Part shown: positions 1 to 49,241 of the stretch, in pieces | How the letters are laid out: every line of letters begins with the position of its first letter | How positions within the stretch are numbered: position 1 is the stretch's first letter | Assembly: GCF_900182605.1 (NCBI RefSeq) | Contig: NZ_FXTB01000015.1 | Location: forward strand, 1-49,241 | DNA: 49,241 nucleotides | Source: Saccharicrinis carchari | GTDB lineage: Bacteria > Bacteroidota > Bacteroidia > Bacteroidales > Marinilabiliaceae | Direction: 5' to 3' | The notes under the pieces: model-generated | Told to the model about the DNA's origin: nothing | The model's input: the letters and a program-made list of their open reading frames with translations, nothing else | The model's database searches: none | Translations under genes and position numbers: made by a program

Positions 1-338
1 TGCAGCCTTACCCAATGAGAGCCTCTCCCCTTAATATCGCTGACGTTATAGATGGTATCTGTAGGCAGATGCAATACTTCATGCAATGTGTTATCGATAA
101 AAAGGTTGAAATAATTACGTTCTCCTCCGCTCAACAACAACTGTAATTCATTTCCGGTAAACTGAAATTGAACTGTTGTGCCCGGCCAATCGTAACGGAT
201 TTCTTTGGGCTTGGAGTCGTCGAACCGTCCGGTGAAATGGATGGCAGGATGATTGGCAGGTATGTACTGCCATTTTTTTTGGGATGACAGGGGTAAGGAC
301 ATTATCGCTAACAAAACATAAATAATATAAAACCGCAT
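1..338 (-). CDS. CE2-type carbohydrate esterase, N-terminal part (runs off window)
   Basis: This is the first ~112 codons of a minus-strand gene whose 3' end lies outside the window. It starts at the ATG at 338-336. An N-terminal signal peptide (MRFYIIYVLLAIMSLPLSSQ) is followed by a beta-sandwich-like stretch with IHFTGRFDDSKPKEIRYDWP and later FNLFIDN. This GRFD...WPG...F.G pattern is what I recognise from the jelly-roll domain that precedes the SGNH esterase domain in carbohydrate esterase family 2 (acetyl-xylan/acetyl-glucomannan esterases). The catalytic SGNH domain is not visible here, so activity cannot be judged. It lies on the same strand as the glycan-utilisation genes that follow, so removal of O-acetyl groups from the target glycan in the periplasm is plausible but inferred. 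Confidence 0.7.
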   Translation of the reverse strand, partial: MRFYIIYVLLAIMSLPLSSQKKWQYIPANHPAIHFTGRFDDSKPKEIRYDWPGTTVQFQFTGNELQLLLSGGERNYFNLFIDNTLHEVLHLPTDTIYNVSDIKGRGSHWVRL

Positions 339-387
339 ACCTGTTTGGCTATTAATTAAAACTTTTACAAATCAATACAATCAAAAG

Positions 388-639
388 TTAATTGCATTTT
401 TGCGATAGAACAGTTGAGAAAAAAGTACTTTTCCTATTAAATTTAATAATTCGACTGGTCTTTGACTTCGTATTTAGTACTGCTAAAAGTGTTTCATCTC
501 CAATTTGTAGAAAATCTAAATACTCATCAATAGGGTGCTCCTTATCAAAAAGACACTCGCCCGTTATTCTAAATATAGTAACATGCTCTATTGTTATCAG
601 GTCTTTTAGCTTTATCCGTTCTCCTTCAAAAAAAATCAT
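388..639 (-). CDS. Small hypothetical protein, 83 aa
   Basis: The frame opens at an ATG (639-637) and codes for a mostly polar, globular-looking 83-residue protein beginning MIFFEGERIKLKDL, with no signal peptide or membrane segment. I do not recognise a family. It lies between the FAD oxidoreductase gene and the CE2-type gene on the same strand, so it may be co-transcribed. A second open frame of similar length lies antisense on the plus strand, so coding is not certain. The minus-strand frame is preferred because of its composition and the shared orientation with its neighbours. It could also be the remnant of a longer gene. Confidence 0.4.
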   Translation of the reverse strand: MIFFEGERIKLKDLITIEHVTIFRITGECLFDKEHPIDEYLDFLQIGDETLLAVLNTKSKTSRIIKFNRKSTFFSTVLSQKCN

Positions 640-711
640 ACTTTCTACTGCTTGCCCGTTACTATTTTAATTGCATTTTTTTATATGTAGACCAAGTTAC
701 TATTCCGGAAT

Positions 712-2634
712 CTAAAACCTTGACTCGCACAAATCATCCATAAACTTACCCGTATGATCTACCTGTCTTAATTCAAAAGGGTTGAGCAGCTCATCCAAAA
801 GCAGAGCAAAGGTAGCTCTCGAAACGCATTCTTTTTTTGTTGGAACTTGAAGATTATGTTTTTTAAGGATGGCTGTACTTTTTTTGTACCATACTTTTAA
901 GCTTAGGTTTTGGTATTGTGGATTATAGGTTTTATCCAGCACATCTATCAATTTCAGTAGTTCTGAAAATGATACCTCTTCGGTATTAAAATTCAGGTTA
1001 TTGACCGGCAACCAATCCGACAATCCTTCTTGTAAAGCCTTGCGCGTTACTATACTGTCCGGATAAATATGTGTATGGTTTTCCCATCCAATATTTTTTC
1101 CTTCACCACGTAATATTCCTGTTGCGCCAATACGCTGCAAAGCATTAAACACAGCATGCTCAGGTTTAATATCCGAATAGGGCATTAAATAGGCTTCATG
1201 CTTTAACAATTGGTTCTGCACGGAACGTACGGATACTTTTTCGGGCGTGGTTTCTAATTGTACCGAAAGTGCTGCCAGCACCCCGGAGGCTTGTCCAATT
1301 AGCAGACAAACCGGCTGCAGGCGAGTGGTTCCGTTTACGATGTTTGAAACGGAGATAGATTTCTCAGCCACCACCATATCCTTGGTTCCTTTAGGAATCA
1401 TTACGCCCAAGGGCAGATTGTACGAAGGCACCGGATAAAAATGCAATTCGGGTAAAAGGTGTGCGTCCGGATAACGCTGACGATGATGATCTACAGGGTA
1501 ATCACCTACGGCAATCCCGGTTCGGTACAGCGCATTGTTTTGTTCAAAGGGACGTGCCATATCATTCACCGTGTACCTGACCAGGCCTTTTATGCGGCGT
1601 GATTCTCTGTGATAGGGTATTAAAGGTAAGCCATCATCGGTGGGAAATACATCATTGGCGATACCCAAATTCTTATACCCAAGCTCATGCTGAAGGTAAT
1701 AAATGTAATTCAATGTAAAGTCTTTTGCTTTCTGAAATACACTATCTCGTTCATGAGTGCTCATTTCCAATGCATTAACGTAGTAGTCATTTCCATAAAT
1801 AGGCCAATTGATCATGTAATATCCGTTGGGCAGTTTCCCATATTCCATCATAAAATCACAATCCCACAACTTTGTACCCAAACTATCTTCATCACATTTG
1901 CCTGCGCAAGTACAATAAAAAGGCGATGGATCGTAGTTATAAGGCCGTGGAATAGTTACATCAACTGTATCTCCATAATCTTTTAAAATAGCCACGTAAG
2001 TTAAGTCCTGAATAATATCATTGGCTTTTTCGGGAGCTATATCTTCACCTGTATCCGAGCGCGCATCCATTCCAATATCATAAGGTATGCCTGCACGCTT
2101 GGCCACATCGCCCATTTCGGTAGCGTCAATAACTATCCGCGCGTTTACCACTATTTTTTCAATTCCTTGGTTAATCACGGCCTCCCAACCTTCATCTATT
2201 TTTTGAATATCAATTAAGCGTGTATTCCTAAAAACAGAAAGGTTGGTCTCGGCTTTGGTCATATTTGATAAAATAGCTTCTCCTACATGAGGCTCGAACA
2301 GTACATTACTTACCCAACCCGTTTTTACACTATCGGCATCACCATAATGAGTAAATAATTTTTCCATAAACTCGTACCAAAGACCGGAGCGCAAACGATA
2401 ATTACCATCCGCTGCGCTTACCCCCGCCGAAGTTAACATACCACCCAGCCAAGGTGTTTCTTCCACAATCAGAACAGAAACACCCATACGAGCCGCCTGG
2501 ATACCGGCCATCGTTCCACTTGCTCCGCCCCCAACAATCATCACATCCGTTGAAAGTATTTCAGCCTTTTGTTGTGAGAATATGTTTAGAGAGACTAAAA
2601 TTAGGAAAAGCGACAAAATCAATTTATTCTTCAT
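712..2634 (-). CDS. Exported FAD-dependent oxidoreductase (FAD_oxidored family)
   Basis: The 640-residue protein has a signal peptide (about residues 1-21, ending LNIFSQQ). Directly after it comes a Rossmann dinucleotide-binding motif VMIVGGGASGTMAG (GGGASG at 35-40), with the acidic end of the fold at VLIVEE (~54-59). It continues with WLGGMLTSAG and the VVIDATEMGD-type motif near the middle (VIDATEMGDVAKRAG), both typical of the FAD_oxidored family (PF12831). In Bacteroidota such genes are often labelled xanthan lyase or putative dehydrogenase without biochemical support. An FAD-linked oxidation of a sugar or cyclitol in the periplasm is plausible; the substrate is unknown. It is separated from the epimerase gene upstream by a terminator-like hairpin, so it may be a separate or attenuated transcription unit of the locus. 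Confidence 0.8.
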   Translation of the reverse strand: MKNKLILSLFLILVSLNIFSQQKAEILSTDVMIVGGGASGTMAGIQAARMGVSVLIVEETPWLGGMLTSAGVSAADGNYRLRSGLWYEFMEKLFTHYGDADSVKTGWVSNVLFEPHVGEAILSNMTKAETNLSVFRNTRLIDIQKIDEGWEAVINQGIEKIVVNARIVIDATEMGDVAKRAGIPYDIGMDARSDTGEDIAPEKANDIIQDLTYVAILKDYGDTVDVTIPRPYNYDPSPFYCTCAGKCDEDSLGTKLWDCDFMMEYGKLPNGYYMINWPIYGNDYYVNALEMSTHERDSVFQKAKDFTLNYIYYLQHELGYKNLGIANDVFPTDDGLPLIPYHRESRRIKGLVRYTVNDMARPFEQNNALYRTGIAVGDYPVDHHRQRYPDAHLLPELHFYPVPSYNLPLGVMIPKGTKDMVVAEKSISVSNIVNGTTRLQPVCLLIGQASGVLAALSVQLETTPEKVSVRSVQNQLLKHEAYLMPYSDIKPEHAVFNALQRIGATGILRGEGKNIGWENHTHIYPDSIVTRKALQEGLSDWLPVNNLNFNTEEVSFSELLKLIDVLDKTYNPQYQNLSLKVWYKKSTAILKKHNLQVPTKKECVSRATFALLLDELLNPFELRQVDHTGKFMDDLCESRF

Positions 2635-2675
2635 GCTTATTAATGATTTATGTTTTGGTAAAAACCGATTTGCTT

Positions 2676-2734
2676 AAAAAAATGTTACAAGGCATTCCGC
2701 GTACCGCCATAGTTTTAGCGGAGGAGCAAATGCC
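2676..2734 (-). terminator. Intrinsic terminator between epimerase and FAD oxidoreductase genes
   Basis: On the plus strand GGCATT (2691-2696) pairs with AATGCC (2729-2734). The internal CCGC (2697-2700 or 2704-2707) pairs with GCGG (2718-2721). Read on the minus strand, this GC-rich hairpin is followed by TTGTAACA and a run of seven T (complement of 2676-2682). It would end or attenuate transcription coming from the epimerase gene. Confidence 0.5.
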
Positions 2735-2781
2735 CAGCCTAGTTATAAAAAAGGTATCTTAAAAAAATTGCATGCTTTTAT

Positions 2782-3978
2782 CTACCTACCTCTATAATTA
2801 TTATTTTCAGCTATTTTTTCCAGTGTTTTCCAACACTGATACAATCCTCTTGGTACATGAAAACATCCTTTCCATTTTCCGCCTTTTAAGGGTAACAGAA
2901 TTTCTCCTTGACGATTCAGATAACCAAACCACTCGCCATGTTCGGTATCTTTAAAGTGAGACCAAGTATAGTCATGCACCTTATGGAACCATTCCAGACA
3001 CTTTTTGTCACCCGTTAATTGATATCCTTTTAAAAGGCTGATTAAAGTTTCGATATGCACCCACCAAAGTTTTTGATCCCATTCCAATTGTTGTGGTGGA
3101 TGCCCTTTAATATCCATGAAATAAAAGATACCTCCGAATTTTTTATCCCAGCCATACTCCAAGGTTTGCAATATTATATTTTTTGCTTTTTTAATTAAAT
3201 CTTTTCTATCCAGTCGTACCCCCAAATCCATAATAAACCACATGGCTTCGATGGCATGACCCGGATTTAATAGGCGACCATCAAAAGTATCCGAAAATCT
3301 ACCGTCTATTTGCACATTCTCTAAAATAAGTTGATAGTCCTTATTGTAAAATACATCCAATACCTCGGTAATAACATTATCCACAGTTTCGTTTACCAAC
3401 CGGGCATCGAGTAAGTGCTCAATTTCCAACGACAGATTACAAAGTATCATTGGTAAAGCAAAGTTTTTTAAGGGTCGTGTACCTGGAAAAGCTTTATTAT
3501 AAACACCCTTTGGATTATCTTTTCGCTCCAAAATTCGGTCGAATGTTAATTTTGAAATTTTTGCAAAATGCTGATTATCTGTTGCCAGACTCAACTGCCC
3601 AAAGGCCATTGTGGCAAAGGTATTGGAAAAAATATTGTACGGCTGTACCAGAGGTTTCCCTTCACGTGTAAGGCTAAAATACCAGTTATAGCTTTTGTCG
3701 TGACCGTATTTTTCCAGAAAACGTGCTCCATTTAAAGCTACATCCAACCACTCTTGCTTTTGCTCTACTTTGTTATACAGCATAGCAAACAGCCACACCT
3801 GGCGAGCTTGTAACCATACAAATTTATCGGTATCAAAAACCTTCCCAGATTGATCAAGACATGTGAAATATCCACCATGAGACGTATCCAATGAATTATT
3901 CATCCAAAAGGGCACCACATTTTCAAAGAGTTCTGTTTTATATTGATTAGCCAATGCCACAAAATCAAGCTTATCCAT
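2782..3978 (-). CDS. N-acylglucosamine 2-epimerase family protein (AGE/RnBP-like)
   Basis: The 398-residue soluble protein matches the (alpha/alpha)6-barrel AGE family in length and motifs. Four residues line up with the active site described for the cyanobacterial N-acetylglucosamine 2-epimerase with a constant offset of two: R59 (WLQARQVW), H241 (LNPGHAIEAMW), E310 (WVHIETL) and H374 (CFHVPRG). The known reaction interconverts GlcNAc and ManNAc by C2 epimerisation; cellobiose/mannose epimerases share the fold, so the exact sugar is uncertain. There is no signal peptide, so it is cytoplasmic. It lies 93 bp downstream of the DUF4434 gene and close to the SSS symporter, suggesting that it acts on the imported sugar. 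No N-acetylneuraminate lyase is present in the window, so a sialic acid route is not supported. Confidence 0.85.
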   Translation of the reverse strand: MDKLDFVALANQYKTELFENVVPFWMNNSLDTSHGGYFTCLDQSGKVFDTDKFVWLQARQVWLFAMLYNKVEQKQEWLDVALNGARFLEKYGHDKSYNWYFSLTREGKPLVQPYNIFSNTFATMAFGQLSLATDNQHFAKISKLTFDRILERKDNPKGVYNKAFPGTRPLKNFALPMILCNLSLEIEHLLDARLVNETVDNVITEVLDVFYNKDYQLILENVQIDGRFSDTFDGRLLNPGHAIEAMWFIMDLGVRLDRKDLIKKAKNIILQTLEYGWDKKFGGIFYFMDIKGHPPQQLEWDQKLWWVHIETLISLLKGYQLTGDKKCLEWFHKVHDYTWSHFKDTEHGEWFGYLNRQGEILLPLKGGKWKGCFHVPRGLYQCWKTLEKIAENNNYRGR

Positions 3979-4071
3979 TTTTTAATATTTATTTGTTCAA
4001 AACAGTATCGCCGTTTAAAACGCCCACATTCTTCGTTATTTATCTCTTTTTAGTGTCAACTTATAACAGAA

Positions 4072-5040
4072 TCATGGCTTATCTGCTTCACAAATAACCG
4101 TTTGTTTTTCAGATTGCTCCCGCACATACTCTTGGTACCTGTTATACAGGTGGCCTGCCTGCAAATAGGCTGACTGAGGACTCATAAAGTGTGAAAATTC
4201 AAAAGTAATTGCATTTTCAATCCCGGCTTGTTTTGCCAATTCAAGTTTTAAGCGTAGCTTTTCCCACTTAATGGGTAAAAACTTAATAGGCATATCCCTG
4301 TCAAACGTTTCGGTATTAGTCCAACATTCCAAACCATTTGCTTCAGCTATTTCCTTATTTATCCTCAAAAAATCTATCAATTCATCATATTCTACATGAC
4401 CATCCTGAAAGGCCACTATATCCACTGCACCTTTGATGCCTTTAAAGATATCGTCCCAATCTTTTTTATGCTGGTCAAGACTTACACAATTGGGACGGGA
4501 TGTTTTGGAGGTATATTGACTGATATTTTTAACACCGTCTATGTAAGGCGAAATCATAGTGGTCAATCCTCCTGAAACCGATTTGCAATAATGTCCTAAC
4601 GAAGCATACAGGCTTACAATCTCATTCGTCTTGCGGCTTATCTCCTGTGATATGTACCAGCCTTTAAAAGCTTTATATTGTCCATACCGAGCCCATACTT
4701 CATCAATCACTGCTTTGTTAATCTCCACTTCTTTTTCATATTGGCCTGTCGTCCAGTACTTACCCGAATCATATAGGCCAAAATAGAATAGCATCCCATA
4801 CTTTTCACTCAGTTCAAGAAACAGTTTAACCAAATCTATAGAAGGTTGATACGCCCCCATCTCTTTAATCAACACATCGGAGGAATAGGTAATCCACTTC
4901 CGATAGCCTGATCGTATCAAGATCACCATCTCAATCCCAATCTGTTTCATGTGACGAAAATCTTCGTCCCATTCCTTTCTTCCCCAGTTTTGATGGGGTA
5001 TATCGTGACTTATTTCGTCTAAAAATGTTCCTTTTATCAT
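4072..5040 (-). CDS. DUF4434-family TIM-barrel protein, candidate cytoplasmic glycosidase
   Basis: The 322-residue protein has no signal peptide. Its opening (GTFLDEISHDIPHQNWGRKE) and the block IGIEMVILIRSGYR are typical of DUF4434. This family is predicted to form a TIM barrel related to glycoside hydrolases. Two carboxylates sit where a retaining clan-A enzyme would carry them: E133 in GWYISQEI (strand 4-like) and E244 in CWTNTETF (strand 7-like). E281 (ITFEFSHF) is a further conserved-looking acid. The gene starts 20 bp after the end of the SSS symporter gene, so the two are probably translated from one message. Inference: hydrolysis of an imported oligosaccharide before epimerisation. 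The catalytic assignment is mine and unproven. Confidence 0.7.
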   Translation of the reverse strand: MIKGTFLDEISHDIPHQNWGRKEWDEDFRHMKQIGIEMVILIRSGYRKWITYSSDVLIKEMGAYQPSIDLVKLFLELSEKYGMLFYFGLYDSGKYWTTGQYEKEVEINKAVIDEVWARYGQYKAFKGWYISQEISRKTNEIVSLYASLGHYCKSVSGGLTTMISPYIDGVKNISQYTSKTSRPNCVSLDQHKKDWDDIFKGIKGAVDIVAFQDGHVEYDELIDFLRINKEIAEANGLECWTNTETFDRDMPIKFLPIKWEKLRLKLELAKQAGIENAITFEFSHFMSPQSAYLQAGHLYNRYQEYVREQSEKQTVICEADKP

Positions 5041-5060
5041 ATTGCTTATCTTAAATTCTT

Positions 5061-6911
5061 TTACACCTTTTTCCTATCAATATTTTTTAGATTATCGTAC
5101 CATGTTCTTTTCAGAATTACAGAAGTAACAACAAATACAGCAATGGCCACTATTGTGGAATTCGTTTGCCCGGTTAGCAGATATAGTGGAATTACAACCA
5201 TTGACATTTGCCAAATGATTCCAATAATTACGTTTAAAGCATCACGTTTAAAGTCCTTATTTGGTTCAAAGGATGCATCTTCAGCCATAACCGCTTTTTT
5301 GACCGGATTCCAAAAACCCCATGGATTTGTTTGCTTATAAAATTTCTTAAGTATTTCCATATCCTCGGGTTTGGTTAACAAGGTACCCAACCATGAGGCC
5401 AGGAAAGAAACTACCAAAATTACCGGGAAAATATAAATATCGATTATGCCTGGAAACCACAAACGGACTAGCGGTGGGATAATTAACGAAGCGACTAATC
5501 CTCCCAACATACCGAAGAAATACCCCATCCCATTAAATCGCCACCAAATCCATTTTAGCACGTTGGAAGCGGCATACCCTCCATAAAGGGAAGAAGTAAT
5601 CCAGAGGGTTAAACTATTGAGGGAAGTAGCAAAGAGACCAAATCCCAATCCAATTAGCACGAGTAAAAAACTAGAAAGGTAACTGTAGCGTATCAGCTTT
5701 GCATTGGAAGCTTCAGGATTCACATATTTTTTATATAAATCATTTACAAGATAAGCAGGAGCCGCATTAATAAAAGCGGCAAAAGTACCCATAAAAGCAG
5801 CCAATAAACCGGCCAATAGCAGCCCCTTTAAACCCACTGGCACAAACTTTTGTATAGCCATGGGCAGCACCATTTCAAAATCCATATTCGTACCCATGGC
5901 CATCATTTCAGGTTTCAGATAAACCAAAGCCAATACTGCAAATCCGCCTATCATTAAGTATCGTGGAATGTATAGTACCAGAGAGGTTAATCCACTCATC
6001 TTGGCTGCTTCTGCGGGGGTGCGAGTTGATAAAATACGTTGCATGTCGTAACTGGGCACAGGCCCGGCCAGACTAGCAAATATGCCTTTAAATATCATCA
6101 TCATGAGCAGCATCCCGAACATTTCAAACCCATCGCTGCTGATCTTATCGTTGAGTGCTGGAAAGATGCTTGACCAATCCAAGTCCAAATTCCAGTCCGG
6201 CATCATATTACCCCAGCCTTGGGGTGTTGCAGCAACTATCTGTTCGGCAGTTACAGAATTAAACGCAATTATGCCGATGGAAATACATGCTACGGTCATA
6301 ATCAAGAATTGTAGTACTTCTGTGCTAACCACACTGTACATTCCGCCTTTTAAAGTATAGATAGTTGTAATGGCAATAATGATAAGGGCATATACCTGCG
6401 CGGAGGTCAGATGCAACCCCAGTATAACAGTTGATAGATCCCAAGCGAAAAACGTTTCGGCGAATTTTCCTATCCCTCCAACAAAATAGGCAATAAACCC
6501 AATCACACTAATTACTGCGAATATCACCACGATTAAATGTGACAAGCGTCCACCCCGACCTTCACCAAAGCGGAATGTAATCCATTGTGCTCCTGTCATG
6601 GCATTTGACCGACGCATCCATACAGCTAAAAACACCATCACAAAAATTTGATTCCATACCGGCCAAAGCCAAGGTATCCAAGCACTTTTCAATCCATACA
6701 CAAAAACTAAGGTAACCGTCCACATTGTTCCGGAAATATCGAACATGCCGGAAGCATTGGACAAACCAAGGAGATACCATTTTATTTTATTGCCTCCCAA
6801 AAAATAAGATTCCAGATTTTTTGAGGCTCGCTTAGAAAGCCAAAACCCAATAAAAAGCGTTAGTGCCAGGTATAATAACACTATTGAAATATCAATCCAC
6901 GATAATATCAT
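5061..6911 (-). CDS. SSS-family sodium:solute symporter
   Basis: The 616-residue integral membrane protein has about 13-14 hydrophobic helices. It shows the sodium:solute symporter family hallmarks: an N-terminal helix followed by ESYFLGGNKIKWYLLGLSNA, the FRFGEGRGGR loop, and a C-terminal region with several additional helices. SSS members carry sugars, sialic acids, amino acids and inositol with sodium across the inner membrane; the exact solute cannot be read from sequence. It starts 18 bp downstream of the GHL10 lipoprotein gene and ends 20 bp before the DUF4434 gene. Within this locus it is the obvious inner-membrane importer for the sugar released in the periplasm, feeding the cytoplasmic DUF4434 protein and the epimerase. 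Confidence 0.9.
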   Translation of the reverse strand: MILSWIDISIVLLYLALTLFIGFWLSKRASKNLESYFLGGNKIKWYLLGLSNASGMFDISGTMWTVTLVFVYGLKSAWIPWLWPVWNQIFVMVFLAVWMRRSNAMTGAQWITFRFGEGRGGRLSHLIVVIFAVISVIGFIAYFVGGIGKFAETFFAWDLSTVILGLHLTSAQVYALIIIAITTIYTLKGGMYSVVSTEVLQFLIMTVACISIGIIAFNSVTAEQIVAATPQGWGNMMPDWNLDLDWSSIFPALNDKISSDGFEMFGMLLMMMIFKGIFASLAGPVPSYDMQRILSTRTPAEAAKMSGLTSLVLYIPRYLMIGGFAVLALVYLKPEMMAMGTNMDFEMVLPMAIQKFVPVGLKGLLLAGLLAAFMGTFAAFINAAPAYLVNDLYKKYVNPEASNAKLIRYSYLSSFLLVLIGLGFGLFATSLNSLTLWITSSLYGGYAASNVLKWIWWRFNGMGYFFGMLGGLVASLIIPPLVRLWFPGIIDIYIFPVILVVSFLASWLGTLLTKPEDMEILKKFYKQTNPWGFWNPVKKAVMAEDASFEPNKDFKRDALNVIIGIIWQMSMVVIPLYLLTGQTNSTIVAIAVFVVTSVILKRTWYDNLKNIDRKKV

Positions 6912-6929
6912 CCTTCGTATTTTTCCTTA

Positions 6930-8069
6930 TTAAAAATATAATTGTTTTAATTCTTTCCCGTATTTATCCAGTCCTTCGTAAAAGAAGAAAACCTCCCCCT
7001 CCGCACCTAATTCACGGTTACATTGGATCATATAATTAAAAAGATCGATAGATGGTTGTTCACCGTCTACGCGTATAAGCAGGCCGGGATAAAATAAATG
7101 ACGTTTTTCAGGTATAATATATTCCTTTGTTGCTTCAAGGGTATTTTTATAACTAATAGAATCTTTACGATAGACCTGAGGACAGATCATATCGACATAA
7201 CCAAAATTAACCCAGCTCGGCCAATCCTGAAGGTATTCTTCCTTGCTCCATGGGTACACACTGGGTGCCATAGATACATTGCATTTTGGATTCACTTCTT
7301 TTACCTTGGCATAGAGTTCTTTAAGGTACATATTTAGTTTTTCTGCGCGCCAGTTTACCCATTCAAAATCTTTATAATTCTCGGAAGGTTCAGCGCCCAA
7401 ATGCTCTTTTTTGTACCATTCTATGGTTTCGGGGTTATACCCACCTCTCGATGGCATGGCTGGCAGTCTGTCGTCACCCTGAATACCGTCCACATCGTAT
7501 TTTTCAACTACTTCTAAAACCAAGGATGTCATAAAGTCTTGCACCTCGGGATTCAGCGCATTTAACCAGTCGAAGTTATTTTTATTGCACAATTCGCCTT
7601 CGTGTGTTAATGATACCCATTCGGGTTTTAGTTCGGCTATCTTGCCTCCGTTTAAATTATAAGACGACGAAAATCCAAATTCAAACCAAGCAAACACTTT
7701 TATGTTTCGCTTATGCGCTTCTTCAATCATTTCCTGCAAAGGGTCTCTGCCAGTATTCTCAGGATCAAGTACAGGATCTATTTCAAAACCGGTGAAATTC
7801 TTCATAATCTGACTCCGGTACATGGTCATGGCTTTGTTCCATGTTACCATAAAAATGGTATTAATACCGAGTTCTTCGCACTTCTCAACGGCTTCGATAA
7901 TGTTTTCACGTGTATAAAGCGCTTCACTTGCCACATTGGTCAACCAAACACCTCTAACCGGTTCGTCGTAACCAAGCGGATATACTTTTGCTTCGTCATC
8001 CGTTTTTACGCTGCAACCGGAATTAAATACCATTACTGCAGCAAGCAATACAAAAATTTTACTAATCAT
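6930..8069 (-). CDS. GHL10 (DUF187-like) lipoprotein glycosidase
   Basis: I start this gene at the ATG at 8069-8067. A TTG nine bases upstream is also in frame, but the ATG forms a 4-base ATGA overlap with the TGA of the DUF5009 gene, a classic coupled arrangement. The 379-residue product begins with a lipoprotein signal and lipobox (FNSGC, Cys19). The rest is the GHL10 glycosidase-like TIM barrel: GVWLTN, the KVFAWFEFGF strand, and the signature VDGIQGDDRLPAMPS (about 194-206) with the acidic pair expected at the active site. Known GHL10 proteins include E. coli DigH (YddW), which cleaves peptidoglycan glycan strands lacking stem peptides. The substrate here is unknown. Its final segment is followed 18 bp later by the SSS symporter gene. 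Confidence 0.85.
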   Translation of the reverse strand: MISKIFVLLAAVMVFNSGCSVKTDDEAKVYPLGYDEPVRGVWLTNVASEALYTRENIIEAVEKCEELGINTIFMVTWNKAMTMYRSQIMKNFTGFEIDPVLDPENTGRDPLQEMIEEAHKRNIKVFAWFEFGFSSSYNLNGGKIAELKPEWVSLTHEGELCNKNNFDWLNALNPEVQDFMTSLVLEVVEKYDVDGIQGDDRLPAMPSRGGYNPETIEWYKKEHLGAEPSENYKDFEWVNWRAEKLNMYLKELYAKVKEVNPKCNVSMAPSVYPWSKEEYLQDWPSWVNFGYVDMICPQVYRKDSISYKNTLEATKEYIIPEKRHLFYPGLLIRVDGEQPSIDLFNYMIQCNRELGAEGEVFFFYEGLDKYGKELKQLYF

Positions 8070-9544
8070 GTTTTCCAAAAATATTTGATTTTTACACTAT
8101 AATACGTTACAATAATCATAAGAGATGTGAGTGCTACACCCTTCATAAGACCGGGCAAAACTCCAGTTAACGACCACTGGTTGAGATAAGCCAAAAGACC
8201 CGTTAATCCCAATATGGGCACAATTAAATAAGTAACAGCTACATAACCCAACATTGGATTTTGACCTACTTTGGGCAGGAACGCCATGATGCGTGAAAAT
8301 GGATAACTTTCAAACCAGATTTTTAATGAAAGTAACAACAGGCCTGCCAATCCGGAGGTAACAAAGAAATAGCTCATGGTAGCCACATCTTTTTTTATTC
8401 CACCTTCGTAAGGTTCAAAAATCAACCCGAGGAATAACCAAAAATAACTCCAGTTGAGCGATTTCCGCATGAAAGAGGAAGTGTGGATACCGAACTGATG
8501 AATAAACCACTCACCCGTAATTAATAGAACTATATTACCAAGATATATGATGTAACTGTTGCGGGTAAAAAAACCTATTAAATTAACTACGGTGAACAGA
8601 AACAATATGCCTGCTAAAAAACTCAGGTAAAATCTATTATCGACTTTCGAGCTGTCCTTTTTAGGTTTTTTTTGAGATTGCCGGTAAAGCAAGTCGCCAA
8701 TAATACTCCCGGGAATAACAATAAATAAATATTTCAGAAAATTCATGCTGAAATAAATAGTTCGATCCGTTAAAACACCCATCCCTTCCAGCATATTCTT
8801 TAATTGGGGTATCCAGTTCCCAATCGATTTTATCGGGGTAAAATGAAAAATTTCGTAGTTAATACTATAATTTAAATCTGCCGTTAACCTTAATCCAAAA
8901 TAGAAAGTTAAAACAGCCAACCTCGGCCACCAGCTATGCCGGGTAATAAACCAAATAAGGGCGCCTACCAAAGCCATGTTGGCCAAAACCAAAATAATAA
9001 TATCATTTTTGTGAATAGAAAATGGAAGACCAAATGCGAACCACCTAATTGCAAGCAATGTCATTAACACGAGATATCCTAGGGTATTTAATTTCAGCTC
9101 GTGATTTTCCCATTTCGGGAAACGTGAAAACGTAAGAAAAAAACCAACGAATCCCGCTAATGTAAATAAGTATCTCCATGGTCCTGCGGAATCGGGCAAC
9201 CCATATGGAGAAAGATGGGGGAGCATTATTGCAAATAGAAACAAATTAAATGCCCTAAAGCTAACTTTACGCACTAAACTTGCGGTTTTCCCGCCATTCT
9301 CTAAAAAGCGATTCATAGAAAAAGGAAATGAAAGACCCATGGCAAAAAGAAAAAAAGGAAACACAAGGTCTACCCAGCTTATGCCAGGTGTTTCAGGATT
9401 AAATTTAAAATCTACCGGCCCTACTTGAGCATGGTACATCCAAGCGGGCATTTCAGGCAACTGTGCAATAGTTCCTGACAATATCATACCAATGATTGCC
9501 AATCCACGTAATGCATCTATACTTATTTCTCTGTTGCCATTCAT
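8066..9544 (-). CDS. DUF5009 / NagX-like membrane acyltransferase-family protein
   Basis: The 492-residue polytopic protein opens with REISIDALRGLAIIGMI, the SxDxxRG start typical of DUF5009 and the heparan-alpha-glucosaminide N-acetyltransferase (HGSNAT)-like family. It then has WVDLVFPFFLFAMGLSF and around ten further hydrophobic helices. Family members include NagX, which is associated with N-acetylglucosamine use in several Gammaproteobacteria, and HGSNAT, which transfers acetyl groups across a membrane to glucosamine. Together with the neighbouring epimerase and NAGPA-type protein this points towards amino-sugar chemistry, perhaps transmembrane acetylation. The function is not proven for bacterial members. 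Its stop codon overlaps the start of the downstream GHL10 gene by four bases. Confidence 0.75.
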   Translation of the reverse strand: MNGNREISIDALRGLAIIGMILSGTIAQLPEMPAWMYHAQVGPVDFKFNPETPGISWVDLVFPFFLFAMGLSFPFSMNRFLENGGKTASLVRKVSFRAFNLFLFAIMLPHLSPYGLPDSAGPWRYLFTLAGFVGFFLTFSRFPKWENHELKLNTLGYLVLMTLLAIRWFAFGLPFSIHKNDIIILVLANMALVGALIWFITRHSWWPRLAVLTFYFGLRLTADLNYSINYEIFHFTPIKSIGNWIPQLKNMLEGMGVLTDRTIYFSMNFLKYLFIVIPGSIIGDLLYRQSQKKPKKDSSKVDNRFYLSFLAGILFLFTVVNLIGFFTRNSYIIYLGNIVLLITGEWFIHQFGIHTSSFMRKSLNWSYFWLFLGLIFEPYEGGIKKDVATMSYFFVTSGLAGLLLLSLKIWFESYPFSRIMAFLPKVGQNPMLGYVAVTYLIVPILGLTGLLAYLNQWSLTGVLPGLMKGVALTSLMIIVTYYSVKIKYFWKT

Positions 9545-9684
9545 TGCACTTCACTCCTTTAATAAAGAATCTTTTAAATGATTTATTCACGTAAGTTTTA
9601 AACTATTGGCGTTTTTTTTGCCCGATAAACAGAAATAATTCACAAGCTTTGTTTGAACCGGAGATAATAATTCTGTGGCTACCT

Positions 9685-11241
9685 CTAATCCTTCACAATG
9701 AGCAAACCTGTTAATACACTTCGTTGCCCACTATCTATACTGTTTTGATTATATACATTTCCGTTAACGATAAGGGTAGATGATCCACCGCCGTCGAGGT
9801 TAAGGGCATCTTTACAATCCATGTCCTCTTTCAGCAGCCTCGCCATGTCCTTTAATGAAATACCGGAGCTATAGGCTGCACGTCCGTCAACTACCAGAAT
9901 TACTAATTCCTTATCTGCCGTTATTCCTATCGCCGTGCGGTTGGCTAATGATCTAATAATGTCGTCGTAAAACAGCTCGTAGCCATAATTCTGTACCACA
10001 CTGCCATCTCTAATCAACACAGGTCCACCACCTATGGCATTAACTTTATTGTAGGGACTTCCATTTTCGGGGAAAGAGGGAGACGGTTTGGGCTGAGGCG
10101 TTTCTCCGTCTACATTTAACGCGGGTTGTGGATAGCCATATACTGTTTCTTCGGCAACGGTATATACCCAGTCGACACTATAATTTGATGTTTGGTCGTG
10201 GCCAAAGGCACCTCTGGTAACGTAAAAACTTCCCTTACGCGTCAGTTGACTTATGTTGCTCGATAGGAGCTTTCCGTTATTTATCACCAAACTATAAGAA
10301 GAGGTGGAGGCAAAATATCCCGTGTTAATGCCTACCAACGGCAACTTACCTTTTGTAGATTTATAATCGGCTACCATTTCCGAGACTTTCATGTTTCCCT
10401 TATCTTTATTGTAATAAGGCACAAACTCAAAATTCTTTGTTATGTCTATTTTGATCGCGTAGGCAGAGAAAGGCATTGCCGTACCATCCTGATTAAATCG
10501 GAAGGGCGTAGTGGAGGTGTACATACTAATTCCATCCACGTTGTCATAGGTACTCGTTTTTGTCCACGTGCGTTTCTGTTGATCGGTTTGATTTACCTTT
10601 ACCGTATAAATGCGTTGATTGCCGTTACCATCGGAAACCGAATACTCAACCGGACTGCTATAGTCTTTTACTGTGGTGGGATCCGGGCTTACGACAGCAC
10701 CGTTAACTGCGTCTACTATTGTATTAAGATTCGTAATATCGTCGTCGTGATGAACATATACTTCGACTTCATATTTTCTAGGCGAAACCTCCGTAATGGT
10801 TCCTTCGCGCAGATTAAACTCCCAGGCTTGTTGACCAGTTTGGAGGGCAAAGGTATTTATCTCGTTATTGATTGGCACCACGGTTAAAACGTAGTTTGTA
10901 TAGGATTGATCCGGAGCCGACACCTGAAAAGTAACCGGCGTGGCAAAACTGTATTTTACGCCATCTTTTGGTGACACCTTGGCATCAGCCGACAGACTAA
11001 ACCTGGGTATCAGGCTACCAACGTCTACGCTGCCTAATACATAAGCCGTAATGCTTTGTGCCTCATGGTCTATCCTTACCGGCAATTCCATTTCAACGTT
11101 TTCAAATGAAAGACCCAGTATCTGGGTTTCATATGCAATAGCATCCTCTATTTCCTTTTTTTCTTCATCAGAACACGATAAAACAAATACGCTTAAAAGT
11201 ATTAATAAACTTGATAGCGTTGTATAAAATGGATACTTCAT
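9685..11241 (-). CDS. DUF5018-like/NAGPA phosphodiester glycosidase lipoprotein
   Basis: The 518-residue protein has a lipoprotein signal (lipobox VLSC, about Cys23). Two consecutive immunoglobulin-like DUF5018-type repeats follow (about 35-125 and 130-215), each ending in a YTV-type strand. The C-terminal half is a NAGPA domain (phosphodiester glycosidase, DUF2233): GINTGYF (~295-301), AIGGGPVLI, NRTAIGI, and the diagnostic DALNLDGGGSSTLIV near residue 480. The mammalian namesake removes GlcNAc from GlcNAc-1-phosphodiester on mannose; bacterial members are phosphodiester glycosidases or of unknown specificity. As a probable surface or periplasmic lipoprotein in a SusCD locus, it may cleave a sugar-1-phosphodiester bond in the target glycan. 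It is 73 bp downstream of the large GHL10 gene. Confidence 0.85.
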   Translation of the reverse strand: MKYPFYTTLSSLLILLSVFVLSCSDEEKKEIEDAIAYETQILGLSFENVEMELPVRIDHEAQSITAYVLGSVDVGSLIPRFSLSADAKVSPKDGVKYSFATPVTFQVSAPDQSYTNYVLTVVPINNEINTFALQTGQQAWEFNLREGTITEVSPRKYEVEVYVHHDDDITNLNTIVDAVNGAVVSPDPTTVKDYSSPVEYSVSDGNGNQRIYTVKVNQTDQQKRTWTKTSTYDNVDGISMYTSTTPFRFNQDGTAMPFSAYAIKIDITKNFEFVPYYNKDKGNMKVSEMVADYKSTKGKLPLVGINTGYFASTSSYSLVINNGKLLSSNISQLTRKGSFYVTRGAFGHDQTSNYSVDWVYTVAEETVYGYPQPALNVDGETPQPKPSPSFPENGSPYNKVNAIGGGPVLIRDGSVVQNYGYELFYDDIIRSLANRTAIGITADKELVILVVDGRAAYSSGISLKDMARLLKEDMDCKDALNLDGGGSSTLIVNGNVYNQNSIDSGQRSVLTGLLIVKD

Positions 11242-11314
11242 GAGTCCCTGTTTTGATTATTAAATTATTTCCGATTTCAATATTTCTGAGTCGATTTTCA
11301 ATTCCTCTATTGCA

Positions 11315-13024
11315 TTATAACTCCGGAAACCTTGCCTTGTGTTTATAAAACGATTTAATAACCTGTTTAAAATTGTCGTTTTTGAGGGGTACGTCATAAA
11401 AGAAAGATTCACCCATGATACCCCGATCTCTGTTGGCTTGCATCTGCCCTCTCAACACTTCGGGATCGGCCAATCCTGAACTGCCCTTTAGAATAATGCC
11501 GGGAGACAAACGTACCAGCTTGCCGTCGCCGTGGCCATTGAAATAGGTAAGCACCTCGTCTATTGTCCAACCATAGGAAGCTACATTACTACGGTAGCAT
11601 TGCACAGACAGAATTTGCACTAAGCCCTCATCCAGCCATACGGGCCATTCCTGCATTAAATTTTGAAAGGCCCAAGGATAGGGGTTGGGCGAAAAGCCAA
11701 CGATACAATCTGGTTTGGCAGCTTTTACGGCGGTATACATTTTTTTTGCAAAGGAATTTAATATATCGGCTCTAAAACGCACCCACTCCCCATTGTTGTA
11801 ATCCGATGGAGCATCCTTACCTGTTTCGGTTTTATATTTTCCCACAGTATAGGAGTCATAGCCTGAGTTGCGTGGCATAGCCGGTAGTCGATCATCACCC
11901 TGTACGCCATCAATATCATATTTGTTTACGGCTTCCATCATTAAGTCGAGCATAAACTGCTGCACATCGGGATGATAGGCATTATAGTAAAAGTCGGTGC
12001 CGTTATAATTAGTTTCTTTACCATTATTATTGATACCAACCCAATCGGGATGTACGGCTAATATTTTGTCGTTGGATGGTGTTGGAGCCGAACCCCAACG
12101 CGACATAAAACCATATTCGTACCACAATATCACTTTTATATCTTTGGCGTGGGCCACGGTTATTAAATCGGCTAAAGCATCACCGGTTCCACCTGTGTAA
12201 TTGTGAAATAAAGCTTCCTGCGGAGTGTCGTACGAAGAGTTATCTGCAAGCACCTGGCTGGGATAGAGCGTTCTTGTTTTTGCCCATACACAAACATAAA
12301 TCACGTTAAAATTCAGTTCGTCGGCTAAGTCCACGCCACTTTGTATATCGGCATAGCTTCTTAAAAAATTGCTATGGCTGGGATCTGGCACCCAGAAGGC
12401 TCTCACAGCGGTTTCAGGATCTTCTACGATTGCCGTGACAACATATTCTTTTTTCTCACCGTTTTCGGCGGTTACAGTATAAGTAACTGGATTTGATAGG
12501 TCAACTACTACTCCAGATGCAGGGCTAACGATTGATTTAGGGGAGATAGCAATGATGGGTTTAACTTCAGTAATGTCCACGCCATACGCTACGGTAAGTT
12601 CAATGTTAAGGCCGTCTATCTTGGTGTTTTTATTGTATTCGGGTATTTCAAAACTAAGAATTTGATTTTGTGGGCTTGTTCCCAGCTCAACGGATGCCGA
12701 ATATGTTTTAACTTCCTGACCTAAGGTGATTTTAAAATCAAGTCCATTACTAAAATCGTAGATAAACCCCGAGGGTGGCGTTATAGTTGCGCCTTGGGTG
12801 GCAACAATAGTGGGGGATAAGCGTTTCAGGTCGGCATCAAAGGGGACAACCACATTTATCATCCGGGTTTCCTGATTTATTTTTGCCTTAACAACCGGAT
12901 TAAACTGATCGAAAGAAAAAGATGATATCTCAAGTTTTACAGGTTGCTCCACAGGACCTTCATCGCTCGAACAAGCCGCCAAAAAACAATATACTATCAA
13001 TAGAAGTAATCCGGAAAGCCTCAT
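11315..13024 (-). CDS. DUF5018-like/GHL10 glycosidase lipoprotein
   Basis: The start chosen is the ATG at 13024-13022, which gives a clean lipoprotein signal with lipobox LAAC (Cys18). An in-frame TTG 18 bases upstream is less likely. The 569-residue protein has two DUF5018-like beta domains (about 30-110 and 115-200), ending in TYTVTAENGEKKEYVVTAIV. A GHL10 TIM barrel follows, with VRAFWVPDPSHSNF, KVILWYEYGFMSRWG and the signature IDGVQGDDRLPAMPR. It shares the GxQGDDRLPAMP active-site block with the smaller GHL10 lipoprotein at 6930-8069 but carries extra N-terminal domains, suggesting a surface-extended, endo-acting enzyme; this is inference. The gene follows the terminator at 13042-13120, so its transcription either reads through or starts from a promoter in that gap. 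Confidence 0.85.
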   Translation of the reverse strand: MRLSGLLLLIVYCFLAACSSDEGPVEQPVKLEISSFSFDQFNPVVKAKINQETRMINVVVPFDADLKRLSPTIVATQGATITPPSGFIYDFSNGLDFKITLGQEVKTYSASVELGTSPQNQILSFEIPEYNKNTKIDGLNIELTVAYGVDITEVKPIIAISPKSIVSPASGVVVDLSNPVTYTVTAENGEKKEYVVTAIVEDPETAVRAFWVPDPSHSNFLRSYADIQSGVDLADELNFNVIYVCVWAKTRTLYPSQVLADNSSYDTPQEALFHNYTGGTGDALADLITVAHAKDIKVILWYEYGFMSRWGSAPTPSNDKILAVHPDWVGINNNGKETNYNGTDFYYNAYHPDVQQFMLDLMMEAVNKYDIDGVQGDDRLPAMPRNSGYDSYTVGKYKTETGKDAPSDYNNGEWVRFRADILNSFAKKMYTAVKAAKPDCIVGFSPNPYPWAFQNLMQEWPVWLDEGLVQILSVQCYRSNVASYGWTIDEVLTYFNGHGDGKLVRLSPGIILKGSSGLADPEVLRGQMQANRDRGIMGESFFYDVPLKNDNFKQVIKSFYKHKARFPEL

Positions 13025-13041
13025 ATTTAAAACATTAATCA

Positions 13042-13120
13042 ATTAAAACAAAAACCACCTTGTTACTGCATCCCCTCCACTATAATCGGAGGAGATGCAG
13101 TAAGCTCCTAAGGCGGTTTA
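13042..13120 (-). terminator. Strong stem-loop with T-tract between SusCD-lipoprotein block and enzyme block
   Basis: TTACTGCATC (13063-13072) pairs perfectly with GATGCAGTAA (13094-13103). The pairing extends inward through CCTCC/GGAGG (13074-13078 with 13088-13092) around a nine-base loop, and outward through AACCACCTT/AAGGCGGTT with one mismatch. On the minus strand the hairpin is followed by TTTTTGTTTTAATTG. This is a good intrinsic terminator or attenuator. It would make the SusC, SusD and DUF4623-like genes more abundant than the enzymes downstream. Confidence 0.75.
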
Positions 13121-13128
13121 TCAAAAAT

Positions 13129-14787
13129 TTATCTATTCAATTCTTCGATTATGAATCCGCTAAGTACTGTAAAGGCAAATACTTCGGGATTGTTGTCGGC
13201 ATTCATTACCACCGTATTGTTGGCATTTACCCAAGGATCTATTGGTCCGCTGAGCATTTTTTTGTACACTACTTTACTTGCAATGCTTTCAGGTGTTAAT
13301 GCTTTGATTCCTGCGACAGCATCCGCACCTTCGGTAATATTAACTACCTCAAGGAATGCACCCTCTGCTTGCCATTCGCGATTTACGGTGTACGACAAGT
13401 AACGTCCTCCATTATATTCGAATACATTTGCGTCCATAGCCCGGCCTTGTATTACGTCGCCTGAGATTTCGTAATCTACGGTACCGTCAGTATTAATGAT
13501 GTACATTGCTTCGGCTCCGGATACCAAAAATTTATTGGGTACACCCGGTAGAGCATTCACACGCCCGTATTGTCCTAATTTGTTGGCTTCCTCCAGTGTA
13601 GGGTTCGATACTACGGCATCGCCGAATGTTCCGCCAGTAGCTTTCCACATGTAAACCTCACTACCATCAGCCAATCCACCGTAACCCGGGAAATTGGAGG
13701 CCATGATGTAGCCATCGCCTGTAGGATCACCAATTATCGAAAGGGCATCACCTAAACGCTGCTTGTCATTGGTAGTGGTATACGATAACACCACGGAAGG
13801 GGCAGCGTTTACATTGTCCCATTTGTATACTTTAAATACCTTGTCAGCAGCAGCCATCACCATGTTGCAAGCATAAATAGCATCACCAACACACTGAACG
13901 TCAGATATAGCCCACGAACCGCCATCAACACCGGTCATATCCAATTCTTTGGCTTCGAACACGGCAGCTTCAATATCGTAATAGTACACATGGTTTCCAT
14001 TAGTACGTGAAGTAACAAAAACATACTTGCCGTTGTAATCGGCACCACGCGAGTTATTGTCGTTCATCTCTGTTGGAACTAATCCAGCCAGTGATGTTTT
14101 GTCCATAATGGTTTCGGCTTTTGTAGCATCAAATCCTGCAGTGGTGATGTTGGGAACGAATGTGTATACTTTGTCTTCACCGGCAAATGAGATGGTAATT
14201 TTTTGGTCGGGCAAGCTCAAGTCTACTCCTTTACCGGCCTCGGTTGAAGCCACAGCACCATTGGGGCCAAACTCCATACTTGTTATCACTACCGTATCAG
14301 CCTGTAAGTTGTTAAAAGTAACGGTAATTGTTTGGTTCATCAAGTTTAAATCTGTTTGGTATGCCTCGTTGGTAAAGGCACTGGCCACTTCAATAGCTTT
14401 TAGAACGGCTGCGTCCGGATCGGCTTTAGTTACACTCACCGAATAGGTTTCGCTCAAATCCCCATTAATAACCACCATATTGCGGGCCTCCGTGAAATCC
14501 AGTGCGGTGCCGGATGTAGGCGTGATTGAGGCTCCATTGGTAAGTACTGCCTCGAATGTGAGGGAGGTTAAGTCGGTTTCATAGGGAACTGCAACGGTAA
14601 CATTATTACCGGCGATAACACCTTGAATGACGAGATCCTGTGACTGCCCCGCATTAGTGATCGAAAATTCGGTGATTCTGGCCTCCGGCTTTGGATCATC
14701 GTCACTTGAACAAGAGGTAAACGACACACCCATTGCCATTAAGAGCAATAAGGTGGTTGATAATAGAGAAACATTTTTGAAATTCAT
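13129..14787 (-). CDS. DUF5018/DUF4623-like surface lipoprotein (SusE/F position)
   Basis: The 552-residue protein has a lipoprotein signal with a lipobox around FTSC (~26). Two immunoglobulin-like DUF5018-type domains follow (about 35-120 and 125-215). The long C-terminal region (about 230-550) has repeated beta-strand blocks of about 45-60 residues, such as RGADYNGKYVFVTSRTNG and GDALSIIGDPTGDGYI. I read these as a beta-propeller of DUF4623 type. It has no catalytic motif I can identify. It lies third after SusC and SusD, the place of SusE/SusF-type surface glycan-binding lipoproteins, and starts 44 bp after the SusD gene. A glycan-capture role is inferred. The DUF4623 assignment is by memory of fold and context. 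Confidence 0.65.
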   Translation of the reverse strand: MNFKNVSLLSTTLLLLMAMGVSFTSCSSDDDPKPEARITEFSITNAGQSQDLVIQGVIAGNNVTVAVPYETDLTSLTFEAVLTNGASITPTSGTALDFTEARNMVVINGDLSETYSVSVTKADPDAAVLKAIEVASAFTNEAYQTDLNLMNQTITVTFNNLQADTVVITSMEFGPNGAVASTEAGKGVDLSLPDQKITISFAGEDKVYTFVPNITTAGFDATKAETIMDKTSLAGLVPTEMNDNNSRGADYNGKYVFVTSRTNGNHVYYYDIEAAVFEAKELDMTGVDGGSWAISDVQCVGDAIYACNMVMAAADKVFKVYKWDNVNAAPSVVLSYTTTNDKQRLGDALSIIGDPTGDGYIMASNFPGYGGLADGSEVYMWKATGGTFGDAVVSNPTLEEANKLGQYGRVNALPGVPNKFLVSGAEAMYIINTDGTVDYEISGDVIQGRAMDANVFEYNGGRYLSYTVNREWQAEGAFLEVVNITEGADAVAGIKALTPESIASKVVYKKMLSGPIDPWVNANNTVVMNADNNPEVFAFTVLSGFIIEELNR

Positions 14788-14831
14788 AATTGCTGATTTT
14801 TAATTATTAAATAATACTAAAAGGGTTTATA

Positions 14832-16298
14832 CTAATTGCCACCATCCCACCACACGCGGGTATATTGTGAATCGCCACCCATACGGCTGACAGCTGCGCT
14901 ATATTCATCGGCATTGTATCTTCTCTCATTAACAGGGTATGGTATGCGGCGGGGCATGTCCGGATTGTCGGGCCAGGTATAAACAGGTTGATCCAGTTCA
15001 GGGTATCCGGTTCGGCGAACCAGATTCCATGCTTCGTTCCCATTGGGGAAAAGTGCTATCCATCGCTGTTCGTATATCTGTTGAAGTGCTTCGGAAGCGT
15101 TAAACTTGGCATTCCCGTTGATAAAGATGTTTTGCACCTCGGTGTCGACAATACCAAACTGTTCAAGTGAGGCGCGAAGTCCTTGCTCATAAAATTCCTG
15201 TGCACTACCTGATATATATCCTCTTTGCGCGGCTTCTGATTTTAAAAAACACGCTTCAGCATAGGTGAACACATAATGCGGAGTTTCGTCTTGTAAAAAG
15301 AAATCGCCCAAATTGCAGTATTTAGGTTGATAAACGCTGTTGTAGTTTAGGCTCAATTCATCCTGAGATTGCCCGTTGCGCAAACCTAGGTATTCACCGT
15401 CCACGTTAGGCTGTGCATATACTTGTAGGCGTGGGTCGGCGTTATTGTCCAGTAAGTCGTACATAGTTTTACTAATACGAACCTCTTGCCAACCGTATAC
15501 ATATTTCAAAGGATTTTTAACATGATAGGTCGGCCCATCGGCATCAGGTATCACTTTGACCATATCCGCATTACTTTGCATGGTTTTGGTAATATCGAGC
15601 TGCGAAAGGTACATTTTGGTCATTTCATCCTCAGCCACTTTGGAGGCGCGTAATGCGATACGCATCATCAGGGAACCTGCAAAGCGCTCCCACTGTGCAG
15701 CGTCACCCGTAAAAACGACATCGGCCTCTCCGTATCCCACGTATCCTTTGCCTGCATTCTGAGCAATCAATTCCATCGATTCCTTAAGCTCTTTTAGCAT
15801 ATCAGCATAGATATCTTTTTGTTTGCTGAAGGAAGGTTTTATACTCACAAATGCTTGATCGTACGGTATGTCGCCGTACATATCGGTAAGTAATTGATAC
15901 ATATAAACCTGCCATATCCTACTACAAGCCTCTTTGATGGGATTCTCTAATTTCTTTGACAATTGGATTGCATTATAATTCAAATTGAGCGGTGCAAAAT
16001 AGGCTCTTGCATAATACCAGTCCCATACGGTATTTCCGGGTCCGGGTTCGTAATTGTCGGATGTAAAGCCGGGTTTTATATTGGATAAATGTTGAGCATA
16101 TACCGAGCCTGCCGTTTGATGTAAAAATTGCCACACGCCCACGCTCAGCCCCGACCCGGTTACCAGAGCACGGGTAAACAAGTAATCCGGCTCTATCTGC
16201 TCCGACCCGGTTTTAGGCCTATCCATTTCCTCAAACTCATCGGTACAGCTCCATAGAATAGAAGCGATAATTATTGTGTATAAAATTATTTTCTTCAT
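14832..16298 (-). CDS. SusD/RagB-family nutrient-binding lipoprotein (SusD-like_2 type)
   Basis: The 488-residue protein has a short lipoprotein signal (SILWSC, Cys17). The TPR-rich SusD fold follows: RIWQVYMYQLLTDMYGDIPY is the characteristic helix pair, with WERFAGSLMMRIALRAS, TYAEACFLKSEAAQRGY, and a C-terminal QRWIALFPNGNEAWNLVRRT block. This pattern is the SusD-like_2 (PF12771) branch. SusD proteins sit on the cell surface as a lid over the SusC barrel and bind the glycan. The gene starts 120 bp after the end of SusC and precedes the DUF4623-like gene by 44 bp, consistent with one operon. Confidence 0.9.
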   Translation of the reverse strand: MKKIILYTIIIASILWSCTDEFEEMDRPKTGSEQIEPDYLFTRALVTGSGLSVGVWQFLHQTAGSVYAQHLSNIKPGFTSDNYEPGPGNTVWDWYYARAYFAPLNLNYNAIQLSKKLENPIKEACSRIWQVYMYQLLTDMYGDIPYDQAFVSIKPSFSKQKDIYADMLKELKESMELIAQNAGKGYVGYGEADVVFTGDAAQWERFAGSLMMRIALRASKVAEDEMTKMYLSQLDITKTMQSNADMVKVIPDADGPTYHVKNPLKYVYGWQEVRISKTMYDLLDNNADPRLQVYAQPNVDGEYLGLRNGQSQDELSLNYNSVYQPKYCNLGDFFLQDETPHYVFTYAEACFLKSEAAQRGYISGSAQEFYEQGLRASLEQFGIVDTEVQNIFINGNAKFNASEALQQIYEQRWIALFPNGNEAWNLVRRTGYPELDQPVYTWPDNPDMPRRIPYPVNERRYNADEYSAAVSRMGGDSQYTRVWWDGGN

Positions 16299-16418
16299 CT
16301 GTTTAAAGTTTAGTAAAACCCTGATAGCCTTTACAAATATTAAGTGTTTCTGATCTAAATATTTACCACAGCTATGCCGGTTTCATGTTTTACTGATTGA
16401 TTTTTTGAAAACTGGCTT

Positions 16419-19400
16419 TTAGAAATCTATTTTTAGGTTAAACGTAAAACTGCGCGACTCCGGCAGTGAGAACATTTCGTAACCGGTTCCGTTGCCTACG
16501 CTAAAAGAGGACTCGGGAGAAATATTGTCAGTTTTTTTATACAGGTACGCCAGGTTATTTGCCGACACTCCTAGCGTAATGCTCTTTAATGGGGTTGAAG
16601 CCAGCATACTGCTACCCAAGGTATAATTCAACGATACATTGCGCAAGCGCACAAAAGACGCATCATCCACAAAGGCTTCGTCCACACGACTAACTCGATC
16701 CCAATATTTTTGGGGATCAACAGGATAACTGCCTGCCACACCATCTTTCACACCTATCACCTGGAAGCCATCATTGGGTACTGTACCGGTAACGGCGGCA
16801 ATTTCCTTCGCTTTTGTCCACTCGTCACGGCCTTGGGTTGTAAAGGCCAGCGTTCCATATTCGGCTCCTACCTTGTTCGAGAAGGAATAGATATCGTGCC
16901 CCAGCTTTGAATCGATGGAGAATTGCAAACCCAGATTTTTATATCTGGCTCTTCCGTTAAAGCCCAACATCCAGTCGGGGTAGGCATTTCCCAACATCTG
17001 CTCCGTATCGATGGCTCCGTCTTCTGTGGTTGCTATCTTAGGTAAATTTTCTTCATCTACAATCAATCTGCCTTGCTCGTCTCTGGCAAATGCCGACCCC
17101 GAAAAAACACCTGCGGGCTGATACCTAATGGCATTTACACTAAAAGAACCTACGCCACTTAGATACAGGCGGTCGATTTCCTCATGCAATTCTTCCACTT
17201 CAGCTTTCTGATAAGTTACGTTGAGTCCTAAATTAAGGTTAAAGTCTTGGGTCTTTACCACATCTCCACTCATCGCCATCTCTATTCCTTTGTTTCGAAT
17301 AAATCCCGCATTCATGTATCCACTGCTGTTACCCGTCGATTGAGGTAGTGGTACCAGCAATATTTGATCCCTGGTTCCCATTTGGTATAGGGTTAAATCA
17401 AGTGCCATCCTATTGTTCAACAGAGAAGATTCAAGCCCGAATTCGACCGATTCAGTGTATTCGCTTTTTATATCAGGATTGGCTCTTTTGGCACTAATGC
17501 CCGCATAGGGCAAGCCGTTGTATTGGTTGGGATTGGTTGAATATTGAAAATACCGGAAGCTGGATAGGTCAGCATCAGACCCCACCGCACCGTAGGAACT
17601 ACGTACTTTTAGGTAATTAAGCCAACCGGGTAACGACAGCGATTCGCTAAGTATCCAACTTAATCCTACTGAGGGGTATTGGTATGACCAATTAGCACTG
17701 GAAAGCGATGAAGACCAATCATTACGAAATGACAGATCCAAGAATATCTTACTTTTGTAATCGGCAGAAAACAGCGCATATACAGATTGTATTTCCTTAT
17801 TGGAGTACCCCTCAGCTGAAAGGGGGTTTAAAAAGTTTTGGATCACATAAGGCCCTACTTCGTTTATCAATCCCGACTCAGAAGAGGTACTGACGCTGGT
17901 TTGGGTTCTCTTCATGATGTTGCCACCAAACGAAGATTGAACCCTGAAACCGTTCCACTCGTCGCCAATAGTGATTAAAGCATCGTAGTTTTCTTCTCTA
18001 AATTCACTTTTATTCTTGTTTAATGCTGCCAACCCGTTGGCCTTGTAGTATGTTTTATCAGCTACTATACGTTTTCTGTCGTCTACAATATAATCGAGGC
18101 CGGCTTTTCCTTTAATACTGAGGGCAAAGGGAAGGTGGAGTAGCTTTTGCACGTCCATCGTCAGTTCGCCAAACCCCAAAATTCTGGACCGATCGTCCAT
18201 ATTGTTGTTCAAATCTACTGCCCAATAGGGGTTCTGCAATAACGGTGCTTGGGCATACACGGGTGCCTTGTCTCTCCAACTAACTGTTCCGTCGTCGTTT
18301 ACTTGGTAGGTGGAATTCCACACCACAGGTGCTCCGTCAACAGTTTGATAGGTTTTTAATTGATTCATCCGAACCGACCGGGGCATCACGTTCATCAAAA
18401 AAAATGGATTGTCGGGCGAGGCTGCCAGATTTGGCCGATTTTCGGCAGCTTGATATATATAGTTCGCCTTAGCATCCAAGGTCAAAAAGTCGCTTAACTC
18501 ACTGTCGAACCGAATGGCAAAGGAATTCTTTTTAAAGGTACTGTTGGGTATTTTACCTTTGTTGTCCATATTAGAGGCAGAAAAATATATTCCATTCTTG
18601 TCGCCCCGTTTATTTATAGTAACCGTATTGTTCCAAGTGGTTTCAGTTTTCAAGAACTCATCATACGGATGTTTCGCTCCACCATTGAGTACCTGTTCCT
18701 GATTTAGAAAGTTCGTTACTGTTTGTCCGGTCATTTTAGCACCCCAGCTACGGTAGCTTATAGCATCATATTTGCCGTTAGACCCCTGTGCATATTCATT
18801 TTGCAAGTTGGGTTTTATCAATGGGTTCGAGATTTCAAAGCTGGAAGAGAGTGAAACGCCCACACTTTTGTCGCGGCTACCCTTTTTTGTGGTAATCATG
18901 ATCACCCCGTTTTGTCCTCGCGAACCGTATAAGGCCGCAGCGGCACCTCCCTTAAGTACTGAAACAGATTCTACGTCGGCCGGATTGATATTATTGGCTC
19001 CGCTTCCATAATCAAAACCACCATATTGGCCACCTGAGGCTCCTCCGCCGTTTGATAGAGGAACCCCATCAACAACAAACAACGCTCCGTTGCCGCCGGT
19101 CAAACTACTCACTCCACGTATTAATACTTGTGTGGAGCCGGCAGGGCCGCTACCTGAACTAATTACATTTAAGCCACTTGCTTTGCCACTTAATCCTTCC
19201 AAGGGGCTCATGCTCGAAGTGGCCTGCATACTGTTACCATCTACATTTTGTACGGCATAACCCAGGGCTTTCTTGTCGCGCTTTATACCCAGAGCAGTAA
19301 CCACCACTTCATCCAGACTTTTGAAATCCGACATAAGTGTAACAGTAATAAAGGATAGACCCGAAATATCTACTTCCTGATTATTAAAACCAATAAAGGA

Positions 19401-19625
19401 AATGACCAATACATTTTTGCCTTGCGGAACACTTAAGCTAAATGACCCATCTATACTGGAGATAGTACCTACGGGATTTGATTCGGTTCCTTTAACAATT
19501 ATACTTGCTCCGGGCAGAGTCTCGCCATCCTCATCAATAATAACACCTGAAATAGTTTTTGATTGTGCGGACAAGGTTGCTACCTGTAAGCAAAAAACTA
19601 CAACTATCAATAAATACTTATACAT
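16419..19625 (-). CDS. SusC/RagA-family TonB-dependent outer-membrane transporter
   Basis: The 1068-residue protein has a signal peptide (cleavage after TLSAQ, about 21). A CarboxypepD_reg-like domain follows (about 23-105, KTISGVIIDEDGETLPGASI), then the SusC-type TonB box and plug start SLDEVVVTALGIKRDKKALG (about 103-122), the plug (PVSSLT-like RGVSSLTGGNGALFVVDGVP), and a 22-strand barrel ending in an aromatic-terminated strand (FNLKIDF). It imports oligosaccharides across the outer membrane with its SusD partner, which is encoded next. It is the first gene of the operon after the ROK regulator gene and has a 249-bp leader region containing a palindrome that may be an operator. Confidence 0.95.
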   Translation of the reverse strand: MYKYLLIVVVFCLQVATLSAQSKTISGVIIDEDGETLPGASIIVKGTESNPVGTISSIDGSFSLSVPQGKNVLVISFIGFNNQEVDISGLSFITVTLMSDFKSLDEVVVTALGIKRDKKALGYAVQNVDGNSMQATSSMSPLEGLSGKASGLNVISSGSGPAGSTQVLIRGVSSLTGGNGALFVVDGVPLSNGGGASGGQYGGFDYGSGANNINPADVESVSVLKGGAAAALYGSRGQNGVIMITTKKGSRDKSVGVSLSSSFEISNPLIKPNLQNEYAQGSNGKYDAISYRSWGAKMTGQTVTNFLNQEQVLNGGAKHPYDEFLKTETTWNNTVTINKRGDKNGIYFSASNMDNKGKIPNSTFKKNSFAIRFDSELSDFLTLDAKANYIYQAAENRPNLAASPDNPFFLMNVMPRSVRMNQLKTYQTVDGAPVVWNSTYQVNDDGTVSWRDKAPVYAQAPLLQNPYWAVDLNNNMDDRSRILGFGELTMDVQKLLHLPFALSIKGKAGLDYIVDDRKRIVADKTYYKANGLAALNKNKSEFREENYDALITIGDEWNGFRVQSSFGGNIMKRTQTSVSTSSESGLINEVGPYVIQNFLNPLSAEGYSNKEIQSVYALFSADYKSKIFLDLSFRNDWSSSLSSANWSYQYPSVGLSWILSESLSLPGWLNYLKVRSSYGAVGSDADLSSFRYFQYSTNPNQYNGLPYAGISAKRANPDIKSEYTESVEFGLESSLLNNRMALDLTLYQMGTRDQILLVPLPQSTGNSSGYMNAGFIRNKGIEMAMSGDVVKTQDFNLNLGLNVTYQKAEVEELHEEIDRLYLSGVGSFSVNAIRYQPAGVFSGSAFARDEQGRLIVDEENLPKIATTEDGAIDTEQMLGNAYPDWMLGFNGRARYKNLGLQFSIDSKLGHDIYSFSNKVGAEYGTLAFTTQGRDEWTKAKEIAAVTGTVPNDGFQVIGVKDGVAGSYPVDPQKYWDRVSRVDEAFVDDASFVRLRNVSLNYTLGSSMLASTPLKSITLGVSANNLAYLYKKTDNISPESSFSVGNGTGYEMFSLPESRSFTFNLKIDF

Positions 19626-19666
19626 ATCCTCGGATTTTTATTTAATACCACTAAAGTCTTTAAAAC

Positions 19667-19682
19667 TTGAAGTCAACTTCAA
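19667..19682 (-). promoter_or_regulatory. Candidate operator: palindrome TTGAAGT-CA-ACTTCAA in the susC leader
   Basis: Seven-base arms TTGAAGT (19667-19673) and ACTTCAA (19676-19682) flank two bases, 41 bp upstream of the SusC start codon. On the minus strand the site overlaps AATATTTG, which is one base away from the Bacteroidota -7 consensus TAnnTTTG. A repressor bound here would block the promoter. The adjacent ROK regulator is the natural candidate, but the pairing is inferred and no second copy was found in the locus. Confidence 0.35.
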
Positions 19683-19874
19683 ATATTTTATTATATCGGC
19701 CGCAATTTATAAATTTTTTTATTAACTATTTGGTATTTTTTTGTTTATTTTTTCACTTATCATAAGAAAATGAATGAAATAAGTCATAACAGCCTATTGC
19801 CCTGCACGATATACGTATTGCTGTACTGCTTTAAATTATTTAGGTGTTGCTATTGCATGGGGGATAAAACGTAG

Positions 19875-21086
19875 CTATATCAAATCGTACTTTCTGTATA
19901 GGAGCGAGGCTGCTCCCAGAACAACTGCTTTATCACTTTCTACATGTGAATTAACGATTTTACAATTTTTTAGTGGGTTTACCAATGCCGTTTTGGACAT
20001 CCCTATCTTCATGGAATCAATAAAAATATTTCCCAGTCGCGAATAACTACCGGCAATTACAATAAGCTGTGGGTTTAGCAAATTAATAATGTTACCTAAA
20101 CTGGCACCCAGTTTATTACCCTGCTCTAATATTAATTCCATGGCAAGGCCATCCCCTTTCAATGCGATATCCAATATTTGACGATAAGAAATAGAATTAT
20201 CAGGGATGTTTAACAAAGAGCTTCGCCCTTTAGCTTTTGATTCTTCAAAATCCAATTCAAGACCATACCCTGAAACCTCTGTTCCTAAACAATTCTGTTT
20301 GCCACATAAGCACAATCTGTTTTTCAATCCAAATTGCATGTGTCCGAACTCTCCGGCATATCCATCTTTCCCCCGGATTATATTACCATTGGCAAGGATT
20401 GACAAGCCCAGGCCACGGCTCAAATTTACAATAAGAGCATCCTGGGAACTACCTACTACACCGCACACTTCTTCCGCCAAACCGGTAGCCCTTGTATCAT
20501 TTTCGAGTAAAATGGGCAGTTGTAACTTTTTTGACAGTAAAGTGGCTAGCGGTTGATTAGTAAAGTTAAAATAGCTTAACGACTCCCCCATTTTTGTGTT
20601 AATACGTCCAGTTAATCCTATTCCAACACCTAATACACTCTTTACATCAATCTGATATGATGCGAAAAAAGCTTTAATCTTCAGAATTATATCATCCAAA
20701 CATTCCTTAGTATTTTCAAGCCTAAAATCCTCATAGATTTTGAATTCTATGATGCTCATTTCTAAATCAACAAGCGCTATTCTTAAACTTTTCAATTGAA
20801 TATTAACACCAATTGAATAAAACACCTTTTTATTAATTGAAAACAACGATGGTTTACGTCCACTTTCCGTTTCCTTTTTACCCAACTCAAGTATTATTCC
20901 CTCGTCAATTAGTTCTAAAATGAGTTTATTTACGGTAGGTATGCTTATTTTTAAATGTTTTGATATCTCAGGAATAATGCAAGCAGTATCCGATTTTGAG
21001 ATGAAGCGTATGATGTTTATTTTTTGCTTCTTCTTCCTGCTTTGGCTGTTAAACTGCTCTTTCTTAAATAAATAGTCTATAATCAT
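19875..21086 (-). CDS. ROK-family transcriptional regulator (NagC/XylR type)
   Basis: The 403-residue protein has an N-terminal winged helix-turn-helix (about 25-75: IPEISKHLKISIPTVNKLIL, then SGRKPSLFSIN). A ROK sugar-binding domain follows (about 88-400). The ROK zinc site is intact: H249 (GEFGHMQFG) with C259, C261 and C266 (CLCGKQNC) and E270. The sugar-contacting LLENDTRA (N196-D197) is also present. Members such as NagC sense phosphorylated or free amino sugars. It lies directly upstream of SusC on the same strand and most likely controls the locus; an amino sugar as effector would agree with the epimerase and NAGPA genes but is inference. The IS1380 element is inserted 168 bp upstream of its start and could alter its expression. 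Confidence 0.9.
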   Translation of the reverse strand: MIIDYLFKKEQFNSQSRKKKQKINIIRFISKSDTACIIPEISKHLKISIPTVNKLILELIDEGIILELGKKETESGRKPSLFSINKKVFYSIGVNIQLKSLRIALVDLEMSIIEFKIYEDFRLENTKECLDDIILKIKAFFASYQIDVKSVLGVGIGLTGRINTKMGESLSYFNFTNQPLATLLSKKLQLPILLENDTRATGLAEEVCGVVGSSQDALIVNLSRGLGLSILANGNIIRGKDGYAGEFGHMQFGLKNRLCLCGKQNCLGTEVSGYGLELDFEESKAKGRSSLLNIPDNSISYRQILDIALKGDGLAMELILEQGNKLGASLGNIINLLNPQLIVIAGSYSRLGNIFIDSMKIGMSKTALVNPLKNCKIVNSHVESDKAVVLGAASLLYRKYDLI

Positions 21087-21254
21087 TCTAATATTATAAT
21101 TTCCTAACCAATATTAACTTACAAAAATAAAAAATTTTATTAAAGGTGCGACCATTAGAAACAATCTCACACTTTATCAATAAATATTCCGTGAAACATC
21201 AGAAACATAACATTCTTTTAAATAATTGTTTATGGCAAAAAATTCAGCCTTAAT

Positions 21255-22647
21255 CCTGCTCTATGCAATAGAAGATGAATAATCCACTAAAATCTTTAAA
21301 TTAGAGGGGTTCTGTAAACTTTTAGATTTCACCCATATGGTTAACCTTCCCATAGAGTATTCCGATAAAAAAGTAACCCCTTTTGGGGGCATGAGTTTGA
21401 TGAAGCGTTTTCTTGATTCAATTGGCATCAGAGAATATATGTCAACATTGGAACTGCCAGATAAGGGTTCAAACCGAAGTTATGATCCAGTTCATATAAT
21501 CGAATCCTTTTGGTTAAGTATCTGGACAGGCGCTTCGAGGTATATCCATGCAGATTGGTTACGTTATGACACCACGCTTCATGATATCTTTGGATGGGAC
21601 AAAATGCCTTCACAAAGTACTTATAGCCGCTTCTTTGGTAAGTTTTCACAGTGCCGCAACACAGCCGTCTTCCCCTCATTGCAGCATTGGTTCTTCTCAC
21701 AGCTACAAGTCAATGATATAACCTTGGATATTGATAGTACAGTCATTACACGGTCAGGAAACCAAGAAGGAAGTGCCAAAGGGTACAATCCATTAAAACG
21801 AGGACGCAACTCCCATCATCCGCTCATGGCTTTTGTGAGCCAAACCCGTATGGTTGCCAATGCATGGCTTCGCCCTGGCAACACGGCAGACAGCAGTAGT
21901 TGTAAAGCGTTCTTGCAAGAAACCATCGAAGATGTTTTGGCCGATACAAGAATCGGTTTGGTTCGTGCAGACAGTGGTTTTTACACCGAAGATATCTTGA
22001 GCTATATCCAACAGCAGGGGCTTAATTATATTATCGCCACACGCATGTACCCTAATGTAAAAAGTGAGGTGTATGGAATTGAGGATTGGATTCCTATCTG
22101 CAGTGGTATAGATGTTTCCCAGATGTATTTCGAGCATAAGGGTGGAAAAAGGCGAAGATATATTGTTGTTCGAAAAGAAATTGAAAAACGGCCAAAAGCC
22201 GGAGGAAAGCTGCTTTTTGATGACCTACCCGGGTACAGATACAGTTGCTATGTCACCAACCTAGATCTTCCCCTTGATGCAATTTGGAACCTTTACAATA
22301 CACGGGCCGATTGCGAAAATAGGATCAAAGAACTAAAACAAGATTTTGGGCTGGAGAACTTTTGCCTAAAAGATTTTTGGGCTACCGAAGCTTCCTTTAG
22401 GTTTATCATGGTGGCGTACAATATCATGAGCCTGTTCCGGCATTTTGCTCTTCAATCTTACAATAAAGCAACTTTGGCAACACTAAAAGTCTATTGCTTT
22501 GCATTAGGAGCATGGAGTGTAAAACACGCTAACAAAAAGGTATTGAAGATAGCCTTAAACGCAAAAAGAAGGCCATGGCTCGATGGTATATTTGCCAAAG
22601 TTGAAAGCCTTAGACCCCCTTTTCAATATTCTAATGCATAATTCGGG
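21255..22647 (+). mobile_element. IS1380-family insertion sequence, complete, 1393 bp
   Basis: The ends are imperfect inverted repeats: CCTGCTCTATGCAATAGAAG on the left and, reading inward from the right, CCCGAATTATGCATTAGAAT. They match at 16 of 22 positions over the slightly longer ends, with TATGCA and TAGAA shared. Both ends begin with CC. The element is flanked by the 5-bp direct repeat TTAAT (21250-21254 and 22648-22652). The length, the terminal CC and the AT-rich duplication fit the IS1380 family. Its only gene is the transposase at 21337-22641, whose stop codon lies within the right inverted repeat. An intact transposase and intact target duplication suggest recent insertion. Confidence 0.85.
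21337..22641 (+). CDS. IS1380-family DDE transposase
   Basis: The 434-residue protein is full length for the family. Candidate catalytic residues are D133 (TLDIDSTV), D212 (VRADSGFY) and E327 (TRADCENRIKELKQDFG), the latter with the N-R-I-K-E-L-K sequence usual around the DDE glutamate of IS4/IS1380-type transposases. The region between the second aspartate and the glutamate holds the expected beta-strand insertion. The start codon lies 82 bp inside the left end. The gene appears intact, with no frameshift or stop, so the element may still move. Confidence 0.93.
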   Translation: MVNLPIEYSDKKVTPFGGMSLMKRFLDSIGIREYMSTLELPDKGSNRSYDPVHIIESFWLSIWTGASRYIHADWLRYDTTLHDIFGWDKMPSQSTYSRFFGKFSQCRNTAVFPSLQHWFFSQLQVNDITLDIDSTVITRSGNQEGSAKGYNPLKRGRNSHHPLMAFVSQTRMVANAWLRPGNTADSSSCKAFLQETIEDVLADTRIGLVRADSGFYTEDILSYIQQQGLNYIIATRMYPNVKSEVYGIEDWIPICSGIDVSQMYFEHKGGKRRRYIVVRKEIEKRPKAGGKLLFDDLPGYRYSCYVTNLDLPLDAIWNLYNTRADCENRIKELKQDFGLENFCLKDFWATEASFRFIMVAYNIMSLFRHFALQSYNKATLATLKVYCFALGAWSVKHANKKVLKIALNAKRRPWLDGIFAKVESLRPPFQYSNA

Positions 22648-22958
22648 TTAATTATGAATGACAAAAGTTTAATTAATTATTTTATAACTGCAGCTATTTT
22701 GAGCGTTACATTGAATGAGCAAGGCGAAAAACATAGAAGTAAATTAAATTCACTATTGAGTCGAGTAAATCAACTTGAAGTATAAAATGCTGCGCTAAAA
22801 AGTCGGTTAGCTTACTACGAAACCCTAAAAGCAGTAAGCCGCCTTCTTCCGCCCCCCTCTTTCCCGTTCCATTTGGTGATCAATAACTTGCAGCAGGCCA
22901 AGGATGGCACGGTGCGTCACTCAACGGTGTGTTGTACCATTTGGGGGCGCAAGCAAAA

Positions 22959-23029
22959 AACACGCTTGTAAATAAAAGGTTTCCTTGTCGGAGTTTACGT
23001 AGCAAGGAAGCGTTATTTGCAAGGGTGTT
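22959..23029. repeat. Long imperfect palindrome (outer 17-bp arms, inner 7-bp arms)
   Basis: AACACGCTTGTAAATAA (22959-22975) pairs with TTATTTGCAAGGGTGTT (23013-23029) at 15 of 17 positions. Inside it, TTCCTTG (22981-22987) pairs perfectly with CAAGGAA (23003-23009). No T-tract follows on either strand, so it is not an obvious terminator. Confidence 0.7.
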
Positions 23030-23035
23030 GGCGGG

Positions 23036-23123
23036 GCGTTAAAAGCTCTTGGCATGGAATAGCGGAATGGAGTGACCGTTTTTCAGGTCACCTTCCGCTA
23101 AGTAATGCCAAGAGCTGTAACGC
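23036..23123. repeat. Very stable stacked palindrome, four arm pairs
   Basis: From outside to inside the pairs are GCGTTA/TAACGC (23036-23041 with 23118-23123), AGCTCTTGGCAT/ATGCCAAGAGCT (23044-23055 with 23105-23116, perfect), TAGCGGAA/TTCCGCTA (23060-23067 with 23093-23100, perfect) and GTGACC/GGTCAC (23072-23077 with 23086-23091, perfect). That is 32 paired bases over 88 nt. No T-tract follows. It could be a REP-like or MITE-like element or a folded RNA. I cannot name a family. Confidence 0.75.
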
Positions 23124-23252
23124 GAGGGGTGCCGGTGGGGGAAAGAATAGATGATGGGGAAAGGTTAAAATTTAAGCTGAAAATATTTAAACAATTTATA
23201 ATTGTATTATCATCTTCAGCTTAAAACCACCGTTAATAAATACGGTTTGAAG

Positions 23253-23280
23253 AAAAACAAGGCTAATCAGCCTTGTTTTT
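23253..23280 (-). terminator. Bidirectional intrinsic terminator
   Basis: AAAAACAAGGCT (23253-23264) is followed by AATC and then AGCCTTGTTTTT (23269-23280). This is a perfect 12-bp palindrome with A/T tracts on both sides. The stop codon of the small gene at 23263-23496 lies inside it. It can end transcription in either direction. Confidence 0.85.
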
Positions 23281-23496
23281 TATGTTCACGTAGCAAGTGT
23301 GTGTCTTGCCGAACTCGTCGGGCTGTTTCATTCTGGCAACCTCGAAGCTTAAGTACTTTTTGCCTTTGTACGCATGTGAATACTCTAGTGCGCTGTCCAA
23401 TTCTACGGTTACTTTTACAATGTCAAGATCTTGCACCTGTGTCCCCTTACCAATGTAGTTTCTGGTAAACCCGTTTTTTTCGTTTTTCTTAGTCAT
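23263..23496 (-). CDS. Small conserved-looking Bacteroidota protein, 77 aa
   Basis: The ATG at 23496-23494 opens a 77-residue protein beginning MTKKNEKNGFTRNYIGKG. It is charged, soluble and likely mainly beta: VQDLDIVKVTVEL, YKGKKYLSFEVARM, HTCYVNIKN. I have a loose memory of similar short proteins (YIGKG...DIV.V......YLSFEVA.....FG.THT.YV) in Bacteroidota accessory regions, but no established function. Its stop codon is inside a strong terminator, and an A/T-rich stretch precedes its start, so it is a self-contained transcription unit. Its position between an IS1380 insertion, palindromes and a serine recombinase suggests it belongs to a mobile segment. Confidence 0.7.
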   Translation of the reverse strand: MTKKNEKNGFTRNYIGKGTQVQDLDIVKVTVELDSALEYSHAYKGKKYLSFEVARMKQPDEFGKTHTCYVNIKNKAD

Positions 23497-23518
23497 AACT
23501 TATTTTTTTAATTAATAA

Positions 23519-24049
23519 TTACATGCAAGATGTAAGGGAAAGCAGATATGGCATCGCAACAAGCAACTGGAATACCGGAACAAAGCGAGGATATGCCGGG
23601 AAAATTGTTGGATGTGCGGAGCATCCCGGAGACCATTGCCGCAACCCTATCTTAGCCTGGAGTTTTAATTGAAAAGTTGTGACGCTAAAGAAAATGAGCA
23701 AAAGGCTGGAAAATAATACCTAAAGGGGGACGGGTAGATTCTTGTTCCTTGAAAAATTTTACCGCAGATAAACACCTGCACCAGGTTTTCGATTAGTTCG
23801 GCAAAAAACGGATGAATCACAGTGCCAGGAAACCTCCGTTTTATAAAACTATCTGAAATTAATCTCACCTTCTTTGTTTTCGCGTCTCAAAAACCAGTAT
23901 CTTTAATCCGTTTCACGGTTTTACGCTTTTTGAAACAAAATTAGCCTACAATTTACAAAAAGTGTCGATGTGTATTTTAAGCAAATTTGAAAAGCGTAGT
24001 GAAATCAAATTTGCATTTAAAATAACTATCGGTATCATTTTAATCAATT
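23519..24049. other. Gene-poor stretch upstream of the serine recombinase
   Basis: I see no gene I can support in this 530-bp stretch; short frames present on both strands have no family resemblance. It does hold inverted repeats: GTTTCA/TGAAAC (23910-23915 with 23931-23936) and the repeated GCAAATTTG listed separately. It probably carries the promoter and binding sites of the recombinase gene. Confidence 0.4.
23981..24014 (+). promoter_or_regulatory. Inverted repeat GCAAATTTG...CAAATTTGC upstream of recombinase
   Basis: Perfect 9-bp arms at 23981-23989 and 24006-24014 are separated by 16 bases, and end 35 bp before the recombinase start codon. Each arm contains the self-complementary core CAAATTTG. 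Serine resolvases commonly bind paired sites next to their own gene (res-type sites) and repress themselves there, so this is a candidate binding site. The assignment is inferred from position. Confidence 0.4.
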
Positions 24050-24628
24050 ATGAAGATAGGATACGCAAGAATTTCCACAAAAGACCAAAATTTAGAAATG
24101 CAAACCGAAGCTTTGCAAAAAGCCGGTTGCGAAAAAATATTCAAGGAAACCCAAAGTGCGGTTAAAGAGCGTCCGGAATTACAAAACATGCTCGCCCATC
24201 TCCGTAAAGGCGATGTGCTCGTTGTATGGAAACTCGATCGGCTTGGCCGCTCCCTCAAACATCTGATTGACCTGGTTACCGGTTTTCGGGAAAAGGGGAT
24301 CGAGTTCGTCAGTCTCAACGACAGCATCGACACCACCACCGTCCAGGGCCGACTGACTTTTAACATCTTTGCCAGCTTTGCCGAATTTGAACGGGAGCTG
24401 ATCCGGGAACGCACCATGGCTGGTCTGCAGGCTGCCCGCGAACGCGGTCGAATAGGTGGCCGCAAAAAGGGATTGTCGCCCGAAGCCAAAAGAACGGCTT
24501 ATGCATGTTATCAATTATGGGAAGATAAATCCAGAACGATATCCGAAATACTGAAAATTGTTAATGTGAGCAGGGCGACGTTTTATAGGTATATTGCATG
24601 GGTGAAGGAGCAACACGAAAAGAAGTAG
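24050..24628 (+). CDS. Serine site-specific recombinase (resolvase/invertase family)
   Basis: The 192-residue protein is full length for small serine recombinases. It has the catalytic serine S9 in GYARISTKDQ. The arginine motif WKLDRLGRSLKHLIDLV (about 62-78) follows. The dimer-helix region contains FNIFASFAEFERELIRERT. The C-terminal helix-turn-helix is TISEILKIVNVSRATFYRYI (about 163-182). All active-site positions I can compare with gamma-delta resolvase are present, so it is probably active. It is followed by AT-rich cargo and then by a truncated second copy at 26455-26961. It could resolve cointegrates, invert DNA, or move the cargo. Confidence 0.92.
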   Translation: MKIGYARISTKDQNLEMQTEALQKAGCEKIFKETQSAVKERPELQNMLAHLRKGDVLVVWKLDRLGRSLKHLIDLVTGFREKGIEFVSLNDSIDTTTVQGRLTFNIFASFAEFERELIRERTMAGLQAARERGRIGGRKKGLSPEAKRTAYACYQLWEDKSRTISEILKIVNVSRATFYRYIAWVKEQHEKK

Positions 24629-24708
24629 CATAAATATTTCTTGGATTATTTTGTATGCAATCTACTGTTAGATTTGTCCATACAAAAAACACTATTAGTT
24701 TAAGTTAT

Positions 24709-24774
24709 GTGAACATATTTTTTATATTTGAAGTGATATGTTTATAACAAAAAACAAAGAAGATGTATGTTCAC
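24709..24774. repeat. Inverted repeat GTGAACATA...TATGTTCAC
   Basis: Perfect 9-bp arms at 24709-24717 and 24766-24774 lie between the recombinase and the first cargo gene. A second perfect 9-bp pair, TTTTGTATG/CATACAAAA, lies just before it (24649-24657 with 24679-24687) and may end the recombinase transcript. Their role is unknown; they mark the left edge of the cargo. Confidence 0.45.
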
Positions 24775-24869
24775 TCTGCAACATATAACAAACGTTGCGC
24801 CTAATTTTAGACACCTGACATCCAATATACTTTCAAGTATCAATAACATCGCTTAAATAGAGATAAATA

Positions 24870-25616
24870 ATGGATTATAAATTAGAGGCCTATTCAATAG
24901 TCGGAATTATTATTCTAATTGCAGGTTTACTTAGACTATATCTATATTACAAGAAATTTAATATATCTATTTTATCCTTTATTGCACCCGGAGAAATAAC
25001 AACTATTTTCTTTGATAATTTATTGTATTTTTTTTGCTTTACTGGCCTTAACGTTTTAATTATTACTTTTTTTTATGATGGTATACTAAATCAAATTAGT
25101 GCATATACAGATTTGAATTTTTGGAATCGTCTACATCAGATTGGTTTTTTCAATATCAGCAAGTTGATATCGGTTGTTATATTTATAATAATTCTTTTTC
25201 TTATCTATAAATGGTCTTCTAAAATCTACTTTTATGAATATGTGTTGTGGACTTTGCTTATATTAATTGCAATGTATTTGAATCCATTAATAATTATTGA
25301 AACTGAAATTTTACTTTTAATTAATAAGATTGAATTAAGTCAATTGTCACTATTTTTTCTAATTGCATCTTTCAATTTAATTGCGTTTGCTTCATTTTCC
25401 GGGTTAAATGAAGCCTATAAAGTAAAAAAGAAGAATTACTATTTAAATGTAGAATTAAATATTCAAGATATTGGAATAATTGTTTCAAGTAAGTCTAAAT
25501 ATTTCATTGGAAAGACTAATCGTTTTGTTTTTATTTACACTTCAGAGAAAGAAGAAACTGAAGTAATACCGATTGATAGTATTATAAGCATGAAATTTGT
25601 GAATAGAAAAAACTAA
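24870..25616 (+). CDS. Hypothetical polytopic membrane protein, 248 aa
   Basis: The protein has about five hydrophobic segments in residues 8-175 (for example SIVGIIILIAGLLRLYLYY, GLNVLIITFFYDG and LISVVIFIIILFLIYKW). It ends in a soluble tail of about 65 residues with a KSKYFIGKTNRFVFIYTSEK stretch. I recognise no family. Base composition is strikingly AT-rich compared with the glycan locus, and it lies between two related recombinase copies, which suggests acquired cargo. The ATG start follows an A-rich leader, as usual for Bacteroidota. The next gene begins 50 bp later and may be co-transcribed. A membrane effector or sensor role is possible but not supported by a motif. Confidence 0.7.
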   Translation: MDYKLEAYSIVGIIILIAGLLRLYLYYKKFNISILSFIAPGEITTIFFDNLLYFFCFTGLNVLIITFFYDGILNQISAYTDLNFWNRLHQIGFFNISKLISVVIFIIILFLIYKWSSKIYFYEYVLWTLLILIAMYLNPLIIIETEILLLINKIELSQLSLFFLIASFNLIAFASFSGLNEAYKVKKKNYYLNVELNIQDIGIIVSSKSKYFIGKTNRFVFIYTSEKEETEVIPIDSIISMKFVNRKN

Positions 25617-25666
25617 GCACAATCGAATTCTAAGTCCTAATTTTAGTCTCACCAAACGCACAATAT

Positions 25667-26152
25667 ATGCTCACAATAAATGAAGCACGTTATGATTATA
25701 TCTCCTTTTTAAAAGAGAAACATTTATTAATTACTGAATATATACCTTGTGAAATACTTAGTAAAAAGCGATACAATAAATTTAATTTATCAAACGCCAA
25801 TATTACGTTCTGCTATGGTAAAAAAAGACTATTGCTTGAATTAGAAGACTTAGATATATATTTTATTTTACTAAATGAGGAACTGAATCTTTCGTCAGGC
25901 TATCCTGATAATATAAATATGAATTTTAATAATAGTTGGGGGTTTTGGTACGATAAAAAAAAAGAATGCTACCGTCTTGCAAAGAAAGCTCATATTAATA
26001 TAAATAATGAAGCCCCTTACTATACAGCGATTAGGGCTAGTCAATATGTTATATTTTTTGATTGTTTAAAAATCCATTTTAGTACACCTTATATGGAGCA
26101 TAAAAATTACAATAAGATTGTATCCGAAAGACTAAAAATTGAAGGTAAGTGA
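25667..26152 (+). CDS. Hypothetical soluble protein, 161 aa
   Basis: The protein has no signal peptide or membrane helix. It is rich in Lys, Asn, Ile and Tyr, with blocks such as YDYISFLKEKHLLITEYIP, LLELEDLDIYFILLNEELN and a NNSWGFWYDKKKECYRLAKK stretch. I recognise no family and see no catalytic motif. It follows the membrane protein gene by 50 bp on the same strand and shares its strong AT bias, so the two may form a unit of foreign origin held between the recombinase copies. Confidence 0.65.
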   Translation: MLTINEARYDYISFLKEKHLLITEYIPCEILSKKRYNKFNLSNANITFCYGKKRLLLELEDLDIYFILLNEELNLSSGYPDNINMNFNNSWGFWYDKKKECYRLAKKAHININNEAPYYTAIRASQYVIFFDCLKIHFSTPYMEHKNYNKIVSERLKIEGK

Positions 26153-26310
26153 GAAGTAATTATTTCAGAAACTGAAAAAATAATGACAAACTTAAGTCTC
26201 CCAAAACCCTCCTAAAATATTCATTTATAGTCCTTCTTCCCGGTCCAAAGCCGCCATTGGTGCACTTATAGCTTATTAACTGGCTTCGCCATCTTGCCAG
26301 TAAGTAACTT

Positions 26311-26329
26311 CCTGCCTGTGGCAGGCAGG
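26311..26329. repeat. REP-like palindrome CCTGCCTG-TGG-CAGGCAGG
   Basis: Perfect 8-bp GC-rich arms flank three bases in an otherwise AT-rich gap of about 300 bp (26153-26454) that holds no gene. A weaker pair CTGGC/GCCAG lies just before it (about 26280-26300). Short palindromes of this CCTGCC..GGCAGG type are dispersed in many Bacteroidota genomes. This one lies immediately upstream of the truncated recombinase copy. Confidence 0.6.
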
Positions 26330-26454
26330 TCATTTCGGTTCAAATTGTGCCAGTAGTTTAGACTTGGCCTTTATAAAAATGTTGTGGTTTAGGAATTAAA
26401 TCATGTATTTGCTAATATTAAATTTGACCACCTACTCCCTTAAACTTCTGGTTA

Positions 26455-26961
26455 CGTAAAATATACAAAGAAACCCAAAGTGCCGTAAAGGAACGTCCGG
26501 AATTACAAAACATGCTCGCCCATCTCCACCAGGGTGATATTGTAGTAGTTTGGAAACTGGACTGGCTTGGCCGCTCCCTCAAACATCTGATTGACTTGGT
26601 CACCGGTTTCCGGGAAAAAGGAATCGAGTTCGTCAGTCTCAACGACAGCATCGACACCACCACTGTCCAGGGCCGATTAACCTTTAACATCTTCGCCAAC
26701 TTTGCCGAATTTGAACGCGAACTAATCCGGGAACGCACCATGGCTGGTCTGCAGGCCGCCCGAGAACGTGGCCGCATAGGTGGCCGTAAAAAGGGATTAT
26801 CCCCGGAAGCCAAAAGAACGGCTTTTGCATGTTATCAGTTATGGGAGGATAAATCCAGAACGATATCGGAGATACTGAAAATTGTTAAAGTGAGCAGGGC
26901 TACTTTTTACAGGTATATTGCCTGGGTGAAGGAGCAGAATGGGAAGAAGAAAAGGGTATGA
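26455..26961 (+). pseudogene. 5'-truncated second serine recombinase
   Basis: From the codons RKIYKETQSAV onward this is nearly the same protein as the recombinase at 24050-24628, in the same orientation. The first 28 residues, including the catalytic serine, are missing. Sequence before 26455 is unrelated. In addition the LDRLGRS active-site motif reads LDWLGRS, losing an arginine that matters in gamma-delta resolvase. The frame from the first internal ATG (26512) is open to the stop, so a 149-residue fragment could still be made, but it cannot be catalytic. It may keep DNA-binding activity through the intact C-terminal helix-turn-helix. Confidence 0.85.
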
Positions 26962-27109
26962 AAGAGTTACAGGGTTCCAAACTCAAGGGAATATAAACAA
27001 AACCTACAATAAATATATATATAAAATGATTTGCTTACCTTTAGCGTTCATGTTATGAAATAGGCATCTATTAATCCAGAATTAACACCTTATAATTCGG
27101 CAAATAATA

Positions 27110-28237
27110 ATGGAAGTAATCTTTATCAGTGGAATATTTTTGTCATTCTTTATTGCCTTTTTGTTATTGACAAAAAAGCAAAAGGCATTAACAGATAAAA
27201 TTTTGGCTATTTGGCTTACCGTTATCGGTATTCATCTGTTGGGTTATTATTATAATCAGATAGGATACTGGGAGATTTATCCACACCTTATTGGAACCAC
27301 TGCTCCGTTTCCCTTACTTCACGGCCCCTTATTATTTTTATACACGCTCTATTCCTTGCGTAACGACCGGAAAGTGCGGACGATAGATTATCTGCATTTT
27401 ACTCCGGTGCTGGTAGCATATTTATACATGTCTAACTTTTTTTTCTTTTATACCGCAAAAGAAAAAAAGATGTTGGATAGAGGAGAAATAGCAGATTTCA
27501 GCGTTTTTGCATTGATTTTGCTGGTCGTAATTCTAATTTCAGGCATAAGCTACTCTGTTCTTACATATCGACTTACTATCCGGCACCAACATAAAATAAA
27601 CAAATATTTTTCTTATAATGAAGGAATTAGCATTAAATGGTTGCATAATTGTATTCTGAGTATCGGACTAGTCTTTTTGTCTGCAACAGTAATTATTGTA
27701 TCACGCGATGCGTTTGGAGTTCAGTTTTCATTTAATGCCGATTATATTATTTATCTGATCATCATCGGATTTGTATTTTATATCGGATATTTTGGCATTA
27801 AGCAAGAAAATATTTTCACAAACAATCCAATACCCAAAAATTTAAGTGAAGAAAAACCTGAACTGATCGAAAAATATAAGAATTCTGGTATCGGAAAGGA
27901 TAATGCAACTAAGTTGTATAAAAAATTGCTAAACATTTTGGTTGAAGAAAAGCCTTATCTTGACCCCAAACTCAGTTTGTCTGGATTAGCTCAACTACTG
28001 GAAATTTCGCCAAATCAGCTTTCGCAGATAATCAATCAGGAAGCACAGGTTAATTTTCATGATTTTATAAATAACTATCGCGTTGAAGAATTTATACATA
28101 AAGCCAACAAAAACAAAAAATTTAGCTTACTCGCTTTAGCACTTGATTCAGGATTTAATTCCAAATCATCTTTCAACAATATTTTCAAAAAGCTAAAAGG
28201 ATTAACGCCTTCCCAATACTTGTCAAAACAGTTGTAG
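27110..28237 (+). CDS. Membrane-anchored AraC-family transcriptional regulator
   Basis: The 375-residue protein has an N-terminal membrane domain of about seven helices (about 1-230: for example VIFISGIFLSFFIAFLLLT and ADYIIYLIIIGFVFYIGYFG). A short linker and a C-terminal AraC-type double helix-turn-helix follow (about 275-375: LSLSGLAQLLEISPNQLSQI, then LALDSGFNSKSSFNNIFKKL and GLTPSQYL). The family is common in Bacteroidota, where 7TM-AraC proteins are thought to sense a ligand at the membrane and act directly on DNA. Target genes are unknown. The nearest co-oriented functional genes start beyond an IS fossil, so linkage to the receptor cluster is uncertain. Confidence 0.88.
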   Translation: MEVIFISGIFLSFFIAFLLLTKKQKALTDKILAIWLTVIGIHLLGYYYNQIGYWEIYPHLIGTTAPFPLLHGPLLFLYTLYSLRNDRKVRTIDYLHFTPVLVAYLYMSNFFFFYTAKEKKMLDRGEIADFSVFALILLVVILISGISYSVLTYRLTIRHQHKINKYFSYNEGISIKWLHNCILSIGLVFLSATVIIVSRDAFGVQFSFNADYIIYLIIIGFVFYIGYFGIKQENIFTNNPIPKNLSEEKPELIEKYKNSGIGKDNATKLYKKLLNILVEEKPYLDPKLSLSGLAQLLEISPNQLSQIINQEAQVNFHDFINNYRVEEFIHKANKNKKFSLLALALDSGFNSKSSFNNIFKKLKGLTPSQYLSKQL

Positions 28238-28279
28238 GAAAATATCGAAGTTGATTTATTTGCTTGATTCGTTATTCTT

Positions 28280-28310
28280 GGTCTGACCAGTAAGGTAGAC
28301 CTCATTTTTT
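28280..28310 (+). terminator. Intrinsic terminator after the AraC-type gene
   Basis: GGTCT-GACC (28280-28288) pairs with GGT-AGACC (28294-28301), with one bulged base and an AGTAA loop. TCATTTTTT follows. It lies 43 bp after the stop codon of the regulator gene. Confidence 0.6.
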
Positions 28311-28389
28311 GATCCAAATCTTATTCAAAACGAATACTTAAGTATTGAGTATTTTATTTAATCTTGACATTAATTAGAGTTTGCTGATT

Positions 28390-28597
28390 ATGGCAGGAAA
28401 ACCTAAAAGAATGAGCCAAGAGCAAATACTACAACAGCACAACCAAGGGCACGGAAACAAGACCATAGGCCGTAATTTGAACATCAGCAAGAACACGGTC
28501 AAGAGTTACCTTAAGAAATACAGAAGTTCGAAAATAAGTCTTTCCACGTTGCTTAAGATGGAAGACCATGTGCTTGAAAAAGTCACGTTCACTCAGA
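28390..28597 (+). pseudogene. IS21-family istA 5' fragment
   Basis: The ATG at 28390 opens MAGKPKRMSQEQILQQHNQG, then a helix-turn-helix IGRNLNISKNTVKSYLKKY and the SLSTLLKMEDHVLEK segment. This is the N-terminal DNA-binding part of an IstA transposase. The resemblance ends around 28597, where sequence of an unrelated transposase begins. No integrase core follows. It is a remnant, probably made by insertion or deletion between two IS elements. Confidence 0.7.
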
Positions 28598-29236
28598 TCG
28601 GGCAACCGATGGGTTATTTTGGCTCATAAAATCCCATGCGATCCTTTGGTGAGCATATATCAAAAGCAAATGGGCAACGGCAAAACCGGTACGGGCGGCA
28701 TCAACCCGCGTGTTATGGTGGGTGCCTTTATCATAGAACACATGTGCGATCTGAACGATCGGGAAGCTGTACTTCAGATACAGGAGAACATGCATATGCA
28801 GTACCTGCTGGGCTCGGTAGCAAATACAAACAAAGGTTTGGGTTTTATCCCCGGGAAGTATTGGCCGATAAAATATACTGTACACGAGCGAACCGTAAAA
28901 AGCTCAAGGAACTCGGCATAGGGCTCCAGGCTAAACCGCTGGGAAGGGCAAAGGCGGTGGGTGTGGAACACGTAAGACTGGGCGAAAGGAATCCCATCGA
29001 AGACAAGTGGACAAGCCAAAACAGCTTACGGAGTGAACAGGATAAGAGCAAGGCTCCCAAATACCAGCGAATCCTGGATAGCCACAATAATACTGATACT
29101 GAACCTGGTCAAACTGGCTGGGGAGGTATCACTTGCCCCAACTTTTTCAGCACAGTGGATGGCGGGAATGATGAAAGAAACTTTGAGAATCATATTAAAA
29201 TGTTCGCCAGAGAATTGTAAAATGCAATTAACTTAA
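28598..29236 (+). pseudogene. IS1182/IS5-like transposase remnant with deletion and frameshifts
   Basis: Three frames carry consecutive pieces of one transposase. The first has HKIPCDPLVSIYQKQMGNGK and VMVGAFIIEHMCDLNDREAV up to MQYLLG (about 28625-28815). The second has FGFYPREVLADKIYCTRANR and AKPLGRAKAV up to NPIEDK (about 28820-29010). The third has GQAKTAYGVNRIRARLPN and LILNLVKLAGE (about 29012-29236). The step from the first to the second piece skips the central domain with the first catalytic aspartate, so there is a large internal deletion. A frameshift separates the second and third. It cannot code for an active transposase. Confidence 0.75.
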
Positions 29237-29279
29237 ACAGCATGCCCTAATTAGACTCCAGTCAGGTAAATTTAACAGT

Positions 29280-30656
29280 CTAATTCTTTCTTGTAGCATC
29301 CATCCAATTGATTGCATTTTCTGCAACAACAGTACTATAATTTTTCATGGAATAATTATGATATTCATTCGAATCCAAAATCTTAGTATTTTTATCCATA
29401 TTTTCAAAGTAAACAAAGTCATGATCTGTATTCGATACAATATATATATCGGCTTTGTTTGGGGAATTAGTAGAAACAATATCTCTTATCATATGCGCCC
29501 ATTCTGTATTAAGGGCTTGGATATCAAACTCACCATGCAAACATAGTACGTGAGTTGTAATATAAGCCCATTTCTCACAAACATTTATTTCGTTTAGTTC
29601 CTGCCAGTAAACTAAAGACCGATTCAGATAGCGTTCATTTTTAAAATCCTCCAAAAGACCATGTTCTGTAAGAAAACTTTTATGCTTCATGTTTTTCAAT
29701 ATTTCCTGACTATTTTCCTTCTGAATTAATAAATCATACCAAAATGGAATAAAACCTCTCAGATTTTTAGATATTTGAACTGCTGATTTTTTCCAAATAT
29801 AACCTTGTTCCCATTTTACATCAATTAGGTATTCAAACCAAGATTTAACAACTGTACCATACGCTATTATCCCTCTTGGAGAATATTCTTCTGCAAGTAT
29901 TGGGGCAATAATGCCTCCCACAGAATGACCAAAAAGAAAAATATTAGTACTATCTATTTTTGGGTTTTTAATCAAGGATTGATATGCCTGTTTAAATGTT
30001 GAGCATTCTGAATGAAATCCCATTTGCATGCAATCAAAAGAACTTTCACTGTCTCCAACGCCTGCTTTTTCCAATCTGTACACAGCGTAACCCGAATTCA
30101 CCAAATCCTCATAAAATTTTAAGTATGGACTATTCTTATAAAATGGTTGTTCTACACTCAAACAAGAGTACCCTTGAATAAAGAATACAACAGGGCAATT
30201 TACTTTTCCTTTTGGTTTATGCAAAATAGTTCTCAATTTACAGCCCTGAAAATCAACAAAGTCATAGTAAACATCAGCAGATTCAGATATTTCAAATGGC
30301 TTGCCAACCGCTATTATTGTTTCAGCCTTTTCTAAACCATTAAAAGTATAGTTAATTATTAAGAAATCACCTTCCCTAATATTATTCATGGTTTTGATGG
30401 CATCCGCCTTTGTTCTTATAGGCACATCGTTAATCTTATTTAAAATCGCCCCTTTACACAATTTGGTATGATTAGCAGTAGAATTAGGGAAAATATAGTT
30501 AACATATACTCCATTAATAATCGGATTTTTTGCTTTGATAGAATCAGGAATTTCCTTCATCACAACCCCTAAAAATGCTCTTCTTTCTAAAGTCTGTGAA
30601 AAATTTCTTAAACAAGGAAATAATAAAATAAACATAAGAAGCCACCTTAAAATCAT
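29280..30656 (-). CDS. Exported PDZ-alpha/beta hydrolase
   Basis: I start at the ATG at 30656-30654, which gives a good signal peptide (MILRWLLMFILLFPCLRNFS). An in-frame TTG 51 bases upstream exists but would add a polar extension. The 458-residue product has a PDZ-like domain first (about 25-120: AFLGVVMKEIPDS, GAILNKINDVPI). An alpha/beta hydrolase domain follows, with the oxyanion strand FFIQGY (~159-164), nucleophile elbow GHSVGG (S245), a candidate acid D378 (HGEFD) and histidine H412 (TDHDF). It resembles dienelactone-hydrolase or S9/S15-like exported hydrolases. The substrate (ester or peptide) is unknown. It is transcribed divergently from the lipoprotein pseudogene. Confidence 0.8.
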   Translation of the reverse strand: MILRWLLMFILLFPCLRNFSQTLERRAFLGVVMKEIPDSIKAKNPIINGVYVNYIFPNSTANHTKLCKGAILNKINDVPIRTKADAIKTMNNIREGDFLIINYTFNGLEKAETIIAVGKPFEISESADVYYDFVDFQGCKLRTILHKPKGKVNCPVVFFIQGYSCLSVEQPFYKNSPYLKFYEDLVNSGYAVYRLEKAGVGDSESSFDCMQMGFHSECSTFKQAYQSLIKNPKIDSTNIFLFGHSVGGIIAPILAEEYSPRGIIAYGTVVKSWFEYLIDVKWEQGYIWKKSAVQISKNLRGFIPFWYDLLIQKENSQEILKNMKHKSFLTEHGLLEDFKNERYLNRSLVYWQELNEINVCEKWAYITTHVLCLHGEFDIQALNTEWAHMIRDIVSTNSPNKADIYIVSNTDHDFVYFENMDKNTKILDSNEYHNYSMKNYSTVVAENAINWMDATRKN

Positions 30657-30958
30657 ACCGAGTATTATTCTTACTAATGAGTCGTTATTTATTTTGTTTC
30701 GAAACAAAAGTAATTATAAAAAATAAAATAACCACTTATTCATATCCTTGGGTTGAATCTACAAATTGTCAATCAGGGCAATTTGAAAGATAAAATTGCG
30801 CCTCTTCTCTTTAGAATAAAGATCAATTTTATAATAAAAAAAATAGGAGTACAGACTTATAGGTAGCCCTCCTATGAGTTTAAACCTATATTAAGCGATT
30901 AATTTTGCTATTTGACTTTTATTCGTATAAAAAAAATCAAACTTAAATAATAGATAAA

Positions 30959-31576
30959 ATGCTAAACAAATTAATTTACGTATTAATTGCATTCAGTATT
31001 TTAAGCTGTAGCGATACTGAAAAGACAAAAAAGACGTCATTACGAAATAATTGTGGAATCTAATTATTATGCATCACAACGTTAATAGAGTTAAAACAAT
31101 TAGGTTTTCTTGGAGATAATCCCAACCCGGAATACTTATCATGGCGCAATAAACTATCAGAAGTTGACGATGATAAAAAATTTAAAGCGCCAGTTTCCGG
31201 AAAACTTTTATTTACTTTTATATATCAACTTCTCGGTTATATAAAGCCGAAAAATACATAATATTTTCAGAGAGCTATGGAAGGCTGTATAGGTTTTGTA
31301 AAGACTGGATCCATTAAAAAGTTAAAATCAATCTGGCCGGATCAAACTAAATATTTAGAATTATGGTATAACCCTGTTTACATTAAGATTGTATTTGAAG
31401 ACATTGGTGATAACATGAAAGATGTTCTTGAAACACTAAGAGTATGGTCGGAATATATATTATCCATATGGGATCCTTATCAGCCCATATATAATTTGAA
31501 AATGAAAGATTACCCGTCACTCATTATAAAGTTTCATCAATACTTCAGCAATGGGATAGTATCAAGGATTTTGTGA
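30959..31576 (+). pseudogene. Lipoprotein gene broken by two in-frame stop codons
   Basis: The ATG at 30959 begins MLNKLIYVLIAFSILSCSDT, a clear lipoprotein signal with Cys17. TAA at 31061-31063 ends it after 34 residues. The same reading frame then stays open: ELKQLGFLGDNPNPEYLSW and FKAPVSGKLLFTFIYQLLGY to a second TAA (31259-31261), and again from 31277 (MEGCIGFVKTG, YLELWYNPVYIKIVFEDIGD) to 31576. One frame with only two stops over 205 codons looks like a gene recently inactivated by nonsense mutation. I recognise no family. Both stops are TAA, which argues against recoding. Confidence 0.6.
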
Positions 31577-32135
31577 GTAACCATTCGATAAGTTTATTAC
31601 ATATATATGCCCTGAAAGTAGTACAACTGCAAGCAGTATTGGATCTTAAAAAAATGTTTTTAGCTCAATGTATTCAAGAAATATTCTTAAGTGTTCTATC
31701 GTTCATGAGTTTGGTGTTCGATATTTTTCATTTGATGAATTTGCCGCAAGATAAAAGTCAGCTGAAATTATGAGAGCCTATAATGATAATTTCTTGTGTA
31801 TTATTGAAACAGAGGTCTGTTTCATGAAGAGTAAGATACTAACATTTGAAAGGGATTATTTCATTACGGAAATGCAACTCGAAAATATTTTTGAATTTAG
31901 AAGAAAAAACATCAAAATGAACTGAATATCTATGAATTTACAACTAAACTTTATGTTGAAGCTAAAAAAGATTCAATAATCATACAGTCCTAAGGAAAGA
32001 ACTAAAGTACTGTTATGCTGACGCATATGCGTACAAACTTATATGTTTGGACACCTTTTTAGTCTATACTTATAAGTTTGGGCGATTGCCTTTAGCATTT
32101 GGTTTTACTTTGCTCTAAACAATCCATTAAAAACT
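31577..32135 (+). other. Decayed coding debris upstream of the CPBP-receptor fusion gene
   Basis: No intact gene is supported. A short frame at 31770-31925 (51 codons, MRAYNDNFLCIIETEVCFMK) and another at 31573-31773 in a different frame look like frameshifted continuations of the lipoprotein pseudogene. The last 200 bp before 32136 should contain the promoter of the six-gene cluster that starts there; I could not place a -7/-33 pair with confidence. Confidence 0.35.
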
Positions 32136-35100
32136 ATGAGTACGGTAGAGCAAGAAAATCAAATTATCAAGAAATACAAAAGCCCGTTTTCTTTTTATCT
32201 TTTATCCTTGGTAATCCCATGGTTCTTGTGGTTTATTGGTGCTTATTTAAGTCATAAAACGCCCTATTCTTCAACCTTAGAATGGGTAACAGGAATAATC
32301 ATTTTTGCAGGTTTACTTGCCCCGGTAATCATTGCACTTTATTTTATGCTACCCGACAAAGAACTCAGAAAAGATTTCTTAGGTCGTTTTTTCAATTTCA
32401 GAAGTATAAAACGTGAATATATTCTGTTGACTTTTTTTCTGATGCTGCTTAGCATTCTGGCAGCTCAGGCTATATCCTTGTTTTTTGGATACCCTGTCTG
32501 TCAGTTTGAACTTAGAGGTTCATTTACCTTTACCTCTGCCCTGTTTCCTGTTTGGTTTTTGTTGATTATATCCCCCATGCTTGAGGAGTTGGCATGGCAC
32601 TCTTACGGGACCGACAGTCTGGTTTCGCGTTTTAACTTGTTTAATGCCTCGCTGATATTTGCCATTTATTGGGCATTCTGGCATTTCCCCTTATCGTTTA
32701 TTAAAGACTACTACCATAGTAACCTAGTAGAATCGGGCACACTCTATTCCATCAATTTTGTAGTAAGTTTGATTCCCTTTGTTTTAATTATGAACTGGTT
32801 GTATTACAAAACGAACAGAAATATTTTACTGGTCATCGTCTTTCATATTTCCGCCGGAATTTTTAATGAGATTTTTGCTACGCATCCGATGAGTAAAGTC
32901 ATCCAAACGGGTTTGTTATCGCTATTTGCATACTATATTATTACCAATGACAAACCATTCTTTTTCTCAAAAGAGTCAAAATCAACAAACAGAAAAGTCA
33001 ACACTATTTCAGCTCTTAAGAGTATCAAATCCGGCTTTAGGGTTTTCATTCTTGGTGTTTTTCTGTTAGGAACTTCAATAGGTATACCGGCTCAGGAAAT
33101 CACACAAACCATTAGCGGGAAAGTATTTGACGATATGACTAATGAGTCGTTACCCTTTGCCACCATTGTTGCAAAAAGTAGTGATCCACTCATTGGAACG
33201 GTTACCGATACAGAAGGAAATTTTGTTCTAGAAAATATAACAGTGGGGCGCCAAGCCATATCTATTTCAATGATTGGGTACGACACCTATGAAATTAAAG
33301 AGATAATGGTTGGTTCGGGTCAAATTATTAATTTGAATATTGGAATGAACCAAAGCAGTACCGGACTTGATGAAGTAGTAGTTCGCGTGAATAAATCAAC
33401 AGCCTTAAACAGCATGGCCACCGTAAGCAGCCGTCAGTTTACTGTAGAAGAAACCCAGCGTTATGCCGGAGGAATGGACGATCCTGCACGCTTGGCATCA
33501 TCGTTTGCCGGGGTATCCAATCCGTCCATCAGCGACAATGGAATTTCTATACGCGGCAATAATCCCGACGGGCTCTTGTGGCGTATCGAAGGTGTTGAAG
33601 TACCTAATCCAAACCACTTTGCCAACCTTACCATAGCCGGTGGTGGCTTAATGTCGGCCATCAGTAATCAAGTGATGGGTAATAGCGACTTTTTCACGGG
33701 AGCTTTTCCTGCTGAATATGGAAATGCTTCTTCGGGTGTGTTCGATATAAAATTACGTGAAGGGAATCGCAACAAAAAACAATATGCATTCGAAGCCGGA
33801 ATTTTAGGTGTTGGGGCAATGGCACAAGGGCCTATGGCAAAAAACTCCGATGCTTCCTATATTGTGAATTACCGTAATTCAACGATGGCGCTGCTTGCCC
33901 CACTTCTTCCCAGTGATGCCGGTGTGTTGAAATATCAGGATCTTTCGTTCAAAACCAATTTCCCCACAAAAAAGCATGGAACATTTACCCTTTGGGGAAT
34001 TGGCATCCTTGACGGCATAATCAATGAAGCTATTGATAGCACAAGCTGGGAGTCTGATTTCGACCGCGATAACTCAAAGACTGCCATGTATATGTATGCA
34101 ACAGCCCTGTCGCATAAGATAAGTTTACCCGGTAATACATTTTTGAAAACTTCGGCCGCCTTTACAGGAGGTGGATTAGATTTTTCAGAAGAACGATTGA
34201 ATTACGACCAGGAAGCACATCCGCAATCGAAAGCGGAAAACAATACCAGCTGTATCACCCTGCAAAGTGAAATCACCAAACGTTTTAATGAAAATCACAG
34301 TAATAAATCCGGGCTTCGTTATGCGCATCACTTTTATGGTCTTGATGTGGAGGAATCTCCGGCTGAAGGAGAAATGCCTGTCCAAATTGCAAATCAAACG
34401 GGCCATACCGGATTTATTCAAGTGTTTTCGCAGTCGAAAATTAATGTAATGCCCGACCTAGTGCTAAATGCCGGTATCAATTCGCAATATTTGTTATTGA
34501 ATAAGGGATTTTCCGTCGAGCCTCGTGTTGGGGTAAAATACCGCATTAATCCGAAACACAACCTTGGCTTTGCTTATGGCATTCACAGTAGAATGGAACA
34601 GTTATCAGTTTATTTTGCTTCGGTTAACGGAAGCTCGCCCAATAAGAACCTCGATTTTACAAAATCATCGCATTATGTACTTTCATATCATACAAAAATT
34701 ACCGATGATCTGCATTTAAACATCGAGCCCTATTATCAGCAACTAAAACATGTTCCGCTGGCTCAAACAGGGTATGTCTCAACGTTGAACAATAGCAACA
34801 ATCTATTCTTTAACGATGCGCTTGTAAGCGAAGGGAAAGGGCGAAATCTTGGTATTGATCTTACACTTGAAAAGTTCTTGAGCCATGGATATTACTACAT
34901 GCTAACAGCTTCAGTCTTCGATTCAAAATATACAGGAGCTGATGATATTGAAAGAAATACCCGTTTTAATCGAAATTATGTTTTCAACCTCTTGTTCGGT
35001 AAAGAGTGGCAAATTCGACAAAACAATATTCTCAGTGCTAATATAAGGGCGAATTACCTGGGTGGCAACCGTATAGAACCTATTGATATGGAAGCATCGA

Positions 35101-35363
35101 TGCAACAACGGGACGTGGTGTATGGTGAAACCGGCCGAAATGTGGCATTTAGTAAAAAACATGACGATTTACCAGTGGTTTCGTTAACCCTTTCGTATCG
35201 GAAAAACAGGACCAAATATTCATCGGTATGGTCTCTTCAAGTATTAAATCTCAACGGTGCCAAAGAATACGCTCGGGATTTTTATAATATAAAAACCAAT
35301 ACGCTCGATACGCAGTATGATGATCTTGTAATTCCTAACATCAGCTATAAAATTGAATTTTAA
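32136..35363 (+). CDS. CPBP intramembrane protease fused to a TonB-dependent receptor
   Basis: The 1075-residue protein is a fusion. Residues 1-270 form a CPBP-family (Abi/Rce1-like) intramembrane protease with about eight helices. Motif 1 is E150-E151-x-x-W154-H155 (SPMLEELAWHSYG), where most members have Arg at the last position. Motif 2 contains H183 (AFWHFP) and motif 3 H237 with N244 (VFHISAGIFN). A polar linker (271-300) leads to a hydrophobic stretch ending in a signal-peptidase-like site (FILGVFLLGTSIGIPAQ, about 304-320). Then come a CarboxypepD_reg-like domain (about 321-410), a TonB-box-like DEVVVRVNK, a plug and a barrel ending in ISYKIEF. No methionine lies between 252 and 334, so the receptor cannot start separately at an ATG with its signal intact. 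Probably signal peptidase separates the halves; that is inference. Confidence 0.85.
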   Translation: MSTVEQENQIIKKYKSPFSFYLLSLVIPWFLWFIGAYLSHKTPYSSTLEWVTGIIIFAGLLAPVIIALYFMLPDKELRKDFLGRFFNFRSIKREYILLTFFLMLLSILAAQAISLFFGYPVCQFELRGSFTFTSALFPVWFLLIISPMLEELAWHSYGTDSLVSRFNLFNASLIFAIYWAFWHFPLSFIKDYYHSNLVESGTLYSINFVVSLIPFVLIMNWLYYKTNRNILLVIVFHISAGIFNEIFATHPMSKVIQTGLLSLFAYYIITNDKPFFFSKESKSTNRKVNTISALKSIKSGFRVFILGVFLLGTSIGIPAQEITQTISGKVFDDMTNESLPFATIVAKSSDPLIGTVTDTEGNFVLENITVGRQAISISMIGYDTYEIKEIMVGSGQIINLNIGMNQSSTGLDEVVVRVNKSTALNSMATVSSRQFTVEETQRYAGGMDDPARLASSFAGVSNPSISDNGISIRGNNPDGLLWRIEGVEVPNPNHFANLTIAGGGLMSAISNQVMGNSDFFTGAFPAEYGNASSGVFDIKLREGNRNKKQYAFEAGILGVGAMAQGPMAKNSDASYIVNYRNSTMALLAPLLPSDAGVLKYQDLSFKTNFPTKKHGTFTLWGIGILDGIINEAIDSTSWESDFDRDNSKTAMYMYATALSHKISLPGNTFLKTSAAFTGGGLDFSEERLNYDQEAHPQSKAENNTSCITLQSEITKRFNENHSNKSGLRYAHHFYGLDVEESPAEGEMPVQIANQTGHTGFIQVFSQSKINVMPDLVLNAGINSQYLLLNKGFSVEPRVGVKYRINPKHNLGFAYGIHSRMEQLSVYFASVNGSSPNKNLDFTKSSHYVLSYHTKITDDLHLNIEPYYQQLKHVPLAQTGYVSTLNNSNNLFFNDALVSEGKGRNLGIDLTLEKFLSHGYYYMLTASVFDSKYTGADDIERNTRFNRNYVFNLLFGKEWQIRQNNILSANIRANYLGGNRIEPIDMEASMQQRDVVYGETGRNVAFSKKHDDLPVVSLTLSYRKNRTKYSSVWSLQVLNLNGAKEYARDFYNIKTNTLDTQYDDLVIPNISYKIEF

Positions 35364-35462
35364 CAATAAACAATACAACATAGGACCATCTATTGGTATA
35401 AATGATAAAAAGATGTTTATCAGGCGATTTTTAATCTTTTCAAAATCTAAGCATCATACAAA

Positions 35463-36143
35463 ATGAGAAAAGTTGTTCTAATAATTATGGTAGGAGTCGT
35501 ATTAAGTTCCTGCGCAGTCACCGAAAAAAGTCAGCGTACTCTAAAATATTCCTTTCAGGCAGGAATAAACAAAGGGGGCATAACTGAAAATACCAATTTA
35601 ACTGTTTTATCAAATCCTCCAGATGAAAACCTTGTAGATGCTTATTCGGGAGCTACACAGTTGGGGGTAAATGCAGGTGTGCATGTGAATAAACCGCTCA
35701 AATACGGCGAAATTGAAAGCGGCTTGGATTATATGTTTAACGTCCAAACATTCAGTTTTGCCCATCAGGAAAATATGTATGTGGGTGTTCGGGAGTTAAA
35801 CGTAAGTCAATTGATGATACCTTTTACGTACAATTTTAGCGTATTAAGAAAAGTATGTCCAACTGCTGAATTACAATTAAAACTTGGACTAACAGGACAA
35901 TTAAATTTTGTGTCAATCAGCAGTACAGGAACATTGCCCGACTATTCAATCAATAGCTTGTCGGGTGGAGGATTGTTCGGAATTTCTGCTTATCCAGTGA
36001 AATTTGAAAATGGCCAAAAATTGGGGTTCTATATCGATGTTTACCGTGGCTCACAGGTTTATGAAGATTATTACAATCAGAAAACATTTGAGACACCGGG
36101 CTCAAGTTTTGTAAAAGGTGGTATTCGATACCGATTTAAATAA
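35463..36143 (+). CDS. Outer-membrane beta-barrel-like lipoprotein, 226 aa
   Basis: The protein starts MRKVVLIIMVGVVLSSCAVT, with a lipobox at VLSSC (Cys17). The mature part has alternating amphipathic strands (YSFQAGINKGGI, LGVNAGVHVNKPLKYGEIES, LMIPFTYNFSVL) and ends in an arginine-tyrosine-rich strand GGIRYRFK. This layout resembles small 8-strand outer-membrane barrel proteins (PorT/OMP_b-brl type). I recognise no specific function. It starts 99 bp after the CPBP-receptor fusion gene and 77 bp before the DUF6544-like gene, so it is probably co-transcribed with them. Confidence 0.7.
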   Translation: MRKVVLIIMVGVVLSSCAVTEKSQRTLKYSFQAGINKGGITENTNLTVLSNPPDENLVDAYSGATQLGVNAGVHVNKPLKYGEIESGLDYMFNVQTFSFAHQENMYVGVRELNVSQLMIPFTYNFSVLRKVCPTAELQLKLGLTGQLNFVSISSTGTLPDYSINSLSGGGLFGISAYPVKFENGQKLGFYIDVYRGSQVYEDYYNQKTFETPGSSFVKGGIRYRFK

Positions 36144-36220
36144 AAATGCTGTTACCATTCAGTCTGATTTGTCAAAGAAATATTCATAAAATGTTTATCA
36201 ATCCATAAAACTCGAAAAAG

Positions 36221-37312
36221 ATGCAATACCTATTTTCAACACTTCTATTCTTACATGGGGTAATACATTTACTAGGTTTTATAAAAGCGTTTAACTTGGT
36301 AAATATTCAACAACTTTCAGCTCCTATTTCAAAAGGTGCCGGTTTAATATGGCTATTGGTCTTTGTGTTGTTTGTTGTTTCTGGTATTACCTTTCTCACG
36401 AAACACCAATGGTGGAGCATCCTGGCTTTTCTTGCTATTATTCTTTCCACATTTCTGACCATCTTGGCTTGGAAAGACGCAAAGTTTGCAAGCATTCCCA
36501 ACCTAATCATTCTGCTTGTAGCTGCATTTTCCTTATCTCAGGTGGTTTTCAATCAAAAAATATCGAATGAAATATCGCAGCTTATTGGACAATCAGGTGG
36601 TTTTGAAACTCCAAAAGTTACAACAGAACAACTTGCTGGACTGCCATCACCTGTTGCAAAATGGTTAAAGGTTTCGGGCGTTGTGGGCAAAGAAAAAATC
36701 CATTCTGTTTGGTTGAGTCAAAAAGCCAAAATGAAAATGAAACCCGGACAGGAAAACTGGAACAGTGCAACAGCAGAACAATACATTACTGTACAAAAAC
36801 CTGCATTTGTTTGGAAAGTGAAATTGAACATGTCGCCATTTATCAAAATAACAGGTCGCGATAAGTTTGTTGACGGAAAAGGGGAAATGCAAATAAAAAT
36901 ATTTTCGCTCGTAAATATTGTAAACGAAAAAGGAGTGAAAATGGACGAAGGCACATTGCAACGCTATCTGGGCGAAATTGTGTGGTTTCCGTCTGCTGCA
37001 TTAAGCCCGTTTATTACATGGGAAGAAATAGATTCCCGCTGGGCAAAAGCAACAATGGACTACAAAGGAACAAAGGGTTCGGGGACTTTCCACTTCAACG
37101 AAAAAGGTGACTTTATTCAATACAGTACGCTACGTTACAAAGGCAACGAACCGGATGCTTTACGTTGCGAATGGGTTATTGATGTAAAGGAACATGCAGT
37201 TATAAATGGCGTGGGAATTCCCGTTAAAATGACCGCTACCTGGAAGCTGGATGAAGGCGACTGGACATGGTTGAAGCTTCAGATTGAAGACATTAAATAC
37301 AATTTAAATTAA
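36221..37312 (+). CDS. DUF6544-like protein with N-terminal membrane domain
   Basis: The 363-residue protein has four hydrophobic helices in the first 115 residues (YLFSTLLFLHGVIHLLGF, GLIWLLVFVLFVVSGITFL, ILAFLAIILSTFLTILAW and NLIILLVAAFSLSQVVF). A soluble domain of about 230 residues follows. Its LPSPVAKWLKVSGVVG start, the W-x-A-EQYITVQKPAFVWKVKL block, RDKFVDGKGEMQIKIFSLV, LQRYLGEIVWFPSAALSP and the late GTFHFNEKGDF match what I recall of DUF6544. The function of that family is unknown; a lipid- or ligand-binding beta fold is possible. It lies inside the six-gene cluster with 77 and 57 bp gaps. Confidence 0.7.
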   Translation: MQYLFSTLLFLHGVIHLLGFIKAFNLVNIQQLSAPISKGAGLIWLLVFVLFVVSGITFLTKHQWWSILAFLAIILSTFLTILAWKDAKFASIPNLIILLVAAFSLSQVVFNQKISNEISQLIGQSGGFETPKVTTEQLAGLPSPVAKWLKVSGVVGKEKIHSVWLSQKAKMKMKPGQENWNSATAEQYITVQKPAFVWKVKLNMSPFIKITGRDKFVDGKGEMQIKIFSLVNIVNEKGVKMDEGTLQRYLGEIVWFPSAALSPFITWEEIDSRWAKATMDYKGTKGSGTFHFNEKGDFIQYSTLRYKGNEPDALRCEWVIDVKEHAVINGVGIPVKMTATWKLDEGDWTWLKLQIEDIKYNLN

Positions 37313-37369
37313 ATCATTTAAAAAAGTCACTTATGAAACGAACATGTTTGCGAAGAAACACCAACACCA

Positions 37370-38599
37370 ATGAAAATAGTAAACATGGAATTCTATACGA
37401 CCATAAGAAACAAATTATTAAGGATGAAAACTATAAAAAAAATATTTCGCTTAATTCTTAAAGTGATAAAATGGGGATTTTTCTCAATTACTGCGCTGGC
37501 AGTTATTTCAGCCTTGTATAATCTGAGTCTTCCCGACAAATCAAAGGTTGTTGAGCATCTGTCTTGCGAGGAAAAGGGTTTCATAGCGGAAACATTGAAT
37601 TTGCATAGGAATTTGGGAAACGAAGTATGGCCGGGATGGGGCAATTTACCCATTCCTGTAATCGTTTACAATGAAAAATATGCTTTTTTAATCGGAATTT
37701 CCGATCCAACACCTGGATGGTACAAAATGCCGACTGGAGAACACCGAGGTAGTGATTGGGAGATGGTTAAAACAGACAAATTGAATGGTAAACCCTACCA
37801 TCGTCAGGCTTTGCCAAATCCAGACATTACACCTGAAAATTTTACGGTAAAAGTGGGGGACAACTGGGTGGCAACCATGCAGACGAAAGAATATGCAGCA
37901 CTTCAATTTTATAGTGGGTTTAAAAATGAACTTCCACCCTTGTTGAATGTAATTTTTCCCTATAAAATCTTTTGGCACATTCTTATGGGAAAGCCAGAAA
38001 CTAACATTGGTGGAATGGCGCATGAGGCATTCCATGCTTTTCAGGGAAATGAAGTTTATGAGAAGTTTGCTGCGTGTGAAAATACAAACCGTCTTTCTGC
38101 AGATTATCCATGGGATGATGCTGTAAATGCTACCGGGTGGATGAAAGAAACCAATCTGTTACTTGAAGCTTATACTGCCACCAGCAAGGAAACTGCCAAA
38201 CAATTGCTTGCTCAGTTCATTGACAAACGCAAGGAACGCAGAATAAATGCAAACCTTCCGGTTGAGATGATTCAATATGAACAAAAAAGGGAATGGATAG
38301 AAGGACTTGCTAAATATGCCGAATTGGAAATTGGCTTACTTGCACAGGAAAAGCAGGATTATTTTCCAATTGATGAATTTAAAAAAAAATCAGGATTTAA
38401 AAACTATAAAACCCAATCGAAATATGTTAGTCGGCAAATAGCAGAAGTAAAAAGGGCAGCGAACCGCCCTGGCGAAAGCCGTTTTTATTATGGAGGAATG
38501 TTGCAGGCTGTAATTCTCGACCGATTAATGCCGGGGTGGAAAAAAAAGGCTTTCGACAATCAGGTTTACCTGGATGGCTTACTCCAAAAAGCAATTTAA
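37370..38599 (+). CDS. Membrane-anchored putative zinc metallopeptidase (HExxH)
   Basis: The frame opens at 37370 (409 residues). In-frame ATGs at 37385 and 37424 are also possible; the last gives MKTIKKIFRLILKVIKWGFF directly before the single membrane helix (about 36-52 in the longest form) and may be the true start. The rest would face the periplasm. A zinc motif H218-E219-x-x-H222 (GMAHEAFHAFQ) is followed about 85 residues later by REWIEGLAKYAELE, where E311 is a good third-ligand candidate, as in gluzincins. I recognise no named family. It lies between the DUF6544-like gene and the second receptor gene (47 bp). It may cleave a peptide linked to receptor function; that is inference. Confidence 0.7.
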   Translation: MKIVNMEFYTTIRNKLLRMKTIKKIFRLILKVIKWGFFSITALAVISALYNLSLPDKSKVVEHLSCEEKGFIAETLNLHRNLGNEVWPGWGNLPIPVIVYNEKYAFLIGISDPTPGWYKMPTGEHRGSDWEMVKTDKLNGKPYHRQALPNPDITPENFTVKVGDNWVATMQTKEYAALQFYSGFKNELPPLLNVIFPYKIFWHILMGKPETNIGGMAHEAFHAFQGNEVYEKFAACENTNRLSADYPWDDAVNATGWMKETNLLLEAYTATSKETAKQLLAQFIDKRKERRINANLPVEMIQYEQKREWIEGLAKYAELEIGLLAQEKQDYFPIDEFKKKSGFKNYKTQSKYVSRQIAEVKRAANRPGESRFYYGGMLQAVILDRLMPGWKKKAFDNQVYLDGLLQKAI

Positions 38600-38646
38600 T
38601 ATCAAATCGAAAGTATAATACCACAAATTATTAGGCAATACGAACA

Positions 38647-41007
38647 ATGGAAAAAACATTGCAAATATTAATATGGATGAGTTGTGTAAGCTATTGTTGC
38701 GAGGCACAAAACCCAACGCAAACCATTCGAGGACAGGTTTTGGATGCAGAAACACGTGAAAAGCTTCCGGGTGCGCATATTGTTTTAGTTGAAAACCAAA
38801 AGAGTACAATCACCGACGTAGAGGGGAAGTTTTCTATCGAGAACATCCCTACTGGTCGTTATTCAATACAATTAAGCTTTATCGGATATCAGCCTGTAGT
38901 TATCCCGGAAATATTGGTTTCATCGGCAAAAGAAGTGGTATTGGAAATTAAAATGGAGATTGTGCCTTCCAAATTGGATGAAGTTGTTGTAAAACCTACT
39001 GTGCGCAAAGACCGCCCCGTTAATAGTATGGCAAGTGTTAGCGCCCGCACTTTTTCGGTGGAGGAAGCCAGTCGTTATGCAGGTGCGCTTGACGACCCCG
39101 GACGAATGGCAGGTAATTTTGCAGGCGTTACAACAGCAGGTGTAAATGTGAATGCAATTGTTGTGCGCGGAAATTCTCCCAAAGGATTGTTGTGGAGACT
39201 CGAAGGTGTTGATATTCCTGTGCCCAGTCATTTTTCGGGTTCCAATGTTACCGGAGGGGGTGGACTTACCATATTTAGCAGTCAGCTTTTGGCAAACTCT
39301 GATTTTTATACCGGAGCATTTCCTGCGGAGTTTGGAAATGCAAGCGCAGGTGTTTTCGACATGAAACTGCGAAACGGAAATAACAGCAAAAAGGAATATG
39401 CCGCTCAAGTTGGTGTGCAAGGAGTTGAATTTGCCGCAGAGGGTCCTGTTAAAACCGGATACGATGGTTCTTATCTTTTTAATTACCGCTATTCGACCAT
39501 GGCCTTAATTTTCCCCCTATTACCCGAAACAAAAAATACTAACGAATTACCCATTTACCAGGATTTATCTTTTAAATTAAATCTGCCGACAAAGAATGCT
39601 GGAACATTCGCATTGTGGGGAATTGGCGGTCTTAGTAAAAGTACCATGAAGGGGTTTGACGATAGAAAGAAATGGATTTATCCCGAAAACCGTGTTAAAA
39701 TGAATTTCCATTATAACATGGGAGCGGCAGGAATTACACACTCCGTAAGGACTTCGCCAAAAGCGTTTGTTAAATCAAGCCTGGCATTTAATGCCAACCA
39801 ACATACTTACCATAAAATGTCGCGTTTACAAGAATCAAATCCTCCTCAACTATTCCCATTATACAATGTGGACATAACAAACAGGGCTGCCATTTTATCT
39901 TCAATAATTTCACATGCAGCCACTCCAAGGATTTCTTTTAAAACAGGTTTTAACGTCAAGCGGCTTAATTATGAGATGGTGGGTGATGCGCTGGATTATC
40001 AAACTAATATTTTAAATAGCTTAATGGATGGGAAAGGAAATAGTTGGCTAATCAATGCTCATTTTCAGGGGAAATATAATGTGAGTCCAAAAACATCAAT
40101 TATAGCTGGAGCAAATATCTCATGGTTAGAAATGAATAAGGAAATGAGGATTGAACCACGATTATCCACAACTTGGCTGGCAGCTCCCAAGCACAGCTTT
40201 TCGGTGGGCCACGGGTTTCACAGCCAAACAGAACCGCTTTTTGTCTATTTTGTTACGAAAACTGATGAGCAAACTGGCCAGGTTTCTTACCCAAACCAAA
40301 ACTTGAACAGAATGAGGGCACATCACTTTATATTGGCTTATGATTGGTCGATAACTGATAATACACACCTTAAAATAGAACCTTATTTTCAATTCCTTAA
40401 TAAGATTCCGGTAGTTGACGGTACATCCTACTCAATGATAAATTTCTTAAGCGACTGGACATTCAATAAAGCGCTGGTAAATCAAGGTAAAGGAATAAAT
40501 AAAGGAGTTGACTTCACCTTTGAGCGTTTTCTGAAAGACGGATATTATTTAATGACAACGGCATCAATTTACAAATCAGAATATATCGGTGGCGACTATG
40601 TTAAACAGCATACCCGCTACGATGGTGCTTATGTGCTGAATGTGTTAGGTGGAAAGGAATGGGAAATTAGGAAAAAAAATTTATTAGGCATGAATATGAA
40701 ATTTACTTTTATGGGACCCTATTGGTACCTTCCTGTGGATGAAATGAAAACCCAATTGGCAGAAGATATTATTTATGATGAAACAGAGGGATTTACAGAC
40801 CGCTTTTCAAATCTGGAAAGTATTACCGATTTAACATTAAATTATCGAATTAACAGGCAAAATGTTTCATCGGTATTTAAACTACAAGTGCGAAATTTAA
40901 TAGGACAGCAATATCAAGGTAAAAGATACAACCTTAAAAACAATACCGTTGAAAACCACTTTTTTACAAGCTTAGTGCCTTTTGTTAGCTATAAAATTGA
41001 GTTTTAA
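38647..41007 (+). CDS. TonB-dependent receptor, paralogue of the fused receptor
   Basis: The 786-residue protein has a signal peptide (about 1-20, ending CCEAQ), a CarboxypepD_reg-like domain (about 25-110: TIRGQVLDAETREKLPGAHI), a TonB-box-like KLDEVVVKP, a plug and a beta-barrel ending in the same VSYKIEF strand as the fused receptor. The plug blocks are clearly related to those of 32136-35363: RYAGALDDPGRMAGNFAGV against RYAGGMDDPARLASSFAGV, and FYTGAFPAEFGNASAGVFD against FFTGAFPAEYGNASSGVFD. It lacks the CPBP domain. The substrate is unknown. It starts 47 bp after the HExxH gene and ends 12 bp before the PUA-like gene. Confidence 0.9.
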   Translation: MEKTLQILIWMSCVSYCCEAQNPTQTIRGQVLDAETREKLPGAHIVLVENQKSTITDVEGKFSIENIPTGRYSIQLSFIGYQPVVIPEILVSSAKEVVLEIKMEIVPSKLDEVVVKPTVRKDRPVNSMASVSARTFSVEEASRYAGALDDPGRMAGNFAGVTTAGVNVNAIVVRGNSPKGLLWRLEGVDIPVPSHFSGSNVTGGGGLTIFSSQLLANSDFYTGAFPAEFGNASAGVFDMKLRNGNNSKKEYAAQVGVQGVEFAAEGPVKTGYDGSYLFNYRYSTMALIFPLLPETKNTNELPIYQDLSFKLNLPTKNAGTFALWGIGGLSKSTMKGFDDRKKWIYPENRVKMNFHYNMGAAGITHSVRTSPKAFVKSSLAFNANQHTYHKMSRLQESNPPQLFPLYNVDITNRAAILSSIISHAATPRISFKTGFNVKRLNYEMVGDALDYQTNILNSLMDGKGNSWLINAHFQGKYNVSPKTSIIAGANISWLEMNKEMRIEPRLSTTWLAAPKHSFSVGHGFHSQTEPLFVYFVTKTDEQTGQVSYPNQNLNRMRAHHFILAYDWSITDNTHLKIEPYFQFLNKIPVVDGTSYSMINFLSDWTFNKALVNQGKGINKGVDFTFERFLKDGYYLMTTASIYKSEYIGGDYVKQHTRYDGAYVLNVLGGKEWEIRKKNLLGMNMKFTFMGPYWYLPVDEMKTQLAEDIIYDETEGFTDRFSNLESITDLTLNYRINRQNVSSVFKLQVRNLIGQQYQGKRYNLKNNTVENHFFTSLVPFVSYKIEF

Positions 41008-41019
41008 TAAAATCATATC

Positions 41020-41487
41020 ATGGACAATGTAGTGTATCTTGATTCAAAGGCCAAGGAGCTGGAGAATATAATAAATGGAAAGAAAAAGATGATTATTCGT
41101 GGAGCCATGGGGCGGAAATTGCCTTATGGTCGCGTGAATAAAGACGATGTTTTGTTTTTCATTGAAAACAAAGGAGATGGACTTGTGAAAGAGAAGGCCA
41201 TTGTTGATAATGTGTTCAATTCGGAAAAGTTAACAGAGGAGCAATCCATTGAACTTGTTGAGCAAAATCAGGATGAATTACTATTAAACCCAGAGCTAAA
41301 AAGAAGATTTTCGGGTAAAAGATATTTGGTTTTAATAACAATGAAGGATTTTGAAAAAATTGAAGAATTCAAAATTGACAGGTCTCAATATGGAAATTTG
41401 GACGATTGGTTACCTGTTGGGAATATCGAAAAAGTAAAATGTCAGGAAGAAAATTTTTGGATTTGTCATCATCATAACCTTATATAA
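41020..41487 (+). CDS. PUA/ASCH-like domain protein, 155 aa
   Basis: The small soluble protein shows an OB/PUA-type layout: KKMIIRGAMGRKLPYGRVNK, DDVLFFIENKGDGLVKEKAIV, then FSGKRYLVLITMKDFEKIEE and a C-terminal IDRSQYGNLDDWLPVGNIE. I recall a family of uncharacterised proteins with this RG..GRK.PYGRV...D...FI.N.G.GLV..KA pattern, which resembles ASCH/PUA-like RNA- or nucleotide-binding domains. The function is unknown. It begins only 12 bp after the receptor gene, so it is probably the last gene of the cluster, although a cytoplasmic nucleic-acid-binding protein is an odd partner for receptors. Confidence 0.65.
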   Translation: MDNVVYLDSKAKELENIINGKKKMIIRGAMGRKLPYGRVNKDDVLFFIENKGDGLVKEKAIVDNVFNSEKLTEEQSIELVEQNQDELLLNPELKRRFSGKRYLVLITMKDFEKIEEFKIDRSQYGNLDDWLPVGNIEKVKCQEENFWICHHHNLI

Positions 41488-41678
41488 ATGTAGACGTGAA
41501 CTCAATTATTAGGTCCCACGAAACCATTGGACATGGACAGACTGAAAGCGTAAAAAAAGATGTAATTCCTATATTCAAAAATATACAAATGCTGGATACT
41601 GTATAATAACCAATAGAGACTATGGCATCTCTACAAAAATAATGATCAAGGTTTTATGAATGCAAAAAAGCGAGAAAA

Positions 41679-44063
41679 ATGGCAGAAACAGGTAAAGTTA
41701 GTATAAAGACGATAATCGTTATGGGTTTATTGCTAATTTCAGGAATTAACATGATGTCAGAACAGCATCAGTTTGTCATACATGGAAAATTAAAAGATAA
41801 ATCTACCAAATTGCCAATAGAGTTTGCTACTATAGCTATTGGGTGCTCTAAAAATGATTCAATAGTTACATCAATGATAAGTGATTCAAAAGGAGACTTT
41901 GTTTGTAATGTAGCTCCGGGCCAATATGAAATTAGCATTAGATGTCTGGGATATAAACCAATTGGAAAAACTATTCATGTTTATAAACAAGACATCCACC
42001 TGAAACCTTTTAATATGGTAATTGATAATAATGCTCTTGAAGAAGTTAATGTTATTGCTTCAAGTTACAATGAACAATTCGATAAAAGCATTCAAAACAT
42101 CACCAAACAGTTCAAGGAAGGCACTAGCAACGTAAGCGATTTATTGGCTAAAATAAGAGGTGTCGATATAGACCCTTTAGATAATTCAATACGAGTTGAC
42201 AATCAGAAAAATGCACTTCTATTGGTAAATGGTGCAAAAAAGGAACAAAAGTATATTAAGAATTTGTCCCCCGATAGGATAAGTAGAATTGAGATATCCA
42301 GAAACCCTACAGGCAGATATATCAGTGAAGGCTATACGTCTGTCATCAATATTATACTGAAAAAAAACTATACGGGTTATGATTTGCACCTTGAAGAAAA
42401 AGGAATCTATTCACTCGATAAGTCAAACGGCGATGATTTTTTATTCAGCAACCTTGCTTCGGTTGATTTAACTTATACCTTTAAAAAGGTTAACATATAC
42501 GGTTCGTATACCAACATGAAAGCAAATACAAATTTGTTTGTAAAGAATATAAAGATTCTAGAGGAGAGTAAGCTCGTTAAAGAGCCAGTTACAAGCAGCC
42601 CAAATTCAAAGCGTGACGGTTTCTTGCATACTTATCTTTTAGGGGCAGATATTTTCATATCGCCTAAGCAAACAATAAGCCTTGAAACCAATATTATACA
42701 ATCACCAATTGAAAAAAATAATACAGCCAGAACGTATAATAATGCTTTGAGCTCTTTAGAGAGTACTGAGGTGTTTACTTCAATATTAACAACAAACCAA
42801 TCTGATAAAGAATATTATTCCCAATTAACTTATAGAAATAGATTTTCAGAAAAAAACAAATTGGAATTAGATTATAGCTACAATTTTACCGAATCTGAAC
42901 TATTGAATAATTATATAGAAGACACCGGGACTGAAACGAAACAAAAACTAATTTCTAATCGAACATCTTCTATAGTAGATTTGAATTTTAAGCACCTGTT
43001 TAATGATACATATACTATGGAGGGGGGCTATAAAAATACATATCGCAGCTATGATTATGAATATTTATCATTAATGCAAGAGCCTAATATAGAAGTAAAT
43101 AAAGACATCAGGAATCTTATCTATACTTACTTTAGTTTTACCCCCGAAGGGAAGATTAAAACTAAAATAGGAATTGCTGTTGAGCAAAATATATTGAAGG
43201 CAAACAATAAGTCAAATTATAACTATTCGCCACAACCGTTCTTTAGTCTATGTTATAAGCGTAATAGAAACCTGAATGTTACATTAAAGATTAATTCGGA
43301 TAGCCGGTATCCTTATACAAAACAAGTAAGTCCCAATGAGCTTACTATCGATAGACTTAGCAGCGAGATTGGAATTCCAAACCTCAACTATTCTACTAGA
43401 TATGTTAGTTCATTGGATTTTAAGCTTTTAAAAAACAGCCTAAGCATCGAACCATTTTATATCTATACGAATAACTATATCTCCAAAACAGGAGACATAA
43501 AGGATGACCATTTTAAATATAGCTATTCAAATTTAGATAAATATGAATCGTATGGACTAAAGATGAGTGCCAAGCTATTCATTGTACCTAAAAAAATATC
43601 TTTTAATCTAACAGCTTCTCTTTATAAAGATAAGACGGAATTTGGCAATCATACTAATGATCTAACAGACTATACCATGAACGTTAATATTATGTACTTA
43701 TCGTCAAAGCACAAAACCATATATGCCATGACATTGAAAAGAATGAATGCAAAGCAAATTCAAGCTTATGGATATTATAACAATGACAATGACCATATAG
43801 GTTGCATTGTTAGACAGCCATTCTTTCAACAGAAAATGGCTGTAACTTTCCTTTATCTTCTACCTGTTTCTTCAGGGTTGGATTATTCGATGAATAGCTA
43901 TTTTGAACACAGCTCGTTTAGAGAACAATCAACAACAAATGTTGGAATGCTAAAAAATCTATTTATGGTTAATCTTTCATTCAACCTTAACAAAGGCAAT
44001 GAAATTAAGTCTGTCGAGAAGAGAAATTACAAGGAAAAGCGAATGACAAAAGGCTTTTTTTAA
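41679..44063 (+). CDS. TonB-dependent receptor-like outer-membrane protein (OMP_b-brl_3 type)
   Basis: The 794-residue protein has an N-terminal hydrophobic signal (about 10-28, TIIVMGLLLISGINMM) and a CarboxypepD_reg-like domain (about 30-112, HGKLKDKSTKLPIEFATIAI). LEEVNVIAS follows, then a plug-like domain with DLLAKIRGVDIDP, LLLVNGAKKEQ and IEISRNPTGRY, and a large C-terminal beta-barrel. This is the OMP_b-brl_3 (PF14905) architecture, in which transport substrates are mostly unknown. The codon use is more AT-rich than in the other two receptors. It starts 191 bp after the PUA-like gene and is followed by two peptidase-like genes, suggesting a link to peptide processing or uptake. Confidence 0.82.
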   Translation: MAETGKVSIKTIIVMGLLLISGINMMSEQHQFVIHGKLKDKSTKLPIEFATIAIGCSKNDSIVTSMISDSKGDFVCNVAPGQYEISIRCLGYKPIGKTIHVYKQDIHLKPFNMVIDNNALEEVNVIASSYNEQFDKSIQNITKQFKEGTSNVSDLLAKIRGVDIDPLDNSIRVDNQKNALLLVNGAKKEQKYIKNLSPDRISRIEISRNPTGRYISEGYTSVINIILKKNYTGYDLHLEEKGIYSLDKSNGDDFLFSNLASVDLTYTFKKVNIYGSYTNMKANTNLFVKNIKILEESKLVKEPVTSSPNSKRDGFLHTYLLGADIFISPKQTISLETNIIQSPIEKNNTARTYNNALSSLESTEVFTSILTTNQSDKEYYSQLTYRNRFSEKNKLELDYSYNFTESELLNNYIEDTGTETKQKLISNRTSSIVDLNFKHLFNDTYTMEGGYKNTYRSYDYEYLSLMQEPNIEVNKDIRNLIYTYFSFTPEGKIKTKIGIAVEQNILKANNKSNYNYSPQPFFSLCYKRNRNLNVTLKINSDSRYPYTKQVSPNELTIDRLSSEIGIPNLNYSTRYVSSLDFKLLKNSLSIEPFYIYTNNYISKTGDIKDDHFKYSYSNLDKYESYGLKMSAKLFIVPKKISFNLTASLYKDKTEFGNHTNDLTDYTMNVNIMYLSSKHKTIYAMTLKRMNAKQIQAYGYYNNDNDHIGCIVRQPFFQQKMAVTFLYLLPVSSGLDYSMNSYFEHSSFREQSTTNVGMLKNLFMVNLSFNLNKGNEIKSVEKRNYKEKRMTKGFF

Positions 44064-44264
44064 TTCAGATCATTGGCCGACTAAATAAAAGATCTTCCTG
44101 ATTTCGAGCAGGTAGAAAGAGAAGTGATGCGCTAACATAACAATTTTGACTTAAATGAAAAGTAAATAAAAATGCTAATTTTGGTTAAATTGAAGGTTGT
44201 CTGTTGCTTTTTCGGCAGCTTTCCTTACACAAAACCATTACCTGCAAACTAAAAAAAGTTAATT

Positions 44265-45350
44265 ATGAAAAAAATTATATCAACACTTATGATTTCTGTA
44301 TTCTTTTTGAGTTGTTCTAATTCAGAAAAGGAAGAAAACACACAAAAAATTAAACTTGTTCAGAACTTTGAAAGTTCAATCAAAATCTTAGAATGGTTTG
44401 ATAACGAAATGCCAAAAGATGAAATTGAATATATAAATTCATTATCAGGAATAGAAATAATGGAAAGTAATGTCTTATTGAGTAATCCAGATACTAATGC
44501 AATTTTATTTTTTAAAGAAGACTTGATTTTGTTTAGAGAAAACGTAAAAGAATATGAAAGTGAATATGGATTGAATATAGCATTTAAAGAAAGGAAAAGA
44601 ACAGCAAATTTATTATCGAAAATTCAGACAACAAATTTCGACACATTGGCAATTAAACGGGCCCTTCAATTTTTTCCAAAAGGAACTCAGCTCAAAACCG
44701 ATGCAAATGTTTATTATGTTCTTACAGGTTGGGAATGGGGTGACGCATACGTAAGAAATGTGAAAAAAGTTAATGGTAAGTATAAAGTCGCTGAAACAGG
44801 GAACCCGGCCTTGGTATTTAACCTGAGTTTATTTACCAAACTATATGGTGAAACAACTGAAGAGCAATTCCAAACCTTAACAAATATAATGTCACACGAA
44901 ATTTTTCATTTTGCCTTCAATGAATTTAAAAACGAATCTACCAATTACCCCTTAATTTCCGATAACGACTATAAACACCAATTATTCAGGACGGTACAAA
45001 ATGAAGGAATTGCCCATTATATTGACATAAAGAAAGTTTTAATTACCAACTTTTCTGATTTTGAAAAATACCAGAAAGAAAATTTTGAAAAATTAAACAA
45101 AGCCATTATCAGCTTTTCTTCTCAACAGATAGGAAATGAGGATAAAAAGAAAATTTTACAATGTGCAAATGTTGGGAAATATTGGGAGAAATATGGAGCA
45201 ATTTGTGGAATGTTTATGAGTTACCATATTGAAAGATTATTAGGGAAAGAAGCAATTACAAAAACCATAAAAAATGGTGCTGAGAGTTTTATAGAAACTT
45301 ATATAGAATTGCAGCTTCAGCACAGAGAATTACCAAAATTGGAAATTTAG
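44265..45350 (+). CDS. DUF5700-like putative zinc-dependent protease lipoprotein
   Basis: The 361-residue protein has a lipoprotein signal (FFLSC, Cys17). It contains a zinc motif H211-E212-x-x-H215 (NIMSHEIFHFAF) and a downstream NEGIAHYID where E247 is a likely third ligand. Length, lipoprotein signal and the spaced HExxH...NEGIA pattern agree with the DUF5700 family, described as putative Zn-dependent proteases. No substrate is known. It lies 201 bp after the OMP_b-brl_3-type gene, and 364 bp of decayed sequence separate it from the S41 peptidase gene. Confidence 0.75.
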   Translation: MKKIISTLMISVFFLSCSNSEKEENTQKIKLVQNFESSIKILEWFDNEMPKDEIEYINSLSGIEIMESNVLLSNPDTNAILFFKEDLILFRENVKEYESEYGLNIAFKERKRTANLLSKIQTTNFDTLAIKRALQFFPKGTQLKTDANVYYVLTGWEWGDAYVRNVKKVNGKYKVAETGNPALVFNLSLFTKLYGETTEEQFQTLTNIMSHEIFHFAFNEFKNESTNYPLISDNDYKHQLFRTVQNEGIAHYIDIKKVLITNFSDFEKYQKENFEKLNKAIISFSSQQIGNEDKKKILQCANVGKYWEKYGAICGMFMSYHIERLLGKEAITKTIKNGAESFIETYIELQLQHRELPKLEI

Positions 45351-45714
45351 GAAAACTAAATTATTATTTAAATCCTCAACCTCCATAATTGGGATGATAT
45401 GTTCATAAAATCTAAAGGAGACAATAATGGAAGTATATTCAATTGCTATCATATAACAACGTTAAGCGTCATTAAGGGAAACGAGAAATGAACTCAAGTA
45501 AATCAAAAAAGATACCCAAATACTTTATTCTTTGAAAATGCTAATAATGATTGTGGCTACATTTGGTGGGGCATGGTTAATACATGAGCTAATACCCTTA
45601 AAAGTACCGATGATTCAACCGTTATTTGAAATAAAAAGAACAAAAACAATTGCTGATAAAATGTAAAAATCAAAGTCTATTAGGCATTAACCTTTTAAAA
45701 TTAAATAAACTGAT
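45351..45714 (+). pseudogene. Gap holding a frameshifted small membrane protein gene (45488-45666)
   Basis: The ATG at 45488 codes MNSSKSKKIPKYFIL and stops. One frame over, from 45538, MLIMIVATFGGAWLIHELIP continues with one membrane helix to the stop at 45664-45666. A single-base shift would join them into a protein of about 58 residues. It is preceded by ACAACGTTAAGCGTCATTAA, a motif seen in related form before other accessory genes in the window. I do not recognise the protein. The rest of the gap shows nothing I can name. Confidence 0.35.
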
Positions 45715-47127
45715 ATGAGTAAGAGAACTGTTTTTACTGCACTGACTATAATAATTACATGCCAGATTTGTAATAATCAAGTTTTCGGGCAATCACCAAA
45801 TCCTCAAATCAAATCTCAAATGGTAAAGTCAGAAAATTTATTGAATGAGTCTTTTAACAAGGAAAGATACCTGCAAATTTACAAAAAGTTATACGACAAC
45901 TTTTACTTCAGTAACGAATTCAATTATACAAACCGTATTGCCGGATTAAGCAAGGCTTGGTCTGAGGCAAAATGGAACTTTGCCAATTTCGATGTTGTGC
46001 CAAACTTAAACTGGGATAGCCTCTATTATGAATTCATTCCAAAAGTAATGGAGGCAAAGTCTGAAGTTGAATATTACAAATTGTTGATGAATTTCTATTC
46101 ACATTTGAAAGATGGTCACAGCATGGTTTTTGTTCCTCATGTTCTCAGAGATTCACTGACTGCAAGGTTGCCAATACGTTGTCGTCTTGTAGAGGATCAG
46201 GTAGTTATTATCCAGCTTCAGAGTGCAAATGAAAACTATTGTTTATTAAAACCAGGAACTGTAATTACTGAAATTAATAATCACCCTGTCAATGAATATA
46301 TAAAAAAGAATATCTCACCATATATTAGTTTTAGTACCCCCCAGGATAGCGTTGCTAAGATTTACTCTAACTATTTCACCTATGGGTCAATTAACAAACC
46401 TATTAAGCTAAAATTAAAGTATTCAGACGGGCGAATGACAGAACAGATATTTTTTCGCAAGCCTAACGACCCCTACTATCCCCATGCGAAAGGGTTTTTC
46501 TATAAAAAAATAAATGAAAAGACTAATCTACTAACCATCAACACCTTTTATGACGAAAAACTAATTCCATTTATCGATTCTATTTTCCAGGAAACTCCGC
46601 ATCCAGAAAATTTGATTATTGATCTGCGTATAAACGGAGGAGGAAACAGCAGTAATGGATTTGAGCTGTTGGGCTATCTCACTGGTGACACATTTAAAGC
46701 AGCTTTAACTGCAGGAAGATGTTATATCCCATCTAAGAGAGGCTTAGGAATAACTCCTAATAAAATCACTTTCATGCCACGAGAATGGAAGCCCTATAAG
46801 TTTCCTACCTATACAGGGCAGGTAATAGTATTAACTGGGCCAGACACATATTCGGCAGCGGAAGATTTCGTGCTAATTTTCAAACACTTAAAGCGAGGTG
46901 TTGTGATTGGACAAGCTACCGGGGGAAGCACTGGTCAACCAATTTCATTTTCTTTACCACATGGTGGCATAGGGTGCGTATGTTCGCAAAAAGAGCTGCT
47001 AATTGACGGGAAAGATTTTATTGGAAAAGGTATTAACCCTGATATTCCAATTGATTACAATCTGAAAAAAATTTTAGTCGGCACAGATGAAGTTTTGGAA
47101 AGAGCTATAGAGTATTTTACGAAATAA
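45715..47127 (+). CDS. S41-family serine peptidase, exported
   Basis: The 470-residue protein has a signal peptide (about 1-25, ending NQVFGQ). A helical N-terminal region contains the HLKDGHSMVF block typical of S41 peptidases (about 131-139). A compact PDZ-like stretch follows (about 150-240, LKPGTVITEINNHPVNEY). The catalytic domain has LIIDLRINGGGNSS (about 300-313) and the nucleophile S380 in GPDTYSAAEDF, with the GQATGGSTGQP loop behind it. These are the tail-specific-protease/C-terminal-processing-peptidase features, so it is predicted active in the periplasm. Substrates are unknown. It is the last gene of the peptidase- and receptor-rich region before the IS66 remnant. Confidence 0.9.
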   Translation: MSKRTVFTALTIIITCQICNNQVFGQSPNPQIKSQMVKSENLLNESFNKERYLQIYKKLYDNFYFSNEFNYTNRIAGLSKAWSEAKWNFANFDVVPNLNWDSLYYEFIPKVMEAKSEVEYYKLLMNFYSHLKDGHSMVFVPHVLRDSLTARLPIRCRLVEDQVVIIQLQSANENYCLLKPGTVITEINNHPVNEYIKKNISPYISFSTPQDSVAKIYSNYFTYGSINKPIKLKLKYSDGRMTEQIFFRKPNDPYYPHAKGFFYKKINEKTNLLTINTFYDEKLIPFIDSIFQETPHPENLIIDLRINGGGNSSNGFELLGYLTGDTFKAALTAGRCYIPSKRGLGITPNKITFMPREWKPYKFPTYTGQVIVLTGPDTYSAAEDFVLIFKHLKRGVVIGQATGGSTGQPISFSLPHGGIGCVCSQKELLIDGKDFIGKGINPDIPIDYNLKKILVGTDEVLERAIEYFTK

Positions 47128-47207
47128 TATTGAAATAGATTAAGACACAAATGCATTAAAAACTAAGATGTAGTTTTTGGAAACCAGTAATCAACAACGA
47201 AAAACAT

Positions 47208-47626
47208 AAAACAGTAAAAGCTTATTTGTGGATGATTCGTTCAAGTAATGAAAAACATGGTTTTCTTTCATTACGACAAAGGCTCATAGGCACAAAAAGT
47301 AATGGTTAAACTGTTGCAAGGTTTTCAAGGAGCTATCCAAACCGATGGTTACGAAGCATATTCTATTTATGAACAAAAGAAAGGCGTCCTGCTATTGGGA
47401 TGCTGGGCGTACGCACGCCGTAAATTTGAAGAAAGCCTTACCGAAGACGAGTCCGGGGCTGAATATGCTTTAGCGCAAATAGGTAAACTCTACCAAGTGG
47501 AAACTATGGCCAACGAACAAGGCTTGGACGATGGCTAACCGATGTGCTGACTAAAATTCCAGCTTACAACAATGACTACTCATTGGATTTAGCCCACCTT
47601 TTGCCCCATAACTGGAAGAATTCTTA
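47208..47626 (+). pseudogene. IS66-family transposase remnant
   Basis: Pieces of an IS66 TnpC transposase lie in order but in different frames. KAYLWMIRSSNEKHG is at about 47216-47260. FFHYDKGS then stop then QKVMVKLLQGF is at about 47262-47320. The clear core GAIQTDGYEAYSIYEQKKGV and GCWAYARRKFEESL runs within 47302-47538, and a C-terminal-like LAHLLPHNWKNS ends at 47626. At least one frameshift and one stop, plus missing N- and C-terminal parts, show it is inactive. Its ends could not be found. Confidence 0.75.
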
Positions 47627-47976
47627 GAACAACAAGAATTGTCCATGAATTCTTTGCAATGCTGGAATGTCTAATACTTACCAAAGCACTGAGCCGACGT
47701 ACGAGAGCGAATGCTTACGTTTGGATACTTGTGAACAATTGCTTAGATAGAAGCAAAAACGAGCGGAGCAAAACTATCGCGCTGATTCTGCGATGCTTCT
47801 TTTATGTTTTTCTTCCAGTAGTAATAAAGCTCTAATTGGCACAAAAGTCATATACATTCAAACCGAATTCTTGATACTCATTGATGAGTATCAAGAATGT
47901 TGATCGCGTCATTCTCATTTTTTTCCATCAAATAAACGCCTAGCTCCTCAAGCTGGCAATATGTGGAAATTCCGGT
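47627..47976. other. Gene-free stretch between IS66 remnant and IS21 end
   Basis: I see no gene I can support here, apart from a perfect hairpin listed separately. A short minus-strand frame ending at 47878 (ELGVYLMEKNENDAINILDT) might be the tail of a gene cut by the IS21 element, but it is too short to name. Confidence 0.35.
47867..47898. repeat. Perfect 14-bp inverted repeat with TTGA loop
   Basis: ATTCTTGATACTCA (47867-47880), TTGA, then TGAGTATCAAGAAT (47885-47898). There is no T-tract on either side, so a terminator is unlikely. It may be a leftover element end or a protein-binding palindrome. Confidence 0.6.
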
Positions 47977-48049
47977 GATGTTGACCCCCCACAACGGCCA
48001 TATTGACCCCCCTGGATTTGGGTAACCGAAAATGGTTAGTATGACAAAA

Positions 48050-48769
48050 TTACATTTTTTTTCTAAGACTCTCTCCTTTGAGTTCAATCCTGTGCGATGT
48101 GTGCACCAAACGATCTAAAATCGCATCGGCAATAGTGGCCTCGCCGATGATGTCAAACCAACTGGCAACAGGCAGTTGGCTCGCGATAATAGTAGCCGCC
48201 CTGGCATGTCTGTCCTCGATAATTTCCATCAGGTCCATCTGGTGTTGTTTTTCAAGGTGTGTCAATCCAAAATCGTCGAGGATAAGCAAGTTAGCTTTCG
48301 ATATTTTATTCAAGAGCTGGTATATGGTGCCCTCCAAACGTGCCATTTTTGTTTGTTGCAGCAGCTTTTGAACATTGAAGTAAGCTACTTTGTGCCCCTG
48401 GGCACATGCGTGGTGCCCCAAGGCGGACGCTATAAAACTCTTGCCGCATCCGGTAGCCCCGGTAACCAGTACAGACTCGCCATTGGCGATGTAATTGCCG
48501 GTGGCTAGATTGGACACGAGCCCTTTGTCCAGCCCCCTTGAAGCATCATATTTCAACTCTTCCAACGAGGATTGGTACCTAAACTTTGCCGATTTCCTTA
48601 ATCGGTCAAAGCGGCGGTTGTCCCCGTCCTGAAGCTCGGCCTGGAGCAATATCTCAAGGCCTTCGCCAAGCGACAGCTCATTCCATCTTTTTGTCTCCAG
48701 AAGTGCGTTCCAGCTTGTTTTAAAACCGTACAGGCGTAATTGCGATAGTTGGTTTTCGATATTTTCCAT
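48050..48769 (-). CDS. istB: IstB, IS21-family AAA+ ATPase helper
   Basis: The 239-residue protein is full length. The Walker A motif is GATGCGKS (about 104-111), the Walker B motif LLILDDFGL (about 160-168), and the N-terminal region begins MENIENQLSQLRLYGFKTSW as usual for IstB. It is a DnaC-like AAA+ ATPase that assembles on DNA and directs the IstA transposase to its target. Its start follows the istA stop by four bases, indicating coupled translation. No damage is visible. Confidence 0.92.
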   Translation of the reverse strand: MENIENQLSQLRLYGFKTSWNALLETKRWNELSLGEGLEILLQAELQDGDNRRFDRLRKSAKFRYQSSLEELKYDASRGLDKGLVSNLATGNYIANGESVLVTGATGCGKSFIASALGHHACAQGHKVAYFNVQKLLQQTKMARLEGTIYQLLNKISKANLLILDDFGLTHLEKQHQMDLMEIIEDRHARAATIIASQLPVASWFDIIGEATIADAILDRLVHTSHRIELKGESLRKKM

Positions 48770-48773
48770 CGTA

Positions 48774-49241
48774 TTAAAATTTAAGTGATAATTGATTGTC
48801 GTAATATTCTTTTCCCCGGATGTTGTTGTGCCGGGGCAAGTCTTTATCAGGTTGCTCCTTCTGGATATATTCGGTCATCTTGTTTTTGATAACGTTAAGG
48901 GCAAAACCGTAAGTAAGATTCTGATGGTCGATAGCCATTTGGCACGCTTTGTCAAAGGTTTCCCGGGGCGTGGATTTAAATAGTTTGAGCAGGCCGTCGC
49001 AGCTTTTGTACAGTTGTTCAGGATACCTGTCCCGGGCAAACAGCAGCCTGACCAGCTCACCCAGCGTTTTCGATAGGTTTGCGGCTTTATCTTTATAGTA
49101 TTCAGGGTTACGCTTTTGGTAGTGCCGGTGGGTTGAGCACAGGTGCTCTTCTGCAGTGGTGTATTTGCCTATCCCGTATTCGCGCTTGTGTACCGCTACC
49201 AAGTTGTGCCGATGAAAAATGCGCACCATCGAACGGGTGTA
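48774..49241 (-). CDS. istA: IstA transposase, C-terminal part (5' end outside window)
   Basis: The frame is open from the window edge (codons Y-T-R-S before MVRIFHRHNL) to the stop at 48774. The ~155 residues seen are the C-terminal region after the catalytic core: VRIFHRHNLVAVHKREYGIG, HRHYQKRNPEYYKDKA and EYIQKEQPDKDLPRHNNIRG. This is typical of IS21-family IstA. The DDE core and the N-terminal helix-turn-helix are off the window. An internal ATG at 49229 is not the gene start. The istA fragment at 28390-28597 covers the other end of the protein, so the two cannot be compared here. Confidence 0.85.
   Translation of the reverse strand, partial: YTRSMVRIFHRHNLVAVHKREYGIGKYTTAEEHLCSTHRHYQKRNPEYYKDKAANLSKTLGELVRLLFARDRYPEQLYKSCDGLLKLFKSTPRETFDKACQMAIDHQNLTYGFALNVIKNKMTEYIQKEQPDKDLPRHNNIRGKEYYDNQLSLKF

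Follow-up and report, generated by a model that had tools for sequence, protein, structure and literature searches.

In the window (i.e., the whole analysed stretch of 49,241 nucleotides from Saccharicrinis carchari), positions 32136–35363 of the forward strand form a single ATG-started open reading frame of 1075 codons, which runs without internal stop from an inner-membrane protease into an outer-membrane receptor and thus agrees with the uninterrupted frame reported in the initial annotation of this DNA. The frame begins with a CPBP/Rce1-type intramembrane protease half (residues 1–280, 32136–32975; recognised by Pfam, phmmer, conserved residues and a predicted model) and passes into a Lys/Arg-rich linker (residues 278–296, 32967–33023), in or near the equivalent of which alignments place the stop codons of homologous CPBP genes. 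The linker leads into a signal-peptide-like segment (residues 297–319, IKSGFRVFILGVFLLGTSIGIPA, 33024–33092; delineated by sequence and alignments), followed by the mature receptor half with its CarboxypepD_reg-like domain, plug and beta-barrel (residues 320–1075 plus the stop codon, 33093–35363; from Pfam, a predicted model and Foldseek). Both halves named in the initial annotation were recovered independently by Pfam, by predicted folds and by orthologues.

A gene for an AraC-type regulator whose N-terminal half is hydrophobic (27110–28237, forward strand; Pfam and locus comparison) lies 3.9 kb from the fused gene, and transposase remnants in two frames are found between both genes (28568–29220, forward strand; DUF772 above and DDE_Tnp_1_2 just below the Pfam cut-off). 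A DDE transposase gene is located at 21337–22641, and two resolvase genes at 24050–24628 and 26512–26961, the second without the start of its domain. By its sequence, the region 21337–29220 is thus one of mobile-element traces. Upstream of the fused gene, 32046–32080 carries TTTG and TAnnTTTG boxes with a spacing of 23 bases, which resemble the Bacteroidota promoter; another TAnnTTTG is present at 32764, inside the protease. On the same strand after the fused gene, 38647–47127 encodes a paralogous receptor, an OMP_b-brl_3 barrel protein, a DUF5700 putative peptidase and an S41 peptidase. The paralogous receptor (38647–41007) is 41% identical by sequence comparison and has its own ATG and a signal-peptide-like N-terminus. 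Further away, on the reverse strand (14832–19625), a SusD-like gene adjoins a SusC-like receptor gene, as in a polysaccharide utilisation locus.

The protease half gave an Rce1-like Pfam match at residues 135–239 (E 3.7e-10), and its predicted structure (pLDDT 88.6) contains eight long helices between residues 17 and 271. The best fold match of this model was MmRce1 (4cad; E 8.3e-16, TM 0.92 on the target), four chains of which rank first among the fold matches, and phmmer aligned residues 12–279 with the same protein (E 5e-53). Moreover, E150, E151, H183 and H237 were invariant in all 77 aligned proteins, window protein included, after three of 79 relatives (L047, L079 and L110) had been dropped as truncated. 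Model and conservation together uphold the eight-helix CPBP protease with these four residues that had initially been proposed. The His in place of Arg in motif 1, also remarked upon at that stage, is real but not special to the window protein, since His155 occurs in 76 of the 77 proteins and should therefore be seen as a subfamily trait; the window protein does not have the EExxxR form.

Since the Rce1 fold, the Rce1-like Pfam match and the Glu-Glu, His and His residues are all present, we refer to this half as an Rce1-type fold of a variant subfamily. It shares with MmRce1 the eight-helix fold and these residues, but differs from it in that motif 1 reads EExxxH instead of EExxxR, in that a Gly stands opposite (in the sequence alignment) the Asn that follows the third-motif His in 4cad and has a role there, in scoring 200.6 against the NCBIfam cut-off of 425 for MmRce1, and in that its C-terminus continues into a receptor. 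The codon comparison with the L044 protease (dS 1.28, dN 0.11, 225 codons) indicates strong constraint on the protease half, whose proteolytic activity is putative from sequence and model.

In the receptor half, a CarbopepD_reg_2 match was obtained at residues 326–416 (E 6e-19), while Pfam Plug was reached only at E 0.063, so that the receptor assignment rests on fold and orthologues. The model of residues 297–1075 (779 aa; pLDDT 86.6, pTM 0.85) yielded 403 Foldseek matches in the PDB at E 0.001 or better, led by FptA (1xkw, E 2.5e-26), FpvA and PirA; among the 50 matches listed, all were TonB-dependent receptors or their complexes. The CarboxypepD_reg/plug/barrel receptor of the initial annotation was thus recovered, with the plug as its weakest element, and fold and orthologues suggest that this half would work like a TonB-dependent receptor. 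It resembles TonB-dependent receptors with an N-terminal CarboxypepD_reg-like domain in both fold and domain content, and is ca. 52–58% identical to the closest receptors that come after a CPBP gene. Unlike these, it has neither an N-terminal start codon nor a signal peptide of its own: a Sec signal peptide at its own N-terminus was not found, and the signal-like segment is internal.

Scrutiny of the join agreed with two further initial claims, i.e., that a normal internal start is absent and that a hydrophobic signal-like segment with GIPAQ is present. Codons 263–333 contain no ATG, GTG or TTG, and the next Met after this gap is Met334 (33135), inside the CarboxypepD_reg-like domain. GIPAQ is located at residues 316–320, and residues 297–319 have the composition of a signal peptide, with a presumed cleavage site between A319 and Q320. 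Q320 aligns with the Gln after the signal peptide in all 15 of the closest orthologous receptors, whose signal peptides comprise 19 or 20 residues before this Gln (counted from the second ATG in L032, which has an N-terminal extension). In the window protein, 23 residues precede Q320 when counted from residue 297 and 20 when counted from residue 300. Depending on gap placement, the start ATG of homologous receptors corresponds to window codon 297 (ATC) or 300 (GGC).

When relatives were compared, protease and receptor turned out to be two separate genes in 22 of 22 other loci with both halves, with the protease first in 19 and the receptor first in three (L037, L039 and L088, where the upstream receptor has its own stop). 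This set includes L072, with a weakly matching receptor at a distance of 2.6 kb, the loci L041 and L083, which end within the receptor, and the near-copies L040 and L065; in a 23rd locus (L123) the halves are separate as well. Once 21 duplicates had been removed, 92 distinct loci remained (window included), of which 85 allowed the end of the protease to be read. In all 84 of these other than the window, the protease stops no earlier than 1 residue before the equivalent of residue 280 and no later than 49 residues after it. Only the window protease runs on, by 795 residues. Four of the remaining seven distinct loci run off their contig, two are decayed fragments and one (L039) also stops. The initial annotation had itself named homologues with the two halves always in separate genes as one outcome that would speak against its reading. 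Since that is what was found, and no other fused case exists among the 84 other readable distinct loci, a conserved fusion architecture was rejected; among the genomes examined the halves are fused only here.

Broader searches retrieved 74 loci in a genome-contig scan (which may lack own-genome records), and among 60 relatives in a whole-protein search both halves in two (G011 and G027). The protease subfamily is present in 3 of 71 genomes of the family, 14 of 393 of the order, 1 of 395 of the class and 8 of 395 of the phylum, these sets overlapping and each including the own genome, and it is absent from 8 of 8 congeners. All protease matches outside the own genome sit in open frames of 88–462 codons. 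The longest frame, L126, encodes a distant CPBP protein (28–29% identical) with a C-terminal extension of ca. 210 residues that gave no receptor match; it was left out of the 84-locus count of protease ends. A plasmid search returned matches in 37 of 72,556 records, none over 80% of the query.

In the protease tree (branch supports not considered), the window protein sits beside L042, L043, L044 and L114–L116, for which no adjacent receptor was found, the L044 contig ending too soon; the wider group (L030, L105 and L033) does have an adjacent receptor. L044, at 82% the nearest intact relative by protease, was discarded as a guide to the join because its contig breaks off at residue 225 and its genome yielded no close receptor, so that it says nothing on this point.

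Several of the loci with separate genes share a common arrangement, i.e., genes for an AraC regulator that is likewise hydrophobic in its N-terminal half, a CPBP protease and a TonB receptor, in the same order and on the same strand (L030–L036, L040, L041, L046, L054, L065, L130 and L131). Compared with this cassette in other Bacteroidota, in which the genes are separate and the AraC gene is directly upstream, the window differs in having protease and receptor fused and the AraC gene at a distance. Protease and receptor of the cassette occur in either order, often a few bases apart. In a tally of 99 locus rows, from which six own or duplicate rows had been excluded while other duplicates were retained, 84 rows had enough upstream sequence, and 26 of these showed an AraC gene within 4 kb. 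On the downstream side, a receptor was present within the same distance in 18 of the 86 rows with enough sequence. Most members of the protease subfamily are thus without these partners. A DUF6544/DUF6920 protein is encoded downstream of the fused gene (36221–37312) and also directly after the protease in L101 (2459–3553) and L103 (6515–7348), and may for that reason belong to the same gene set. Our literature search found no description of an AraC-CPBP-receptor cassette, nor one combining CPBP, TonB-dependent receptor and fusion. We infer that the receptor might sense or import a ligand, with either the AraC protein or this ligand as the target of the protease.

The unfused pairs give an indication of how the two genes could have become joined. 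The distance from protease stop to receptor ATG in 11 such pairs is 1, 1, 1, 11, 12, 13 and 33 bases in seven, 3 bases in L130 and 180 bases in L054, with a four-base overlap in L083 and an uncertain value in L032, which has three possible ATGs. The receptor is further off in L012, L036, L038, L040, L063, L065 and L090. In L130, the closest locus within the family, the sequence TFKSI-stop-IMKRV aligns in the same frame and without gaps back from Q320 with ALKSIKSGFRV of the window protein, which sets the L130 TGA against window codon 298 (AAA) and the L130 ATG against codon 300 (GGC). In the 12 bases just upstream, 10 agree between L130 and the window, a number reached by 0.0016 of 20000 shuffles. 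When a three-residue gap is allowed, the old start would instead be at ATC 297, with ATC AAA (codons 297–298) aligning with ATG AAA; one gapped alignment, however, took the window protein cut at residue 297 and is biased toward that position. I297 as a certain relic of the start was consequently withdrawn, the gap-free L130 register favouring GGC 300. We make no choice between both registers, as stop and start have been lost in either.

Because the genes are separate in relatives and the L130 stop and ATG fall on two sense codons of the window, the fusion appears to be a lineage-specific one of tandem genes. Specifically, CPBP and receptor genes lying in tandem and in the same frame would have become one gene by loss of the first stop and the second ATG. 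The fused gene is real and uncommon, and is best explained as such a stop-loss fusion. Together with cleavage of the resulting polyprotein by signal peptidase, this is the explanation of our first choice, which we consider somewhat more probable than all others combined.

An error of sequencing or assembly that joined two separate genes would also produce a fusion known, as this one is, from the assembled sequence of a single genome. Nevertheless, one wrong base would be insufficient, as stop and start are both missing with further differences around them, and homology reaches nearly up to the join from either side. A single-indel error in particular was rejected because the flanks share the same frame and both stop and start are gone. 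With an assembly of 31 contigs, 99.97% complete and 0.13% contaminated, we regard an artefact as very improbable. Two overlapping products, with the receptor also or mainly started in frame at ATC 297 (33024) or ATT 291 (33006), would agree with the gapped alignment to ATG AAA of other receptors, and both near-cognate codons are on the start list of translation table 11. Against such an internal start are the lack of the regular start codons in this stretch, the gap-free register with its old start at GGC 300, and the weakness of near-cognate starts in E. coli, so that this reading appears unlikely, albeit less so than an artefact.

The second choice after the working polyprotein is a decaying locus, in which chance loss of the stop was accompanied by loss of the receptor start, the receptor half is non-functional and its intact frame reflects a recent event. 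Besides the window being the only fused case found, this would fit the lack of the protease in its congeners, the transposase remnants between AraC and CPBP genes, and the decayed remnants seen for two close protease sequences. The latter are L103 (5031–7348), with an AraC gene without its end, protease residues 87–238 and a DUF6544-like fragment, and L098 (6010–6598), with protease residues 129–245 and, in a different frame, a short piece of the receptor. Moreover, the receptor half of the window has 13 unique departures from otherwise invariant columns (one being the lost Met), with 10 in the next of 16 sequences, and again 13 in a second set of 13 sequences, with 11 and 11 in the next two. 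The ratio of receptor to protease branch length was also highest in the window (1.70, against 0.58–1.33 in 12 others), and departures and ratio together suggest that constraint on the receptor half may have eased. On the other hand, all 756 receptor codons are intact up to the usual C-terminus, where 3% neutral substitution would leave them stop-free with a probability of ca. 0.05, and the departures are conservative in many cases, with S to D, D to G and one missing Gly among the exceptions. Furthermore, if the gap-free L130 register is right, the start region carries many substitutions, which would make the fusion not very recent. Decay therefore seems to us rather unlikely, although less so than an internal start.

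Returning to the working polyprotein, translation would start at 32136, and the eight-helix protease would insert in the inner membrane. Both ends of Rce1 proteins are cytoplasmic, and the Lys/Arg-rich linker agrees with a cytoplasmic C-terminus of the protease. Residues ca. 297–319 would then initiate export of the remainder as an internal signal sequence, which Sec could read as it would at an N-terminus, and signal peptidase I would subsequently cut after Ala319. The protease would stay in the inner membrane, perhaps with a ninth helix, while the freed receptor, with the usual mature N-terminal Gln, would be bound for the outer membrane. The topology initially proposed to let signal peptidase free the receptor is in line with the predicted helices and the linker.

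A natural counterpart for such a product is FbcH of Bradyrhizobium japonicum, a cytochrome b/c1 polyprotein cut by signal peptidase, and by analogy a polyprotein cut after Ala319 would be the most likely product here. As in FbcH, a multi-spanning inner-membrane protein is followed in one frame by an exported protein, with a signal-like segment linking them. In contrast, the FbcH products stay in one complex and their processing was shown experimentally, whereas the window protein, with its predicted processing, would yield an outer-membrane receptor as its second product and results from a fusion that is not conserved. We thus liken it to an FbcH-type polyprotein without filing it as a member, its cleavage into two proteins being putative. 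As to the one-to-one synthesis that the initial annotation expected from this architecture, the separate genes of relatives still fit a lineage-specific polyprotein, but do not point to long-term selection for such synthesis. A tentative and rather doubtful proposal goes further: the gene would encode a fixed, working natural polyprotein, whose separation by signal peptidase supplies both partners of a signalling or uptake cassette in a one-to-one ratio, and its protease half might even have the signal helix left next to it as a target.

A decaying locus would represent an ordinary fusion of genes through stop loss. Should the fused gene be functional, it would show that the tail of an eight-helix membrane protein can give rise to an exported outer-membrane receptor, and protease and receptor would be marked as partners. 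The AraC-CPBP-receptor cassette is the more general and better lead than the fusion itself, and hints at an envelope pathway of Bacteroidota.
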